Below are positions 1 to 64,000 of a stretch of 64,000 bases of DNA, one piece after another (position 1 is the stretch's first letter; the number at the start of each line of letters is the position of its first letter). Origin of the DNA: Caldilineaceae bacterium (lineage in GTDB: Bacteria; Chloroflexota; Anaerolineae; Caldilineales; Caldilineaceae); contig JAJEBF010000014.1 of NCBI GenBank assembly GCA_022824025.1, positions 496,001 to 560,000 of the forward strand, written 5' to 3'. The notes below the pieces were generated by a model. The model saw only the letters and a list, made by a program, of their open reading frames with translations. It was not told the origin of the DNA and ran no database searches. A program made the position numbers and the translations under genes.

Positions 1-1536
1 GAACATCAGGAAAAATTGCGGCAGCTTCGTCGGGTGAAGCAGATTCGGGCTGACGCCGCCCGCCTGACTCTGGGCAGTAAGAAAGTATGGGAGATAAAGA
101 AGCAACGCCCCCGCAACGATGATCGCCCCAACCAATCCTGCACGCGACAGCGCGCCGCGCAAAGCAGCGCCCTCACTTTCTTCCCGGCCCCCCGCCGCAA
201 AAAGCGCCGCAACCACCACGAGCAGCCAGTAAGGAGGGAAGTCCCAGGTATTGAGAAAGAGAAGCGCGCCGGTCGCGGCGATGACGAACAGCAGCCCGGC
301 ATGGCCAGTCGATCCCGCCACCGACTTATACTGGCTAACCAGCCAGTCAAGAGCGGCGCTGGCCCACTCCCGCTTTCCCTCCGGCCCATTCAATGTGGCT
401 TCCGCCGCGCGGCCCTCGCCCGTGCCTTCCCTGATAAACCAGTTCAAGGCAATTGCGATGACGAGTATGACAAATGGCATCGCAAGCAGGTGAGGATGAT
501 TGTCCGAGAGGACGTAACTGAATATCGGAAACTCGTCAATAATCTCAATATGATTTCCATCGAGGTCGACATCCTCGATGACCCGGCTGGACCGCCACCA
601 CCAGCTCCAGCCGCTGTCAATATACCAGAGGCCGGTTACAGCGGCCCCGCTCGGAAAGTTATGCACGTCCACCAGCCGAATGAGCCAGTCCATTCGCACG
701 CCCTGCGCATATAACCATTCCAGAACTACGTGCAGATTCGACGATAACCCGACCGCCGCCGAGGTGAGAAGCCCCGCCGCCGCCGGCAAGGCCAACTTGA
801 AGCGGCCCGCCGTCCCGGCGCCTTCCGCAATTTCCGTGTGATCTTCTGATTCGGATCCGCTTGCCCCATCCCAAGACCCCAGGCGGAACAGGTTGTAGCC
901 GATGCCAAAACTGCATGTGATGAGCAAACCGAACCAGCAAGCCTGTCCCACATTGTACGCAACTTCTGGCGGCTGAGCGGCGATGTGAGCCAGCGTCGAA
1001 ATCATCCAATAGCCGAAATAGTAATAGCTGATTGCATAGCCGGACAGCCAGGGATCGCGAGGAGGATAGGTGGGACTGCTCCAGATCCCATTGATGAACA
1101 TCAGATCCATCGGCTGCTCAGTATGGTTGATGGCCGGATCATAGGCGCGCACCAGCGTCCACGCTGCGAAGGCAACAAGAAACATAACTTCAACACCCAG
1201 TACATAAGTCCAGGAAGGCGACCGACCCACTGCCTGTCCCAGCCTCGAGAGAAAACCCCCCTCCTCTTGCCCCCGTTGACGCCGGAAAACCAGCGCGCTT
1301 AGCAAGGCAACCAGGAATAGTGCCAACCATGCCCCCCCCGCCGTGTTCCGAAGCACACCGTAGCTGGTCCCCAACCAGAGCAGCAAGCTGACCAGCAATA
1401 TCCCGATAACGCGCGCAAATGCATATCCGCTGTCCGGCAACGCTCGAAAATACCGCAACGTCAAAGGCATCGCCGCGATGCTCACAACTTGCGCCGTGAG
1501 ATACCAGCTGAAGAAGGGGATGACAACCTCACGCAT
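1..1536 (-). CDS. DUF2298 (YYY) multispanning membrane protein, C-terminus beyond window
   Basis: The reading frame opens at ATG 1536 and stays open to base 1, so the 3' end is missing (about 512 codons visible). The translation starts MREVVIPFFSWYLTAQ and is rich in hydrophobic spans. It has loop motifs shared with the C-terminal half of the upstream 1651-aa protein: FINGIWSSPTYPP followed by a GYAISYYYFGYW segment, and later DEFPIFSYVLSDNHPHL, against FLNGILRSPYFPP, YINYYYYG and NEFPYWSFTYADLHPHM. These mark the DUF2298/YYY family, seen in Chloroflexota and thought to be polytopic envelope enzymes related to GT-C glycosyltransferases; the reaction is unknown. Its ATG shares one base with the Nudix stop codon (TGATG), so translation is probably coupled. 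Family assignment is firm, function is not. Confidence 0.85.
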   Translation of the reverse strand, partial: MREVVIPFFSWYLTAQVVSIAAMPLTLRYFRALPDSGYAFARVIGILLVSLLLWLGTSYGVLRNTAGGAWLALFLVALLSALVFRRQRGQEEGGFLSRLGQAVGRSPSWTYVLGVEVMFLVAFAAWTLVRAYDPAINHTEQPMDLMFINGIWSSPTYPPRDPWLSGYAISYYYFGYWMISTLAHIAAQPPEVAYNVGQACWFGLLITCSFGIGYNLFRLGSWDGASGSESEDHTEIAEGAGTAGRFKLALPAAAGLLTSAAVGLSSNLHVVLEWLYAQGVRMDWLIRLVDVHNFPSGAAVTGLWYIDSGWSWWWRSSRVIEDVDLDGNHIEIIDEFPIFSYVLSDNHPHLLAMPFVILVIAIALNWFIREGTGEGRAAEATLNGPEGKREWASAALDWLVSQYKSVAGSTGHAGLLFVIAATGALLFLNTWDFPPYWLLVVVAALFAAGGREESEGAALRGALSRAGLVGAIIVAGALLLYLPYFLTAQSQAGGVSPNLLHPTKLPQFFLMF

Positions 1537-2156
1537 CACGCGCTTCCCTCCCCCTTCCTCTTGCCGCTTACGCCCCGCAGTTCCCCATCCTCTCGTCCCG
1601 GCCCTGCCGCGTTCACCAATCCGCCCGGCTGCGCAGCCTTCGATTCGCCGGGCGCGCTCGCCGCCTCGACACGCGCAGGGTAACGCATTGCCCGCCCAAT
1701 GACACCTGCGCTGAACCGCCCCGTTGGAGGCAGTTCGTCCACGCGAAAGAAGCGAGCCTCCAGAATCTCCACCGGATCGATCTTCAGCTGCCCCCCGCTG
1801 ATTCGTCCCAGCAAGTAGAACTCCAAGGTCCGGCGCGTGGCGCGATGGCAGATGATGCCTTCCACCACTGCATCCAGGGCCAGCTCCTCCCGTATCTCCC
1901 GCCGCCAGCACGCAAAAATATCCTCGCCAGGCGACAACCATCCGCCTGGCATTCCCCATGCCCTCTCGTCATGAAACCGGTGGCGCAGCAACAGTACCTG
2001 GTCGGCGTCGTTCAACAACACGCCGCTCACCCCCACGATAACTTTCCCGTTCGTCACCCAGCTGACGACCCCGCGCAACCAATGCGGCGCTCTTCGATAG
2101 ATGCCCGCGAGCAGCGGAGCAATCCCAACCAGCCGACCCTTCATCATGCCTCTCAT
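1536..2156 (-). CDS. Nudix hydrolase
   Basis: 206 aa. The Nudix box reads GGWLSPGE, seven residues, then REIREELAL at about residues 70-93, so the metal-binding REUXEE core is present, while the usual Gly near the end of the box is Ala. The fold begins at about residue 38 (KVIVGVSGVLLND) and ends near 165. The last 40 residues are Ala/Gly/Lys-rich and probably disordered. Nudix enzymes cleave nucleoside diphosphates linked to another group; the substrate cannot be told here. It sits between two DUF2298 genes: its ATG overlaps the upstream stop by four bases (ATGA) and its stop overlaps the downstream ATG by one. That tight coupling suggests a role with the membrane enzymes, perhaps on a nucleotide- or lipid-linked sugar, which is inference. 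Confidence 0.88.
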   Translation of the reverse strand: MRGMMKGRLVGIAPLLAGIYRRAPHWLRGVVSWVTNGKVIVGVSGVLLNDADQVLLLRHRFHDERAWGMPGGWLSPGEDIFACWRREIREELALDAVVEGIICHRATRRTLEFYLLGRISGGQLKIDPVEILEARFFRVDELPPTGRFSAGVIGRAMRYPARVEAASAPGESKAAQPGGLVNAAGPGREDGELRGVSGKRKGEGSA

Positions 2157-5100
2157 TGGGCCTTCAACTGTCCTTGCAGCTGGGTAGGAACCGCGTAAAT
2201 CGTCACCTCTGGATTCCTGTAAACGCGCTCAAGCAGCCCCACCTTCTCCAACTGCGCAAACCGCTCCGACGCCCCCGGATGCTGATGCTGTTCCAGCTGG
2301 CCTATGTAGATCAAACCGATCTGCAGCTCGTCAATCAACGCCTGTATACGCGCCAAATCATCCGTATTCCAGAATTCGCTCAGATTGCCGTGCCGCGCGC
2401 CAACATCCTTCCCATAGCGCTGTTCCCCTTCGTGCATCCCCATCAGACCACTCAGGCCAGTCATGCTGGCCACCCGCGTACCCCCTGCCCTGTAGTAATC
2501 GAGCTGGGCCGATTCAGCCAGAACAACGTTGCCCCGAACGTTCTCCAGGAGCCACTGTATGGCCTCCCAATCGTACCGTAACTCAATCGCATTGTCGCCG
2601 TCTGGCCAGTAGTAGACCCCCTTTTCCATGAATGCCATTCCGTCCAGCGTTCCAATCGGCGGCCTCCAACCGGAGAATCTCTGCGAGAGCCGCGATGGCG
2701 TTCCAAATATCGGATACGCCAGGCTCGCGCAGAGGAGAACAGCAAATCCAAACCCCCAGGCCCCATTCATCATCGCCGCGATAGACTGGCCAAATGAAAG
2801 CCCCGCGCCCGTCCCCTCGACCCGCCCGTTCCGCCTGCCTTCTGGGTTCCCAGGTGCAAAAATCCTCTCAATGTAGGTTGAAATCCTCGGCGCGACGATG
2901 GCCGCCGCCAAACCCCACAGAACCCATACCTGGCTGTAGAATTTGAACAACGTGTTCATCCTGTATGCGTCGCCGCCATTGAGATGATCCTTCAGATAGA
3001 CAACCTGCGTCCCGGCCAGCAAGGCCAGGCCTGTGACAGTCAGCAAAGCGGCGCACAGAATCGCGCTGCTTGTCGCCCTTCCCCTCCGCCACAGGAAAGA
3101 GAAAGCGATGCCAAGCGCCGGCAGGCACAACGCCAGAACTGTCTGATTCGTGAACCAAAGCAACAGTAAGGCCGCGAGAGACAGAGCGGGAACCAGGACC
3201 ACCTTCGTGAAATAGACCAGCGTCGGGCGCCGAACCAGCAAGCGATGTACCCGGACAAATCGCATCCTTCGCCTATCGCCCTGCCCCACCACAAGCCACG
3301 TAAACAGAACAAAGGCAAAGAAGCCCCAAATCTGGCTCCATGTCCTGAGCTCATCGGGAGCCCGGACCAATCCGATTCCGCTCGCGGCAACATTTGTGTA
3401 ACTGCGGAAAAAGGGTAGAAAGAGCGCATACGCCATGACCGCCATGAGAACACTGATCCCGACAACGGCAGCAATACGTAACCGACCTCGCCTGCGATAC
3501 ATTGTGACGGCGAGCGCCAGGACCCCCAGTCCGAAATAGGTTGGCAGATCCCACAGATTGATCGCCGCCAGAACGCCTAGCGTAAAGGCCAGTCCGGCAA
3601 CGAGCGTCGCCCCATACGCCCAGTCCCGGCGCCAGTCGAGGCGGTAACCCTTGAGGAGAGCCAGCGTCAACCCCACAAAGAAGATCGAAAAGGGAATCCC
3701 AATCATATGCGGATGCAGGTCCGCATAGGTGAAACTCCAGTAGGGAAACTCGTTTATCGTGTGCGGGATGACCCGGCTTGGCGCCCAGAAATCGTATCCG
3801 GGCAGTGCCTGTTCCAAAGTGACCACACGCCACAGTCCACCTGCTGCCTGAAATGCCTTGTCAATGCCGGGAACGCCGCTGCTGAATCCGCTCTCTCCAA
3901 TACTGCGCAACGAATTCACCAACTGCACGAAGGCCGCCAGGTTCCCAAAAATCGCCACAAACAAGGGCGCCAGCAGCGCTGAGCCCAGGCCCCAATGCCA
4001 CGGGACATCGTCTGCGGCCAGCTGCTCGTGGGTCCTTGGCTGTACCTCCTGTCCAGAAACGTTCCCCTCTTCGCTCCCGTCCTGCGACGTGGCAACATCT
4101 TCCCCGCTGTACCCGAATGCTTCCATCCCAGGTTCGGTGTCGGCCGGCTGTTCGGCGCTGATGATCGGCACCGGTATGCCTTCAGTCTCCATTTGGAAAC
4201 TCTCGTCCCTGTCGCGGTCCTGGTCGCCAAGGGTCCCGACCCGCGCCGCATCGAAGCCCTCTGTCTGATTCGCGACGGCCCTCGCGTTTGGCCGGCCCGC
4301 ATCCCCTTGCCCGGATTCAAACCGCCCTCTCGGCTTCCCTTCCCATTGCCCCACCTGCCCCGAACTGGCGGCCCAGTAGGCCACCGCAAACGAATTCAAT
4401 ATAGTTAGGGCGAACAGCAATGGTATGGCCAGATTGAATGCCACCTCTGCATACACGCCCGTCAGCTTGATCAAATAGGCAACCAGATAGATCCCATAGT
4501 AATAGTAGTTGATGTATCCGCCCGCGAAATGGGGGTCCACCGGCGGAAAGTAGGGACTGCGCAGGATTCCGTTCAGGAACGCAAACTCCATGAACTTCTC
4601 GCCCCCGAACCACGGCTGCCAGATATCAGGATTGGCCCGCCGCATCAGAACAAAGGCCAAAAACGCGCCGGCAAACAGTGCCTCGCCGACAAGCAGAATC
4701 CCCCAGTTTCGCCGTGCAAAGGTCAAGACTTCTCGCCAAACAAAAACAAGAACGCCAGCGCCGATCACACCGACCAGGCCAAATACCAGCCATGCATTGC
4801 GGACCGAATTCTGCCCAATTTCCAGACTCGCCAACATCCACAGCATCCAGCCGCAGATGAGCCAGCCAACCGTCTTGGAAAGCAGATACCCCCTGTCCCG
4901 CATTCCCCGGAACAGCAAAAAAGAAATTGGCCACGCAATCCAGCCAAGCATCACCGCCACAAGCCACCACCACGCCACAGCAAGCCGGGGATCCGCGGTG
5001 GCGACTGTATTCCACCTGTAATTGTCCACCACAGGCAGCTCGCTCAATCGCGTCTGCAATAGCAGCGAAGGTCCTGCGCCCTCCAGAACGGCCGCCTCTT

Positions 5101-7108
5101 CACTTGCCGCGCCGGCTGGCATCGCCTGACCCTGATCCAGAGCAAGGATGACATTGATCAATCCCCGGTCCTGGCTTTCCGGCCTGCTGCCCAAACCGAT
5201 CGCATCCAAAAGCGGGGCCAGCGGCGGGTCGTCACCCCGATCCCAGTGCGTCGCCCCAACCCATGACCCGCCCAATAGGTTGTCGAACTCCTCGTCGCTT
5301 AACTCCCTCTCTTTGGCAAAGATCGAAACGCGTGGGTGGTCGTACAAGCTCCAGCTCTCGTCGGCGTCCTGGTCGGGGAAGGTCAAGCCGAACAGCCGAG
5401 GCGGCGTAGTGAAGTCGGCCTCGTGCCCAAAGCCCAGCTGCTCACCGAACATCAGCTCATAGTAGAGGTTGGTCATCGGGTAGCGCGCCGGAAGCTCGTC
5501 CACACTCTCGTAAATGCGCTTGGAGCTGTAAATTACATAATCCGCCTCCTGCAGTTTGTCCCGCAAGATCTCGTACTTCTCAGCCGTGTCCTCCTCATAT
5601 GGCGACCAGTCAATGTTCCGCAATCCATGGCTGCCCATATCCATCCCCGGTTCACCTGGAATGCGCTTCGGGAGGGCGTCGTCCCAGGATTCCCATAGAA
5701 TCAACGAGCCGGGCGGCGCATTGGCATACACCCAACGGCTTGCCGTCACCCACGTGTGCTCGCTGCCATAAACGCCATTCGTATAAGCCAGGGACCAGAA
5801 CAGACCGCCACCCACAGCGAAGAAGGCCAGCAGCCCGGCTGCCATCCTTGCAGACAGTTCCAACCTGTGGCTGGCTCTCAAATGCGCCAGCCACACGATC
5901 AGCCCCGCTGCAAACAGCACGGCAAACGGCAGTATCGGACTCATATAGCGGTTGAACTTCGCCAGAAACGCGCCCGTCAGTCCGAAATAGGGCACAACCC
6001 AGGCCCACACGACGACCTCTCCCGCTCTGGATCGCATCACAACCAACTTGGCCAGCCCCCATGCGCTCCCTGCCAGCGCGACAAGACCCAGCGGCAGCCC
6101 TAAACCCCAGACAACCTGCTGTTGAATGAAATAGACGTAGGGAACTGTGTTCCGGTACTGCCGCGTAAAGGGAAGATCCGCGATCCCGCGTACCATCCGC
6201 CCCTGTTCAACCAACGTTGCCTGAATGAAATTGACCCAGTCAAGCGCCGCGTATGGGCTGGTGATTAAGAAGGCGATTGCAGCGGCCGCATAGGAGACAA
6301 ACAACGACAGAAAAAAACTGCCGGCGCCTCGTCCCCCGGGGATCAATCGGCCCTCGTCCTCTTTCTTCAACTCCAGGATCAGCGCCGCCGTGAACGGGAC
6401 CGCCAAAATCGGCAGCGCGCTGAACTTGGACGATATCGCCAGGCCAGCGCCGATTCCCGCGAGAATGACGCCCCGCCAGGAACCCTCCTGGGCCATCAGC
6501 ACGCCCCCGTACACAGCCAGAACGACAAACGTCGTGCTGGCCGGGTCCATGGCAAAAAAGTGGCTGAGCTGAATTGCCTGGGCCGTGAACGAATAGAGCG
6601 CCGCCGCCAGCAGTCCTCCAGCCGTCCCATAGATCCTTCTGCCTAACAGAAACAGCAGAAAAATGGTGAGTGTATCCAGCAGGGCCATCATCAGACGACC
6701 GGCAACCGCCACCCCCTCGCAGGCTGTATTCGACAGCTCCATCATGGCCACGATTCTGTCAGGCAAAGACAGTAAAGCGGCCGGTCTGGCCAGAGCGCTC
6801 AGCGCCTCCCCCGTCAGAACCCCCATGTAAAGAGGAAAGTGACCGTAGGTAAATGACCGGCGCCGGTCATTGTGCCGGTCCCACAAAGGGTTAAGGGGGC
6901 TGCGCTTAGGATCGAAAAACTCCTCTGCTGTCGCAGGCCAGCCAACTGTTGGCGCGTAAAAACAAGTCGTGCTCCGCTCGTCCGGATGTGAATTCAGCCC
7001 GCCGTCAAACCTGACATTCCAGGTTCGGAGCGCCAATCCAGCCAGCATGACAATGCCAAGCACGAGAAAGACGATTTTCGATTCGGATTTCCGCGGCTCT
7101 ATCTGCAC
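2153..7108 (-). CDS. Giant membrane protein: GT39-like N-terminal half fused to DUF2298 (YYY) C-terminal half
   Basis: 1651 aa with a GTG start at 7108; no strong ribosome site is visible, and an internal Met at residue 21 is an alternative start. Residues 1-640 look like a GT-C/PMT_2 (family 39) glycosyltransferase: a first membrane span, then a luminal HPDER motif near residue 40, then many spans. Residues about 690-1651 form a second polytopic block with DUF2298 motifs (FLNGILRSPYFPP, YINYYYYG, NEFPYWSFTYADLHPHM). A hydrophilic, acidic, low-complexity stretch of roughly 120 residues (about 960-1080) interrupts the membrane region. GT39-type enzymes use polyprenyl-phosphate sugars at the outer membrane face; the DUF2298 reaction is unknown. 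It heads a minus-strand operon with the Nudix gene and a second DUF2298 gene. Confidence 0.88.
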   Translation of the reverse strand: MQIEPRKSESKIVFLVLGIVMLAGLALRTWNVRFDGGLNSHPDERSTTCFYAPTVGWPATAEEFFDPKRSPLNPLWDRHNDRRRSFTYGHFPLYMGVLTGEALSALARPAALLSLPDRIVAMMELSNTACEGVAVAGRLMMALLDTLTIFLLFLLGRRIYGTAGGLLAAALYSFTAQAIQLSHFFAMDPASTTFVVLAVYGGVLMAQEGSWRGVILAGIGAGLAISSKFSALPILAVPFTAALILELKKEDEGRLIPGGRGAGSFFLSLFVSYAAAAIAFLITSPYAALDWVNFIQATLVEQGRMVRGIADLPFTRQYRNTVPYVYFIQQQVVWGLGLPLGLVALAGSAWGLAKLVVMRSRAGEVVVWAWVVPYFGLTGAFLAKFNRYMSPILPFAVLFAAGLIVWLAHLRASHRLELSARMAAGLLAFFAVGGGLFWSLAYTNGVYGSEHTWVTASRWVYANAPPGSLILWESWDDALPKRIPGEPGMDMGSHGLRNIDWSPYEEDTAEKYEILRDKLQEADYVIYSSKRIYESVDELPARYPMTNLYYELMFGEQLGFGHEADFTTPPRLFGLTFPDQDADESWSLYDHPRVSIFAKERELSDEEFDNLLGGSWVGATHWDRGDDPPLAPLLDAIGLGSRPESQDRGLINVILALDQGQAMPAGAASEEAAVLEGAGPSLLLQTRLSELPVVDNYRWNTVATADPRLAVAWWWLVAVMLGWIAWPISFLLFRGMRDRGYLLSKTVGWLICGWMLWMLASLEIGQNSVRNAWLVFGLVGVIGAGVLVFVWREVLTFARRNWGILLVGEALFAGAFLAFVLMRRANPDIWQPWFGGEKFMEFAFLNGILRSPYFPPVDPHFAGGYINYYYYGIYLVAYLIKLTGVYAEVAFNLAIPLLFALTILNSFAVAYWAASSGQVGQWEGKPRGRFESGQGDAGRPNARAVANQTEGFDAARVGTLGDQDRDRDESFQMETEGIPVPIISAEQPADTEPGMEAFGYSGEDVATSQDGSEEGNVSGQEVQPRTHEQLAADDVPWHWGLGSALLAPLFVAIFGNLAAFVQLVNSLRSIGESGFSSGVPGIDKAFQAAGGLWRVVTLEQALPGYDFWAPSRVIPHTINEFPYWSFTYADLHPHMIGIPFSIFFVGLTLALLKGYRLDWRRDWAYGATLVAGLAFTLGVLAAINLWDLPTYFGLGVLALAVTMYRRRGRLRIAAVVGISVLMAVMAYALFLPFFRSYTNVAASGIGLVRAPDELRTWSQIWGFFAFVLFTWLVVGQGDRRRMRFVRVHRLLVRRPTLVYFTKVVLVPALSLAALLLLWFTNQTVLALCLPALGIAFSFLWRRGRATSSAILCAALLTVTGLALLAGTQVVYLKDHLNGGDAYRMNTLFKFYSQVWVLWGLAAAIVAPRISTYIERIFAPGNPEGRRNGRVEGTGAGLSFGQSIAAMMNGAWGFGFAVLLCASLAYPIFGTPSRLSQRFSGWRPPIGTLDGMAFMEKGVYYWPDGDNAIELRYDWEAIQWLLENVRGNVVLAESAQLDYYRAGGTRVASMTGLSGLMGMHEGEQRYGKDVGARHGNLSEFWNTDDLARIQALIDELQIGLIYIGQLEQHQHPGASERFAQLEKVGLLERVYRNPEVTIYAVPTQLQGQLKAQ

Positions 7109-7114
7109 TAGACT

Positions 7115-7426
7115 CTACACAAGTGCGCCTTCACGACTGAACATACGAAGCAAGAAGTTGCTGGAATCTGCCTCGAATACAGGACCGATTTGGATTTCAA
7201 ATCGTTTGCCTGAATTCGTTACACGAATGGAAACAAAAAAGGCCGGCCCGCAAACACGAGAGAAGGTTAACGGCCAAATCGACACGTCTCCCACTGCAAC
7301 CTTTGCCTCTGAGCCATACGGCGCCGACTGCCTTCGATTTCCGGGCCAGCGCAACCTGAACGCAAACTTCAGATTCCCGTCAACACCTACCAGGCTCTGG
7401 CCATCCCCATCCAAGATGCCTGCCAA
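7115..7426 (-). CDS. Small hypothetical protein upstream of the DUF2298 operon
   Basis: Possible 103-aa ORF starting MAGILDGDGQSLVG whose stop lies six bases before the GTG of the giant membrane protein. The translation has alternating hydrophobic stretches (FFVSIRVTNSGKRFEIQIG) that could be beta strands. I recognise no family, no signal peptide and no clear ribosome binding site. The tight spacing to the next gene is the main argument for it; chance in GC-rich DNA is the alternative. Confidence 0.3.
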   Translation of the reverse strand: MAGILDGDGQSLVGVDGNLKFAFRLRWPGNRRQSAPYGSEAKVAVGDVSIWPLTFSRVCGPAFFVSIRVTNSGKRFEIQIGPVFEADSSNFLLRMFSREGALV

Positions 7427-8052
7427 CCCACTCGATGGAATCCCGTCTCACCACAAACCCTGTACCGCCGTAGCTTGCGTCCAATCAGTGTTGGTCGTAC
7501 CCGCCCGTCTTACCATTTTCGCCCCGCTCACTATTCTATACAAATCCCAGCAACTTGCAGGGAGCCGTCCAGTCCTGTGGTTGTCAGCAGAAACAGCACG
7601 CAGGACACAGGCTGGATTCCATGGCGCAGCCTGAAACTCGCCCCACTCTGCCCTAACCCTTCTCTGCCCGCGCGCCCCTTCGCAACCCTTCTCCAATCTG
7701 ATGCCGGCAACGTGTTCCTCCCGCTCATGCCCTCCCCTCATTTCCTGCACCCCTCCCTTTTCCCCCAACCTCCTTGAGGGGCCCCCCATGTGGGGGGGCC
7801 CTGGCCCCTTCGCCCTCAGCCCAACTCCAATCAGGCCCACTGTGTCCCTCGTTTCCCTCCGCGTACCCCAAAAGTGTCGCCGTTCTCCGTGCCCCTCCTT
7901 GGACAAGAGGATGTTGCCGTTCGCCGTCGCCGTTCTTCGCGTCCCTCCGCGGATCAATCCCCCCACCCCCGAAACCAAAGCATCAGCAAGACTGCCTCCG
8001 CCGAGCCCTTCGCGCAATGCCACGGAGGAATTCAGTTAAAAACACGGAACAT
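7427..8052. other. Intergenic region with low-complexity C-rich sequence
   Basis: No convincing gene. The strand is pyrimidine-rich with a C/G-run stretch near 7770-7800, and it contains one copy of the dispersed repeat listed separately at 7861-7960. ORFs spanning it on either strand translate to Arg/Gly/Pro-rich nonsense. Confidence 0.6.
7861..7960 (+). repeat. Dispersed degenerate intergenic repeat, copy 1
   Basis: Two to three imperfect units of the form 'ttcgcgtccctccgcggatc', ending in CCTCCGCGGATCAATCC (7944-7960). Related copies occur near 10085, 12185, 37790, 58072 and 61085, all intergenic and in the same orientation in this window. Similar 'cgcgaag' repeats are known from intergenic DNA of several environmental phyla; no function is established. 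Confidence 0.65.
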
Positions 8053-8091
8053 AAAAAAAGCGTGCCAACCGAACATTCGGTTGGCACGCTT
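8053..8091 (-). terminator. Rho-independent terminator of the 3D-domain protein gene
   Basis: A perfect 16-bp inverted repeat (arms 8058-8073 and 8076-8091, core GCGTGCCAACCGAA) lies 33 bases after the stop of the minus-strand gene. On the minus strand it is followed directly by a run of T (complement of 8053-8059). This is a strong intrinsic terminator. Confidence 0.92.
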
Positions 8092-8123
8092 CAACACCCC
8101 GCTCTGCGTGTGTCTGCCCCTCG

Positions 8124-9794
8124 CTACTGCGGCTCAATCGGCGACAAGGGTATGACCCAACGTATCTCGTTTTCAGGCGGCGGCGGCCACAGCAGGTAAA
8201 CGTCAACCCACCGACTCCACAAAACAAGGTTATGGTCGTCATACCCCAGATCGAGACGCCTGTTGCGTATGTTGCCGCCTGTGTCCAGCGCGTCGCCGAT
8301 TCCATAGCCAGGAACATAAACCCTCGTACGTAGCGGAATGATTTCCGGGTCGACCGCAACCACACCTTTCCGCATCCGGTCTCCCGTCCGCGTGTACCCA
8401 TACCAGGGCACGCTCGGCGACACTCCTGCCGTGGCCGCGCTGTAACTGGTCGCCCTCATCCTGATGACGCGCCAGTAAGTAAATTCCTGTCCCGTGTCGT
8501 CGACAAACGTCCTCGGTACGATCTTCTGTCCATAGACTCGAACCCTGTCACGCGGCTCCTGGGCCTCCCAGGCATCTTCCAAAGTGCGGGCAACTTGCTC
8601 GCCATCCCGGTAAATGACCCGATAGCGCTCCCGTGTGATCCCGTATGCGCCAGGACGCTCTTCCAACGTGTCAATCAACAGGTCGCGATCGCCCTCCCAT
8701 ACCGTTTCAAAGGGAGCAATCTCATCCTCAAACTCAATTTCTTCCCTCACCCGTACTATCTGTATCTGCATGTCAGGATACAGTTCAGATTCCAGTGAAG
8801 GGTAGACTTCGTCCAGCCCGCTCAACCCGACACCAACCTCTGTCAGGACATCGCCGACACTGTTGCTCTGCGTCCGTGTCTTGTAAAGTACGCCGTCTGC
8901 CAGCAGACTGACCGGTGTGCTTCGCCTTATGAGCACGCGCAGCCCTGTACTGACTGGCGTGCCCAGTTTTGGCTGAACCCCATCGCCGAGGTAAATCGTT
9001 ATCTCGGCTTCCCGCAAGGCCTCGCCTACCGTATCAGCCAGCGTATGGATGGTGTACGGTATGCCGTCCTCATACACAATCAACCGGACCGAACGGTTGA
9101 CCTCAATTCGAAGAGGGTCCCGTTCCGTCAATTCCCAGGCTGCGCCGCCGCCTGTCCTGTCTGTCCTCGCACTGTTGGCCACCTGCGGCAAAGGATCATC
9201 CCAATCGGAGAGCTCGCCATTGATGAGGATCTGGTCCCGCGGACTGAAAGGAATCCCTGCTTCTTCAAATAACTCTGCCGGCGATTCCGCCCAACTGGCG
9301 TGCCGCGTCTCCCGGCCGTCTGCCAAAATCCGGAATGGCTGCGGGCGCTCCACCGATACCCTTAGCCCCTCCGTAACTCTCGCTTCCAGGTCGTGCGATA
9401 TGCGCAGTCGCACTTCAGACGCCGCGGGAACACCTGATTCCCCAGCGGCCGCTACGACCCTGCCTACTCCATTCTGGGCCCGAGATGCGGCGGACGGCAC
9501 GAATGTTACCCCCTCCGCCCCCTCTTCTACCACCGCCTCTGCGCCCATCAACAGACCAACGTCAGTGAGCACTGCACCCACAACGCGGCGGTGCGTTTGA
9601 ACTGTGTCCCTGACACCATCCACTTCAATCTCTACCGTGGTTGCCGTTAAGCTCCACAACGCCCAAAGTCCAAATATTGCGGCTGTCAACGCTGACACCT
9701 GTACCAGAATCCGACTCCGTCGGCTGGGCTGTCGCCTGCCCGTTCGACCAGCGACAGCGGTTCTTGGCCTGATCCGTCGAGTGACAGTAGCCAT
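8124..9794 (-). CDS. RpfB/YabE-like cell-wall protein (DUF348 repeats, G5, 3D domain)
   Basis: 556 aa. A basic N-terminus is followed by one membrane span or uncleaved signal (about residues 29-49). Then come ubiquitin-like DUF348 repeats (VEIEVDGVRDTVQTHRRVVG; VRLIVYEDGIPYTIHTLADT; VSLLADGVLYKTRTQSNS), and a G5-like domain near 345-430 (VREEIEFEDEIAPFETVWEG). The C-terminal 3D domain (about 440-545) keeps its DTGGNI (from residue 504) and DLGYDD aspartate motifs, so the MltA-like catalytic barrel looks intact. This order matches actinobacterial/Firmicute resuscitation- and YabE-type proteins that cut or bind peptidoglycan outside the membrane. A TGGAG ribosome site precedes the ATG and an intrinsic terminator follows, so it is probably a single-gene unit. 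Confidence 0.9.
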   Translation of the reverse strand: MATVTRRIRPRTAVAGRTGRRQPSRRSRILVQVSALTAAIFGLWALWSLTATTVEIEVDGVRDTVQTHRRVVGAVLTDVGLLMGAEAVVEEGAEGVTFVPSAASRAQNGVGRVVAAAGESGVPAASEVRLRISHDLEARVTEGLRVSVERPQPFRILADGRETRHASWAESPAELFEEAGIPFSPRDQILINGELSDWDDPLPQVANSARTDRTGGGAAWELTERDPLRIEVNRSVRLIVYEDGIPYTIHTLADTVGEALREAEITIYLGDGVQPKLGTPVSTGLRVLIRRSTPVSLLADGVLYKTRTQSNSVGDVLTEVGVGLSGLDEVYPSLESELYPDMQIQIVRVREEIEFEDEIAPFETVWEGDRDLLIDTLEERPGAYGITRERYRVIYRDGEQVARTLEDAWEAQEPRDRVRVYGQKIVPRTFVDDTGQEFTYWRVIRMRATSYSAATAGVSPSVPWYGYTRTGDRMRKGVVAVDPEIIPLRTRVYVPGYGIGDALDTGGNIRNRRLDLGYDDHNLVLWSRWVDVYLLWPPPPENEIRWVIPLSPIEPQ

Positions 9795-10276
9795 GGCTCC
9801 ATTTTATCCGTAGTCAATGGTTAGCAGAAAGAAATCCTTCATTCGCTAATATGACTACATTCGGTGCGAAAATGTTCCCGTCGCAGGGACAAAATGTGTA
9901 GGCGACCATTACTCGCGTCATAAACGACGCACAGGAAACGCGTCCAATGCCCTGCCCAACCACAGCCGCCCCCTATGGTCTCTTTCGCCCAGAAACATCC
10001 TTTCCCGCCCAGCAAGCAAAGGCCAAAAGCCCTCCCCGCCGTCGCTCAATGCCACGCACCGCCCTCCACTGTTCCAGCGCCCCGACACTCTCCGTAAACA
10101 AAGGTGTTGCCGTCTGCCGATGCCGTTTTCGATGCCCCTTCGCGTCCCTCCATGGAAAATGGATGTTGCCTTTCTTCACGCCCTTCGCGGACGAAAAGAT
10201 GTTGACGTTCTCTGTATCACTCCGGAGAACAGGCCGCCATACCTCTGGGGTCGACCCAACTGCCCCGCCAAACAGA
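9795..10276. other. Intergenic region between two minus-strand genes
   Basis: No gene seen. The part next to 9795 is AT-richer and should hold the promoter of the 3D-domain gene, though I cannot fix -35/-10 boxes. The rest carries a dispersed-repeat copy (10085-10215). Confidence 0.55.
10085..10215 (+). repeat. Dispersed degenerate intergenic repeat, copy 2
   Basis: Several diverged units: 'tgttgccgt' spacers alternating with 'ccttcgcgtccctccatgga' and 'cccttcgcggacgaaaagatg'. It has the same orientation and character as copies 1 and 3 and lies just past the 3' end of the sulfatase gene. Confidence 0.55.
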
Positions 10277-11758
10277 TCACGCCAGCCAGTTCATCTCTTT
10301 CAGCATCGGCCACCGATAGCGCTCCTCCGGCCCGGTTTGCCGGGCCCAGGCCGTAAGTAACGGCTCGTCCGCGCCCTTCTCCCCCATCTTCCTTCTCACT
10401 TCTTCAGGATCCCAGTCCCGTAACACCTCGTCCCGCAACTCCCTTTCAACTGACCTGCAACCAGGATCGTCCGAACGGTCAATCAGTTCTCCAGGGTCCT
10501 CTCTCAGATTGAAAAGCTGGCTGGGATACCCGTGATAGTAAATGTACTTCCACTCGTCTCGCCGTATCATCCGCTGGAAGGCCCCCTCCGGTGGTCCGAA
10601 CTTGTCCGTGCAATACTCTGAAAAAGCCGCGTTCTCCCAGTTAGGTACTTCGCGCCGGCCGTCAACCTGGGGCAGAAAGCTCCGCCCGACCGAGTTCGGC
10701 AGCGCCGGCGCTTCCATTGCGTCAAGCATCGTCGCGGCGACGTCAACCGCGCTCACGACGCGCTGGCAGCGCTGCCCCCCCGATATGCGGCCGGGCCAGC
10801 TCACGATCAGGGGCACGCGCACCGACTCTTCGTAGAACACATGCTTCCAGAAAAGGCCGTGCTCGCCCTGCATGTCGCCATGGTCCGACGTGTAGATGAT
10901 AAGCGTATTCTCGTCCAAACCGTTCTCGCGCAGCGCATCCAGAATCTGGCCAATCATCGCGTCCGTGCGGTACACCAACCCCGCATAGGCCGCACGCGCC
11001 CTCCGGACCTCAACCTCGTCCATCACCTCAATGCCGGTCGACTGCCGCCACCAGCGCAAAAAAGGATGCTGCTCCTCGAGCGGCGGCGCAGACTTGCGGG
11101 GCGGCGTCATCGAGCCCGCGTACCGGTCGTAATCCTCCTGCCGGGCCACATAGGGCGGGTGCGGAAGCATCAGCCCAACCGATAGACTGAACGGCTCCCT
11201 GAGAACGCCGGCCCTCTTCTGGACGCCCAGCCGGTTCAGCCTCCCAACCGTTACCGCGGTCACATCTTCGTCATGCACCTGGTACGCGCTCTGACCGGGC
11301 CCGGAGCGTTCGAGACTCAGATGATGCGGGCCCGCCGTAACGCTGAGAATCCCTCGATCCGGCCCCGGATTTCCCGGATGGTTCGCGCCGTGATCGCCCA
11401 CAAAACGGGATGCGTAGCCATGCAACTGATCCGGCCCCACCGAATGCATCCGCCCAACCAGCTCAGGCTGATAGCCCGCCGCGCCCATCGCATGGGCTAT
11501 CGTTGGAATTCTCGAATCAAGGCCATGCTCATTCGTCCAGACTTCATTTTGAAAGGGGTGGCGTCCACTGAGCATGGACATCCGCGAAGGCACGCAAATC
11601 GGAGAGCAGCAGTACGCGTTGTCAAAGACCACGCCGCTCGCAGCCAGGCGGTCCAGGTTCGGCGTATCGACCAGTTCATCCCCATAGCAGCCTGTCACAT
11701 GAGGGCTGTGCTGGTCGGAATGAATGTATAGAAGGTTGGGGCGATTTGTCCCGTTCAT
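10277..11758 (-). CDS. Type I sulfatase (formylglycine-dependent)
   Basis: 493 aa from ATG 11758, which has GGGAGAGGA immediately upstream; the frame extends 26 codons further but without a better start. The N-terminal metal motif (SDQH, about residue 14) and the nucleophile motif CSPICVPSR are present. Cys55 in C-x-P-x-R is the residue converted to formylglycine in this family. Further family marks are YTSDHGDMQGEHGLFWKH and a C-terminal KYIYY strand. No signal peptide is evident, so it may be cytoplasmic or leave by another route. Substrate is unknown; neighbours (two more sulfatases, secreted sugar dehydrogenases, importers) suggest sulfated glycans. The formylglycine-generating enzyme is not in this window. 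Confidence 0.92.
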   Translation of the reverse strand: MNGTNRPNLLYIHSDQHSPHVTGCYGDELVDTPNLDRLAASGVVFDNAYCCSPICVPSRMSMLSGRHPFQNEVWTNEHGLDSRIPTIAHAMGAAGYQPELVGRMHSVGPDQLHGYASRFVGDHGANHPGNPGPDRGILSVTAGPHHLSLERSGPGQSAYQVHDEDVTAVTVGRLNRLGVQKRAGVLREPFSLSVGLMLPHPPYVARQEDYDRYAGSMTPPRKSAPPLEEQHPFLRWWRQSTGIEVMDEVEVRRARAAYAGLVYRTDAMIGQILDALRENGLDENTLIIYTSDHGDMQGEHGLFWKHVFYEESVRVPLIVSWPGRISGGQRCQRVVSAVDVAATMLDAMEAPALPNSVGRSFLPQVDGRREVPNWENAAFSEYCTDKFGPPEGAFQRMIRRDEWKYIYYHGYPSQLFNLREDPGELIDRSDDPGCRSVERELRDEVLRDWDPEEVRRKMGEKGADEPLLTAWARQTGPEERYRWPMLKEMNWLA

Positions 11759-12431
11759 CTTCCTCTCCCGTCGTTGGCTATGTTTCGGCGTACCATCTGG
11801 GTTCAGTTCAATTAGCCTGCGTCTTTCGCACCTCACTGCCGCCCAAAGGCCCTTCCCTCTGGTCCCATCCCTCTTCAGCCCTTCACCAAAATGGCCGCAA
11901 GTTCGCGACCTGCCAGGATGAACGAGACTAATTCCTAAGAGGAACCAAGTCCCAGACGAATCTGAAGAGCGGCGCCATGGGACCTACAGTCCTGCCCAAG
12001 GTGAAAGGGTAGCAAATACCCCCGCCCGAGGCAAATACACCCATGTTTCCAACTCGCACCCCACCCCTACGCCCCGGCCTGGCCCGCCACCACCTGTGGG
12101 GTCCGCCCCCCTATTGGTGCCCTCCCAACCAGCAAAGCCTTCCCCTACCGAAGGCGCCAGTGCTCCCTCCCTACACCTGGGTGGAAATAAGATCCCGCCG
12201 TTCTTCGCGCCCCATTGTGGACAAAAGGATGTCGCCGTTCTCCTTTTCCCTCCGTGGACCAAAAGATGTTGGCTCCCGCAGTTGCCCTTCGCAGACCAAA
12301 ACAGTGTTGCGCGCAAATCAGATTCCGAACCGTCACAAAAGCCAGGCAGCATGATTCAGTCCTTTCCCCCACGACATGTCCCTTAAACTCACCCCCTTTT
12401 TGAACGGCGGCCCCGGCTTATGTACCTGACT
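11759..12431. other. Intergenic region between divergent sulfatase genes
   Basis: About 0.7 kb without a convincing gene, between a minus-strand and a plus-strand sulfatase. It should contain both promoters; only the plus-strand candidate at 12432-12459 could be read. A dispersed-repeat copy lies at 12185-12310. Confidence 0.55.
12185..12310 (+). repeat. Dispersed degenerate intergenic repeat, copy 3
   Basis: Units 'ttcttcgcgccccattgtgg', 'ccctccgtggaccaaaagatg' and 'cccttcgcagaccaaaacag' follow each other with about 40-base spacing. It is the same family as copies 1 and 2. Confidence 0.55.
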
Positions 12432-12459
12432 TTGCCGCGCTCACGGCCTATGTTACACT
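12432..12459 (+). promoter_or_regulatory. Candidate sigma-70 promoter for the plus-strand sulfatase
   Basis: TTGCCG (12432-12437), 16-base spacer, TACACT (12454-12459), about 65 bases before the ATG. The match to consensus is moderate. Confidence 0.4.
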
Positions 12460-12473
12460 GCGCCCATTCTCCC

Positions 12474-12491
12474 TTGACAACCAACTGTCAA
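12474..12491. promoter_or_regulatory. Inverted repeat, possible operator before sulfatase
   Basis: Perfect 6-bp arms TTGACA and TGTCAA around a 6-base spacer, just downstream of the candidate promoter and 32 bases before the ATG. The position suits a repressor site; no regulator gene is nearby. Confidence 0.35.
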
Positions 12492-12523
12492 ATTCGATCT
12501 CCTTCAACACGGGACGACAATCC

Positions 12524-13978
12524 ATGGAACGCCCCAACATCCTGCTCATTACAACCGACCAGCAGCGTTATGACGCGGCCGGAGATGCCGCGCCCCCTTT
12601 CATGCGCACGCCCCACTTCAATCACCTCACCCGCGAAGGAATCAACTTTACCTCGGCCTACGGCGACTGCCCCGTCTGCGTCCCCTCCCGCATGTCAATC
12701 ATGACAGGCAAGTACGTCACCACACACGGCATGACCGGCAACGGGCCGTCCTCAAGGGTCCTGTCCGACTTCAGTAATTCCCTTCCCTCCTGCATGAACA
12801 GACTGGGATACCAGACTGCCGCCATCGGCAAAATGCACTTCACCCCCCAGCGCGTCAGATATGGCTTTCAAGAGATGATTCTGCCAGAGGACTACTACCG
12901 CCACATGGCCCGCCGCGGCTACGACGTCCAACCCATGCGCCACGGCCTCGGCCAGAACGAGCTCTACCCCGGCATGGCAACCGTCCCGGAAGCTCTCACC
13001 CTCACTTCCTGGACCGCCGAACAGTGCGTCGAGTACATCCGCGAACGCCGCGACCCCACCCTTCCTTTCTTTCTCTGGTGCTCCTTCTCAAAACCCCATC
13101 CCCCCATCGACCCCCCTGAGCCCTACTACTCCATGTACCGTAACTGTGACATCCCGGCCCCGGTCTTCGGCGATTGGAGCGAAGGCGACGACGTCCCCTA
13201 CGCCTTCCGACTCCTCAGGGAGAAACAGTCCTTCGATCTCGTGCCGCCCGAAGTTATCCGTGAGGCGCGCGCCGCCTACTACGGCGTAATCACCCAGATC
13301 GACTACAACATGGGCCGTATCTTTGCCGCCCTCCAGGACATGGGCATCTTCGACGAAACCCTGATTATCTACACCTCCGATCACGGCGAATACCTTGGTG
13401 ACCATCACGCCGGCGCCAAAGGCTTGTTCCACGAACCTTCCGCCCACGTCCCCTTTGCCCTGCGTATGCCGCAGGGCTGGGACAACCGCCAGCACGGGAC
13501 GCGCAACCCGTCCCTCGTCACCCTCGCCGACATTCTGCCAACCGCCGTTGCCGCCGCAGGCGGTACACCGCCCAATGACGTCGACGGCCTCGATCTCGTC
13601 GCCCTGGCGCGGGGTGAAGTCGAGCCGCGGCCCTACCTTGAATCCGCCCTGGGCAGCGCCGAAAGGCCCGGCAACTTCGCCATCACCGACGGACGCTGGA
13701 AATACATCTGGTTCCCCGTCGGCGGCAGCGAGCAACTCTTCGACCTCCAAAGCGACCCAAAGGAGCTCCGCAATCTCGCCCGCGCCGCCGAAGCCTCGCC
13801 CCATCTCGAACGACTCCGAAGCGAACTCATCAGCCGTCACCAGGCCAGAGACTCTTCAGCCGTCCAGGACGGCAACTGGGTGACCCTTCCTGTGCCGCAG
13901 GAAACCGAAGCCGACCGCCGCAACACCAGCTGGCCCGGCTATCATACCGAATACCACGACGTGGATGTACGCCATTGA
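12524..13978 (+). CDS. Type I sulfatase (formylglycine-dependent)
   Basis: 484 aa beginning MERPNILLITTDQQRYD. The TDQQ motif (residues 11-14) supplies metal ligands, and CPVCVPSR contains the C-x-P-x-R nucleophile with Cys52. YTSDHGEYLGDHHAGAKG supplies the second metal/sulfate-binding block, and a KYIWFP strand precedes the C-terminus. There is no signal peptide. It lies divergently from the 10.3-kb sulfatase and directly upstream of an Opp-type importer, which suggests the three act on one substrate class. Sulfatases of this group hydrolyse sulfate esters on carbohydrates, but no feature here fixes the sugar. A weak hairpin (arms 13993-14000 and 14011-14018) separates it from the next gene. 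Confidence 0.93.
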   Translation: MERPNILLITTDQQRYDAAGDAAPPFMRTPHFNHLTREGINFTSAYGDCPVCVPSRMSIMTGKYVTTHGMTGNGPSSRVLSDFSNSLPSCMNRLGYQTAAIGKMHFTPQRVRYGFQEMILPEDYYRHMARRGYDVQPMRHGLGQNELYPGMATVPEALTLTSWTAEQCVEYIRERRDPTLPFFLWCSFSKPHPPIDPPEPYYSMYRNCDIPAPVFGDWSEGDDVPYAFRLLREKQSFDLVPPEVIREARAAYYGVITQIDYNMGRIFAALQDMGIFDETLIIYTSDHGEYLGDHHAGAKGLFHEPSAHVPFALRMPQGWDNRQHGTRNPSLVTLADILPTAVAAAGGTPPNDVDGLDLVALARGEVEPRPYLESALGSAERPGNFAITDGRWKYIWFPVGGSEQLFDLQSDPKELRNLARAAEASPHLERLRSELISRHQARDSSAVQDGNWVTLPVPQETEADRRNTSWPGYHTEYHDVDVRH

Positions 13979-14051
13979 GAGGTAACATCCCTGCTGAGAC
14001 CCAAACTTTCGTCTCGGCATCTCTGACTCCCATAGCGTAAAGGAGATTCCC

Positions 14052-16145
14052 ATGTTTCGAACCCCCTCTAGCCGGTTGAACCCTTCCGCAAGGACCATTT
14101 GGGTCTTGCTCCTGGCGTTCGCGCTCATAGTCTCAGCCTGTGGCGGCGGCGAGCAACCCGTTGCTGAGGAAGAGCCCGCCCCTGCCGAGGAAGCAGCCTC
14201 TGCAGATGACGCCGAAGACGCCGGCGACGCGATGATGTCCGCCAAAGAAGCGCCTCAGCTCGCCGAAATGGTCGCAGCCGGAGACCTGCCCCCCCTCGAT
14301 GAACGCATCCCCATCGACCCTCTGGTCATCGACCTGCCCTGGATCGAGATCGGCCAGTACGGCGGCACGCTCAAACGTACCACGACAAGTACGAACTTCC
14401 AGGATACCTCTCAGTATATGTACGGCCATTCGCCACTGCACTGGCAGAACGGCGGTGCCGATGTGGGTCCCGGCCTGGCGCGAGCCTGGGAGAGCAACGC
14501 CGACGCTTCCGAGTGGACTTTCTACTTCCGCGAAGGAACCAGGTGGTCAGACGGACAACCATTCACCGTCGACGACATCATCTTCTGGTGGGAAGATATG
14601 GCCGCTAACCCGGACCATCCCATGGCAATGCCCGCTTGGACGCTCGTAGGCGGCCAGCCTATGACCGCTGAGAAGATCGATGACTACACCATTCGGTTCA
14701 AATTCGCATCCTCGGCGCCCCTGCTGGAAAGAGAGCTCGCCGCATTCGTTAACGGTGGCATCTCCTATAACTTTGGACCCTATCCGCGCCACTATCTGGA
14801 ACAGTTCCATCCAAATTACTCTGACGCCGCCGACTACGAAGAGTTCACCGAAAAACAGGACTGGTGGATAAACCCGGACCGGCCTGTCTTGAATGCCTGG
14901 ATGGTTGTCTCGCTTGAGCCCGGCAACCGTATGATCCTCGAACGCAACCCCTACTACTACGCCGTCGACACAGCCGGCAACCAGTTGCCATACATCGACA
15001 GTATGGAAGTATCGTTCGCCGAAAACGTCGAAGTGCTAAAGCTGCGCATCTTCAGCGGCGATGTCAACTTCCATGCCCACCCGCATCTCTCATTACGCGA
15101 TCTGGCGGTTCTGAAGGAAAACGAAGCAAACGGCGACTATCGTGTCCTGCTATGGGACAATGGCGCGGGTGGGGCCCCTGCCTGGGGCGTCAACTGGAAC
15201 AACCCCGACGACGCCAAACGAGAAATCGTTCGCACCACCCAGTACCGCCGAGCCCTCTCCCACGCCATGGACCGCGAGCGTATCCGCAAAATCACCTTCC
15301 TTGGCCTTGGCGGTGAGGCCAGCACCGGCACAATGTCGCCAAACTCTGCCCAATTCAACCGCTCGCAAAAAGGCCAGGACATGCTGGTTGCCTGGCGCGA
15401 GTCTGCCGTAACCTATGACCCAGACCTGGCCAAAAGCCTTCTCGACGAAATCGAAGTGACCGACCAGGATGGCGACGGCTTCCGCGACCTTCCCGATGGC
15501 TCGCCTCTGGAAGTGCGTATCGACTTCCCGGCCGGCAATACAGCCTTCATCGAAACCGCCGAACTGATGGTCGAGGATTGGAAGGCTGTCGGTCTCAATG
15601 CCTACGTCAATTCGATTCCCGGTTCCCAGGTCGGCGTCATGACCACGAATGCAACCTATGACATTCGCCTCTACGGCGGCGGCGCGCCCGACGGCCCCGA
15701 TCTCTTGACTTACCCCGCCTGGCTAATCTCTTACGGCAGCGGCGGACGTTGGGCCCCCTTGTACGGCGCTTGGATGGCTGCCGAAGGGACCCCCAAGGAA
15801 GGGAGTGAGTTGGACCTGGCTCCCCGTGACCGAACACCCCCGCGTGAAGAGATCCCAGTCGACGACCCAATATTCCGCATGTGGGAACTGTACAAGCAGG
15901 CCATCGCAGAACCGGATCTCGCAAAGCGCGATGAACTCACATTCGAGATCATCCAAATCCACATTGACGAAGGCCCCTTCCTATTGGGCGGCATCGCTGA
16001 CCCCCCCAATATCGTCATCGCCAGCAACCAGTTCAATAACGTTCCTACCAGCGACGATATCCCACTCGGCGGCTGGTTGGGCCCGTGGGTGCTCGGCATG
16101 CCCGGTGCAATGACCTATCCTGAAGTCTATTTCATCGCCGAATAG
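14052..16145 (+). CDS. ABC transporter substrate-binding lipoprotein, family 5 (Opp/Dpp type)
   Basis: 697 aa, larger than typical oligopeptide-binding proteins (about 550). AAAGGAG lies upstream of the ATG. A signal peptide ends in the lipobox VSAC near residue 34, followed by an acidic Glu/Ala-rich linker. SBP_bac_5 features include YFREGTRWSDGQPFTVDDI near residue 155 and a late LLDEIEVTDQDGDGFRDLPDG segment typical of the family. Family 5 proteins bind oligopeptides but also oligosaccharides and other solutes. Two permease genes follow, but no ATPase. A strong hairpin (16171-16206) lies just after the stop. Given the surrounding sulfatases and sugar dehydrogenases, an oligosaccharide ligand is plausible but unproven. 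Confidence 0.92.
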   Translation: MFRTPSSRLNPSARTIWVLLLAFALIVSACGGGEQPVAEEEPAPAEEAASADDAEDAGDAMMSAKEAPQLAEMVAAGDLPPLDERIPIDPLVIDLPWIEIGQYGGTLKRTTTSTNFQDTSQYMYGHSPLHWQNGGADVGPGLARAWESNADASEWTFYFREGTRWSDGQPFTVDDIIFWWEDMAANPDHPMAMPAWTLVGGQPMTAEKIDDYTIRFKFASSAPLLERELAAFVNGGISYNFGPYPRHYLEQFHPNYSDAADYEEFTEKQDWWINPDRPVLNAWMVVSLEPGNRMILERNPYYYAVDTAGNQLPYIDSMEVSFAENVEVLKLRIFSGDVNFHAHPHLSLRDLAVLKENEANGDYRVLLWDNGAGGAPAWGVNWNNPDDAKREIVRTTQYRRALSHAMDRERIRKITFLGLGGEASTGTMSPNSAQFNRSQKGQDMLVAWRESAVTYDPDLAKSLLDEIEVTDQDGDGFRDLPDGSPLEVRIDFPAGNTAFIETAELMVEDWKAVGLNAYVNSIPGSQVGVMTTNATYDIRLYGGGAPDGPDLLTYPAWLISYGSGGRWAPLYGAWMAAEGTPKEGSELDLAPRDRTPPREEIPVDDPIFRMWELYKQAIAEPDLAKRDELTFEIIQIHIDEGPFLLGGIADPPNIVIASNQFNNVPTSDDIPLGGWLGPWVLGMPGAMTYPEVYFIAE

Positions 16146-16170
16146 CGCATGACAGGCTGATCACTGCAAC

Positions 16171-16206
16171 GGGAGAGTGGAGCAGAGAGATCTGCTCCAC
16201 TCTCCC
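16171..16206 (+). promoter_or_regulatory. Hairpin between binding-protein and permease genes
   Basis: Perfect 15-bp stem (16171-16185 with 16192-16206), extendable to 16 bp by an A-T pair that closes a GAGA (GNRA-type) tetraloop. There is no T run after it, so it is more likely an mRNA-stabilising or partial-termination element keeping binding-protein message in excess than a full terminator. Confidence 0.7.
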
Positions 16207-16320
16207 GCCTTGTTGCCAAGCACGCAGTCTCAGAAAATGCGGGAAGATCCACTTTATATCCGCTCTCAAGAACTTGCGGCAAAGTAATTTTCAATTCAAC
16301 TTGCCGCTTGGAGTTTGTTC

Positions 16321-17304
16321 GTGCAGAGATTCATCCTCTCCCGTTTCCTCTATATGCTGGTCACGATGTTCTTCGTCTCGATTGTAGGCTTCGTGATTAT
16401 CAATCTGCCGCCCGGTACATACTTGGACGTCTATCGCGCACAGCTGGAAGCGCAAGGGACCAGGACCACCGAGCGCCAGCTTGAAGCAATTGTCCGCCAA
16501 TACGGTCTCGATCAGCCAGTCCCCGTGCAGTATTGGAAGTGGGTATCCGGATTCGTTCGAGGCGACTTCGGCCGCTCCTTTGCCTATAATAAGGATGTCA
16601 ACGAACTGATCTGGGAACGGCTGACGCTCACGATGCTGATATCTGTTTCGACTCTAATCGTCACCTGGCTCATTGCCATCCCAATCGGCGTCTATTCGGC
16701 GACACACCAATACCAGGCCAGCGATCACTTTTTCACAACCGTCGGCATGGTTGGCCTCTCCATCCCTAATTTTCTACTCGCTCTCATCCTGATGGTAATC
16801 GCGGCAATGGTCTTTGATCAGTCCGTTGGCGGGCTCTTTTCGCCAGAATATGAAGACGCCCCCTGGAACGTCGCCAAACTATGGGACCTCCTGAAACATA
16901 TGTGGATCCCGGTGCTTGTCGTCGGCACCTCAGGCACAGCCGGGCTTATCCGCATGATGCGCGGCAATCTTCTCGACGTGCTCAAAATCGCCTATATAAC
17001 GTCTGCACGCGCCAAAGGGCTCCCTGAACGGCGCGTGATTCTGGTCCACGCAGTGCGCAATGCCATCCACCCTCTCATCATGATCCTGGGCACGAGCCTG
17101 CCCCAAATTATCTCCGGAGCCACCATCGTTTCGATGGTACTCAGCCTACCCACCACAGGGCCCCTCTACTTCAACGCGTTGCTCCAGCAAGACATGTATC
17201 TGGCTGGCACCTTTCTCGTTTTTCTGGCCGGGTTGTTGGTAATCGGCAATTTCCTGGCTGACATCCTTCTCATCTGGGTCGATCCCCGAATCCGTTACAC
17301 CTAG
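16321..17304 (+). CDS. ABC transporter permease, DppB/OppB family
   Basis: 327 aa from GTG 16321, chosen because GGAG (16310-16313) lies seven bases upstream; a TTG two codons earlier has poor spacing. An N-terminal membrane span is followed by the conserved LPPGTYLDVY periplasmic segment and further spans. The inner-membrane-complex loop ITSARAKGLPERRVILVHA (EAA-type) docks with the ATPase. It ends with the VDPRIRYT motif typical of DppB proteins. It pairs with the next permease (two-base gap) and the upstream binding protein. No DppD/DppF ATPase is encoded here. Confidence 0.93.
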   Translation: MQRFILSRFLYMLVTMFFVSIVGFVIINLPPGTYLDVYRAQLEAQGTRTTERQLEAIVRQYGLDQPVPVQYWKWVSGFVRGDFGRSFAYNKDVNELIWERLTLTMLISVSTLIVTWLIAIPIGVYSATHQYQASDHFFTTVGMVGLSIPNFLLALILMVIAAMVFDQSVGGLFSPEYEDAPWNVAKLWDLLKHMWIPVLVVGTSGTAGLIRMMRGNLLDVLKIAYITSARAKGLPERRVILVHAVRNAIHPLIMILGTSLPQIISGATIVSMVLSLPTTGPLYFNALLQQDMYLAGTFLVFLAGLLVIGNFLADILLIWVDPRIRYT

Positions 17305-17306
17305 AC

Positions 17307-18440
17307 ATGGCGACAAGCGCTACTTCAGTCGATATTCTCTCCAGCGAGGAGGCCCCGCAATCCGCGGCAATCTCACCTGCCCGGCTGATTGGCCGCCGCT
17401 TCCTCCGCAATCGGCTTGCCATCGGCGGCGGTGTCGTCCTCTTCCTCCTCTACATGTCCGCCCTGTTTGCCGACTTCATCGCCCCGATTCCCTTCACCGA
17501 CGTCCACGAAGACTACGTTTTCGTTCCGCCCCAGCTGCCCCGCTTCCGCGACGAACAGGGTACTTTCCACCTGCGGCCCTTCGTCTATGGCCTGGAAAGC
17601 GAACTCGACATGGACACGTTCCGTTTTGTGTATGAGGAAATAAAAGACGCGAAGTATCCTATCAAGTTCTTTGTCAAGGGGTACGAATACAAGCTGTTTG
17701 GACTCATCCCCTTTGATCGCCACCTCTACGGAGTGGACGAACCGGGCGTCTTCTACCTCTTGGGCAGCGACGATTTGGGCCACGACATGGTCGCCCGCGT
17801 CTTCATGGGGGCAAGAATTTCTTTGACGATAGGGCTAGTCGGCGTTATCCTCACCATCATCTTCGGCGCCACGCTCGGCACCGTCTCCGGCTTCTACGGC
17901 GGCGGCATCGATACCTTGATTCAGCGCATCATCGAATTCCTGATGTCTTTCCCCGCCATTCCTCTGTGGGCTGCCCTCGCCGCGGCCATGCCCCCAAACT
18001 GGTCCCCTTTACAACGCTTCTTTGCCATCTCAGTGATTCTATCCCTTATCGAGTGGACAGGCCTTGCCCGGCAGGTCCGCGCTAAGGTACTGTCTTACAG
18101 GGAAATGGAATACACGCTCGCTGCCAGGGCCGCGGGCGCCTCCGACTCTCGCATCATATTCCGCCACATGCTCCCAAACGCCTTCAGCCACATCATCGTC
18201 GTCGCCACGCTCGCCATACCCGGCATGATCCTTGCCGAAACCGCGCTCAGCTTCCTGGGCCTTGGCATCCAGCCTCCCCAGACCAGCTGGGGCGCACTCC
18301 TCAAGCAGGCCCAACTCGTCAGTGTCCTCCTTCAGCAGCCATGGCTTCTGATCCCCGCCTTCTTCGTCATCGCAGCCGTCCTCACCTTCAATTTTGTCGG
18401 CGACGGACTCCGCGACGCGGTCGACCCCTACTCCCTTTGA
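17307..18440 (+). CDS. ABC transporter permease, DppC/OppC family
   Basis: 377 aa, longer than the usual 280-330. Between the first membrane span (about residues 38-55) and the conserved LLGSDDLGHDMVARVFMGAR block there is an extra segment of about 85 residues, probably extracytoplasmic. DppC marks follow: the EAA loop LAARAAGASDSRIIFRHMLP and ALSFLGLGIQPPQTSWG, then FVGDGLRDAVDP near the end. The gene starts two bases after the DppB-type stop, so translation is probably coupled. The periplasmic insertion may contact the unusually large binding protein, which is inference. Confidence 0.93.
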   Translation: MATSATSVDILSSEEAPQSAAISPARLIGRRFLRNRLAIGGGVVLFLLYMSALFADFIAPIPFTDVHEDYVFVPPQLPRFRDEQGTFHLRPFVYGLESELDMDTFRFVYEEIKDAKYPIKFFVKGYEYKLFGLIPFDRHLYGVDEPGVFYLLGSDDLGHDMVARVFMGARISLTIGLVGVILTIIFGATLGTVSGFYGGGIDTLIQRIIEFLMSFPAIPLWAALAAAMPPNWSPLQRFFAISVILSLIEWTGLARQVRAKVLSYREMEYTLAARAAGASDSRIIFRHMLPNAFSHIIVVATLAIPGMILAETALSFLGLGIQPPQTSWGALLKQAQLVSVLLQQPWLLIPAFFVIAAVLTFNFVGDGLRDAVDPYSL

Positions 18441-18571
18441 ATGATCTGTAAAGTGCCTTCGAAGTCGGATACGGTCTTTGTCTCTGTGTTCGGGCATCGA
18501 TTCTTTCGCAGCGCCGTTGTGTCTTCATACAATGACTGCGGTCTCGGCAGACCGTGCCCAACCAGTATGCT

Positions 18572-18637
18572 GAAGAAGGCAATGTCTACGCTACCGGCTA
18601 CCAGGACGGCGCCCTCTAGATCCCGACAGAGAAATAG
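18572..18637 (+). pseudogene. Fossil C-terminal tail of a discoidin-GSDH gene
   Basis: These 22 codons translate EEGNVYATGYQDGAL, a stop, then IPTEK and a final stop. Aligned without gaps to the end of the 579-aa paralog at 23937-25676 (EEGNLYVTGYQTGAIYLITEN), 13 of 21 residues are identical and the final stop falls at the same place; the Tyr codon has become TAG. No further homology is visible upstream. It is a remnant of another copy of the tandem family, lying before the first intact member. Confidence 0.75.
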
Positions 18638-18727
18638 GGCGCGGCAATATTTCGCACCCCATCGACTGAAGCCGCTAGTCCAATGACCAAAACTGACAGA
18701 AGATACGCCGTTGGCCCGATAGAGTCC

Positions 18728-20473
18728 ATGACATCCTCAACAGTTCTATTCCGAATCCTCATGATTGCGCTTGCAGCTCTGCTTGCGATCGCTTGTTCGT
18801 CAGCGGAAGAGAATCCGCAAGAAGTCCATGGCGCCGCCGACGCCCCCTTCGAAGGCGCCCGGCTGACCATCACCATGTCTCCCGCCGAACCGCCCTACTC
18901 TCCTGCCAGACACGGCCTCCCCCGCGGCGAAAACATCGCGCCTTTGGCCTCCGGGCTCGCCTACATCCGGGGCCCCGAAGGCCACCTTGTCGTCGATCCG
19001 GAAGCCTCCCTGGCAATCGATGGCGACCCGGATACGATCTGGAGCGCCAAACAACCCGCGCCCCAATGGTATTCCATCGTCCTGGACCAAACCTACCTCG
19101 TCAACAGAGTGGACATGGTGATTACGCAAGCGCCCCCTGGCCCCACAACACATGAGATTTGGCTGGGGCACGGCGCCGGCATGCGAACCTTTTACAAGCG
19201 CCTGGAAGATGTCCACACCGAGGACGGTCAGGTCCTGGCCGTCCCCATCGATCCTCCCCAGGCCATCAACGAAGTCCTGATTCTGACCCTGCACAGCCCA
19301 AGCTGGGTCGCCTGGCGTGATTTCCGCATCTTCGGCGCGCAACCCGCACCACCCGTCGCCCAGGACGCTCCTCCTCCTTTTCAAGTCGCCGAACTGGTCA
19401 CGGGGCTCGACTACCCCGTCCGCGTAACCCACCCTGGCGACGGCAGCGGACGCATCTTCATCGTTGAGCTGCCTGGCCGAATTCGGGTCGTCAACGAAGA
19501 CGCCCTGAGCGAAATTCCCTTCCTCGACATCACCGAGCGCGTAAACTGCTGCGAGGGCGAGCGCGGCATGTTCGGTTTGGCATTTCCCCCCTCCTACCCC
19601 GAAACCGGCCGCTTCTACGTGAGCTACACAGACAAGCGGAACGCAACCACCATCAGCCGCTTCTCCATCTCAGAGGACCCCAATCGCGCCGACGAAACCA
19701 GCGAAGAAATACTCCTGACCATCGACCAGCCCCACGAAAACCACAACGGCGGGCACCTTGAATTCGGCCCACAGGACGGCTACCTCTATATCGGCAGCGG
19801 AGACGGCGGCCTCCCCCGCGATCCCGAAAACAGCGGCCAATCCACAAATACCCTGCTGGGCAAGCTCCTCCGTATCGACGTCGAATCCGGCGAACTGCCT
19901 TACCGGGTGCCTGCCGCCAATCCCTTCACCCGCAACCAAGAATACCGCCCGGAGATTTGGGCGCTGGGCCTTCGCAATCCCTGGGGATTTGCCTTCCACA
20001 AGGAGACAGGCGACCTCTATCTGCCCGACACCGGCAACTTCAAGCGCGAGGAGATCAACTATCAACCGGCCGGCAGTGCAGGAGGCCAGAACTACGGCTG
20101 GCCTATCATGGAGGGCAGCATCTGTTTCGAACATGACGTCCTCACCTGCAACGCTGCCGGCCTGGCCTTGCCCATCGCCGATTACGACCACACACAGGGA
20201 TGCGCCATCGTCGGCGGAGCCGTCTACCACGGCGACAGCCATCCAGGCCTGAACGAGGCCTTCATCGTCGCAGACTTCTGCACGAGCGCCATCTGGGGGA
20301 TATGGCGCTCCGAAGAATCTGCAGTCAAAGGCAGAACAACCCTCTGGCGCAGTCAGCTGCTGGCGTCAGCCGGCCTGCCCATCAGCAGCGTAGGTTCCGA
20401 TGAAGAGGGCAATGTATACTTTACAATCCACGCCGAAGAGAACGGCGCCGTCTATACCCTTGCCCAACGATAG
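18728..20473 (+). CDS. Lipoprotein with discoidin-like and PQQ-type glucose/sorbosone dehydrogenase domains
   Basis: 581 aa from ATG 18728; an ATG 15 codons upstream is in frame but only the downstream start gives a compact signal peptide ending in lipobox AIAC (Cys23). Residues about 70-204 resemble a discoidin/F5-8C carbohydrate-binding domain (ASLAIDGDPDTIWSAK, PSWVAWRDFRIFG). Residues about 217-581 form a GSDH six-bladed propeller: NHNGGHLEFGPQDGYLYIG with the proposed catalytic His339, GLRNPWGFAF (Arg416-Asn417), and the late DYDHTQGCAIVGGAVYHG block also seen in HHIP-like proteins. The NCCEG cysteines suggest disulfides. Such proteins oxidise sugars with PQQ outside the cytoplasm; the exact substrate is unknown. 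First intact member of the array. Confidence 0.9.
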   Translation: MTSSTVLFRILMIALAALLAIACSSAEENPQEVHGAADAPFEGARLTITMSPAEPPYSPARHGLPRGENIAPLASGLAYIRGPEGHLVVDPEASLAIDGDPDTIWSAKQPAPQWYSIVLDQTYLVNRVDMVITQAPPGPTTHEIWLGHGAGMRTFYKRLEDVHTEDGQVLAVPIDPPQAINEVLILTLHSPSWVAWRDFRIFGAQPAPPVAQDAPPPFQVAELVTGLDYPVRVTHPGDGSGRIFIVELPGRIRVVNEDALSEIPFLDITERVNCCEGERGMFGLAFPPSYPETGRFYVSYTDKRNATTISRFSISEDPNRADETSEEILLTIDQPHENHNGGHLEFGPQDGYLYIGSGDGGLPRDPENSGQSTNTLLGKLLRIDVESGELPYRVPAANPFTRNQEYRPEIWALGLRNPWGFAFHKETGDLYLPDTGNFKREEINYQPAGSAGGQNYGWPIMEGSICFEHDVLTCNAAGLALPIADYDHTQGCAIVGGAVYHGDSHPGLNEAFIVADFCTSAIWGIWRSEESAVKGRTTLWRSQLLASAGLPISSVGSDEEGNVYFTIHAEENGAVYTLAQR

Positions 20474-20566
20474 CGCAGGCGCCCATCCGCCTAAGCCCCA
20501 GGACATACGGCAAAGGCACAATGAGCAGGCCAACCTCCCCACCAGCCAAAGAGTTCTGCTGACCCG

Positions 20567-23500
20567 ATGAAGAGTACGTTCGGCCTTCTGCTTATCGCCT
20601 TTTCCAGCTTGCTTGCATCTGCATGTGAAACTGCGGCCCGAAACGGCCAGTCCCCCCAGTCGCCTGCCCCGATCGCCAGCGTTTCCGTCTCGCTTTCTCC
20701 TGCATCGCCCTGGGCCGGCTCCCCGTTCGGGTCCCAACCCTTCGGAGAAAACGTTGCCCTGAAAGGCTACGCAACTGGCTCGACGAGAGACGCAACCGGG
20801 CTGCTGACTGTCGATGCCGCCACCGCGCATCTGGCAATTGACGGCAGTTCCGCCTCAGTGTGGAGCGCGCAACAACCTGCGCCCCAATGGTTCTCCGTCG
20901 CGCTTGACGATCTCTACCTCGTCAACCGTATCCAGCTTGAGGTAACGCAGGCCCCCGCCGGTCCAACGACGCATCAAGTCTGGTTGGGCAATGGCTCCGG
21001 TACGAGGACACTGTTTGCCAGTCTCGCCCGGGTCCACACGGACGACGGGCAGCTTCTCGACATAGAACTGGACCCGCCCCGGCCCGTCAACGAGGTCTTC
21101 ATCGTTACCCTCGATAGCCCCAGCTGGGTCGCATGGCGCGAATTAAAGGTGTTTGGCCACCCGCTTACACAACCGCTTGCCTCCGCCAGCCAGCCTCGAC
21201 TGACCCTCCAACCCTTCGCCTCCGGACTCCACATGCCCGTCCAGGTCACCCACGCCGGAGACCAGAGCGGGCGCCTCTTCGTCGCCGAAAAAGAAGGTCG
21301 CATCCGCATCGTCTACAACGGTGAAACGCTCGAAACCCCCTTCCTCGATATCTCCTCCCGCGTCCTCTGCTGCGTACACCGCGGCCTGATCGACATTGTC
21401 TTTCCTCCCTCGATGGCCGCCCCCGGCCACTTCTACATCAGCTACACAAACCTGGACGGCCATACCGTCATCAGCCGCTTCCAAATCGCACAAGATCCTG
21501 ACCGGGCCGACCCCGACAGTGAGGAAGTGGTCCTCAAAATCGAGCAGCCCGCAGAACATCACAACGGCGGACACATGGAATTCGGTCCAAACGACGGTTA
21601 CCTCTATGTCTCCAGCGGGGACGGCGGCCTCTTCAGCTATCCCGATAACCCGGCGCTGGAAAGTGACACACTGCTCAGCAAGCTGCTGCGCATCGATGTC
21701 GAATCGGGCGCCAAACCGTATCGCGTTCCTGACACCAATCCCTTCATCCAGGCTGCCGGTTACCGCGAGGAAATCTGGGCGTTGGGGCTCCGCAACCCCG
21801 GTAACTTTGCCTTTGACGCGCAGACTGGTGACCTCTTCATTCCCGATTCCGGAAACCGGCGACGTGAAGAGATCAATTTCCAGCCCGCCTCCAGCCCTGG
21901 AGGAGAGGACTACGGCTGGTTCAGAATGGAGGCGAATCTCTGCTTCGACAACTTTGTCGTGCCCTGCAGCGCCGACTCTCTGACGCTGCCCGTCGTCGAG
22001 TATGACCACTCACAGAGCTGCGCCGTCACTGGCGGCGCCGTATACCGCGGCCGCGAATTTCCCTCCCTCCAAGGGCTCTTCCTCTTCGCCGACCTCTGCA
22101 GCGGCCGGATCTGGGGCCTCAAACGACCTGATTCCGCCCACCACCCGGGATGGCAGAGCACACTCCTGTTACGCGCGCCCATCTCGATCAGCAGTATCGG
22201 CCAGGACGAAGTCGGCAACCTGTACGCCGCCAGCTTTGACGACGGCGTCCTCTATCAACTCACCCAAAGATCCGACACCCTGGCGAACGATCCAGCCTCT
22301 CGCCAAAACGTCGCCCTCCGGGCCTCAGGTCGAGCCTCAGTTCCCGGCGACGGAATTTCCCTCGCGCTCGACGGGGATCCGGCAACCGCCTGGCGTGCTG
22401 GCCTGCTCCCGCCGCAATGGTTCTCGGTCCTCCTCGATGACCTCTACCCCATCGATCAGATTGAGCTTGTCTATTCCCCCGACACGCATGGGCCCGTAAC
22501 GCTGGAACTCTGGCTCGGCAATGGATCCGGCGTCCGCACGCTGTACAAGCGTCTCAGCAATGTCCACCCCAACCGCGATAGTCTGCTATCCATCCCCATC
22601 GACCCCCCGCAAAGAGCCAACGAACTCCTGCTGATCGCCCTGCACGGCCAGTCTGAAGTCGCCTTGCACGAGGTCAGAGTCTTCAGCGCCCCAACCGCCC
22701 CCTCGCGAGCGGAAAACCCGTTCCCGCAGGTGCGCCTCGCTCAGACCGCGGCCGGCCTGGACCTTCCTGTGCTGATTACACACGCCGGCGACGGAACCGA
22801 CCGAATCTTCATTGCTGAACAGAAAGGACGAATCCGGATCCTGCAAGATGGCCGTCTTCTGAAACAACCCTTTCTTGACATCTCGGATCACGTCGCTTGC
22901 TGCGGAGAACAGGGCCTTTTCGGCCTCGCATTTCCGCCCTCCTACGCCGATAGCCAGCGCTTCTACGTGAGCTATTCAAATCTCGATGGTGACACCGTCG
23001 TCAGCCGTTTCAAGACCTCAGACGAACCCGACATCGCTCGCCGTGACACCGAGGAGGTCCTGCTGACCCTCGCCCAGCCCGACAAGATCCACAACGGCGG
23101 CCACCTGTCGTTCGGCCCACTTGACGGCTCCCTGTACGTCGGCAGCGGCGACGGCGGAACATTCCGCGATCCTGAAAACCTCGCCCAGAGACCGGACACG
23201 CTGCTGGGCAAAATCCTCCGCATCGATGTGGAATCGGGCGCCCACCCTTACGCCGTCCCCACAGACAATCCCTTCAACCAGACTGAAGGCTTCCGTCCGG
23301 AGATCTGGGCTCTTGGTCTGCGCAACCCTTGGGGCTTTGCCTTTGATAGCGGGACGGGCGATCTCTACATCCCCGATGTGGGAGGCAGCTCGCGCGAAGA
23401 GGTGAACGTTCAGACCGCCTCCGACGCAGCCGGAAGAAATTACGGCTGGGCCGTCATGGAAGGAAATACCTGCTTCCCGCATGACTCTCTCGTCTGCAAC

Positions 23501-23815
23501 GCCGCAGGCCTCGCCTCGCCCGTCGCCGAGTACGACCACGCTCAAGGCTGCGCCGTCGTCGGCGGAGCAGTCTACAGGGGAGCCGCATTTCCTGCCTTGC
23601 AGGGCGTCTTCCTCTTCGCCGATTTCTGTCGCGGCGCCATATGGGGTCTCAAGCGAACCGGCCGCGACGAAACCGGGCAAGCCGAATCAAGCTGGCAGAG
23701 CGCGCGCCTCGCCAACGCCGGCTTCCCCATCAGCAGCATCGGCCAAGACGAAGCCGGCAACGTCTACGCCGCCGGCTACCAGGATGGTACAATCTACATG
23801 ATCACGTCGCGATAA
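20567..23815 (+). CDS. Double-unit discoidin-GSDH lipoprotein (two complete tandem units)
   Basis: 1082 aa. A signal peptide with lipobox ASAC (Cys20) precedes two full copies of the unit found singly in its neighbours. Unit 1 has a discoidin-like domain (about 55-200) and a GSDH propeller (about 210-565). Unit 2 has a discoidin-like domain (about 575-710) and a propeller (about 720-1080). Both propellers keep HNGGHxxFGP, GLRNP and EYDHxxxCAVxGGAVYRG. Unit 1 lacks the Trp after GLRNP (GLRNPGNF) and has CCVHRG where the others have CCxE; unit 2 looks canonical. The arrangement fits an in-frame fusion of two tandem genes, the second having lost its signal sequence. PQQ-dependent sugar oxidation at the cell surface is inferred from the family. 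Confidence 0.9.
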   Translation: MKSTFGLLLIAFSSLLASACETAARNGQSPQSPAPIASVSVSLSPASPWAGSPFGSQPFGENVALKGYATGSTRDATGLLTVDAATAHLAIDGSSASVWSAQQPAPQWFSVALDDLYLVNRIQLEVTQAPAGPTTHQVWLGNGSGTRTLFASLARVHTDDGQLLDIELDPPRPVNEVFIVTLDSPSWVAWRELKVFGHPLTQPLASASQPRLTLQPFASGLHMPVQVTHAGDQSGRLFVAEKEGRIRIVYNGETLETPFLDISSRVLCCVHRGLIDIVFPPSMAAPGHFYISYTNLDGHTVISRFQIAQDPDRADPDSEEVVLKIEQPAEHHNGGHMEFGPNDGYLYVSSGDGGLFSYPDNPALESDTLLSKLLRIDVESGAKPYRVPDTNPFIQAAGYREEIWALGLRNPGNFAFDAQTGDLFIPDSGNRRREEINFQPASSPGGEDYGWFRMEANLCFDNFVVPCSADSLTLPVVEYDHSQSCAVTGGAVYRGREFPSLQGLFLFADLCSGRIWGLKRPDSAHHPGWQSTLLLRAPISISSIGQDEVGNLYAASFDDGVLYQLTQRSDTLANDPASRQNVALRASGRASVPGDGISLALDGDPATAWRAGLLPPQWFSVLLDDLYPIDQIELVYSPDTHGPVTLELWLGNGSGVRTLYKRLSNVHPNRDSLLSIPIDPPQRANELLLIALHGQSEVALHEVRVFSAPTAPSRAENPFPQVRLAQTAAGLDLPVLITHAGDGTDRIFIAEQKGRIRILQDGRLLKQPFLDISDHVACCGEQGLFGLAFPPSYADSQRFYVSYSNLDGDTVVSRFKTSDEPDIARRDTEEVLLTLAQPDKIHNGGHLSFGPLDGSLYVGSGDGGTFRDPENLAQRPDTLLGKILRIDVESGAHPYAVPTDNPFNQTEGFRPEIWALGLRNPWGFAFDSGTGDLYIPDVGGSSREEVNVQTASDAAGRNYGWAVMEGNTCFPHDSLVCNAAGLASPVAEYDHAQGCAVVGGAVYRGAAFPALQGVFLFADFCRGAIWGLKRTGRDETGQAESSWQSARLANAGFPISSIGQDEAGNVYAAGYQDGTIYMITSR

Positions 23816-23936
23816 TCCGCCGACCAGCCCGCCCATCCCGTCGGCCCCGTCCCGTTACGGAGCGGAGCCCCGACCATACGCATTCAACTCGTCTCACCGA
23901 AGAATTCGCCGACCGGCCCCATCCCATGAGCCTCCT

Positions 23937-25676
23937 ATGAAAAAAGCGCTCGCGTTGATAGGCCTGCTTTTCTTACTGATGCTAACCGCCTCCTGCTCCC
24001 CTCGCACGGAGTCTGAATCCCCGACCCCCATCGAAACTAACACCAGGCCGCCCGCGGTAACGCCGACCCCCACACCCGCGCCCACACAAACACCTGTGCC
24101 CCCGCCCTCTCCCACCAACACCGCCGCCCCCACTCCAGCGAGTCCAAATGTCGCCCCATTGGGTACGGTTCGAGTCTCTTCCGGGGAAGACGGCGTCCAG
24201 TTCGCGATCGATGGCGACGCCGAAACGGTCTGGAGCGCACAGGACCATCCCGCCCAGTGGATTTCGATCGCCCTCGACGGCATCTATCTCGCCGAACGCA
24301 TCGAGCTCGTAGTGGCGCAGGCGCCCCCCGGACCAACGACCCATGCCCTCTGGTTGGACAACGGCTCCGGCGTGCGGACGCGGTACATACAGCTCACCGA
24401 TATCCACACAGAGGACGGGCAGACGCTTACCATTGATATCAATCCGCCGCGGCCCGTCAGGGAACTCCTCGTTCAAACTCTCGACAGCCCCAGTTGGGTC
24501 GCCTGGCGCGAGGTCAGAATTTTCGGACTGCCCCTCTCTCCAGAGGATGAGAGTGGTTCGTCCCCCCCTCTGAAACTCGAAAAAGTCCTTGACAATCTGG
24601 TTCTCCCTGTGCAAGTCACCCACGCCGGCGACGGCAGCGGCCGCATCTTTGTCGTGGAGCAGCAGGGCCGTATCACAGTCCTCAACAACGGCGCCGACAG
24701 TGGTTCCCTCTTCCTGGATATAACGGATCGAGTAAACTGTTGCGAGGAGCGCGGACTGTTCAATGTCGCATTCTCCCCAGGCTATCCCGCGGCCAATCGG
24801 TTCTATCTGAGCTATACGAACGAGCTTGATGACACGGTGATCAGCCGCTTCGCCGCCACCGCTGACCCCGACGTCGCCGATCCCGACAGCGAGGAAATCC
24901 TTCTCACCATCCCCCAACCCCACGAAGTGCATAACGGCGGACGCCTCGCCTTCGGCCCCCGCGACGGATACCTGTATGTCGGCATGGGCGACGGGGGAAG
25001 CGACGGACGCCCTGCCCACTTTCCCCAGGACCCGGCCCTTCTGCTGGGAAAGATACTGCGTATTGACGTCGAGTCCTCAACCCAGCCCTATGGAGTCCCC
25101 GCCGCCAATCCCTTCGTCGCCGACGACCGGTTCCGTCCGGAAATATGGGCCCTTGGATTCAGAAACCCTTGGGGCTTTGCCTTTAACCACCAGACCGGCG
25201 ACCTCTACATCCCGGATACCGGGCACAACGATCGAGAAGAGCTCAACTTCCAGCCCGCGGCCAGCCCGGGCGGCGAAAACTATGGATGGCCCACGATAGA
25301 GGGCACCCGCTGCCCCAGGTTTGAAGACCTGCCCGTGCCCTGTCGCCAGGCCGGCGTCTTCACCCCTCCCGTAGCAGAGTATGACCACACGCGCGGTTGC
25401 GCGATCGTGGGCGGCGTAGTCTACCGCGGCAGCCAGTTTCCCGACCTCAAAGACTCCTTCCTCTTCGCCGACTTCTGCCGCGGCGACATCTGGAGCCTCA
25501 CGAAACCGGACACAACCCAAAGCGCCGGGAATGATGAATTGGACCATTCCAACTGGCACAGCGAGATCGTCCTGAAGGCATCTGTCCCCGTCAGCAGCGT
25601 CGGTGAGGACGAAGAGGGCAACCTCTACGTCACCGGCTACCAGACGGGCGCAATCTACCTGATTACCGAGAATTAG
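23937..25676 (+). CDS. Discoidin-GSDH lipoprotein
   Basis: 579 aa. The signal peptide ends in lipobox TASC (about Cys21), followed by a Pro/Thr-rich linker of about 45 residues (PTPTPAPTQTPVPPP) that would hold the domains away from the membrane. A discoidin-like domain (about 68-195: FAIDGDAETVWSAQDHPAQW, SPSWVAWREVRIFG) precedes the GSDH propeller (about 210-579) with HNGGRLAFGPRDGYLYVG, GFRNPWGFAF and EYDHTRGCAIVGGVVYRG. The GGH of other copies is GGR here. The extra Cys pair in TRCPRFEDLPVPC is shared with the next gene, so these two are the closest relatives in the array. Role: extracellular PQQ-type sugar oxidation, inferred. Confidence 0.9.
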   Translation: MKKALALIGLLFLLMLTASCSPRTESESPTPIETNTRPPAVTPTPTPAPTQTPVPPPSPTNTAAPTPASPNVAPLGTVRVSSGEDGVQFAIDGDAETVWSAQDHPAQWISIALDGIYLAERIELVVAQAPPGPTTHALWLDNGSGVRTRYIQLTDIHTEDGQTLTIDINPPRPVRELLVQTLDSPSWVAWREVRIFGLPLSPEDESGSSPPLKLEKVLDNLVLPVQVTHAGDGSGRIFVVEQQGRITVLNNGADSGSLFLDITDRVNCCEERGLFNVAFSPGYPAANRFYLSYTNELDDTVISRFAATADPDVADPDSEEILLTIPQPHEVHNGGRLAFGPRDGYLYVGMGDGGSDGRPAHFPQDPALLLGKILRIDVESSTQPYGVPAANPFVADDRFRPEIWALGFRNPWGFAFNHQTGDLYIPDTGHNDREELNFQPAASPGGENYGWPTIEGTRCPRFEDLPVPCRQAGVFTPPVAEYDHTRGCAIVGGVVYRGSQFPDLKDSFLFADFCRGDIWSLTKPDTTQSAGNDELDHSNWHSEIVLKASVPVSSVGEDEEGNLYVTGYQTGAIYLITEN

Positions 25677-25793
25677 CCCCATGAAATGCCGGTATCCCCC
25701 CAAATGGTTATGCTTGTCCCGCCCAATGCGCGGCCCCATCGCAGAGGCAACCTTCCCACATCTGGCCGCTCTGCGCCCCAGAACACACGATCA

Positions 25794-27521
25794 ATGAAAT
25801 ACGCCAACCTGCTCCCCGTCCTGCTCCTGAGCCTTGCCGCCCTTACCGCCTGCGCGTTGCAGCCACTGCCCGAACCGACCTCCCCGGCAACCCAGGTTAC
25901 GCCAAACGCAGGGTATACCGGCGCCCCAACAAGCACGCCCCCAGCCGAGCCGCACCCTGTGCCAGCTACGCAGCCTCCCATGCCCAGTCAAAACGTCGCG
26001 CTCGCGGGCGTGTGGCGCGCCTCCGAAGGCGAATAAACAGCCCACTTGGCATTTGACGACGATCCCGATACCAACTGGAACGCGAAAAACCTCGCCGCCC
26101 AGTGGATCGCCGTCACGCTCGACGATATCTACCTTGTGGACAGAATCGAGCTCGTCGTGGCCCAGGCGCCGGCTGGCCCGACAACGCACCTGATCTGGCT
26201 CGGCAACGGTTCGGGCGTGCGCACGCGAGACACACGCCTTACGGACATCCATACCGAGGACGGTCAAACCCTGATAGTTGACTATGACCCGCCCCGTCCG
26301 GCTGATGACCTGCTTGTCCATACCCTCGAAAGCCCCAGCTGGGTCGCCTGGCGCGAAGTAAGAGTGTTTGGCGCTCTGGCCAATGAAGTTGACGTGAGCA
26401 GCGAACCGCACCTATTGAAAACGGAACGAATCATCGAGAACCTGGTTTTGCCGGTGCAGGTCACCCATGCTCGCGACGGCAGTGGGCGTCTCTTCATCGT
26501 CGAGCAAGAAGGGCGCATTCGCATCTTCAAGGACGGAGTGGAAGGCGATCGACCATTTATCGACATCAGCAGCCAAATCACTTGCTGCGGTGAAAGCGGG
26601 CTTATGAACATAGCCTTCTCGCCAAGTTTCCCATCCAACCGCCAGTTCTATCTGAGCTACACAGATCGCGCCGGAGACCTCGTTGTCAGCCGGTTTACCG
26701 CCGCCACCGACCTCGCAACAGCAGACCCTGCCACAGAGGAGATACTGCTGACCGTCAGCCAGCCCCACCACGATCATAACGGGGGCAGCATCTCCTTCAA
26801 CCCCCTCGACGGATACCTCTACGTGGGAATAGGCGACGGCGGCAGTGACGATCTGCCTCCCCACGAAAGTCAATTCCCGGATCATTTTCTCGGCAAGATC
26901 CTCAGAATCGACGTGGAATCATCCCAGTCCCCTTACAGCATTCCACCTGGCAATCCCTTTGTCGATGTCGACGGCTACCGCCCGGAAATCTGGGCTTCAG
27001 GCCTGCGAAATCCGTGGGGGTTCGCGTTCGACCCGCAAAACGGTGACCTCTACATCCCCGATACCGGCCACAGTCAACGTGAGGAAGTGAATTTCCTGCC
27101 ATGGGATCGCCAAGGGGGCGACAACTACGGCTGGCCGACAATCGAAGGCACGCGATGTCTGAAGATTCCCGGCATGCCTGTCCCTTGCCACCAGGCCGCC
27201 GTTTTCACGCCGCCGGTCGCCGAATATGATCGCGCCCGCGGCTGCGCGGTGGTGGGCGGGGTCGTCTATCGCGGCGCCGAGTTTCCTCATCTCGATGGCC
27301 GCTTTCTCTTCGCCGATTTCTGCCGGGGAGATATTTGGAGCCTTCATCAGCCCCCTCCACCCGAAGGTCAAAGTGCGGGGCCTGTCAGCCGGGAGGGATG
27401 GCGCGCCGACCTGGTCCTGAAAGCCTTCAACATAGTCAGCAGCATCGGAAAAGACGAAGACGGAAACCTGTATGTTGTCGTCTACCAGCCTGGCGCTATC
27501 CTCAAAATCTCACGCAACTGA
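25794..27521 (+). pseudogene. Discoidin-GSDH lipoprotein gene interrupted by an in-frame stop
   Basis: ATG 25794 starts a lipoprotein signal (MKYANLLPVLLLSLAALTAC) and Pro/Thr linker, then SQNVALAGVWRASEGE, then TAA at 26034-26036 (codon 81). The same frame continues for 495 more codons with the rest of the discoidin-like domain (AFDDDPDTNWNAKNLAAQW) and a complete GSDH propeller (HNGGSISFNPLDGYLYVG, GLRNPWGFAF, EYDRARGCAVVGGVVYRG). A single base change accounts for the break. The remainder is free of frameshifts, so the event is recent, a sequencing error, or bypassed by readthrough. An internal TTG at 26046 could start a protein without a signal peptide. Function if expressed: as for its paralogs. 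Confidence 0.85.
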
Positions 27522-27656
27522 ACGAAACGGCCAATCTCTACTTTCCATTTCGCGCCGTGTTCGTACCCAACTCATTTTGCCTTCAGAAGATACGCCCCTG
27601 TGACTACCTCAAAGGGACCCCCCGGCTTCTGTCTGTCCACGCTGGCAAGAATGGCT

Positions 27657-27662
27657 TACAAT
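27657..27662 (+). promoter_or_regulatory. Candidate -10 box for the third sulfatase
   Basis: TACAAT, one mismatch to consensus, about 78 bases before the ATG. The best -35 at 17-base spacing (TGTCCA, 27634-27639) is poor. The same TACAAT form occurs upstream of gcvP and the Uma2 gene. Confidence 0.35.
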
Positions 27663-27739
27663 GACGTAGCCCCGCCCATTGCCCGAAGTCGCAGCGATAA
27701 CCGGAGAACAGCCAGAGCGCTACGAAAGGAGGAGTACCC

Positions 27740-29269
27740 ATGACGCAAACGAAACGCCCCAACATCCTCTGGTTCTGCACCGACCAGCAAAGGTATGACA
27801 CCATTCACGCATTGGGTAATCCCCATATCAACACACCCAACCTGGATAAGCTCGTCGAGGAAGGCGTCGCCTTTACACACGCCTTCTGCCAGAGCCCCAT
27901 CTGCACGCCAAGCCGGGCCAGCTTTCTCACCGGCCGCTATCCTGCTAACGTCCGCGGCTGTATGAATGGCAACGAAGAGTGGGGTGAGGGCGCCCCTCTC
28001 GTCACTGCCCTGCTGGCGGAGAGCGGCTACGACTGCGGTCTAAGCGGAAAGTTCCATCTGGCCGGCGCCAGCGGACGCGAAGAGCCCCGCCCAAAAAATG
28101 ACGGCTATCGAGTCTTCCACTGGAGCCATGATCCCGAAGACCGCTTCCCCTCGGGCCACGCCTACGCCGACTGGCTGGCCGCGCAAGGATACTCCCTGCG
28201 AGACCTGAGAGAGGACCCGGCCTCGATCCCGCCGGAACTGCACCAGACCACCTGGTGTACCGACCGCGCCATCGACTTCCTGTCTGAAAAGAGGCGTAAG
28301 GGCCCCTGGCTGATGAGCGTCAACGTCTTCGATCCCCACGCCCCCTTCGACCCGCCACAGGAGTATCGCGATCGTTACGACTCGTCGAAGATGCCCGCTC
28401 CGCTGTTCCGTAAGACCGACCTCACTACACAGCCGGAGATCCCCGGCGACTTCCAAAACCTGTCCCGTCCGCCAGAGGAGTTCAATGCCCGCGAAGTGAT
28501 CGCCGCCTACTACGCCATGATCGAGCTGATCGATGAAAACGTGGGGCGGCTGCTGGAAGCGCTCGACGAAACGGGACAGCGCGAAAACACCGTCATCATC
28601 TTCACCAGCGATCACGGTGAAATGCTGGGAGACCACGGTCTGCTGCTAAAGGGCTGTCGTTTCTACGAAGGTCTGGTTAGAGTGCCGCTGATCATCAGCT
28701 GGCCGGGCCAATTCCCACTGCAAGAGGAGCGGGAATCCGAAGACAATCCTGAGGACATCGGTTCCGTAAGTGATCAAGAGGACACTGCTGAGACATCCAA
28801 AATCAGCGCGCTCGACGACGATTTGCCCACCCCAGCCGGCTTCGTCAGCAACGCGCTGGTGGAGTTGGTCGACATAGCGCCTACGCTCCTCGAGCTGGCC
28901 GGCCTGCCCGTCCCGCTACGCATGCAAGGCCGCTCCCTGCTTCCTATTCTACGCGGAGAACGCCTGCCCGACCACCACCGCGAATTCGTCCGCTGTGAGT
29001 TCTACCAAGCTCTCAATCCCGATGTGCCAGGCCGCGAACAGTACGAAGGCAGCTACGCCACAATGTACAGGGACGCCCACCACAAAATCGTCGTCTACCA
29101 CGGGCACGAACACGGAGAACTTTACGACCTGGAAAACGACCTCGGCGAGTTCGACAACCTGTGGAATGACCCCGACCACGCTGAACTTCGTTTCGACCTG
29201 ATGCGCCGCAACTTCGACGCACTTGCCTTTTCCATCGATCCGGGACCGCCGCAGGTGACGCCCTTCTGA
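27740..29269 (+). CDS. Type I sulfatase (formylglycine-dependent)
   Basis: 509 aa. The ribosome binding site is nearly perfect (AAAGGAGGAG, 27725-27734), suggesting high expression. TDQQRYD lies at residues 14-20, and the nucleophile motif QSPICTPSR places formylglycine at Cys55. FTSDHGEMLGDHGLLLKG gives the second metal block. An acidic insertion of about 40 residues (near 330-370, rich in Glu/Asp/Ser) splits the usual link between the PLIISWPG strand and the VDIAPTLLEL segment and looks like a surface loop. No signal peptide is seen. It ends the plus-strand block and faces the GH-like operon convergently. Substrate unknown; a sulfated carbohydrate is likely from context. Confidence 0.93.
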   Translation: MTQTKRPNILWFCTDQQRYDTIHALGNPHINTPNLDKLVEEGVAFTHAFCQSPICTPSRASFLTGRYPANVRGCMNGNEEWGEGAPLVTALLAESGYDCGLSGKFHLAGASGREEPRPKNDGYRVFHWSHDPEDRFPSGHAYADWLAAQGYSLRDLREDPASIPPELHQTTWCTDRAIDFLSEKRRKGPWLMSVNVFDPHAPFDPPQEYRDRYDSSKMPAPLFRKTDLTTQPEIPGDFQNLSRPPEEFNAREVIAAYYAMIELIDENVGRLLEALDETGQRENTVIIFTSDHGEMLGDHGLLLKGCRFYEGLVRVPLIISWPGQFPLQEERESEDNPEDIGSVSDQEDTAETSKISALDDDLPTPAGFVSNALVELVDIAPTLLELAGLPVPLRMQGRSLLPILRGERLPDHHREFVRCEFYQALNPDVPGREQYEGSYATMYRDAHHKIVVYHGHEHGELYDLENDLGEFDNLWNDPDHAELRFDLMRRNFDALAFSIDPGPPQVTPF

Positions 29270-29335
29270 CCGGTTCAACCGCCGTCACCTGCCCGGCCCC
29301 CAACTTCTCCTCCCGCGACGCGCCTGACCGGTCAA

Positions 29336-31072
29336 TCAGCCAGGCGTCTGATACGTGAGATCATACGCTCCTAACCTGCGCAGCGGAGTCGACGCCGCCC
29401 CCAGGCTCGGCTCCCCCGCGCGGCGCCATGCCTCAATCTCCTCCCGATGACCCAGCCGTCGCAGAGCGTTCCAGCTTGGCCCGTAATGGGCGCGCCCGCT
29501 CGGCCCGGCAGAGTCCCAAAAGAAAAGGTTCTCAACCCCCTGTCCATACAGTGAGGACGCCTTGCGCCGAAAAGCCTCCGCCGGCATATGCCGCGGCATC
29601 ACATTGAGCGCAAGCTCGCACTTCGTGCCCGCCACCAGGTCAACAAAGTAGCCGACCGCCTCGTCGTCCTCCCAGGCCGTCCCCATACTGTCGAGCTCAG
29701 GCAGATCCGTGTACGGGATCAGCGTGTCGACCAGCTCCTCCTCGATCCAACCCTCGAGGTCGAGCCCGTTGAGGAGATTTTCCTCTCGGTTCAGCACACA
29801 TGCTGAAACCAGAATCCGCTCTCGGCCCTGCTCCCTGGCCAGCGCATCGAGCGACGCCCGCAGCGACCGGTGAAACTCCGTCAGCGCGATGCTCCTGTAG
29901 GCCAGCCAGCGGGGATCATCGTCCGGCAGCTGCCGCGGATCCTCTCCATGCGCCTCGATGAACCCCTCCACCAGCGGCGGGTCATAGTCCACCAGCGGCG
30001 GCCGCCGGTTGTAGAGAATGCATACACCATCGATCGGATGTTGAGCTGTCTCAAGCAGTAGATCGATGACGAATTGGCGCGTATCCCCGAACGCGTACGA
30101 GAGCCGCGGCGCAGTCCTGCCATCCTTGCCCACCATCCGCAAATCCGGCCGCGAAAAGTAAAGACTGCCTGCATTCCACTGCTCCAGAGGCGGTGGGTAG
30201 AAAAACCCGGCCGGCCGGTAACTGGCATGAAAACTCAGCCCCATCTCGTGCGCCGCCTCCAACGCCACCTCCAAGGGATCGAGTTTCTGATCGCGAAACG
30301 TGCGCCAGGTCTCCGCATGCAGTCGATCCCCCCGCCGGTCAAAGTCCTCGACCTCATCGCACGTGGCCAGACGGCCGACCTCTCCCAGATAATACATCGA
30401 GTCCCCGGCGCCGCACTCCCAATAGAGTCGCGTAAAGTCCGTATGCCTGTAGGGCTCGATCTCATTGCGCACTGCCTCTTCGGTCGCCGTCCCGTATAGG
30501 AAGAGATAGCCGTGCGCGTCGTTGTGCGCAAATAACCTGCGCGTGTCTGTCCGCTGCCGCTCATGCTCCATCTCCCCGACCTGCTCCGTCGACATCGGCG
30601 CCAGCTTCACGTAGGCAACCTTCGTCCGCTGGCAAGAGACCCCCGAAGGCGCATCCTCCCCGCCCGTCGGCGTGCAGACCTGGCGAAGCGACAACGTCTG
30701 CCCCGTCAGCTCCGCCTCCTTCCAATACAGCTCGTAGATGCTGTGCCCGTGCGGATTCGACGCCGCCCAGTCCGGCCCCATGTTCAAACGACTGAAGCAG
30801 GGGTCCCCTTGGAGCTTCACCTCAACTGAGCCAAGCGTCCGGTGGTCCGGGTACACGCCAATGAAGATCCTGTGCCATCCTCTCCGATCCAGCCCGATAG
30901 ACACCTCCGGCGCGGCCGTCTCCTCGCCTGCGCTGAGCAGGTTTCCACTCATCTCCGCCGTCTCGTACGGCTGCACGTGCCATGCCCGCCGCCTTGGCGC
31001 AGCCGAGAGCGCGCTCTCCGGCTGGCAACGGCCCAGGTCGGTGATGTATACCGCAGCGTCTCGTTCAGCCAT
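29336..31072 (-). CDS. Glycoside-hydrolase-like TIM-barrel protein (GHL10/DUF187-like), paralog 1
   Basis: 578 aa; GGAGGTG lies just before the ATG, inside the end of the upstream permease gene. An N-terminal beta-rich region (about 1-175: YITDLG, WHRIFIGVYPDH, ELYWKEAELTGQ) is followed by a barrel-like region in which the order of motifs recalls family-10-like hydrolases: a YRPAGFF strand, SYAFGDTRQFVIDLL, HPIDGVCILYNRRPPL, then VSACVLN and ALNVMPRHMP. No signal peptide, so probably cytoplasmic. It closes the operon whose first gene is its paralog (35810-37474), with an importer and an aldolase between. Both likely act on the imported sugar, which is inference; the catalytic residues cannot be assigned. 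Confidence 0.6.
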   Translation of the reverse strand: MAERDAAVYITDLGRCQPESALSAAPRRRAWHVQPYETAEMSGNLLSAGEETAAPEVSIGLDRRGWHRIFIGVYPDHRTLGSVEVKLQGDPCFSRLNMGPDWAASNPHGHSIYELYWKEAELTGQTLSLRQVCTPTGGEDAPSGVSCQRTKVAYVKLAPMSTEQVGEMEHERQRTDTRRLFAHNDAHGYLFLYGTATEEAVRNEIEPYRHTDFTRLYWECGAGDSMYYLGEVGRLATCDEVEDFDRRGDRLHAETWRTFRDQKLDPLEVALEAAHEMGLSFHASYRPAGFFYPPPLEQWNAGSLYFSRPDLRMVGKDGRTAPRLSYAFGDTRQFVIDLLLETAQHPIDGVCILYNRRPPLVDYDPPLVEGFIEAHGEDPRQLPDDDPRWLAYRSIALTEFHRSLRASLDALAREQGRERILVSACVLNREENLLNGLDLEGWIEEELVDTLIPYTDLPELDSMGTAWEDDEAVGYFVDLVAGTKCELALNVMPRHMPAEAFRRKASSLYGQGVENLFFWDSAGPSGRAHYGPSWNALRRLGHREEIEAWRRAGEPSLGAASTPLRRLGAYDLTYQTPG

Positions 31073-31075
31073 CGT

Positions 31076-31975
31076 TTACACCTCCATACGCGGATCGAAT
31101 GCGTCCCGCAGCCCGTCTCCCACAAAGTTCATCGCCAGCACCGCCACCGAAATCGCGATCCCCGGCGGCAGCCACAGCCAGGGCGAGTTGGTTAGGACCG
31201 TAAGCGACTGCGCCGAGTTCAGCATGCTCCCCCAGCTGGCCTGCGGTATCTGAACGCCCAGCCCTAGAAACGACAGCGCCGACTCGGTCAGAATCGTGCC
31301 CGCAACGCCCAACGTTGCCGCCACCAGGATATACGGCTGCAGATTCGGCAGTATATGGCGGAAGACTATCCTGTAATGCGGCGTGCCAATGCAACGCGCC
31401 GCCTCCACAAATGCCTGCTCCCGCAACGAGAGTACCTGCGCGCGCAGCAGCCGCGCCAGCCCCTCCCAACCCAGTACGCCGATCACCACCATCACATTGA
31501 TTATGTTCGGCCCAAGCAGGGCAACCAGCATCAGGATCGCGAAGAAGGTGGGGAAGTTCATCACCAACTCGGTGAACCGCATCAAAATGTTGTCGACCCG
31601 CCCGCCAACATACCCTGACACCGTGCCGATCAATACACCAATCGAAATCGAAATCACATTCGCCACAAATCCCACCGACATCGATATGCGCGCGCCATAT
31701 ACCATGCGCGCCCACATATCCCTACCCGCCGAATCCGTGCCTAGTATATGGTCCGCGCTCGGCGGCTGCCGGATGCTGTCCAAATCAACCGTATATGGAT
31801 CCTGCATCGCAACAATCGGCGCAAAAATGGCGATCAATCCCAGAACCGAAATGATCACCAGACTCCCCACAGCCACCTTATGGCGCCGAAAACGCGACCC
31901 AACCGTATTGGGGCTCTTCCGCGCATTCAAGTCAACCTGCTCTTGATCGTTTTCCTGCAAGGGGGTGTTTGCCAT
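31076..31975 (-). CDS. ABC transporter permease, DppC/OppC family
   Basis: 299 aa from ATG 31975 (MANTPLQENDQEQ). A longer frame reaches 32065, but its first 30 codons would lie across the intergenic hairpin, so the shorter start is preferred. DppC marks: ADHILGTDSAGRDMWARMVY, the EAA loop VEAARCIGTPHYRIVFRHIL, ALSFLGLGVQIPQASWG and FVGDGLRDAFDP. Unlike the 17307-18440 permease it has no large periplasmic insertion. It works with the DppB-type permease at 34842-35810 and the binding protein at 32077-33801; the ATPase is missing from the operon. Confidence 0.92.
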   Translation of the reverse strand: MANTPLQENDQEQVDLNARKSPNTVGSRFRRHKVAVGSLVIISVLGLIAIFAPIVAMQDPYTVDLDSIRQPPSADHILGTDSAGRDMWARMVYGARISMSVGFVANVISISIGVLIGTVSGYVGGRVDNILMRFTELVMNFPTFFAILMLVALLGPNIINVMVVIGVLGWEGLARLLRAQVLSLREQAFVEAARCIGTPHYRIVFRHILPNLQPYILVAATLGVAGTILTESALSFLGLGVQIPQASWGSMLNSAQSLTVLTNSPWLWLPPGIAISVAVLAMNFVGDGLRDAFDPRMEV

Positions 31976-32027
31976 GGAGGGGCGCCTACCTGTCAATGAA
32001 CCGAAGGAAACCGGTGAAGAAACAGCA

Positions 32028-32058
32028 AGAGGAGAGAATACGCCGTATTCTCCCCTCT
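32028..32058 (-). promoter_or_regulatory. Hairpin between binding-protein and permease genes
   Basis: 14-bp stem with one mismatch (arms 32028-32041 and 32045-32058, core GAGAATAC) and a 3-base loop, 19 bases after the binding-protein stop on the minus strand. No T run follows directly. Its position matches the hairpin at 16171-16206 in the other Opp-type operon. Confidence 0.6.
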
Positions 32059-32076
32059 CGGTCAATCACAATTCAA

Positions 32077-33801
32077 CTACCCGTCAAACGCCCAGCCCTC
32101 CAGATTCGTCCACCAGTCCCGCTTAGCTGGCAGCGGGTTGGCCAGGTCGGAAAGACTCGAAACCACGCTCTGGTCGGTGATCTCCGGAATGTGCACGCCG
32201 CCATTGAACACCCACACATTGTTGCCCACATAGAGCGGCGCATGGGATGGATTGTCGTTGAGCGTGCGCTGTAGTTCGAAGTAGATCTCCTGGCGAGCCG
32301 CCTGGTCGGTCAGCTGACCCGCCTCAATCACCTTCTCCTCGAAATCTCCCCCCAGCGCCTCCGAATAGCCGTTGGCGTTGCGTCCCTGCGTCGTCAGATG
32401 GAACTTGAGGAAGCCATCCGGGTCCGGGAACGAACCGAAGCCCACCCGCACCGCATCGAAGTCGTGCGTGTCGTAGAACCTCTCCACCCAGACCGAACTG
32501 TCCATTTCCTCGATCTTGATCTTGAAGCCCGCTTCCTCCAACATCTGCTTCTCAGCCGCAACCTGCGCACGCGCCTCTTCGCTCCTCAGCGTGATCAGGT
32601 TGACCGTAACCTCCTGGTCAAAGTCCCAGCCCGCCTCCTCCAGCAGACTGCGCGCCAGGTCAGCGTCGTAGTCGTATGGGTTCAGGTCGTCCGGAATAGA
32701 CCAGCCGTGGATCAACGGCGAATTGTAAATCGTGCCATTGCCGCCCTGGAACACTTCGATGATCTTCTGCCTGTCCAAGGCATGGAGCCACGCCTGCCGC
32801 ACCCGCTTGTCGGCGAAGAACCCGCGCCTCAGATTGAACGAATACGCGGTGAATACCACGCCTGTGGTCGCCACAACCTTGAAATCGTCGTTGTCGATGA
32901 ACGATTGCACCACCTCCGTCGAGCTTGTATTCAGCCCGCCCCAGGCGTTGAAATGGGCCTCGCCTCTCTCCAGCGCAATCTGACCCACGTCCGGGGAGCC
33001 AACGATCTGCATGATGTAGCTGCCCAGCTTGGGCGCGCCCCAGTGCCAGTCGTCATTCGCCGCCAACCGGATGAACTGGTCGGTCTGGTACTCGACGAAC
33101 TTGAATGGACCGGACCCCAGCGGATCCTCGAAGAAGAACGACTGATTCTCAAGCGTGTCCGGCGCAACGTCGCCCAGGACGTGCTTGGGCAGAATCGATA
33201 GCGCCGCCTGAAACAGAAACAGGCCGGTCGGATACGCCGTTGTGAACTGTATCGTCTTGTCGTCCAACACGGTGATCCCGGCTACGCTGTCAGCCTCCTC
33301 GTTGGAATACGCCTCCGCCCCCTCGAGCATCGCAAGGTTGCTTACCTGCCGCGACTTGGTCGCCGGGTTCAGGTACAGCTCATAGGTGAAAAGCACATCC
33401 TCAGCCGTAAAGTCCGTCCCGTCATGCCACTTCGCGTCCGGATGAATGTGGAAGGTGTACTGCGTTGCATCGTCCGACGCCTCCCAACTCTCCGCCATAA
33501 TCGGCACAAAGCCGGTTTTGGGCACATTCTCCTGAATCAGGGGCGGCAGCACGCACTGAAAGAAATGCGCCTGGAATCCCTGAACGGCCGTAAGGGGGTT
33601 AAAGCTGTTTATCGGTCCACCATAGAGGCCTATCAGATTGCCTCTCTGCATCTCTTCCGCAGCAGCTTCGTCCGCCGCCGCCCCGGCGCCTTCTTCGGAC
33701 GCAACCGGCGCGCACGCCGCCAGCGCCGCCGCGCCGGCCGCCAGCGCGCTCGCCTTGAGAAACTCCCGTCGGTTCACGCCGCGATCTCTGGTGCTTTGCA
33801 T
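32077..33801 (-). CDS. ABC transporter substrate-binding protein, family 5, Tat-exported lipoprotein
   Basis: 574 aa from ATG 33801, which follows a strong AGGAGGAG site; the frame extends 36 codons upstream but those encode an unlikely leader. The N-terminus has a twin-arginine motif (NRREFLK) then a lipobox LAAC, so it is probably exported folded and lipidated. SBP_bac_5 features: TFHIHPDAKWHDGTDFTAED and the VRQAWLHALDRQKIIEV helix. It is moderately related to the 14052-16145 protein in layout but has a different export signal and is shorter. It is encoded after the DapA-like gene and before the DppC-type permease, separated from the latter by a hairpin. Ligand unknown. Confidence 0.92.
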   Translation of the reverse strand: MQSTRDRGVNRREFLKASALAAGAAALAACAPVASEEGAGAAADEAAAEEMQRGNLIGLYGGPINSFNPLTAVQGFQAHFFQCVLPPLIQENVPKTGFVPIMAESWEASDDATQYTFHIHPDAKWHDGTDFTAEDVLFTYELYLNPATKSRQVSNLAMLEGAEAYSNEEADSVAGITVLDDKTIQFTTAYPTGLFLFQAALSILPKHVLGDVAPDTLENQSFFFEDPLGSGPFKFVEYQTDQFIRLAANDDWHWGAPKLGSYIMQIVGSPDVGQIALERGEAHFNAWGGLNTSSTEVVQSFIDNDDFKVVATTGVVFTAYSFNLRRGFFADKRVRQAWLHALDRQKIIEVFQGGNGTIYNSPLIHGWSIPDDLNPYDYDADLARSLLEEAGWDFDQEVTVNLITLRSEEARAQVAAEKQMLEEAGFKIKIEEMDSSVWVERFYDTHDFDAVRVGFGSFPDPDGFLKFHLTTQGRNANGYSEALGGDFEEKVIEAGQLTDQAARQEIYFELQRTLNDNPSHAPLYVGNNVWVFNGGVHIPEITDQSVVSSLSDLANPLPAKRDWWTNLEGWAFDG

Positions 33802-33925
33802 GAATCTCCTCCTGAAATGTAAGAAAAACGTTACCGAATACGATATGGATGCGAGGAAGAACTGCCACCGTGAGGTCGAATGCCGGCCCTGCAACGTCAG
33901 TTCTTCCAAATGGAAAAAAACGCGC

Positions 33926-34837
33926 CTATAGCAGATTCAGGTCTGCGAGCTGCTGCGAAAGCGCTTCCATCTGCGCGTCGCTCAGCGAATGATACGGCGG
34001 ACGCCGCCAGCGCTCTGTCAGCCCGTGCAACTCGTACGTGCCGTGCAGCGCCGCATCGAAGCTGCCAACCACGTTGAGGACATAAGCAAAGTAGGGCATG
34101 TCGTACTTCCGAACGATGCCCGCAGCCGTCGCCCACTCCTCCTCCTGCACAGCCCGCCAGTAGGCTTGCGTTATCCGCGGCGCAAAAGTGACAAATGTCG
34201 ACAGATAGCCGTCACACCCATAGTGAATCAAATCAAAGTGATTCTGCTTTTGTCCTCCCGATATGATCGACCAGTGGCCGTGGAGTAGAAGCGCCATCTT
34301 GCGCGCGAAAACGCCCACCAGGTCGTCCTTGATCGCTACCACGCCCTTCACCTCGTCCCGCAGCCGCCGCAACACGTCCAACCCAAGCCCGTGCGAGCGG
34401 CTGAACACGTTGGTCACGACCATCACGGGGATCTCCGCCGCAGCCGCCGCATAATGGGCCACAAAGCTGTCTTCAGTGCAGGAACCCGCCCAGTCCGGCG
34501 GCAGCACCATCAGCAGATCGGCCCCTACCTCCCGTGCATAGCGTGCGAACGCCACAGTCTTGCCCGTCCACCAAATCCGGTCCGCCGCCACGACCGCCGC
34601 GCGCCCCGCCGTCTGGTCAGCCACCACCCTGGTCACCTCTGCCACCTCGTTGTCGGTGAGCAATGAGAAGAAGCTGTCCCCGTACGTCAGCATCATCGTC
34701 GTGCTGCCCGCTTCGATGCCACGGTCCACCAGCCCGCGCAGGCCGTCATAGTCAATCTCGCCGTCCCTCTTGAAAGGTGTGTGCAACGACGTCACCGGCC
34801 CCGTCAGCAAGGTACGCAACTCCTCCGACGTACGCAT
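33926..34837 (-). CDS. DapA/NAL-superfamily (dihydrodipicolinate synthase-like) aldolase
   Basis: 303 aa from ATG 34837, four bases after the permease stop; a longer frame would overlap it. The Schiff-base lysine is present (VVAIKDD, Lys170), so class I aldolase chemistry is likely. The usual catalytic Tyr in the YNVP-type motif is Thr142 (VVTNVFSRSHG), and the GTTGE region near residue 51 reads TYGDSF. These changes argue against true dihydrodipicolinate synthase and for a different 2-keto acid aldolase or dehydratase. Its place among sugar-uptake and hydrolase-like genes suggests it cleaves or dehydrates a keto-acid sugar derived from the imported ligand, which is inference. The superfamily call is firm. 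Confidence 0.85.
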   Translation of the reverse strand: MRTSEELRTLLTGPVTSLHTPFKRDGEIDYDGLRGLVDRGIEAGSTTMMLTYGDSFFSLLTDNEVAEVTRVVADQTAGRAAVVAADRIWWTGKTVAFARYAREVGADLLMVLPPDWAGSCTEDSFVAHYAAAAAEIPVMVVTNVFSRSHGLGLDVLRRLRDEVKGVVAIKDDLVGVFARKMALLLHGHWSIISGGQKQNHFDLIHYGCDGYLSTFVTFAPRITQAYWRAVQEEEWATAAGIVRKYDMPYFAYVLNVVGSFDAALHGTYELHGLTERWRRPPYHSLSDAQMEALSQQLADLNLL

Positions 34838-34841
34838 CGAT

Positions 34842-35810
34842 TCAACCTTCACCCTGCCGAATGCGCGGATCGGCCACCGCATACAGGATGTCCGCAGTCA
34901 GATTGCTGAACAGAACCAGCACTGCGGCGATGAACGTCAGCCCCATCAAAACAGGATAATCCCGCTGCGATATCGCCTGAATCGCCATGCGCCCCATGCC
35001 CGGCCACTGAAACATCGTCTCGATGATCACCGTGCCGCCAAACAGAATCGGCAGCCTCAACGTAACGATCGTGATCACCGGAAGCAGCGCGTTGCGCAGC
35101 GCATGCCCCACGACCACGCTCGTCTCCTTCAGCCCCTTCGCCCGCGCCGTCGTAACATACTCCTGCCCTAGCACCTCCAGCATGCCCGAACGCATATAGC
35201 GCGTCAGCCCCGCCGTCAGATCCAGCGACAAGATTACGCCCGGCAGAACCAGGTGATGAAGGTTGTCCAGCAAGGCCGGCGGCGCGTCGAATGCAACCGA
35301 GCGCATGCCGAAAGTGGGAAACCACCCCAATTTCAACGCAAAGACATAGAGCGCAAGAAGAGCCAGAAAGAAGGAAGGAATCGAGATCGAAAACAGAGCG
35401 AATAGCGTTAACAAATAGTCCCAGATTGTATATTGCTTCAGCGCCGCCAGCACCCCCAGACCGATTCCAAGCACCGAAGACGCAACCAGCGCAAAGCCCA
35501 TCAACTCCAACGTGGCCGGCAGCCGCACAGCAATGCGCCGCAGAACCGGTTCCCCCGTGTGATAGGAGTAGCCAAAATTGCCCCGCGCCAGCTGCCCCAG
35601 CCATATCGCGTAACGCACCATGATCGGCTTGTTCAGGCCCAACTCCTCCTTCAGCCGCTCAAGATTGGCCGCAGACATCTCCTCTTCCGGGTTGATCATC
35701 GCCATCACCGGGTCGCCCGGCGCCACGCTGATAAAGCTGAACGTGATCAGTGTGATGCCAAGTACCAGCGGAATCGCCAGCAGCAGTCTGTTTGCAATAT
35801 ACGTTGCCAT
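34842..35810 (-). CDS. ABC transporter permease, DppB/OppB family
   Basis: 322 aa from ATG 35810, which shares one base with the stop of the preceding gene (TGATG); an in-frame ATG four codons earlier lies inside that gene. Typical DppB features: an N-terminal span with ITLITFSFISVAPGDP, then the EAA loop TTARAKGLKETSVVVGHALR, and the C-terminal ADILYAVADPRIR. It pairs with the DppC-type permease at 31076-31975, although the aldolase and binding-protein genes lie between them. Confidence 0.93.
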   Translation of the reverse strand: MATYIANRLLLAIPLVLGITLITFSFISVAPGDPVMAMINPEEEMSAANLERLKEELGLNKPIMVRYAIWLGQLARGNFGYSYHTGEPVLRRIAVRLPATLELMGFALVASSVLGIGLGVLAALKQYTIWDYLLTLFALFSISIPSFFLALLALYVFALKLGWFPTFGMRSVAFDAPPALLDNLHHLVLPGVILSLDLTAGLTRYMRSGMLEVLGQEYVTTARAKGLKETSVVVGHALRNALLPVITIVTLRLPILFGGTVIIETMFQWPGMGRMAIQAISQRDYPVLMGLTFIAAVLVLFSNLTADILYAVADPRIRQGEG

Positions 35811-37474
35811 CAATAAGCCCAATGCGGCGGATATTTGTCCAGCGTATAGCCGCCGACACTCCGCAGAGGAACAGTCCGGTATAGGCGTCCGTCACCGTCA
35901 TCCAGACTCGCAAGCCCGTCCCTGTGCCCCAACCGCGTAATCATGCTCCACTCTTTCAGCCTCTGGTGGCGGCCATTTGTGTCCCAGAAACACAATCCAT
36001 CGGCCCCCGCCTCATAGTTCTCGATCGCCCGGCGCCGGTATGTCTCCGGCGCCATCGTTCGCGGCATGATCTCAGGGAAGTATTTGACGGTCGAATTCCG
36101 TGTCAGTTCCGCAAAATACCCGACATCGATCTCCTCGTCACGCCAGGGATACGAGACCAGATTGTCGATCAAGCCCTGCTCAACCCATGCCGGAACATCC
36201 AGCCCATAGAACAGATTGCTTTCAGCGTCGTTCAGCACGTGCGCCGAGATCTCAAGCGGGCGACCCCGCGCCTCGCCGATCTCCTGCATCGCCTCCCGCA
36301 ACTCCGCCATGAAGCCAGTCATCACCCTCGCACGGTAGCGAAGGTAGCGCTCGTCGTCCTCCGCCAGCTCTCGCGCGTCGAGCCCAGTCTCACTCTTGAA
36401 CCCTTCAACAAGCGGCGCCTCGTAGAGCAGAAACGGCGCGCCCCGGTTGAAGATCGGGTTGACGCCGTCAATGTCATAGCGCGTCGCCAGCTCCCGGAAA
36501 ACACGCAGCAGCAGCTCTCGCACCTCCGGAAACGCGTAGCTCATACGCGCAATCTCCCGCCCGTCAATGTCCACGCAGCGCCACTCCGGATGCGCCAGGT
36601 AGAAGTCGCCCGTAAAATAATCCTCGAACGGCGGGCAGCACTGAAACGCCTCCATCCGCTGGCTGATGTGGACTTCCAGGCCAACGCTGTGCCCGTACTC
36701 CACGACCGTCTCAACCGTGTCGATGCCCGCCCCAGCCAAAATCTGCATCGACTCGGCGATGTTCCTGTCAACAACTCTCGGAAAATCCCTCGTCCTGCTC
36801 CCGGTCAGACTGCCGATGGCCGAAGGATACGTCAGCACATCGCCTCCCGCCCCCGGGCACCACAACATTTTCTGGAAATCCGTATCTCTGAACGGCTCCA
36901 GCCACTCCCAAATCTCCTCCCTGCTCGTGGGGCGAAAACGCCCAAAATCGCTGAAACCGTCGTTCATGCAGATGAGTCGCCGGGTGCTGCTATCCTCCCG
37001 GTCGGCGATCAGGCTGGCAACCTCCCCGTCGTCGAGTGGCTCAAGCCTGATGTAGGCAACGTACGCTGGCTTTGACAGGCCAGCCGTCTGCTGGCCCACA
37101 ACCAGGTCCTGCCCCGTGAGGTCGGCTGTCTTCCAATACCGCTCATCCAGTGAATAGTTATTGGCAAAACTTCCCCGCTCAGCCTCCCGATTCACCTTGA
37201 CAAAGGCGCTGTCTCCCGTCAACCGAACACGCGCCAGATCCTCGGTCCAGTTGCTCCACAGACCCAGGAAGATCCGATGCCACCCCGATACACCCAGCGG
37301 GACCGTGACCGGCGGGGCCTCCGTTTCCGGTCCCGCGATCAGCATCCTGCCGCTGAATTCTGCTGTCTCATAGGGAACGACCTGCCAGTGATACCTCCGT
37401 CTATCGGAGGATAGGGCGATTTGAGGCAAGCTCTGGCCCAAATCGGTCACGTAGATCGACTCTCTTGCGGACAT
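35810..37474 (-). CDS. Glycoside-hydrolase-like TIM-barrel protein (GHL10/DUF187-like), paralog 2
   Basis: 554 aa from ATG 37474, preceded by GGGAGGAA; the frame opens 20 codons earlier without a better site. It is clearly paralogous to the 29336-31072 protein: YVTDLGQSLPQIALS, VPYETAEFSG, WHRIFLGLWSN, SYAFPEVRELLLRVF, YDIDGVNPIFNRGAPFLLYE, EISAHVLNDAESNLFYGLD and a C-terminal MPRTMAPETYRRRA. The IDGVN/IDGVC strand is where related barrels carry catalytic acids, but here it is followed by Asn-Arg rather than an obvious Glu/Asp pair, so hydrolysis is not certain. It is the first gene of the operon, downstream of a promoter with an overlapping palindrome. Confidence 0.6.
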   Translation of the reverse strand: MSARESIYVTDLGQSLPQIALSSDRRRYHWQVVPYETAEFSGRMLIAGPETEAPPVTVPLGVSGWHRIFLGLWSNWTEDLARVRLTGDSAFVKVNREAERGSFANNYSLDERYWKTADLTGQDLVVGQQTAGLSKPAYVAYIRLEPLDDGEVASLIADREDSSTRRLICMNDGFSDFGRFRPTSREEIWEWLEPFRDTDFQKMLWCPGAGGDVLTYPSAIGSLTGSRTRDFPRVVDRNIAESMQILAGAGIDTVETVVEYGHSVGLEVHISQRMEAFQCCPPFEDYFTGDFYLAHPEWRCVDIDGREIARMSYAFPEVRELLLRVFRELATRYDIDGVNPIFNRGAPFLLYEAPLVEGFKSETGLDARELAEDDERYLRYRARVMTGFMAELREAMQEIGEARGRPLEISAHVLNDAESNLFYGLDVPAWVEQGLIDNLVSYPWRDEEIDVGYFAELTRNSTVKYFPEIMPRTMAPETYRRRAIENYEAGADGLCFWDTNGRHQRLKEWSMITRLGHRDGLASLDDGDGRLYRTVPLRSVGGYTLDKYPPHWAY

Positions 37475-37561
37475 CTGAGGTTCCTCCCAAAAACTGGCCA
37501 ACCGCGCTTGAGGATCCTGAGGGGGACGGCGCAACGACCTTCTCTATCGCCGTCTGAACAG

Positions 37562-37591
37562 AATATAACCGATCTGGCTGTTTCTTCGCAA
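37562..37591 (-). promoter_or_regulatory. Sigma-70-like promoter of the GH-like/importer operon
   Basis: Read on the minus strand: TTGCGA (37591-37586), 18-base spacer, TATATT (37567-37562). The predicted start lies about 80 bases before the ATG at 37474. Confidence 0.6.
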
Positions 37592-37606
37592 CCCGCCTTT
37601 GCGAAG
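37584..37606. promoter_or_regulatory. Palindrome overlapping the -35 box, possible operator
   Basis: Perfect 8-bp arms CTTCGCAA (37584-37591) and TTGCGAAG (37599-37606) with a 7-base spacer. The first arm contains the whole -35 box, so a bound protein would block polymerase. Resemblance of 'ttcgc' to the dispersed repeat is a caution. Confidence 0.5.
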
Positions 37607-37988
37607 CCTGGCGTCCAGTAAACGGACAAAAGACCGCCAACTCAACCGGAGGGACACCCGGGGCCGAGCGTCTCAATTTCTCGCAAACCGCCAGTCAAAA
37701 TCAATTGGAAAAAGGCAATTTGCAAGCTCTCATCGCTCCCGCAAGGGATAGCCGGTTCCCGCCCCAACGCCCGCGGTTCCCAGAACACTTCGCCCGTCTC
37801 TTCGAGTCCCTCCATGGACCCGGGAGGTGTACTTCGCGTTTCTTCGCGCCCCTTCGCGGAAGATCAGCTGTTCTTCTTGCCCCTCCCTGCCCCTCCGTGT
37901 TTCTCCGTGGATCAGAGAGGTGTCCGTCCTCCTTCCGTGTATCTCCGCGGATCAATTGAATCAGCGGCCCTGCGTTGTCCCCGCGCGC
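37607..37988. other. Intergenic region with dispersed repeat, copy 4
   Basis: No gene seen. From about 37790 to 37958 there are four to five diverged repeat units ('ttcgcgccccttcgcggaagatc', 'ccctccgtgtttctccgtgg', 'ccgtgtatctccgcggatc'), making this the longest copy in the window. Confidence 0.6.
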
Positions 37989-39056
37989 TCAATCGAACAC
38001 CAGCACCGACCGCGCCACCTTGCCCGCCTTCATATCGGCAAACGCCTCATTGATCTCATCCAGCGGCCGATAGCGCGAAATCAGCTCGTCCAGCTTAATC
38101 TTCCCCTGCTTGTAGAGATCCAAGATCCACAGAAAATCAACCCGCGGTCGCGCCGCCCCGTGAAAAGCCCCCATCAGCGTCCGGTCCTCGAGCAGATGCC
38201 AGCCTTCCACCGACACATCCTGCCCCGTCGGCTGCACGCCTACCACGACCGCCGTGCCCGTCATTCGCACCGAATCAATCGCCTGCCTCACAATCGACGG
38301 AAAGCCCACGACCTCAAACGCATAGTCCGCGCCCCCGCCCGTAATCTCCTTGATCCGTTGCACCGGATCCTCCTTGGCGCTGTTGACAAAGTGCGTCGCG
38401 CCCATCTGCTCGGCCAGCTCCAGCTTGTAGTCCACCGTATCCACTGCGATGATCTTGCCCGCCGCCGCCAGCACGCCCCCCTGAATGACGTTCAACCCAA
38501 CGCCACCGCAGCCATACACCGCCATCGACGCGCCCGTCTCAACCTGGGCCCTGTTCACAACCGCCCCGATCCCAGTAATCACGCCGCAGCTGATCAAACA
38601 GGCCTGCTCCAACGGCGTGTCATCCGGAACCTTCACGCACGCGTCCGCCAGCGCCAGCGTCTGCTCCACAAAGGTCGGGCGAATATGGTAGATGGGCTCA
38701 CCGTCCTGTTTGTACCGGCTCATCGCTTCCATCCGGTGCGTTTCGCACAGCGCCGGCCGCCCATTCGTACAGTTCCGGCAGCTCCCGCACATCGCATCCA
38801 GCGAAAGAATGATCTTGTCGCCGGGCGCAAAGCCCCGCACGCCCTCGCCAACTGCCCGCACAACGCCCGCCCCCTCATGACCCAACAGCCACGGCAGCCG
38901 CCGCGGCGTCCTGTGGTCCGTAATATAGTGATAGTCGCTGTGGCACACCCCCGCCCCAACAATATCCAACAGCACCTCCCCAAATGCCGGCTCCTCCAAC
39001 TCGACCTCCTTCACCGCCACCGGCGCATGCGCCTCGTACATGATCGCAGCCTTCAT
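37989..39056 (-). CDS. Zinc-dependent alcohol dehydrogenase (class III-like MDR)
   Basis: 355 aa from ATG 39056, preceded by GAGGAGGGA. Catalytic zinc ligands are Cys38 (GVCHSD), His60 with Glu61 (GHEGAGVV), and Cys157 (ISCGVITG). The structural zinc site is Cys90, 93, 96 and 104 (CGSCRNC...C). The coenzyme loop GCGGVG (182-187) and Asp206 at the end of the following strand predict NAD(H) rather than NADP(H). The spacing recalls S-hydroxymethylglutathione- or mycothiol-type dehydrogenases, but the thiol cannot be told from sequence. It oxidises an alcohol or thiol-aldehyde adduct in the cytoplasm. It stands alone on its strand. Confidence 0.92.
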   Translation of the reverse strand: MKAAIMYEAHAPVAVKEVELEEPAFGEVLLDIVGAGVCHSDYHYITDHRTPRRLPWLLGHEGAGVVRAVGEGVRGFAPGDKIILSLDAMCGSCRNCTNGRPALCETHRMEAMSRYKQDGEPIYHIRPTFVEQTLALADACVKVPDDTPLEQACLISCGVITGIGAVVNRAQVETGASMAVYGCGGVGLNVIQGGVLAAAGKIIAVDTVDYKLELAEQMGATHFVNSAKEDPVQRIKEITGGGADYAFEVVGFPSIVRQAIDSVRMTGTAVVVGVQPTGQDVSVEGWHLLEDRTLMGAFHGAARPRVDFLWILDLYKQGKIKLDELISRYRPLDEINEAFADMKAGKVARSVLVFD

Positions 39057-39396
39057 CCTGTCCCTCCTCAAATGCCTTCGTCCTGCCTCAATTCAGTTGT
39101 CTGACCTCTGGCACGAAACCTACTACGAAAGTCGCAAACAGTAAAGCCGCCCCAAAACGCCCCTTCCCCCCCAATGACCCGTCCATTCACCCTCACCAAC
39201 CACCCCCCAGCCCTCCCCGCCCCACCACCAACTGCCCTTCCCCCGCAGTTCCCCCCCGATCAACCGTTATGCCCACCCACCTGCCCGTGCTACAATACGC
39301 CAGGCCCAGCCTCCAGGACGCAGAGCGGAACGCCGCCATACGCCCCAACCTCTTGGCGATGGCACAAGACCCTGCTCTAACCCGCGAGGAACAAAT
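39057..39396. other. Divergent intergenic region with a TACAAT box
   Basis: Between the divergent dehydrogenase and Uma2 genes; C-rich low-complexity sequence in the middle. A TACAAT box at 39291-39296 could serve the Uma2 gene, but no good -35 is visible. No gene seen. Confidence 0.45.
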
Positions 39397-40167
39397 ATGG
39401 AATCAACAGAACGCCTGCAACCGGAAGCGCGCGAACAAGAGGGCGCCGGCCCGGTCCCAAGCCGCAATGGGACCCGGCAGAGGACTCCCTATCGTATTGG
39501 CGATCCAGCCCCCGATGAAGGCCGTCGCGTCTCCAAGCAGGAATACCTCGCCAGATGGTACGAAAACCCTTACCCAGACATCGACATAAGTTACGAGTGG
39601 AACAACGGCATCCTGGAAGCCAAACCCTTGCCCACCCCCCCACAATTGGACCTCTACAACTGGTTCCTTAACCTCCTGCAACGTCACATTGCCACCTTCC
39701 GCAGCGCCGTTCTTATCAATCTGGAAACCGGTTTCGAGCTAAAAATGCCCGACCCAACCCAACCCTCCGGCCAGAAGGAAGCCATTCGCAAACCAGACAT
39801 TGGCGTAATCCTCGACACAAACCCCATTCCCTGGGGCCGTTTCGACCAGCGTCACTACGAAGGAGTCTGCGACCTTGTTGTCGAGGCCGTCTCCGACTCA
39901 ACCGCCGCGGAAGTACTGCGCGACACCCAGGAAAAGAGAGTAGACTACGCGCGCAGCGGCGTAAAGGAGTACTACATTCTCGACCCCAACGGCGAGCACA
40001 TGCGCTTCTATCGCCTCGCCTCCAATAATCGCTATCGGACCATCCCGGAGGACGAAGAAGGAGTGATTCGCTCAGAAGTAATGGAAGGACTGCAGTTCCG
40101 GCTGGAAGATCTGTACCGCAAGCCGGACCTTGAAGAGCTGGCGCTCGACCCCATTTACAACGGCTAG
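39397..40167 (+). CDS. Uma2-family (DUF820, PD-(D/E)XK-like) protein, C-terminal tail lost by frameshift
   Basis: 256 aa with GAGGA upstream of the ATG. Residues about 46-245 are the Uma2 fold: VSKQEYLARWYENP, NNGILEAKPLP, then IRKPDIGVILD (the Asp of the nuclease-like core), LVVEAVSDST (Glu) and KRVDYARSGVKEYYILDP (Lys and Tyr block). Family members resemble restriction-type nucleases, but their biological role is unsettled; they are numerous in Cyanobacteria and Chloroflexota. The frame stops at IYNG followed by TAG. The next 230 bases encode, in another frame, the coiled-coil tail usual for long Uma2 proteins, so the protein is truncated relative to its ancestor. The nuclease-like part is complete. 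Confidence 0.85.
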   Translation: MESTERLQPEAREQEGAGPVPSRNGTRQRTPYRIGDPAPDEGRRVSKQEYLARWYENPYPDIDISYEWNNGILEAKPLPTPPQLDLYNWFLNLLQRHIATFRSAVLINLETGFELKMPDPTQPSGQKEAIRKPDIGVILDTNPIPWGRFDQRHYEGVCDLVVEAVSDSTAAEVLRDTQEKRVDYARSGVKEYYILDPNGEHMRFYRLASNNRYRTIPEDEEGVIRSEVMEGLQFRLEDLYRKPDLEELALDPIYNG

Positions 40168-40397
40168 GTCTGCCGGGTTATCAAATCCTGGCCGACAAGG
40201 CCGCAAGAGAGGCGCTGCGCGCCGAAGGTGAAGCCCAGCGCGCCGACCAGGAGGCCCAGCGCGCCGACGAGGAAGCCCAGCGCGCCGAACGCGAGGCGGC
40301 CGTCCGTCAGCAGGCCGAGGAGCGAGCCGCAGCGACAGAGAGCGAGTTGCTCGAGCTAAGAGCGGAAGTGGAGAAACTGCGCAAAAGGCAGTCGTAG
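40168..40397 (+). pseudogene. Out-of-frame coiled-coil tail of the Uma2 gene
   Basis: From 40170 the shifted frame reads LPGYQILADKAAREALRAEG and continues as Glu/Ala/Arg/Gln heptads (EAQRADQ, EAQRADE, EAQRAER) to RAEVEKLRKRQS and TAG at 40395-40397. The heptads are encoded by three near-identical 21-base units. Removing five bases (TAGGT, 40165-40169) would join it to the preceding gene exactly, giving the full-length Uma2 layout. Confidence 0.75.
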
Positions 40398-40492
40398 AAA
40401 CGCTAACCTTCTGCTACCAGACATTTATTTTCCTCGGGTACACGTGTCCCGGCCGCCGCGCCCACACACCTACCGCTGAAAAAGGAGCCAAA

Positions 40493-41674
40493 ATGGGCAT
40501 CAGCCTCGGAATCGTCGGCCTGGGAGCCTTCGGCAGCTCCTTCGCCGACCTCTTCATGAGCCATCCCCTCGTCGATCGCATCGCCCTCTGCGACCGCGAG
40601 CCTGACCGCATCGCCCGCTTCGCCGACCTTGAGTACTGGCAGAGCAAGTTCAACCCCCGCGACGCCTACTCCTCTCTCGACGACATCTGCGCCAGCGACG
40701 TCGACGCCGTCGCGCTCTTCACCCAGCACTGGCTCCACGCCCCCCAGGCCGTCCAGGCGATGGAATCCGGCAAACACGTCTACTCCGCCGTGCCAATCGT
40801 CACCCTGCCCGACGGCGACGAGATCCTCGACTGGTGCGCACGCCTTGTCGAAACCGCCGAACGCACCGGCCAGCTCTACATGCTCGGCGAAACAACCTAC
40901 TACCGGCCCGAGGCGATCTACTGCCGCCGCAGAGCCGCAGCAGGCGACTTCGGCAGCTTCGTCTACAGCGAGGGCGAGTACCACCACGATGTCGACAGCC
41001 CCGGCAGCAATCTGCGCCGCGTCATCGAACACCGCCTCGCCAGCGCAGCCGGACAAGAGTGGCTGGAGAAGCACCAGACCTACATAGACAGGGGCATTCA
41101 GAATGGCCCTATGCACTACCCAACCCATTCCACCAGCGGACCCATGAGCGTGATGAACGCCCGCGCCAGCAAAGTATGCGCATGGGGCTATGCCAACCGC
41201 ACCAACGACCCCTACTTCAAGGAACAGGGCGACGCCTTCAGCAACGAGACAGCCCTCTTCCAAATGAGTAACGGCTCAACCATGCGCATCTGCGAAACCC
41301 GCGAAATCGGCTTGCGCGGCCGCGAAACTTTCCGTATCTACGGCACACAGGGCAGTTATGAAAACGGCTGCTGGTGCGACAAGGAAAGCAGTACGCCGCT
41401 CTCCGCCGAAGAGATGCGCCAGCCCCTCCCGCCCGAAGTCGAAGACGCATTCCGCGCCGTCAGCCGCACCTCCGAAGTCTACGGCGGCCACGGCGGCTCC
41501 CATCCCTTCCTCGTCCACGAATTCGTCGAAGCGGTAGCCCAGGAGCGCCAGCCCGCCATTCACGTCTGGTCGGCCGTCCGCTACATGGCCGCCGGTGTCA
41601 TCGCCCACAAGTCAGCCCTGCGCGACGGCGAGATCCTGTCCGTCCCCGACTGGGGAGATGGGCCAGCCGGTTGA
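40493..41674 (+). CDS. Gfo/Idh/MocA-family oxidoreductase
   Basis: 393 aa with AAAGGAG just upstream. The Rossmann motif is GIVGLGAFGSSFADLF (residues 6-21), with CDRE at the end of the second strand, then a SGKHVYSAVPI segment (the EKP-type strand, here SAVP without the usual Lys) and a C-terminal alpha/beta substrate domain (GEYHHDVDSPG, GGHGGSHPFLVHEFVEA). The missing Lys of the EKP motif is notable, as it normally helps bind cofactor and catalyse. HPFLVHEF recalls the GH109/Alf-type branch, so a retaining sugar-modifying reaction through bound NAD is possible. Substrate unknown; likely a sugar or inositol derivative. Confidence 0.9.
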   Translation: MGISLGIVGLGAFGSSFADLFMSHPLVDRIALCDREPDRIARFADLEYWQSKFNPRDAYSSLDDICASDVDAVALFTQHWLHAPQAVQAMESGKHVYSAVPIVTLPDGDEILDWCARLVETAERTGQLYMLGETTYYRPEAIYCRRRAAAGDFGSFVYSEGEYHHDVDSPGSNLRRVIEHRLASAAGQEWLEKHQTYIDRGIQNGPMHYPTHSTSGPMSVMNARASKVCAWGYANRTNDPYFKEQGDAFSNETALFQMSNGSTMRICETREIGLRGRETFRIYGTQGSYENGCWCDKESSTPLSAEEMRQPLPPEVEDAFRAVSRTSEVYGGHGGSHPFLVHEFVEAVAQERQPAIHVWSAVRYMAAGVIAHKSALRDGEILSVPDWGDGPAG

Positions 41675-41782
41675 CCGCCGGGCCTTCCCAATCTGCGTCG
41701 CGTGCCCTTAAACCTGCCGCGCCCCCTGCCCTCGAGCGAGCGCCCAGCCCTAGCCTGTCTGACCGCGGCCCCTCGGTCCCCC

Positions 41783-42049
41783 TCAAACCATGTCCGCGAG
41801 CCAGGCCTGGTGCAGCGCCCAATCATCTTCAACCGGATCCCAGCGCAGTTCGAAGGCGCTGGAATCCAACGTCTGGATCAGGAAGCAACGAATCCGCCGC
41901 CCCTCCGTCCTCTCTTCCCACCGCCGGCCGTGAGCGCCAACGTAGTGCCACCTTCCCCGCCATTCGAACGACTTCACCAGCAACTCGCCCGACGGCCGCG
42001 CCGTTACTTTCACCTGGACGGCCTCGTTGACCGCCGTCGCCCGTCTCAT
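41783..42049 (-). CDS. DUF6504-like small protein
   Basis: 88 aa. The translation is compact and basic, with RPSGELLVKSFEWRGRWHYV near the start and an ending of the FELRWDP-x-x-DDWALHQAW type, which I associate with DUF6504 proteins. Its ATG overlaps the stop of the PncC-like gene by four bases (ATGA), so it is translationally coupled to it. Function unknown. Confidence 0.75.
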   Translation of the reverse strand: MRRATAVNEAVQVKVTARPSGELLVKSFEWRGRWHYVGAHGRRWEERTEGRRIRCFLIQTLDSSAFELRWDPVEDDWALHQAWLADMV

Positions 42050-42570
42050 CCCTCTGCCCTGGCCTCCGCATACGAACGCAGCATCTCCAGCGCAAGGGCC
42101 GCGCTCAATAGCTTGTTGCCCCGCCTATCCGCCGGCCAGACCTCCTTCTCCGCCCGGTTGTACCCATCCCGAGCCGCCAGATGCAGGTACACGAGGCCCA
42201 TCGGCTTCTCCGCGGTGCCTCCGGGCCCTGCCACACCAGTTATCGACACCGCCACGTCAGCATCATACGCCTGAAGCGCGCCGTCCGCCATCTGCAGTGC
42301 AACCGCCGCGTTGACCGCCCCTTCGCGTAGCAAAAGCTCGCCCGCCACGCCCAGCAGCCGCTCCTTCGCCGCATAGCTGTAAACGCCCGCGCTCCCCAGA
42401 AACCAGTCCGAGCTGCCCGGTATCTCCGTCATCAAGTGTCCCACCAGCCCGCCAGTGCAGCTTTCCGCCACCGCCGCCCTCAGTCCCGCCTGCTTCAGCG
42501 CGTAACCCGTCTCCTTCGCTAGCCCGGTCAGCGCCTGTTCATCGCTCGGAGTCCTGTTCTGTTCCGTCAT
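42046..42570 (-). CDS. pncC: CinA C-terminal-type nicotinamide-nucleotide amidohydrolase
   Basis: 174 aa from ATG 42570 (MTEQNRTPSDEQ), preceded by AGAGGCG; an ATG ten codons earlier is possible but the domain begins after the chosen one. The active-site motif AESCTGGLVGHLMTEIPGSS (Ser in ESCTGG) and the SAGVYSYAAKERLLGV and SITGVAGPGGT blocks are all present. Members deamidate nicotinamide mononucleotide to nicotinate mononucleotide, salvaging by-products of NAD use. This is the stand-alone form without the N-terminal CinA domain. A TTGGAC/TATAAT promoter lies about 100 bases upstream and the DUF6504 gene is coupled downstream. Confidence 0.92.
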   Translation of the reverse strand: MTEQNRTPSDEQALTGLAKETGYALKQAGLRAAVAESCTGGLVGHLMTEIPGSSDWFLGSAGVYSYAAKERLLGVAGELLLREGAVNAAVALQMADGALQAYDADVAVSITGVAGPGGTAEKPMGLVYLHLAARDGYNRAEKEVWPADRRGNKLLSAALALEMLRSYAEARAEG

Positions 42571-42672
42571 ATCGCCTCTGTTAATAGCTGAATTGGCCAT
42601 CTCTGCAGTTCTGCATTCCCTCTGCTGTGGGGGCAAAGTACCCAATCACTGCCAACAACACTTTCAAGCGCA

Positions 42673-42702
42673 ATTATAGACCGCCCCAATTCCCCCGTCC
42701 AA
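42673..42702 (-). promoter_or_regulatory. Promoter of the pncC-DUF6504 operon
   Basis: On the minus strand TTGGAC (42702-42697), 18-base spacer, perfect TATAAT (42678-42673), about 100 bases before the pncC ATG. Confidence 0.55.
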
Positions 42703-42990
42703 CCACCCCGGACCACACCCCACATAGCCGCCCGGCAGTATCTCCCCCCCGAACACACAAAGCTGTTCTCCGCACTCCTCCGAGGAGAATTAGCTGCCAA
42801 TCGCTGTCCCTATTTTGCCTGCGCCCATCACCCACGATCACAGTTGACAGATCCCAGCGATTCCTGTAATGTCGATAAACAGCACGGAAACGACAGGACA
42901 GCGCCCAGCGCAGCCGTCAACTGCTCCGATTCACGACAATTCCCGGAGCCGTATTCGAAAGAGAAAGCGGGCAACTCTGAGGAGATCTCG
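42703..42990. other. Divergent intergenic region before the coiled-coil protein gene
   Basis: No gene seen. TTGACA at 42844-42849 with TGTAAT at 42865-42870 (15-base spacer) or TAATGT at 42867 (17-base spacer) may be the promoter of the 42991 gene; neither is ideal. Confidence 0.4.
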
Positions 42991-43977
42991 ATGGAACTCC
43001 AGACAAAACAGCCTCCCGAACTCGAATTCAGCATGCCGGAGGTCGAAGAGTCCCTTACCGCCTATCTCTCCGCCATCGGCGGCGCGATCATTGGCCTGCT
43101 CCTCACCCTGCTGGTCCTCGCAATCTGGAACGGCGGCACGCTCAACTTTACCAACGCCTCCAAAGTCAACGCCCTCGAAGCCGGCTTGACGGACGTGGCC
43201 GCCGACGTCGAAATGGTGAATGCTAACTTCGACTCTCTCGGCCAGCGAATCGTCGTCCTCGAACAGGAAGCTGGCGCCGTCGCAGCGCTGCAAAACAGTC
43301 TGGCCGCGCTCGACAACAGCCTCTCCGAACTCGACCGAACGCTCAACGACCAGGGCATTCACCTCGGCGAACTGAATAGCGCCGTTGAAGACCTCCAGGT
43401 AACCAGGCGCAACTTCGACATGTTTACCGCCGCCCTCGCCGACGCGCTGGCCCTGATGGAATCAAGCGCCTCCGATCCGCAGCCGCAGTCCGGCGCCCCT
43501 TCAGAGAGGAGTCAATCCTCACTGCCTTCATCAGAGTTGCCCAGCGCAGACAATGCCGGACCCTCCATCTCGATCCGGACGTCAAATGCCCCGACAGAGA
43601 CCCGGACCCAGCATGCCCCGGCCCTTCCCGAACCTGTTCGGATCGTGGACCAGGATCTCGCTCCCGACGTCCTCCGCATCTATCTCTTCCTCGACGTGAA
43701 CGCCGATGGCGCGCTTGACAGCGACGAAAATCTCATCGCCGGCGCTAACGTGATACTGACTGCCTCCGACGGCAGAACAGTCGCCCCGCAGATCAACGTC
43801 GGGTCCGCCGGAACCCTCTTCGAATCTCTGACCGCCGGCGACTACACCGTAACTGTCGAGGACGTGCAGGGCTACATGCTTGCCAGCCAGAACACCGCCG
43901 CGATCACCGTGGACCCGGAAGCCGGGGCCGGCCAGGCTCTCTATTTCCCTGTCGTAACCACCGCCGTCGACGAATAG
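42991..43977 (+). CDS. Membrane-anchored coiled-coil protein with C-terminal SdrD_B-like beta domain
   Basis: 328 aa from ATG 42991, placed by GAGGAGAT upstream; the frame opens much earlier but without a site. One membrane span (about 27-47) follows a short acidic cytoplasmic tail. Residues about 60-150 form a coiled coil (LQNSLAALDNSLSELDRTLN). A Ser/Pro/Thr-rich linker then leads to a beta domain (about 225-328) with FLDVNADGALDSDENLIAG. That pattern of acidic residues at spaced positions is like the calcium-binding start of SdrD_B/Cna_B-type adhesin domains. It is probably a surface-exposed envelope protein; I recognise no closer family. Confidence 0.75.
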   Translation: MELQTKQPPELEFSMPEVEESLTAYLSAIGGAIIGLLLTLLVLAIWNGGTLNFTNASKVNALEAGLTDVAADVEMVNANFDSLGQRIVVLEQEAGAVAALQNSLAALDNSLSELDRTLNDQGIHLGELNSAVEDLQVTRRNFDMFTAALADALALMESSASDPQPQSGAPSERSQSSLPSSELPSADNAGPSISIRTSNAPTETRTQHAPALPEPVRIVDQDLAPDVLRIYLFLDVNADGALDSDENLIAGANVILTASDGRTVAPQINVGSAGTLFESLTAGDYTVTVEDVQGYMLASQNTAAITVDPEAGAGQALYFPVVTTAVDE

Positions 43978-44007
43978 CCGCAGCCAAAAGCCTTGCCCTG
44001 GCCGCAA

Positions 44008-44565
44008 CTATTCTTCCGCCACAACCTCGTAAAAGACCAGCAACACCGAACCATAGCGCCTCCTGTCAAACTCGATGAGTCTGTCGAGCCCGATTGGCGC
44101 CTCCTCGCGCGGGTGAATCTGGACGATGACTACACTCTCCTCGACCAGCAAGTCCCGCCTGGAATCCACTTTCAACAGAGCCTCCCGCCACATCTCCCGG
44201 TACTGTGGCGGCGCAATATAGACCAGCTCAAACGGCTCTCCGTCATACCTGTCAATGAAATCAAAACTGTCACGCCTGGCCACGGTCGCCCGATCCGACA
44301 GCCTGCAGTGGGACAGGTTGCCCAGAATCGTGCCAACAGCCGCGTTGCTGCGGTCCACAAAAATAACGTGTTCCGCCCCCCGGCTCAACGCCTCGATGCC
44401 CACCGCCCCCGTGCCGCCGAACATATCCAGCACGCGCCGGCCCTCAATCCAATTCCCCAAAATCGAGAACAGCGCCTCCTTGGCCCTGTCCGTGATCGGC
44501 CTCGTCCCCTTTCCCCGAACCGACCGCAACCTGTGGCCTCTGGCGCTACCCGCAATCACCCGCAT
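44008..44565 (-). CDS. rsmD: RsmD-like 16S rRNA (guanine-N2) methyltransferase
   Basis: 185 aa from MRVIAGSARGHRL, the conserved family start; an ATG six codons upstream is in frame. RsmD landmarks: RPITDRAKEALFSILG, the SAM-binding VLDMFGGTGAVGIEALSRGA, and VIFVDRS. The catalytic motif expected as DPPY reads IAPPQY, so the acidic first residue is missing. RsmD methylates G966 (E. coli numbering) of 16S rRNA in the 30S subunit. The altered motif leaves slight doubt about the exact position modified. It lies convergent with the coiled-coil gene and divergent from the gcvP leader. Confidence 0.85.
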   Translation of the reverse strand: MRVIAGSARGHRLRSVRGKGTRPITDRAKEALFSILGNWIEGRRVLDMFGGTGAVGIEALSRGAEHVIFVDRSNAAVGTILGNLSHCRLSDRATVARRDSFDFIDRYDGEPFELVYIAPPQYREMWREALLKVDSRRDLLVEESVVIVQIHPREEAPIGLDRLIEFDRRRYGSVLLVFYEVVAEE

Positions 44566-44688
44566 AGCGCACTCACAACCCACGCAAGCCCCAAAATCCC
44601 ATTCACTGCCATCTCCCCCTTCCGATCAGCCTGCCCAAAAAAATGCAGCCGAAACGCCTGTGCCGTACACCCCTCTTCTTACACACCG

Positions 44689-44716
44689 CCACTGACCACT
44701 GACCACCGACCACTGA
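44689..44716 (+). repeat. Four tandem heptamers
   Basis: CCACTGA, CCACTGA, CCACCGA, CCACTGA in direct succession, in the intergenic region between rsmD and the gcvP leader. No other structure is evident. Confidence 0.8.
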
Positions 44717-44749
44717 AGTTACTATCGGCGAAGACTCCGTTTTCCGCAA

Positions 44750-44778
44750 TTGCGTAATGAACCGGCCTGCGCTACAAT
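44750..44778 (+). promoter_or_regulatory. Promoter of the glycine riboswitch-gcvP transcript
   Basis: TTGCGT (44750-44755), 17-base spacer, TACAAT (44773-44778). Its placement about 38 bases before the riboswitch supports it although the -35 is weak. Confidence 0.6.
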
Positions 44779-44815
44779 GGCCCCGTTGAACGACAAAACC
44801 GCATAATGAGCTGAC

Positions 44816-45068
44816 GCGCGACGAGAGAGACTTCACGGACGAAGCGCCGAAGGGGCAAGCCGGCAGGACAACCCACCCTGCAAGGTGACACTCTCAGGCA
44901 AAAGGATCGTCGCGATACGGCACCTTTGGAAAGCGCCGCCGTCTCAACGACAGCGGCCACCGACGGGGCAATCACACACAGAAACGGTCAGTTGAAGCAA
45001 GGGTTTCCCTCCACTTCAGCGTCACACCGCAAAAGTGTGTGTCAATCTCTCAGGTCAAGGACAGAGGC
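44816..45068 (+). promoter_or_regulatory. Tandem glycine riboswitch
   Basis: Two glycine aptamers in series. Aptamer 1 is closed by a perfect 8-bp P1 stem (44817-44824 with 44907-44914) and contains the conserved GCGCCGAAGGGGCAA and CTCTCAGGCAAAAGGA segments. Aptamer 2 (about 44923-45068) contains ACCGACGGGGCAA and CTCTCAGGTCAAGGACAGAG, the typical second-aptamer core. An intrinsic terminator follows at once and then gcvP, so glycine binding probably prevents termination and turns on glycine breakdown, as in characterised examples. Confidence 0.95.
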
Positions 45069-45099
45069 AACGGGCACTCGTTTGAGATGCCCGTTTTTT
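45069..45099 (+). terminator. Riboswitch expression-platform terminator
   Basis: Stem AACGGGCA (45069-45076) with TGCCCGTT (45088-45095), extended inward by CTC/GAG, then six T (45094-45099). It lies between aptamer 2 and gcvP. Confidence 0.88.
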
Positions 45100-45174
45100 C
45101 TTCCAGAATGGGAGCGCCGCCCTCGCAATTGCAGCCAGTGAGCGAGCGTGTGGAGGAGACCAAAGGAGAGCCAG

Positions 45175-48213
<3,039 letters not shown>

Positions 48214-48317
48214 CGGCGAATTTCCGCCCGGCCACCCCCAATTTTGTGGGCCCTCAGTGCCAGTCTCGCCCGCGGTTCCCCTGCAGTTCTTCCCCGCCCT
48301 TCCCCAAACAATCGCGG

Positions 48318-48346
48318 TTGACACAAACTTCCCCGGTGTATATATT
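48318..48346 (+). promoter_or_regulatory. Strong sigma-70 promoter of the sugar importer operon
   Basis: Perfect TTGACA (48318-48323), 17-base spacer, TATATT (48341-48346). Start predicted near 48353, giving a leader of about 100 bases. Confidence 0.8.
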
Positions 48347-48449
48347 ATTACCTGGAGTCTGAGAGCGGTCAGGTCAGGAGCAAGACCTCTCGCCCTCCCC
48401 TCCGCATCCGGTTTTCACGTGGAGAAGAATCAGAAGAGGAGGCTTGAAA

Positions 48450-49787
48450 GTGTCTGATTACACAAATCGAAGACAAGAAGGAAGCCGCAGAACGCTTAAC
48501 CGGCGCGACTTCCTGCGCAGCGCGAGCGCGCTGGCCGGCCTCGGCCTTCTTGCCGCATGCGCGCCCGCCGCCCAGCCGGCAACAGACGCCGGCGCCGACG
48601 CGCCAGCGGAAAGGACGACCGTCCGCTACCTCTCCTGGTGGTTTGAAGAGGGCAATCGCGGCGAAACCTGGAACAACTTTGTCGACGAATTCAACGAATA
48701 CCAGGCCGAAATTGAAGTCGTAGCCGAAAACATCCCATTCGACCAGTACACCACCAAAACGATCGTCGGCACACAGTCCGGTCAGCTTGACGGCGACATC
48801 ATCATGGCCACACCCGAACTCGCGCCCCGCCTCATCCAGTCCGACCTCCTTGTCCCCCTCGACGACGTTCTGATTCGCAACGACATCACCGACCTGAGCT
48901 CTGCCCACGACGCGCTGCGCAAGGACGGCAACCTCTATGGCCTTGATATGGTCACGGTCGCTTTCGGCATCCTCTATAACAAGGACCGCTACGAGGAAGC
49001 AAATATCACGCCGGCAACGACGCCGCAGGAATGGGTCGACGTCAGCGCCGCCCTCACCGACCGCGAAAATCAGAAATACGGATTCTTCGCAACCCACCTC
49101 GTCAGCGAACCCTCCGACTTCTGGTTCCAGCTGGAAGTCTGGTGCATGCCCTATGACGGCATCTGGGCCGAAGGAACGACACCATTGCTGACCTCCGATC
49201 CCATCATTCAGGGCCTCAAACTGTTCAAGCAGATGTATGACGTCGCCATGCCGCAAGGCGCCGACAACCCAACCGGCTACCGGCTCTTCCAGAACGGCGA
49301 TGTCGCCCAGGGCCTCTATGTCTCCGCCGCAGTCGGCGCCTTTACCAAAGACGCGCCCGATCTGTATCCAAAACTGCGCAGCGCCCCCATCCCCTGGGAG
49401 ACCAACAAGTCGATTGCCCGCATCCACCCGATGATGATCAACAAGGACTCCGAAGTCGTCGAAGAGTCCATGGAATTCGTCACCTACATGTACAAGCCCG
49501 ACAACTACCGCCGAATGGTTGAAGGCTGCGAGGACGTCATCTTCGCGCAGCCCTCAGCGGCAAGACAGGAGTATCTTGACGGTCTTGAATGGCTCAAGCC
49601 CGGTTTCTTCGGCGTCGACTATCTGACGCCCTTCGATATTGTCGGCGACTTCGTTTACAATTTCAATGAGTTCGGTCAAATCGTCATCACCAACTTTGCC
49701 GACGTGCTCATCGCCGGCAAATCAGTTGAGGAAGCAATGGAAACCGCGCAGGCGCAGGCCGAGGACCTGGCCGACCGCATCTCATAA
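48450..49787 (+). CDS. Sugar ABC transporter substrate-binding protein, family 1, Tat lipoprotein
   Basis: 445 aa from GTG 48450, seven bases after GAGGAGG; a TTG two codons earlier sits too close to that site. A twin-arginine motif (NRRDFLR) and lipobox LAAC mark Tat export and lipidation. The SBP_bac_1 fold shows in VRYLSWWFEEGNRGETWNNF, in the YGLDMVTVAFGILYNKDRYE segment (hinge region of sugar-binding members), and in a late SVEEAMETAQAQAED helix. It is followed by two CUT1-type permeases. Ligand: probably a mono- or oligosaccharide; the neighbours give no finer clue. A clear promoter precedes it. Confidence 0.92.
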   Translation: MSDYTNRRQEGSRRTLNRRDFLRSASALAGLGLLAACAPAAQPATDAGADAPAERTTVRYLSWWFEEGNRGETWNNFVDEFNEYQAEIEVVAENIPFDQYTTKTIVGTQSGQLDGDIIMATPELAPRLIQSDLLVPLDDVLIRNDITDLSSAHDALRKDGNLYGLDMVTVAFGILYNKDRYEEANITPATTPQEWVDVSAALTDRENQKYGFFATHLVSEPSDFWFQLEVWCMPYDGIWAEGTTPLLTSDPIIQGLKLFKQMYDVAMPQGADNPTGYRLFQNGDVAQGLYVSAAVGAFTKDAPDLYPKLRSAPIPWETNKSIARIHPMMINKDSEVVEESMEFVTYMYKPDNYRRMVEGCEDVIFAQPSAARQEYLDGLEWLKPGFFGVDYLTPFDIVGDFVYNFNEFGQIVITNFADVLIAGKSVEEAMETAQAQAEDLADRIS

Positions 49788-49792
49788 CAAAG

Positions 49793-49849
49793 AAGGCGAG
49801 GCGGCGATGCAGCTTGCCGATCTCGTTCCCCTGCATCCCCCTCGCCCTT
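49793..49849 (+). promoter_or_regulatory. Imperfect hairpin between binding-protein and permease genes
   Basis: Arms AAGGCGAGG (49793-49801) and GATGCAG (49806-49812) pair with CTGCATC (49831-49837) and CCTCGCC with the following TT (near 49840-49849), with internal bulges. It is weaker than the hairpins at the same place in the two Opp-type operons. Confidence 0.4.
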
Positions 49850-49940
49850 CAGACGGCCCATCTGTTTTCCCAACGCCCAGCTGTTTGCCTGCAGCGGCAA
49901 TCCCAATTCACCTCTCGCAAGAGTACGAATCTATTTCCCA

Positions 49941-50888
49941 ATGAGTGAACGTGTCGATGCAGACGCCCTGGCGGGCCCCCCCAGCGGGGTGAAGGCGCAT
50001 CCTCTGCTCCGCCGCCGCTATCTTCTGCCCTTCGCTCTGGTCCTCCCCATCATCCTCTACGAAGGCCTCCTGATCGTCTACCCGATAGTTCAGGGCATCT
50101 TTGGCAGCTTCACGCGCATCGAACTCGCCTCCAGCGCAGCCACCACCTGGGTGGGCTGGGACAATTACGAGCGCATGTTCTCCGACCCCGCATTCTGGAA
50201 AGTCATTCGCGTCACGCTCCTGTTTACAGGTCTTGTCATCGTCGTCGCCCTGACGGTCGGTCTGCTCACCGCGCTCCTCTTCAACCGCCCATTCCGATTT
50301 CGTCCCTTCGCCCGCGGCATGTTGATGATGCCCTGGGCCATACCCGAAGTGCCCGTCGTGATGATATTCATCTGGATCCTCAGCCCCCAATTCGGCGTCG
50401 TCAATATCCTTGCCAGAATGCTCCCCGGCGTCACCAAGAACCCGCAATGGCTGCAAGTACCCGAACTTGCAATGGGGTGGATGGTCTTAATCTCATCCTG
50501 GAAAGCCTTTCCTTTCTATAGCCTGGTCATTCTTGCAGCCCTGCAGGCCATCCCCCAGGAACTCTATGAGTCCGCCCGCGTCGATGGCGCCAACCGCCTT
50601 CAGCTCTTCTGGAACATCACCTTTCCGGGAATCGGCTCCACCCTGGAACTGCTGGTCGTCCTCGCCGCCATCTTCTCCTTCAAACAGTTCACCATCATCT
50701 TCCTGATGACCGGGGGCGGCCCGTCCGGCACAACCGAGACAATCGTGATCCGCATCTTCAATACCGCCTTTCGATTCTATGACTACTCCTATGCCACCGC
50801 GCTCGGCGTAGCCGGCTTCGTCGTCTCACTTGCGGTCGCTCTCGTATTCATCATGATGCAGGTCCGCCGCGCCGAGGACTCCGCCTGA
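49941..50888 (+). CDS. Sugar ABC transporter permease, MalF/UgpA type (CUT1)
   Basis: 315 aa with six predicted spans. A basic N-terminus leads into RRRYLLPFALVLPIILYEG, then the EAA loop YESARVDGANRLQLFWNITF for the ATPase contact and a MTGGGPSGTTETIVIRIF segment typical of this family. The binding-protein gene lies 153 bases upstream across an imperfect hairpin; the second permease starts one base after the stop. No strong ribosome site is seen before the ATG. Confidence 0.94.
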   Translation: MSERVDADALAGPPSGVKAHPLLRRRYLLPFALVLPIILYEGLLIVYPIVQGIFGSFTRIELASSAATTWVGWDNYERMFSDPAFWKVIRVTLLFTGLVIVVALTVGLLTALLFNRPFRFRPFARGMLMMPWAIPEVPVVMIFIWILSPQFGVVNILARMLPGVTKNPQWLQVPELAMGWMVLISSWKAFPFYSLVILAALQAIPQELYESARVDGANRLQLFWNITFPGIGSTLELLVVLAAIFSFKQFTIIFLMTGGGPSGTTETIVIRIFNTAFRFYDYSYATALGVAGFVVSLAVALVFIMMQVRRAEDSA

Positions 50889-50889
50889 C

Positions 50890-51765
50890 ATGGTCGCGAA
50901 ACTGGAGGACTCTAGCACCGCAGCCGCCAAAATCGATGCCCGGCGTCTGTTCAACACCGCACTTCTCTATCTCACCGTAGCCGTCGTCTCCTTGATCATC
51001 GTCTTTCCCGTCTACTGGATGATGATCAGCACCTTCCAGCCCAGCAAGTACATTCTGCGCTTCCCTCCTCCACTGCTGCCGCAGGAGCTCTACTTCGCTC
51101 AGTTCGCCGAGCTGTTCAGCGAACACCCAATCGCCAAGTGGCTGCGCAACTCATTCCTCATCGCCGTCATGACGATGCTCCTCTGCATGGCCCTCTCAGT
51201 GCTCGGCGCCTTCGCGCTCTCCAACCTGCGCTGGCCGGGCCGCAACCTCTTCGGCCTGTTTCTGTTGGTGACTCAAATGCTGCCCGAAGTGCTGATCCTG
51301 ATCCCGCTCTACATCCTCTATCGCCGCCTCAATATGCTCAACAGCATTCCTTCGCTGGCCCTGATCGACGCCGCCTTCATTCTGCCAATCTGTATCTGGA
51401 TTCTTAAAGGAGTCTTCGACAACGTGCCGCCGGAAGTCCTGGACGCCTCGGTCGTGGACGGCTGTACCGAGCTCGGCGCGCTGTGGCGAATCGTTCTGCC
51501 CCTGTCGGCTCCCGGCCTGGCGGCCGTGGCCGTGGTCGCCTTCTTCTTCGCCTGGAATGAGTACCTTTATGCCGGCATTATGCTCAGCAGCGGCGAATTC
51601 ATGCCGGCCTCTGTCGGCCTCTCCACACTCAAAGCGATCGCCCAGACGCCGGTGGAACAGTACATGGCCGCCGGGCTTGTCTTCTCCGTGCTGCCGGTCC
51701 TATTCTACCTCGTCATGCAAAAGTACATCGTTTCCGGTCTGACAGCCGGCGCGGTGAAAGGTTAG
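50890..51765 (+). CDS. Sugar ABC transporter permease, MalG/UgpE type (CUT1)
   Basis: 291 aa. The first span is followed by PVYWMMISTFQPSKYILRFP, typical of MalG-type partners. The EAA loop is LDASVVDGCTELGALWRIVL and the C-terminus reads YIVSGLTAGAVKG, the family ending. The gene begins one base after the MalF-type stop. The ATPase is absent; CUT1 importers often share a MsmK/UgpC-type ATPase encoded elsewhere, so absence here is less striking than for the two Opp-type sets. Confidence 0.94.
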   Translation: MVAKLEDSSTAAAKIDARRLFNTALLYLTVAVVSLIIVFPVYWMMISTFQPSKYILRFPPPLLPQELYFAQFAELFSEHPIAKWLRNSFLIAVMTMLLCMALSVLGAFALSNLRWPGRNLFGLFLLVTQMLPEVLILIPLYILYRRLNMLNSIPSLALIDAAFILPICIWILKGVFDNVPPEVLDASVVDGCTELGALWRIVLPLSAPGLAAVAVVAFFFAWNEYLYAGIMLSSGEFMPASVGLSTLKAIAQTPVEQYMAAGLVFSVLPVLFYLVMQKYIVSGLTAGAVKG

Positions 51766-51845
51766 GCGCAAGGAACGCGCTAGGATTGCGCCGCCATCAG
51801 AAGTTCAGCCCGCCACCAGCGCAGCCCCAGGAGCGCAGAAAAGAC

Positions 51846-52562
51846 GTGGTCTCAGGAACCATCCTCCTCGCCGGAGGCTCAGAATTCGGAGGCCAAATGG
51901 CCTCCGCCGACCGCCGCGGCATCGATCTCGCGGGCGGACCCGACACTCCCGTCGCCATCATCCCAACCGCCGCCGCGCCCGACAACAACCACCGCCGCGC
52001 CGGCGAAAACGGCCGCCGCTGGTTCACCAGCCTCGGCGCGACCAACGTCCGGGTCGTCCCTCTCATCGACCGAAATTCAGCTGCTGAAAAGACTGTGGTG
52101 GACCGGATCAGAGAGGCGAGACTCATCTACCTGCTCGGTGGTTTCCCCGGCTACCTCTGCGAAGCCCTGCGCAACACACCCGCGTGGACGGCCATGCTCG
52201 CGGCCGCCGACGAAGGCGCCGTCCTGGCTGGTAGCAGCGCCGGCGCGATGGTCCTCTGCCAGCATCTCCACGACCCCCGCGGACAGGGCGTCACCGCCGG
52301 CCTCGGCCTTGTCCCCAACGCCTGCGTTCTGCCCCACCACAATACTTTCGGCCAGGGCTGGGCCGAACGACTGAGGGCGCTTCTTCCCGACGCCACACTC
52401 GTCGGCATCGACGAAGAAACCGCCATGATCAGCGGCAGATCAGCGCAAGACTGGCGCGTCCACGGCGCCGGCGACGTCACTCTCTATCTGCCTGGCCAGC
52501 CCCTCTCACACCCGCAACGCTTCCTCGCCGAACAGGAATTCCGCCTCGATCACATGGACTGA
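51846..52562 (+). CDS. Cyanophycinase-like peptidase (family S51)
   Basis: 238 aa from GTG 51846, with AGGAG about 13 bases upstream; a TTG 20 codons earlier gives an unlikely basic/Pro leader. The catalytic elbow is LAGSSAGAMVLC with Ser130; GGSEFGG near the start, IYLLGGFPGYLCEAL and HHNTFGQGWAERL are family marks. S51 enzymes include dipeptidase E and cyanophycinase; without a cyanophycin synthetase nearby the substrate is open, with an Asp-containing dipeptide possible. No signal peptide. It follows the sugar permeases by 80 bases and could be co-transcribed. Confidence 0.85.
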   Translation: MVSGTILLAGGSEFGGQMASADRRGIDLAGGPDTPVAIIPTAAAPDNNHRRAGENGRRWFTSLGATNVRVVPLIDRNSAAEKTVVDRIREARLIYLLGGFPGYLCEALRNTPAWTAMLAAADEGAVLAGSSAGAMVLCQHLHDPRGQGVTAGLGLVPNACVLPHHNTFGQGWAERLRALLPDATLVGIDEETAMISGRSAQDWRVHGAGDVTLYLPGQPLSHPQRFLAEQEFRLDHMD

Positions 52563-52615
52563 ACAGGCGCCATTCTCCGTCATCGTCACCTCTGCGGAGC
52601 TCCCTCCGGGGGGCC

Positions 52616-53179
52616 TCATAGGCGCAAAACGCGAAAGTCCTCAAACCGTATCCAGTGCTCCGCATCCGGCGGCCCATTATAGCACTGGATACTCACCTCC
52701 TCGTTCGCAGCCGCCGGTAGCTCGCCCGTCGCCGCCGTCCGGAACTCGCTCTCCCCTTCCGGGCGGTACTGCGCCTCCCATGACTCGGAATCCACCACCA
52801 GCCGCAACCGCACACTCTGCGTCGGCATCGGCTTGCTGCCCGGAATGATGAGGATCGCCCCGTCCACAAGCTCCTTAACCTCCTTGAAGACCGGCTCCCC
52901 GTCCTGATACCACGTGATCCCAGCCTGCTCATACTGCTGTGTCGGCGCCCGGTGATTGAAGACCGTCACCTCAATCGCGTACACGCCCGAACTCCGGTCA
53001 GGCGCAGGCCGTACCAGCGCGTTCCGCACGGTCCCGGCCACCCCGGGCTCCACCACAATCTCCAACCCCCCTTCGCGTAGCCGCCACCTCTCCGGATTCT
53101 CGCGAATCCAGTGCCAGTCTCCGTCCAACCCACCTTCAAATTGCTCGCTAAAGAGTACCTGTTCCTTGGACCTTCCCAT
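52616..53179 (-). CDS. Concanavalin-like beta-sandwich protein (DUF1349-like)
   Basis: 187 aa with AAGGAGG upstream of the ATG. The pattern is that of a lectin-like beta-sandwich: FSEQFEGGLDGDWHWIRENPERW at the start, a central QAGITWYQDGEPVFKEVKE strand pair, and WIRFEDFRVLRL at the end. This recalls DUF1349 and the C-terminal domain of some GH43 enzymes. Such domains bind or support carbohydrate, and no catalytic motif is visible. It lies 109 bases downstream of the DUF1961 gene on the same strand and probably shares its transcript. Confidence 0.65.
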   Translation of the reverse strand: MGRSKEQVLFSEQFEGGLDGDWHWIRENPERWRLREGGLEIVVEPGVAGTVRNALVRPAPDRSSGVYAIEVTVFNHRAPTQQYEQAGITWYQDGEPVFKEVKELVDGAILIIPGSKPMPTQSVRLRLVVDSESWEAQYRPEGESEFRTAATGELPAAANEEVSIQCYNGPPDAEHWIRFEDFRVLRL

Positions 53180-53288
53180 ACCTTTCGCCTCCTTATCGCT
53201 GTGCCAATGCCAAACGACCGAAACATCATTGCCAACCCATCGGGCCCCGCTGCTGCTTCAATTCCAACAGCCAAACGCCCTCGTCCCC

Positions 53289-53987
53289 TCACCCCTCGCC
53301 CCTGACCTCAGCTCTTCTCACGACCAGATTCGCATATTCGCCAACCAGCGGCGCCATCTGCCGCAGCCCTATCTTCCCGCCGCCCAGAACCGGTCCGTAA
53401 CTGGTCCCATCGTCGCGCCAGGCGAAGATCGGCAGTTCGTTGATCGAAAACGCCACATCGGCCCCGTGCTTCACCACCTGAATCCGGTAAGGAGGCGTCG
53501 CATCCGCCACCGACGGAATCGGATCTGCCCCCTGCGCAACCATGTGGAAACCGTAGCTCTTGCGCAAATTGCATGTATGAAACGCCCGTTCCTCCGGCCA
53601 TCTCCGCCTGAAATAGGAAACATGCAACGCGTTTATGTCCCCGTGGTGATACTGCTGGTACTCCCCAGTGCGCTCGGTCAATGAGGAGTCAAACAGGTCC
53701 TCCCCTGTGCGGCCCGTCGCCGCAAAGAACAGGATACAAAGCCCCGGCTCCTTCACCGGCCAGAACTCCCATTCGATGCTCACATCCGCCGGAAACGTTT
53801 CCGGACACCACAGAACAAAGTTGGACTTCTGACCATCCCCAGGATCGCGCAGGTTTTGCATACGCAGCCGTCCGTTGCCAAAGCTGACGTCCGCCTCTCC
53901 CTCCAGCCGGAATCCAGCCGCATCCGATTCAGCCGCCAGCTGATTGTGATAGATCGTTTCGCCCAGCGCAATCGAGTTCATTGCCAT
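53289..53987 (-). CDS. DUF1961-family protein (predicted glycan-active beta-sandwich)
   Basis: About 232 aa; ATG codons at 53999, 53987 and 53981 are all possible, and GGAG placement favours one of the last two. Family marks: TIYHNQLAAESD near the start, SNFVLWCPETFPADVSIEWEF, and a histidine-rich EYQQYHHGDINALHVSYFRR block that is the most conserved part of DUF1961. Members are found in polysaccharide-degradation loci and have a concanavalin-like fold. Its paired beta-sandwich neighbour and the upstream sugar importer support a role in glycan use. No signal peptide. Confidence 0.75.
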   Translation of the reverse strand: MAMNSIALGETIYHNQLAAESDAAGFRLEGEADVSFGNGRLRMQNLRDPGDGQKSNFVLWCPETFPADVSIEWEFWPVKEPGLCILFFAATGRTGEDLFDSSLTERTGEYQQYHHGDINALHVSYFRRRWPEERAFHTCNLRKSYGFHMVAQGADPIPSVADATPPYRIQVVKHGADVAFSINELPIFAWRDDGTSYGPVLGGGKIGLRQMAPLVGEYANLVVRRAEVRGEG

Positions 53988-54172
53988 CCCTCGCTCCATT
54001 CCGTTCCAGCCGCGCTCTTCTTCAGAGTTGAATCGTACGCAGCCGCCGCCAATGTGTCAAAGCGCCGCCGACTCCCCCACAATGTCCATGCCTGACGCTT
54101 CCAAAAGCACGCCTTGCTTTCGCATAGCCTAATCAAACGTACGCCTACCCTCCAGACGCCCCCTCTCGCCCC

Positions 54173-54302
54173 AAATCCCCGTCCAGACAATAGCCCGTCC
54201 CCTAAGTCACTGAAATCCCCGCCCAAATCCTGGTCCAGACAACAACCCATCCCCTAAATCCCATGAATCCCACCAAATCCCGGTCCTTAAAACAGCCCGT
54301 TC
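54173..54302 (+). repeat. Three diverged tandem repeats of about 51 bases
   Basis: Units begin at about 54173, 54225 and 54275 with AAATCC-(c/t)-(c/g)GTCC. Units 1 and 2 share GTCCAGACAA and CCCCTAA at matching positions; unit 3 is more diverged. They fill the gap upstream of the first PhyH gene. The rest of 54000-54344 shows nothing I can assign. Confidence 0.7.
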
Positions 54303-54344
54303 CACCCACGATCCTCAGTCCACTGCGTCCTCGCCGCAGTCCAC

Positions 54345-54373
54345 TTGACATCACAAATCACAGTCTGTATCCT
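54345..54373 (+). promoter_or_regulatory. Sigma-70 promoter of the first PhyH gene
   Basis: Perfect TTGACA (54345-54350), 17-base spacer, TATCCT (54368-54373), about 75 bases before the ATG. Confidence 0.65.
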
Positions 54374-54446
54374 TGTACCCATACCTGACCTCAAAAAAAC
54401 ACAATTTAGACCCGGTCGGCGCGCATGCCCACGAAAGGAAGGTCCA

Positions 54447-55490
54447 ATGCCTGAGGAAATCCGCGAGTTCCGCGTCTCCAACGACGCCTTCGATGATCCC
54501 GCCGAACTTCAGCGCCGCCTCGCCGACGAGGGCTATCTCTTCTTCAGACAACTCCAGAACCCCGACAAAATGCGCGAACTGCGACGCGTCATGATGACCA
54601 AAATCCAGGAGATCGGCTGGCTCCTGCCCGACACCGACCCCTACGACGGCATCGCAGACACAACAAGACAGTGCACCGAAGGCGATCTCGAATATACCGC
54701 CGGCTACAGCCAGGTCTACAAGTTGGAGCCCTTCCATCGCTCCGCTCACTGGCCTGAAATCACTTCCATGATCGAAAAAATTATGGGCCGGCCCATCATG
54801 CCCCATCCCAACCAGATCGCCCGTCTCTGGTTCCCCAAATTCACCGAACATACCACTCCAATGCACCAGGACTTCGTCCACTTCCAGGGCAACTTCGAAA
54901 CACTGACCAGCTGGGCCCCCATCGGCGACTGCCCCATCGAGCTGGGCCCCCTCGCCGTCATCCCCGGTTCCCACAAAGTCGGACGCGTGCTCGACCACCA
55001 CTTCTCCCTCGGCGCCGGGGCTTTGAAAGTCGATGTCGACGCCGAGGAGGAAGTCGAACCGGACTGGCACTCCACTGACTTCGAAATCGGCGACACCCTG
55101 ATCTTCCCCGCCCTGACAATCCACCAGGCCCTGCCCAATTACACTGAGGATCGCCTGCGTCTCTCTCTCGACAACCGCTACCAGGCCATAGGCGACCTCA
55201 TCGCCGAGCAGATGCTCACCCCCCACGGCCCCAGCGGGCTCGAATGGGAGGAAGTCTACCAAGACTGGGAGTCCGACGATTTCAAATACTACTGGGAAGA
55301 CTACGACAACCCGGTTGTGGCCCGCGATCTCAGCTTCGGCGAAAGAGGCTTCGCCGAAGCCCTCGAACTCGCCCGCGCCGGCGACGAACACGCCGTTATC
55401 GCCCTGCAACGCGCCATCAAATTCGATCCCGACTCCGAAGCCGCCGCCACCGCCAAGGAAGTCCTGGCCGACGCCGGCATTCCGGGCTGA
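54447..55490 (+). CDS. PhyH-family Fe(II)/2-oxoglutarate dioxygenase
   Basis: 347 aa from ATG 54447 (MPEEIREFRVSND), preceded by GAAAGGAAGG; the frame extends upstream through the promoter and is not used. Iron ligands: His140 and Asp142 (TPMHQDFVHFQG), distal His226 (LTIHQALPN); Arg236/Arg238 would hold 2-oxoglutarate. GPLAVIPGSHKVG is the usual strand before the distal His. An acidic C-terminal extension of about 90 residues ends in a helical repeat (EALELARAGDEHAVIALQRA) not typical of the family. These enzymes hydroxylate small molecules or lipids; the substrate is unknown. Confidence 0.9.
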   Translation: MPEEIREFRVSNDAFDDPAELQRRLADEGYLFFRQLQNPDKMRELRRVMMTKIQEIGWLLPDTDPYDGIADTTRQCTEGDLEYTAGYSQVYKLEPFHRSAHWPEITSMIEKIMGRPIMPHPNQIARLWFPKFTEHTTPMHQDFVHFQGNFETLTSWAPIGDCPIELGPLAVIPGSHKVGRVLDHHFSLGAGALKVDVDAEEEVEPDWHSTDFEIGDTLIFPALTIHQALPNYTEDRLRLSLDNRYQAIGDLIAEQMLTPHGPSGLEWEEVYQDWESDDFKYYWEDYDNPVVARDLSFGERGFAEALELARAGDEHAVIALQRAIKFDPDSEAAATAKEVLADAGIPG

Positions 55491-55966
55491 TCGAAATTCG
55501 CTATTCGTTTTCCTCTTACTTCAGTTGGAGCAAGTCATAGAACCGCGAAGCCAGATCTCTATCCTATGGGGAGAGTGGGCGCCTCTTGCTCTTTTTGCCG
55601 CTAAATGTCCCGGCGGTGGCCCGTTCCCGGCCTAAATCTGTCGGCATGGACGCAATCATGAGGACAAGCGAAGTGTCACTGCAATAACCGCAGGCCAGGT
55701 GCCGCCCCTCAATATGTCTCCTTGACTGTTGCGAATGTCACTCAAGTTTTGACATTTGCTTGCTCTCAGCTAACCTGCGCGTCAGAATCTAAGACCTCCC
55801 TTACTCGCCGAATGCCAGACGGTTGTCCTTCGCGCCACTTTGCGTTTCGACCAGATGTGGTCCCCGGGTCACCGTCAGGCCATTCGCAAACGAAACTCTG
55901 TCTCCTAAGACTCGAACAACCATTCACTCCTCAACTGGAGTCATTCCCACCCTCCGGATGCCTCAC
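55491..55966. other. Intergenic region between first and second PhyH genes
   Basis: No gene seen. A perfect 7-bp inverted repeat, AATGTCA (55734-55740) and TGACATT (55750-55756), overlaps a TTGACA (55749-55754) that could be a -35 box; no good -10 follows. It could be an operator-promoter for the second PhyH gene, but the 210-base distance to the ATG weakens that. Confidence 0.4.
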
Positions 55967-56821
55967 ATGACCCAACGCCTCACACCCGACCAATGCGCCT
56001 TCTACCACGCCAACGGCTACCTCCATGCCCCCGCCGTCATCCCGCCGGACCTCCTGTCACTCATGACAACCGTCCTTTCCCGCTGGGCCGACGACACCAT
56101 CAACAACTGGCTGACCCAGGGCCTGATCGACAACCCCCGCCCCGACCTCGACTTCCAGCATCGCCTCGCCCACCTTTGGGAAGCCGCCGGACGCCCCGAA
56201 TACATCCGCAGCCCCCGCCGCGACCTTGTCAGCCGCCAAATGTACGACATCCTCGTCCATCCCGCCCTCCTCGCCCTCGCGCAGGACCTCCTCGGCACCA
56301 CCGAAATCTCAGTCCACGGCATCTTCAACGCCCGTCCCAAGCTCCCCGACCAGATCTGGACCCAAACTCCCTGGCACCAGGACGCACAGTACTATCGCGA
56401 CGCCGAGCAGGTCCACGTAACCTCCATCTGGATGCCCCTTCAGCCCGTCACCGAGCGCAACAGCTGCCTCCAGGTCGCTCCCGGACTCCACCGCGGACCC
56501 CTCCACGAAGGCTGGAACGACCCCGAGACCGGCTTCCTCGGCCTCGCGCCCGAAGTGCGCGACGCGCTGCAGGGCGTCTCAATCGATATGGAACCCGGCG
56601 ACGCCCTCTGCTTCACCCAGCTTACACCCCACCGCGCCCTCCCCAACCGCTCCAACCAGGTTCGTTGGTCCATCGACGTGCGCTACGAACCGACCGCCCA
56701 GGCCACTGCAGCCGGCCAGAAACAGGGATTCGTCGCCCACAGCCCGAACAGTCCAAATGCCGTTCCCACCTACAAACAGTGGCTCAAAAAGTGGGAAGCA
56801 ATCCCTTCAGGAAGCTACTGA
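55967..56821 (+). CDS. PhyH-family Fe(II)/2-oxoglutarate dioxygenase
   Basis: 284 aa from ATG 55967 (MTQRLTPDQCAFYHANGYL); an ATG three codons upstream is equally possible and no ribosome site decides. Iron ligands: His137 and Asp139 (TPWHQDAQYY), distal His222 (LTPHRALPN), with Arg233 for 2-oxoglutarate. SCLQVAPGLHRGPL is the pre-distal strand. Size is normal for the family. It shares with the next gene the WHQDAxY and LTPHxxxxNRxxQVRWSID motifs, so these two are closer to each other than to the 54447 gene. Substrate unknown. Confidence 0.9.
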   Translation: MTQRLTPDQCAFYHANGYLHAPAVIPPDLLSLMTTVLSRWADDTINNWLTQGLIDNPRPDLDFQHRLAHLWEAAGRPEYIRSPRRDLVSRQMYDILVHPALLALAQDLLGTTEISVHGIFNARPKLPDQIWTQTPWHQDAQYYRDAEQVHVTSIWMPLQPVTERNSCLQVAPGLHRGPLHEGWNDPETGFLGLAPEVRDALQGVSIDMEPGDALCFTQLTPHRALPNRSNQVRWSIDVRYEPTAQATAAGQKQGFVAHSPNSPNAVPTYKQWLKKWEAIPSGSY

Positions 56822-56924
56822 ATCCACTTTTCTCCTTCACCCCTTTGGGCGGTATAATTCCAGGGAAAAGACTGACCGCAACGGCTCGCGTCATTAGAGC
56901 GCGCCAACCACCGGACCCGTGACC

Positions 56925-57890
56925 ATGAGCCTGACTGCTGAAGAACTCTCTCTGTTTCACCGCCAGGGCTTCCTGGTCAAGCCCGGTCTTTACAGCGCGG
57001 CCGACCTGAAACCCCTCCAGGACGCCCTTTCGGAAATCATCGATCAAGGCGCCCGCGACCTCTATGCAGAAGGCATGCTGGCGAACGCGCACGCTGACAA
57101 ACCCTTCGGCCGCCGCCTTTCATCCATCTACCTCGAGAACAAAGAAGTCGGCGAAGAAATAACCCGCCGCGTCATGGGCAAAGGCGGCGGAGGCTACAAC
57201 GGGCCCGCCATGCTGCAGACAATCCGCCACGCGCCCCTCCTCTCCTGCATCGAGAGTCTGATCGGCCCCAACATCGTCGGCTCTTCCGTCTACCGCATCC
57301 GCCCCAAACTCCCCGGCTGGGACCGCGGCGAAGTGCCCTGGCACCAGGACGCCGGCTACACGCTCGCCCACTGCGACCGCCACCTCATCATCACCTGCTG
57401 GGTCCCCCTCGTTGACGCAACCCTCGAAAACGGCTGCCTCCACGTCATCCCAACCGTGCACAAAACCGGTATCCTCCGCCACTACACCGGCGGCCATGCC
57501 GGCTTCCTCGAAGTCCCGCGCGAAGAGTTGCCCACGGTCGAACCCGTCCCCGTCCCCATGAAGGCCGGCGACGCGCTCCTGCTCACCAACCTTACGCCCC
57601 ACGCTTCCTTCGAAAACCGCACAGACCAGGTCCGCTGGAGCATCGACCTGCGCTACCAGAGCGCCGACGCGCCCAACAACGTCGACGAAGACCCCGCCTC
57701 CTACACGCCTGAACGCGACCCGGTCACCATGGCCTGCTACCCGCCCGAAGCCGACTTCGTCATCCGCGACCAAAACGACCCGGCCCGTGAAATCCACTCC
57801 GCCGACCAGTTCCAGCGCCTCCGCCAGCGCTACGAATCAACCCGCCCCAACACCCCTGGCCGCGGCTGGACTCCTCTCCAGGAACGCTGA
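56925..57890 (+). CDS. PhyH-family Fe(II)/2-oxoglutarate dioxygenase
   Basis: 321 aa from ATG 56925; a GTG two codons earlier is also possible. Iron ligands: His140 and Asp142 (VPWHQDAGYT), distal His226 (LTPHASFENRT), with Arg237 in QVRWSIDLRYQS. LENGCLHVIPTVHKTG precedes the distal half. A Gly-rich insertion (GKGGGGYNGP, about 86-95) lies in the N-terminal region. It is the third PhyH gene in a row, probably from local duplication and divergence. Such groups occur in bacteria using lipids, phosphonates or secondary metabolites; nothing here chooses between them. Confidence 0.9.
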   Translation: MSLTAEELSLFHRQGFLVKPGLYSAADLKPLQDALSEIIDQGARDLYAEGMLANAHADKPFGRRLSSIYLENKEVGEEITRRVMGKGGGGYNGPAMLQTIRHAPLLSCIESLIGPNIVGSSVYRIRPKLPGWDRGEVPWHQDAGYTLAHCDRHLIITCWVPLVDATLENGCLHVIPTVHKTGILRHYTGGHAGFLEVPREELPTVEPVPVPMKAGDALLLTNLTPHASFENRTDQVRWSIDLRYQSADAPNNVDEDPASYTPERDPVTMACYPPEADFVIRDQNDPAREIHSADQFQRLRQRYESTRPNTPGRGWTPLQER

Positions 57891-57937
57891 CCGGCTGACT
57901 CCACTATGTGACCCCCGGTCCTCCCTTCTCCTACGAC

Positions 57938-57971
57938 CAATTGCCCAATGCATCCAATTGCCCAATGCATC
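57938..57971 (+). repeat. Perfect 17-bp tandem duplication
   Basis: CAATTGCCCAATGCATC occurs twice head to tail (57938-57954 and 57955-57971) in the gap after the third PhyH gene. Confidence 0.85.
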
Positions 57972-58071
57972 CGGGACATAACAAAAAATTGGCCCCCTCT
58001 TTACCCTGCCTGCGCAACGCTTTACTCGAGCAATGTGCGGCAGTTTCATGCTCCCCGCAGAAAACAGCTCG

Positions 58072-58118
58072 CCCCTGGTGTTCTTCGCAACCCTTCGCGT
58101 TCCTTCGCGGATCAATCC
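58072..58118 (+). repeat. Dispersed degenerate intergenic repeat, copy 5
   Basis: Contains GGTGTTCTTCGCAACCCTTC and CCTTCGCGGATCAATCC (58102-58118). It is the closest match in the window to copy 6 at 61085-61156 (both have 'ggtgttctt', then 'ccttcgcgt', then 'cttcgcggatcaatcc'). Confidence 0.7.
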
Positions 58119-58222
58119 TCTCTGAATGACACAAAATTCATGCGTGAAACACTCCCAACAGACCTGCGGACGATCCCACGTCTTCCTGAATCTTGAACCA
58201 CTCTCCCGAAATGTCTCGGAAC

Positions 58223-59674
58223 CTAATCCGCATTGGAGGCGAAACCGCCCCGCGTGTCGGATTCCCCGTTCCCCTTCCCAGGCCCCGCCCGGAGGCGCGC
58301 CAATCTCAGCAGGTTTTCGAACTCCGCCTGGAACGCCGCGATGATGGTTTCCGGATCCGGCGCCAGTCCCCGGTCGGTGATGAGCCCGATGTTCACCAGC
58401 CCCGCGTAGCTGAATATGCTGATTCCCACGCCGATGGATCCGGATTGCGGCACCCAGAAAACGATCGTGTCGAGAGGCTTGCCGGCAAAGTAGAGCTTCC
58501 GGGGCGGCCCGGGCACATTCGTCAGAACCGCGCTCACCTTGTCGGCATAGTAGCCCCGCACGCGCCTGGCCACTCTGTCCGACACAACGCCTAAGCCGGC
58601 GATAGCCTGATAAGTCACCAATGCCTCAGGTGACCTCTTGATAGCATCCATACGGCGTTTCGTCGCAAAAAGGCGCTCGATGGGATTGGCGGTCCCGATC
58701 GGCAGTGGAAGATAGACGAGCGCGAAGCGGTTTGTCAGCTTCGTGTCATCTGGCGCCCGGATGTCTACCGGCACCATCGCCCGGATCTCCTTGCCCTCCG
58801 GATCGTCGCCGCGCGATTCGACATACCGGCGCAATGCCCCGGCCATCGCCGCGACGAGGACGTCGTTCACTGTTGCCCCCATTGTGTCCTTCACGAACTT
58901 TACATCATCCAAGGGAATGCCCTCGGACCAGGCGACCACTTTGCCAACCCCAACCTCACCTTTGAAAGCTGTCTTGTCGTCAGTCTTCATGAGCGCCAGC
59001 TTGGCCAGCACAGCGATGAACCTCCCGGCCATCTGCCCGCCCCGCACAGTCAGAGCCAGCGGATTCGCGCGTTCTCTGGCCCCCTCGCGGGCTGCAGGTA
59101 ATTTCGCTGCCCCCGGACGCGCGCCGACCTGTATCGGCGGAGGCAGAGTATTCCTGACTGGAGGATGCCCCGCAGCCGGATCCGTTACAGGGCGCGCCGC
59201 TTCGGCAGACTCGTCAGTCAGGGCGAGCAGCACCCTTACGAGCGCCGCGCCGTCACCGATACAGTGGTGAATTCGCCCGAAGAAGGCGCTGCCGCCCCCG
59301 AAGCCTTCGATGAGAGTGAACCGCCACAGAGGTAGATTCATGTCCAAGGGAACCGTGAGAAGTCCTGCTACGGTCCTGTTGAGCGTTTCCATATCCCCTG
59401 GCGAAGGGAGGACCATGCGCCCAACGTGCGCGCGCAGGTCGAACTCCGGATCGGTCTGCCAGAAGGAACGCGGCCCGAACGCGCCCCGTTCCTGGACCAC
59501 GCGCTGGCGAAAGCGTTCATGAATCAGAAGGCGCTCCTCCAGCACAGCCAGCACATGCTCATATCGCAGCCGCTCCCTGAAAATCCACAATCCGTTGATC
59601 ACCATCGGATTTTTTGGATCGTCCATCAAGAGCCAGGCGCGATCCACGCTGGACATCGGCTCGCGTCCGTCCAT
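58223..59674 (-). CDS. Wax ester synthase/diacylglycerol acyltransferase (WS/DGAT)
   Basis: 483 aa from ATG 59674 (MDGREPMSSVDRAWLLMD), placed by AAGGGG upstream and by the family start; in-frame ATGs at 59710 and 59755 would add a leader not usual in the family. The acyltransferase motif HHxxxDG is intact (RIHHCIGDGAALV, His136-His137-Asp141). Other marks are PLWRFTLIEGF, VNDVLVAAMAGALRRY and the C-terminal SAVLTNVPGPPRKLYFAG. Members join fatty acyl-CoA to long alcohols or diacylglycerol to make storage lipid. Here it may act with the desaturase at 61826, which is inference. It is minus-strand and convergent with the PhyH genes. Confidence 0.92.
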   Translation of the reverse strand: MDGREPMSSVDRAWLLMDDPKNPMVINGLWIFRERLRYEHVLAVLEERLLIHERFRQRVVQERGAFGPRSFWQTDPEFDLRAHVGRMVLPSPGDMETLNRTVAGLLTVPLDMNLPLWRFTLIEGFGGGSAFFGRIHHCIGDGAALVRVLLALTDESAEAARPVTDPAAGHPPVRNTLPPPIQVGARPGAAKLPAAREGARERANPLALTVRGGQMAGRFIAVLAKLALMKTDDKTAFKGEVGVGKVVAWSEGIPLDDVKFVKDTMGATVNDVLVAAMAGALRRYVESRGDDPEGKEIRAMVPVDIRAPDDTKLTNRFALVYLPLPIGTANPIERLFATKRRMDAIKRSPEALVTYQAIAGLGVVSDRVARRVRGYYADKVSAVLTNVPGPPRKLYFAGKPLDTIVFWVPQSGSIGVGISIFSYAGLVNIGLITDRGLAPDPETIIAAFQAEFENLLRLARLRAGPGKGNGESDTRGGFASNAD

Positions 59675-59851
59675 CGATTTGCCCCTTGCAGGGCTTTTGA
59701 ATGGCTCCATTTTGAACCTTAGCTTGAGGTCCAGCCGTTGCGGCCGAGCCCACAAAAGAGAGAGAGAGGGCCGGAAAACTGAACGCGCATGAGGAGGTGG
59801 TCTTGCGAAGGAGTCCGAACTTACGGAAGGTTCCGGTGAATCCGTTTGCTG

Positions 59852-60997
59852 TCACTCATGAATCAACACCAGCGTGCCTGGGTTGAAGTCAGTGCTGAAC
59901 ATCCAGCCGCTGTCGCTGTCGTCGTACATGAAAGGAGAGGCCCAATCGAAGAGCCACTCAGCATCCTCTTCGGTCAGATTTATGCAACCGCGGCTCATGG
60001 GTGTGCCGAAGTTGCTGTGCCAGTACGTGCCGTGAAAGGCGTAGTCCTCGAAAAAGTATTGGACGTTCTTGACCTCGGTCACATGGTACGAGTCGCCGGC
60101 GGCGCGACTGCCGCCCCGCATGTCCTGCATGGCAATCTTGACCCAGATGCGGTAGGTACCGGTGACCGTAGGCGTGTCACCGGCTCCGGATGAAATTACG
60201 AACGCTCGAACCGGTGTGGCTCCCTCGTAAGCGATCGCCATCTGTTCTCTGAGATCGACCTCGACCCAGCGCTCGGTAAGCGTAGGGTAGCGGGCCCTGT
60301 CGAGCCTCTGACCCATGTTTTCCAGAAGTTCGAGCGAGTTGGCTGATGGCACGCGCAGAACCCGGCCCGGGTCAGGAATGCTGGTGTTCTGCAGGCCATT
60401 CAACCGGGCCAGCGCGCCAGGATTGACGCTGTACCGCTCCGCGATCTCTGAGAGTGACTCCCCCGTCTGGACAGTATGAATGGCGAGGCGGGTCCGCCCA
60501 GGTTGCATCGCTGGAATGGGCGTCGCCGTCTGCAGATCAGAGACCGAAAAAACAGACTCGGGAGCGGGCGCGAGCGCACGGGGCACCAACACTTCCTGAT
60601 CCAGACTGAGCCATTCCTCGGAAGAAATCCCGTTGATCGACATCAGTCTGGACAGACTTATGCCATGCTTTCCGGCCAGACTGAACAGAGTGTCGCCAGG
60701 CTGGACCGTGTATATCTGATAGGTCACCTCGCCCTGCAGCACCGGAGCCGCAGTTTCCCCTTCGTCAATCAGAAGGCGCTGCCCGTACCAGACATAGTTG
60801 GCATCCTGCAGGCCGTTGAGTTCCTGCAGGTTTTCTACCGTTGTTCCATACTGTCTCGCGATCTGGCCCAGCGTTTCTCCCGGTTGGACGATGTGCTCTT
60901 CATAGGCTGAGGCAGCGCCGGCAAATGACATGACAGCCACAGCCGCCAAAATCAGCGCCATTGTCCCGCGAGATAAGGTTTTAATCTGCCCTCTCAT
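59852..60997 (-). CDS. LysM-containing L,D-transpeptidase (YkuD)
   Basis: 381 aa from ATG 60997, preceded by GGGGA; the frame runs 52 codons further upstream but that part is dispersed-repeat DNA. A signal peptide or anchor (MALILAAVAVMSFAGAASA) leads to three LysM domains: HIVQPGETLGQIARQYGTT, YTVQPGDTLFSLAGKHGIS and HTVQTGESLSEIAERYSVN. The YkuD domain (about 240-381) has HGTYWH, then MSRGCINL with the catalytic Cys; the usual SHGC is SRGC, a common variant. It would form 3-3 crosslinks or attach proteins in peptidoglycan, held at the wall by LysM. Confidence 0.93.
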   Translation of the reverse strand: MRGQIKTLSRGTMALILAAVAVMSFAGAASAYEEHIVQPGETLGQIARQYGTTVENLQELNGLQDANYVWYGQRLLIDEGETAAPVLQGEVTYQIYTVQPGDTLFSLAGKHGISLSRLMSINGISSEEWLSLDQEVLVPRALAPAPESVFSVSDLQTATPIPAMQPGRTRLAIHTVQTGESLSEIAERYSVNPGALARLNGLQNTSIPDPGRVLRVPSANSLELLENMGQRLDRARYPTLTERWVEVDLREQMAIAYEGATPVRAFVISSGAGDTPTVTGTYRIWVKIAMQDMRGGSRAAGDSYHVTEVKNVQYFFEDYAFHGTYWHSNFGTPMSRGCINLTEEDAEWLFDWASPFMYDDSDSGWMFSTDFNPGTLVLIHE

Positions 60998-61825
60998 ATA
61001 GTTGTCCCCAATAATATGGCGCCCGTTGACTCTGTCTTGACAGCGTTCTGAGGGGACGAAACGCCTGTCCTCGTCTGGCCCTGCGCCTTCGCTAAGAATG
61101 ACCGGTTCGCCTCCGGTGTTCTTGGCTAACCTTCGCGTGACTTCGCGGATCAATCCCTTCGGTCTTTCTCAAAACGCAAGCGAAAAACATCCCTGGCGTG
61201 CCTGCCAGCACTGTCCCAGGTTCCTCACCCAATCGAGGAAGACTTAAACACGGCAAGTGCATTCCATGATAGTAGACGATAACCAAGTCTCTCCAATACC
61301 TATAGTTTATCAACGTACCCTTACTCCCCTGAAACGCGGAGAAGATAGGCAGTTCTGCCGCTGAGAGCTGTCGCATCACTCTTTTTTCTGTGGAATTGGG
61401 GAAGGCAACCGGTACGATATTTCTCTCTGACTGACTTTCTGAATTCACCCGCCTTTTGGCCCGTCACAGCAGAAAAATGCCCCATTCTTTGAACAAGATC
61501 CACGTTTCCGGTGGCTGCCCAGCATCCGGACCCGGCCTGGCCGCCATCTCCCCGTTGCCGACGAATTCCCTGGAGGGACCGGCCATTTCGCCTTCCCGCC
61601 GCAACATGCGATATTCCTACATTTAATGTATAATTTGCCACCGGGAGGACGCGCCCCCGCCCTCTCTGTCCTTTTGAGACCTGGCAAGACCGCCATCATC
61701 ACTTGCTCTGGCCATCTTGTAACTGACAGATTCCCGCCCGCAAGACGCGGCCCATCCCTCCCTAACTCTGCGCCCGGCCACACATCAACGCCCCTTTCGC
61801 TCGCTCACCAGAAAGGAGTCCTCCC
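60998..61825. other. Divergent intergenic region with repeat copy and candidate promoter
   Basis: About 0.8 kb between the L,D-transpeptidase and desaturase genes. It holds dispersed-repeat copy 6 (61085-61156) and, at 61629-61634, a perfect TATAAT that overlaps a small palindrome (TACAT-TTA-ATGTA, 61618-61630), a candidate control site for the desaturase gene about 190 bases downstream. No -35 is clear. ORFs here translate to unlikely sequences. Confidence 0.5.
61085..61156 (+). repeat. Dispersed degenerate intergenic repeat, copy 6
   Basis: Includes CCGGTGTTCTTGGCTAACC, CCTTCGCGTGA and CTTCGCGGATCAATCC (61141-61156). It creates the in-frame extension upstream of the L,D-transpeptidase start. 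Confidence 0.7.
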
Positions 61826-63232
61826 ATGAGTGTCCAAGCCATCCCCAGAGACTACAGCCTCTCCGGCGGCCACCAGGACGCCGTCGAACTCGACAACGAC
61901 CGCCTCGTCGACCGCATGGACAAGACTTGGTGGAAGCCAAAGCTGTCCCGCCAGCAGATGCGCGAGATCATGCAGCGCCGCAACGGCCCCGCCCTCTGGC
62001 ACTACAGCCTCTGGTTTGCCCTCCTTGCCGCCAGCGCCTACTTCGCCGTCATCTCCTGGGGTTCCTGGTGGGCCATCCCCGCCTTCCTGATTTACGGCAC
62101 AATCTACTCCTCTTCAGATGCCAGCTGGCACGAATGCGGCCACGGAACGCCTTTCCGCACGCACTGGCTCAACGAAGTCCTCTACCACGTCACCTCCTTC
62201 ATGACCATGCGCGAAGCCTATATGTGGCGCTGGAGCCACTCCCGCCACCACACCCACACTTATATCGTCGGCCGCGACCCGGAAATCCAGGTCCAGCGCC
62301 CCGCCGACCTCCTCAAAATCGCCATGGACTTCTTTTACCTTCGCAGCGGCCCGCCCGAAGTCTGGCGCGTCTTCCGCAACGCCCTGGGCAGACCCAATGC
62401 AGACGTTCTCGACTTCGTCCCCGAACGGGAACTGCCCAAAATGTACTGGTCCAGCCGCATCTACATGGCGATAATCCTGGCATTTGCTATCTGGTCCATC
62501 GCCATCTCCAGCTTCCTTCCCATGATGTTCGTCCTCCTGCCCCGCTTCTACGGCGGCTGGCTCCACCAACTCCTCGGCCTCACGCAACACGCCGGGCTCG
62601 GAGAGGATACCTACGACCATCGTGAAAACACCCGCACAGTCTTCATAAACCCCGTATTCGCCTTCCTCTACATGAACATGCAGTACCACATCGAACACCA
62701 TTCCATGCCCATGACGCCCTTCCACGCCCTACCCAAACTTCACGAGGCCGTAAAGGACCAGATGCCGCCTCCCTACAAAAGCCTCTGGGAGTGCTACAAG
62801 GAGATGATCCCCGCCCTCATCAAACAGGCCACCGGCGATCCCGGTTACAGAATCATGCGACCCATCCCCAAGGACCCCGATTCCGAGTCGCCCGAACACC
62901 AGGCCATGGCCACTTCATCCGGAGAATGGATCGAAGTCGGCCCTGTCGAAGACCTCGAAGAAGAAGACGTCATCCGCCTCGACCACGGCAGCAAAACCAT
63001 CGCCGTCTACCGCCTCAAGGGCGACCGCTTCTACGCCACAGGCGGTCTCTGCACACACGAATACGCCTACCTCGCCGACGGTCTGGTTATAGACGGCGTG
63101 GTAGAATGCCCGCTCCACAACGGCCGTTTCGACATCGCAACCGGACGCGCCCTGCGCGCCCCTGCCTGCGACCACCTCGAAACCTATCCCGTCGAACGCC
63201 GCGGCAATACGCTCTACGTTCGCGTCGGCTGA
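61826..63232 (+). CDS. Membrane fatty acid desaturase fused to a Rieske [2Fe-2S] domain
   Basis: 468 aa with AAAGGAG upstream. Residues about 55-330 are a membrane desaturase with the three histidine boxes HECGH (102-106), SHSRHHTH (137-144) and HIEHH (288-292), plus a further His255 (TQHAG), and four predicted membrane segments. Residues about 367-468 are a Rieske ferredoxin domain with Cys409-x-His411 and Cys428-x2-His431 (CTH and CPLH). The fusion gives the di-iron site its own electron carrier, so the enzyme probably takes electrons from a separate reductase without a free ferredoxin. It should hydroxylate or desaturate a lipid chain in the membrane; the substrate is unknown. Confidence 0.92.
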   Translation: MSVQAIPRDYSLSGGHQDAVELDNDRLVDRMDKTWWKPKLSRQQMREIMQRRNGPALWHYSLWFALLAASAYFAVISWGSWWAIPAFLIYGTIYSSSDASWHECGHGTPFRTHWLNEVLYHVTSFMTMREAYMWRWSHSRHHTHTYIVGRDPEIQVQRPADLLKIAMDFFYLRSGPPEVWRVFRNALGRPNADVLDFVPERELPKMYWSSRIYMAIILAFAIWSIAISSFLPMMFVLLPRFYGGWLHQLLGLTQHAGLGEDTYDHRENTRTVFINPVFAFLYMNMQYHIEHHSMPMTPFHALPKLHEAVKDQMPPPYKSLWECYKEMIPALIKQATGDPGYRIMRPIPKDPDSESPEHQAMATSSGEWIEVGPVEDLEEEDVIRLDHGSKTIAVYRLKGDRFYATGGLCTHEYAYLADGLVIDGVVECPLHNGRFDIATGRALRAPACDHLETYPVERRGNTLYVRVG

Positions 63233-63297
63233 CCCCTGCGCGCCCGCCCATCCAGCCCTATGCAACCATCTCTCTCAACACCCAAGGAACCCTCACG

Positions 63298-64000
63298 ATG
63301 CAAATCGCCTTTATCGGAGTAGGCGGAATCGCCCGAAACTATCTCGCCAGCCTCGAAAAACTGAACCGGACCGTAGCCGCTGTCTGCGACATCAACGAAC
63401 AGACAGCCGCCCGCGTCGCCGGCGAACTCAACTGCCACGGCTACACCGACCACCGCGACATGCTCGCACGCGAAAACCCGGACGTGGTCTTCGTCGCCAT
63501 CCCGCCCGCCGCCCACGACACCCAGACGATCGACGCCGCCCAGGCCGGCGCCAACCTCTTCGTCGCCAAACCGGTCGCAATGGACATCGACGTTGCCCGC
63601 CGCACGCAGGACGCCATCGCCGCCAGCGGACGCATCAACCAGGTCGGTTACATGGCCCGCTACTCCGACATTACCGAGCGCGCCAAAGCGCTTGTCAAGG
63701 GCCGTGACCTCGGCATGGGCATGGGCCGCTTTCTTACCCGCATGTCCCCTTCCCATCCCTGGTGGGGTAAATTCTCTGTCAGCGGCGGCCAGCTCCTGGA
63801 GCAGAGCACACACGTATTCGACTGGCTTCGCCTCTTCCTCGGCGAAGTCGAAACAGTCCAGGCCTTCGGCCACGCCGGGCCCGACAACACCATCGCCGAC
63901 TTCGAGGACAGCACCGCCGTCAACCTCAAATTCGCCAACGGAGCAGTCGGCAGCGTCGTCAGCACCTGCTCAGCGCGCGTCAAAGACGGCTTCATGACCG
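63298..64000 (+). CDS. Gfo/Idh/MocA-family oxidoreductase, C-terminus beyond window
   Basis: The frame opens at ATG 63298 (AAGGAA upstream) and is open to the window end, about 234 codons. MQIAFIGVGGIARNYLASLE is the Rossmann motif, VCDIN ends the second strand, and FVAKPVAMDID is the EKP-type motif, here AKP with the Lys kept. The beginning of the C-terminal sheet domain follows (GGQLLEQSTHVFDWLRLFLG), where the His would be catalytic. It differs from the 40493-41674 member in keeping the lysine. An NAD(P)-dependent sugar or polyol oxidoreductase is likely. Confidence 0.9.
   Translation, partial: MQIAFIGVGGIARNYLASLEKLNRTVAAVCDINEQTAARVAGELNCHGYTDHRDMLARENPDVVFVAIPPAAHDTQTIDAAQAGANLFVAKPVAMDIDVARRTQDAIAASGRINQVGYMARYSDITERAKALVKGRDLGMGMGRFLTRMSPSHPWWGKFSVSGGQLLEQSTHVFDWLRLFLGEVETVQAFGHAGPDNTIADFEDSTAVNLKFANGAVGSVVSTCSARVKDGFMT

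Follow-up and report, generated by a model that had tools for sequence, protein, structure and literature searches.

Introduction

Six-bladed propellers are known from sGDH of Acinetobacter (1CQ1), Asd/YliI of E. coli (2G8S), 3A9G of P. aerophilum and 3DAS of S. coelicolor, all of which have His144, Arg228, Asn229 and Gly247 in common. The His, Arg and Asn (H144, R228 and N229) are catalytic in sGDH, and E. coli Asd depends on exogenous PQQ. A propeller also occurs in HHIP, together with parts of its own (a CRD at the N-terminus, two EGF repeats at the C-terminus and a loop that binds Hedgehog); the propeller-EGF part of HHIP binds heparin and sucrose octasulfate (PMC8660895). Tight PQQ binding also occurs in the AA12 enzymes, through residues that differ in part (PMC6881789).

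This study concerns an array of propeller genes in a 64-kb stretch of DNA (the window; positions 496,001 to 560,000 of contig JAJEBF010000014.1) from a Caldilineaceae genome of 5.02 Mb in 61 contigs (G000). Many Caldilineaceae live in sponges. In sponge Caldilineae arylsulfatases are abundant, and degradation of host glycosaminoglycans has been inferred for them (PMC6306507); the present genome is not necessarily sponge-derived. These findings and the HHIP binding data support the setting of the array, not a mechanism.

Results and Discussion

Between 18683 and 27521 of the window, four ORFs on the plus strand hold five units, each consisting of a discoidin (F5_F8 type C) domain, hereafter FD, and a PF07995 propeller, hereafter GSDH; the array positions are named U0 to U4. 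U1 (18683-20473) is a 596-aa lipoprotein with its FD at 18932-19333, followed by a GSDH/HHIP-like propeller. U2a (20567-22297) and U2b (22298-23815) are the N- and C-terminal halves of one fused 1082-aa ORF (20567-23815), with FDs at 20750-21154 and approximately 22298-22684, each preceding a propeller. U3 (23937-25676), the unit for which an AlphaFold2 model was made, is a 579-aa lipoprotein with an FD at 24147-24524 and then a propeller, and U4 (25794-27521) is a lipoprotein of FD and propeller that carries one in-frame TAA and is otherwise open and under purifying selection. In a Pfam profile search PF07995 matched all five propellers far above its cut-off. Signal peptides with a lipobox-like cysteine begin U1, U2a, U3 and U4, the -3 position of the lipobox being relaxed in U1, U2a and U3 on direct reading; U2b, as the rear half of a fusion with U2a, lacks a separate signal peptide.

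These ORFs and Pfam matches, with a remnant at 18572-18619, bear out an earlier sequence-only reading that counted five propellers in four genes plus a fossil tail. In its proposed common order of lipobox, discoidin domain and propeller, an FD precedes each propeller, and a lipobox begins every unit but the fused U2b. The same reading had the units differing in their cysteines; the six propeller cysteines are in fact invariant in all five, and the units are therefore not distinguished by them. The in-frame TAA, which separates the U4 lipobox from the remainder of the unit, was absent from that account.

The FDs have the discoidin jelly-roll fold, as indicated by Pfam F5_F8 and by Foldseek, in which the top matches of the predicted structure (pLDDT 80, the N-terminal third being weak) are CBM32 modules bound to galactose or GalNAc. 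The F5_F8 score exceeds the Pfam cut-off in U2 only and falls below it in U1, U3 and U4; all five are recovered by an FD model derived from the units themselves. By sequence, the closest modules of solved structure are discoidin domains that bind chitosan. The motifs QAPxGPTTH and SPSWVAWRE recur across the FD paralogues, most of which keep both, whereas the FD of U2b (22298-22684) and its orthologues have lost both, a pattern suggesting that its binding face may have been lost.

The history of the units was examined in a tree of 93 rows, including 80 units of this genus and GSDHs from other lineages. The 80 units form one clade against the GSDHs of other lineages (support 100), and within it the units group by array position, with U1, U2a and U2b each spanning 12 species, U3 spanning 11 and U4 spanning 6. 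The closest relatives of the window units, found in G008 and G009, match them at 88-93% identity, and the window units are only 47-59% identical among themselves. An AU test rejected a single clade of the five window units (p-AU 3e-6). From the positional clades and the AU rejection it follows that the duplications are older than these species, and the idea that the window array expanded recently is rejected. Such an expansion is present in one relative, G004, with seven units that are 80-90% identical. G010 has no U2a-U2b, and in G015 and G010 some units fall outside the U3 and U4 clades. Overall, the family is an old, genus-wide set undergoing slow birth and death at one fixed locus, with an otherwise conserved core. 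The earlier proposal of repeated local duplication with divergence is thus upheld as to a single tandem-duplication family and contradicted as to recent expansion, because orthologues in sister species are closer to the window units than these are to each other.

The array is preceded by a C-terminal remnant of U0 (18572-18619, plus strand; 48 bases, 16 codons) that reads EEGNVYATGYQDGAL followed by a stop and represents the end of a propeller, the remainder of U0 having been deleted in this genome. At the corresponding place G008 has an intact U0 (L127, 4418-6100), confirming that the fossil tail is real. The alignment to G008 breaks at 18448/18572 in the window versus 4214/6038 in L127, such that approximately 1.8 kb in G008 is replaced by 123 bases here. 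G009 also has the deletion and aligns across the site without a break. The deletion is therefore common to this genome and G009 (L127, L128; window 18300-18800), yet the U1 and U4 branches of the 93-row tree place G008, not G009, beside this genome, with weak support; either recombination or a regain of U0 in G008 would account for this.

The in-frame TAA of U4 (26034-26036, plus strand) lies at the start of the FD, just past the linker, at a position where the G009 and G012 orthologues are open. U4 is interrupted by stops in three genomes (G000, G008 and G015), at three different codons and with two stop types, which makes stop-codon recoding unlikely. In comparisons of this genome with those most closely related to it, U4 has a dN/dS of 0.18-0.23, equal to that of the intact units; this rules out an old pseudogene, and the stops are thus recent changes, strain polymorphisms or assembly errors. 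Together with the U0 deletion, the U4 stops show that decay of the array, also proposed earlier, is real but modest.

In the sister loci that are long enough, the array follows the second permease gene (perm17; 86-97% identity) and precedes a sulfatase gene (78-94%); a solute-binding protein (SBP) and the first permease are encoded on the upstream side, and a GHL10-like gene stands on the downstream side. In the window these correspond to a family-5 solute-binding lipoprotein with two Opp/Dpp-type permeases (14052-18440, plus strand) directly upstream and a sulfatase (27740-29269, plus strand) directly downstream, both conserved in sister genomes. A second sulfatase (12524-13978, plus strand) precedes the SBP gene and adjoins it in those sister loci that reach that far, and a third lies at 10277, also upstream of the array. 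Most of the genus keeps the order of sulfatase, importer, array and sulfatase, which supports the link to sulfatases and an importer noted earlier; in G011 and G013, FD-GSDH genes stand outside this context. Sulfatases are common genome-wide (38 matches), but the three that lie here within 19 kb, at a position kept across genomes, exceed this background. All three have the C-x-P-S-R active-site motif and, as read from the ORF translations, no evident signal peptide, suggesting intracellular action.

Further downstream on the minus strand, two GHL10-like genes (29336-31072 and 35810-37534) stand around a second ABC importer and a DHDPS-family aldolase, and these genes are probably part of the catabolic locus of the array. 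G015 and G010 (L136, L137) have a duplicated downstream sulfatase, its copies separated by GHL10-like fragments, and the segment as a whole thus seems duplication-prone.

FD-GSDH genes also occur in this genome outside the array, on contigs C11, C46 and C60, and as a single lipoprotein gene in G060, from another Chloroflexota family; G100 has a related match. The genus is thus not alone in having this architecture. The C46 gene (L013, 4774-7257, minus strand) encodes a lipoprotein with two FDs before one GSDH propeller. On C39 (L012, 4601-6808 and 6795-8888, minus strand) is a tandem pair of GSDH propellers, fused to a C-terminal cytochrome c, which keep R228, N229, Q231, the HGP motif, R406 and R408 and have Gln in place of the catalytic His. 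The subfamily of the array propellers occurs in many phyla. In Planctomycetota (L067, L074, L086 and L094) it carries an extra N-terminal domain, PF06439 in L067 and alike in the other three; fusion to this 3-keto-disaccharide hydrolase hints that the propellers may act on or beside 3-keto sugars. A 3-keto-sugar route was rejected for the present genome, from which PF06439 is absent. The literature covered had nothing on discoidin with sorbosone dehydrogenase or on DUF1080 with sorbosone dehydrogenase.

The U3 model (pLDDT 89.6, pTM 0.91) is a six-bladed GSDH propeller, with Z-scores of 36-40 against 7CGZ, 3A9G, 2G8S, 1C9U and 3DAS. HHIP was its best Foldseek match, with PQQ dehydrogenases next, and profile searches scored human HHIP at 154 bits, E. 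coli Asd at 98 and sGDH at 56; VIA-align gave ties, at Z 39.7 (7CGZ), 39.2 (HHIP) and 38.9 (3A9G). The top rank of HHIP by sequence and by Foldseek, the binding of heparin and sucrose octasulfate by its propeller-EGF part (PMC8660895), the CBM32-like FD and the lipoprotein anchoring are all consistent with binding-only counterparts of HHIP, that is, adhesins or receptors that would tether a symbiont to sulfated host proteoglycans with neither catalysis nor feeding. We nevertheless regard this as rather unlikely, because HHIP has lost the Arg and Asn (to His and Asp) that the units keep, the propeller subfamily is spread over many phyla, and the fixed importer and sulfatase context suggests nutrition. 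The remainder of HHIP has no counterpart here: an FD occupies the N-terminus, and the chains stop with the propeller, leaving no room for EGF repeats.

The Pfam family is named for PQQ-type sugar dehydrogenases, and the sequence-only reading took the propellers for PQQ-type dehydrogenases. Site residues were read from an alignment with Asd, 2ISM, 3A9G and 7CDY and were stable in four MAFFT modes; the sGDH residue numbers were assigned through Asd motifs and known sGDH sites, rather than from an sGDH alignment. In the five window units and 49 relatives from many phyla, H144, R228, N229 and G247 are kept in 54/54 sequences, whereas K377, R408 and P248 are kept in none and R406 in four, none of them a window unit; only one Arg is invariant across the 54. 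In the window units the carboxylate anchors are replaced (K377 by C, R406 by P, S or I, and R408 by S), as is Q231 in all five (W or G), and the Ca2+/PQQ motif (Q/H)246-G247-P248 appears as T/S/V-G-N/H/G, with only the Gly kept. Asd, 2ISM, 3A9G, 7CDY and the C39 pair of this genome all have R406 and R408; at the K377 site the references differ from one another. Scores against TIGR03606 were 35-65 bits versus a curated cut-off of 434.55. A profile search found PqqC in 0/17 genomes of the genus and, applied likewise as a positive control, in 2/14 other genomes; PqqE (TIGR02109) gave only a weak sub-cut-off match, as in all 14 control genomes.

The site residues thus do not support PQQ dependence, being kept on the quinone side (His, Arg and Asn) and at Gly247 but replaced at Q231, Q246, P248 and the three anchors, and the PQQ label appears doubtful for these units. 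Since the units are not mutual closest relatives and some PQQ-site residues are missing, the two outcomes that the sequence-only reading had named as counting against it have in part come about. Because the PQQ-holding residues are incomplete in 54/54 sequences of a family so named, the label is directly testable.

It could still be argued that the units are surface PQQ sugar dehydrogenases, in which the FD would hold the glycan and the propeller would oxidise the sugar with PQQ taken from neighbouring microbes, electrons passing to a cytochrome. The GSDH fold, the Pfam and TIGR03606 similarity, the invariant quinone-side residues and the Z-scores of 38-40 between the U3 model and PQQ enzymes agree with this, and E. 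coli Asd likewise needs outside PQQ. AA12 has alternative PQQ anchors (PMC6881789), so the lost anchors do not prove lost PQQ. Set against these points are the replaced residues, the single invariant Arg, the low TIGR03606 scores, the lack of PqqC matches in the genus and the missing cytochrome domain, which the C39 pair has fused along with R406 and R408; on balance, PQQ oxidation is possible but doubtful.

The explanation that we prefer, and to which we give about an even chance as a whole, is that the array encodes surface glycan-capture lipoproteins feeding the importer, with a propeller that is not a canonical PQQ dehydrogenase. Beside the architecture, paralogue history, synteny, residue pattern and fold observed here, we infer a ligand, a surface location and a hand-over to the importer as follows. 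The exported lipoproteins would place a CBM32-like FD and a six-bladed GSDH/HHIP-type propeller on the outward side of the membrane, where they would capture carbohydrate, with fragments of sulfated glycans as the likeliest ligand, and pass it to the adjoining family-5 ABC importer; the sulfatases, having no signal peptides, would then desulfate the imported glycan intracellularly. The motif bound probably varies among the paralogues. As the polar pocket is kept (His144, Arg228, Asn229 and Gly247 being strictly conserved) and the PQQ carboxylate anchors are missing, the propeller would offer a sugar-binding, possibly catalytic pocket. Of the earlier suggestion of a surface sugar-oxidation module for sulfated glycans, the glycan setting is strengthened, given the conserved sulfatase and importer locus, and PQQ dependence is weakened. 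The sulfatase-rich genome overall and the VIA-align tie between PQQ enzymes and HHIP count against our explanation, as does the strict conservation of His, Arg and Asn, which suggests a pocket for chemistry and not for binding alone; family-5 SBPs also serve peptide import.

A bolder and improbable extension would be that a PQQ-free GSDH branch, misnamed as PQQ-dependent, exists in many phyla, its His-Arg-Asn pocket serving other chemistry or another ligand. Here it would have become a CBM32-fused, multi-copy surface system that binds and processes host sulfated proteoglycans, a bacterial mirror of glycosaminoglycan binding by HHIP.

Conclusions

The array is real and well conserved, and it is new as a multi-copy lipoprotein form of the GSDH/HHIP-type propeller with a CBM32-like domain. 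The fixed locus of sulfatases, importer and array provides a concrete, genus-wide candidate for sulfated-glycan uptake in these Caldilineaceae. With a deletion scar that can still be read, the array clearly exemplifies slow birth and death at a single locus.

Compared with sGDH and Asd-type enzymes, the units are without K377, R406 and R408 and have Q231 replaced by W or G, Q246 by T, S or V and P248 by N, H or G; they add an N-terminal FD, a lipid anchor and an invariant cysteine at the K377 position. Relative to the AA12 enzymes CcPDH and TrPDH, the fold is alike (Z approximately 32) at about 15% identity, and AA12 enzymes are likewise extracellular, have no K377 equivalent and, in CcPDH, are modular with a CBM; however, AA12 has an Arg at the C-9 carboxylate and added His/Arg anchors, and CcPDH has a cytochrome b domain. 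Of the AA12 PQQ ligands (R273, R430, R621, H539 and H560), the R430 equivalent appears to be kept, the comparison with CcPDH being one of overall fold. The FD resembles CBM32 and F5_F8 type C domains in fold and Pfam similarity, but is joined here to a propeller instead of a glycoside hydrolase and scores below the cut-off in U1, U3 and U4. The HHIP propeller remains the best sequence and Foldseek match of the units and has the His and the GDG motif in common with them, whereas the Arg-Asn pair, replaced in HHIP by H and D at R228 and N229, is kept throughout the array.
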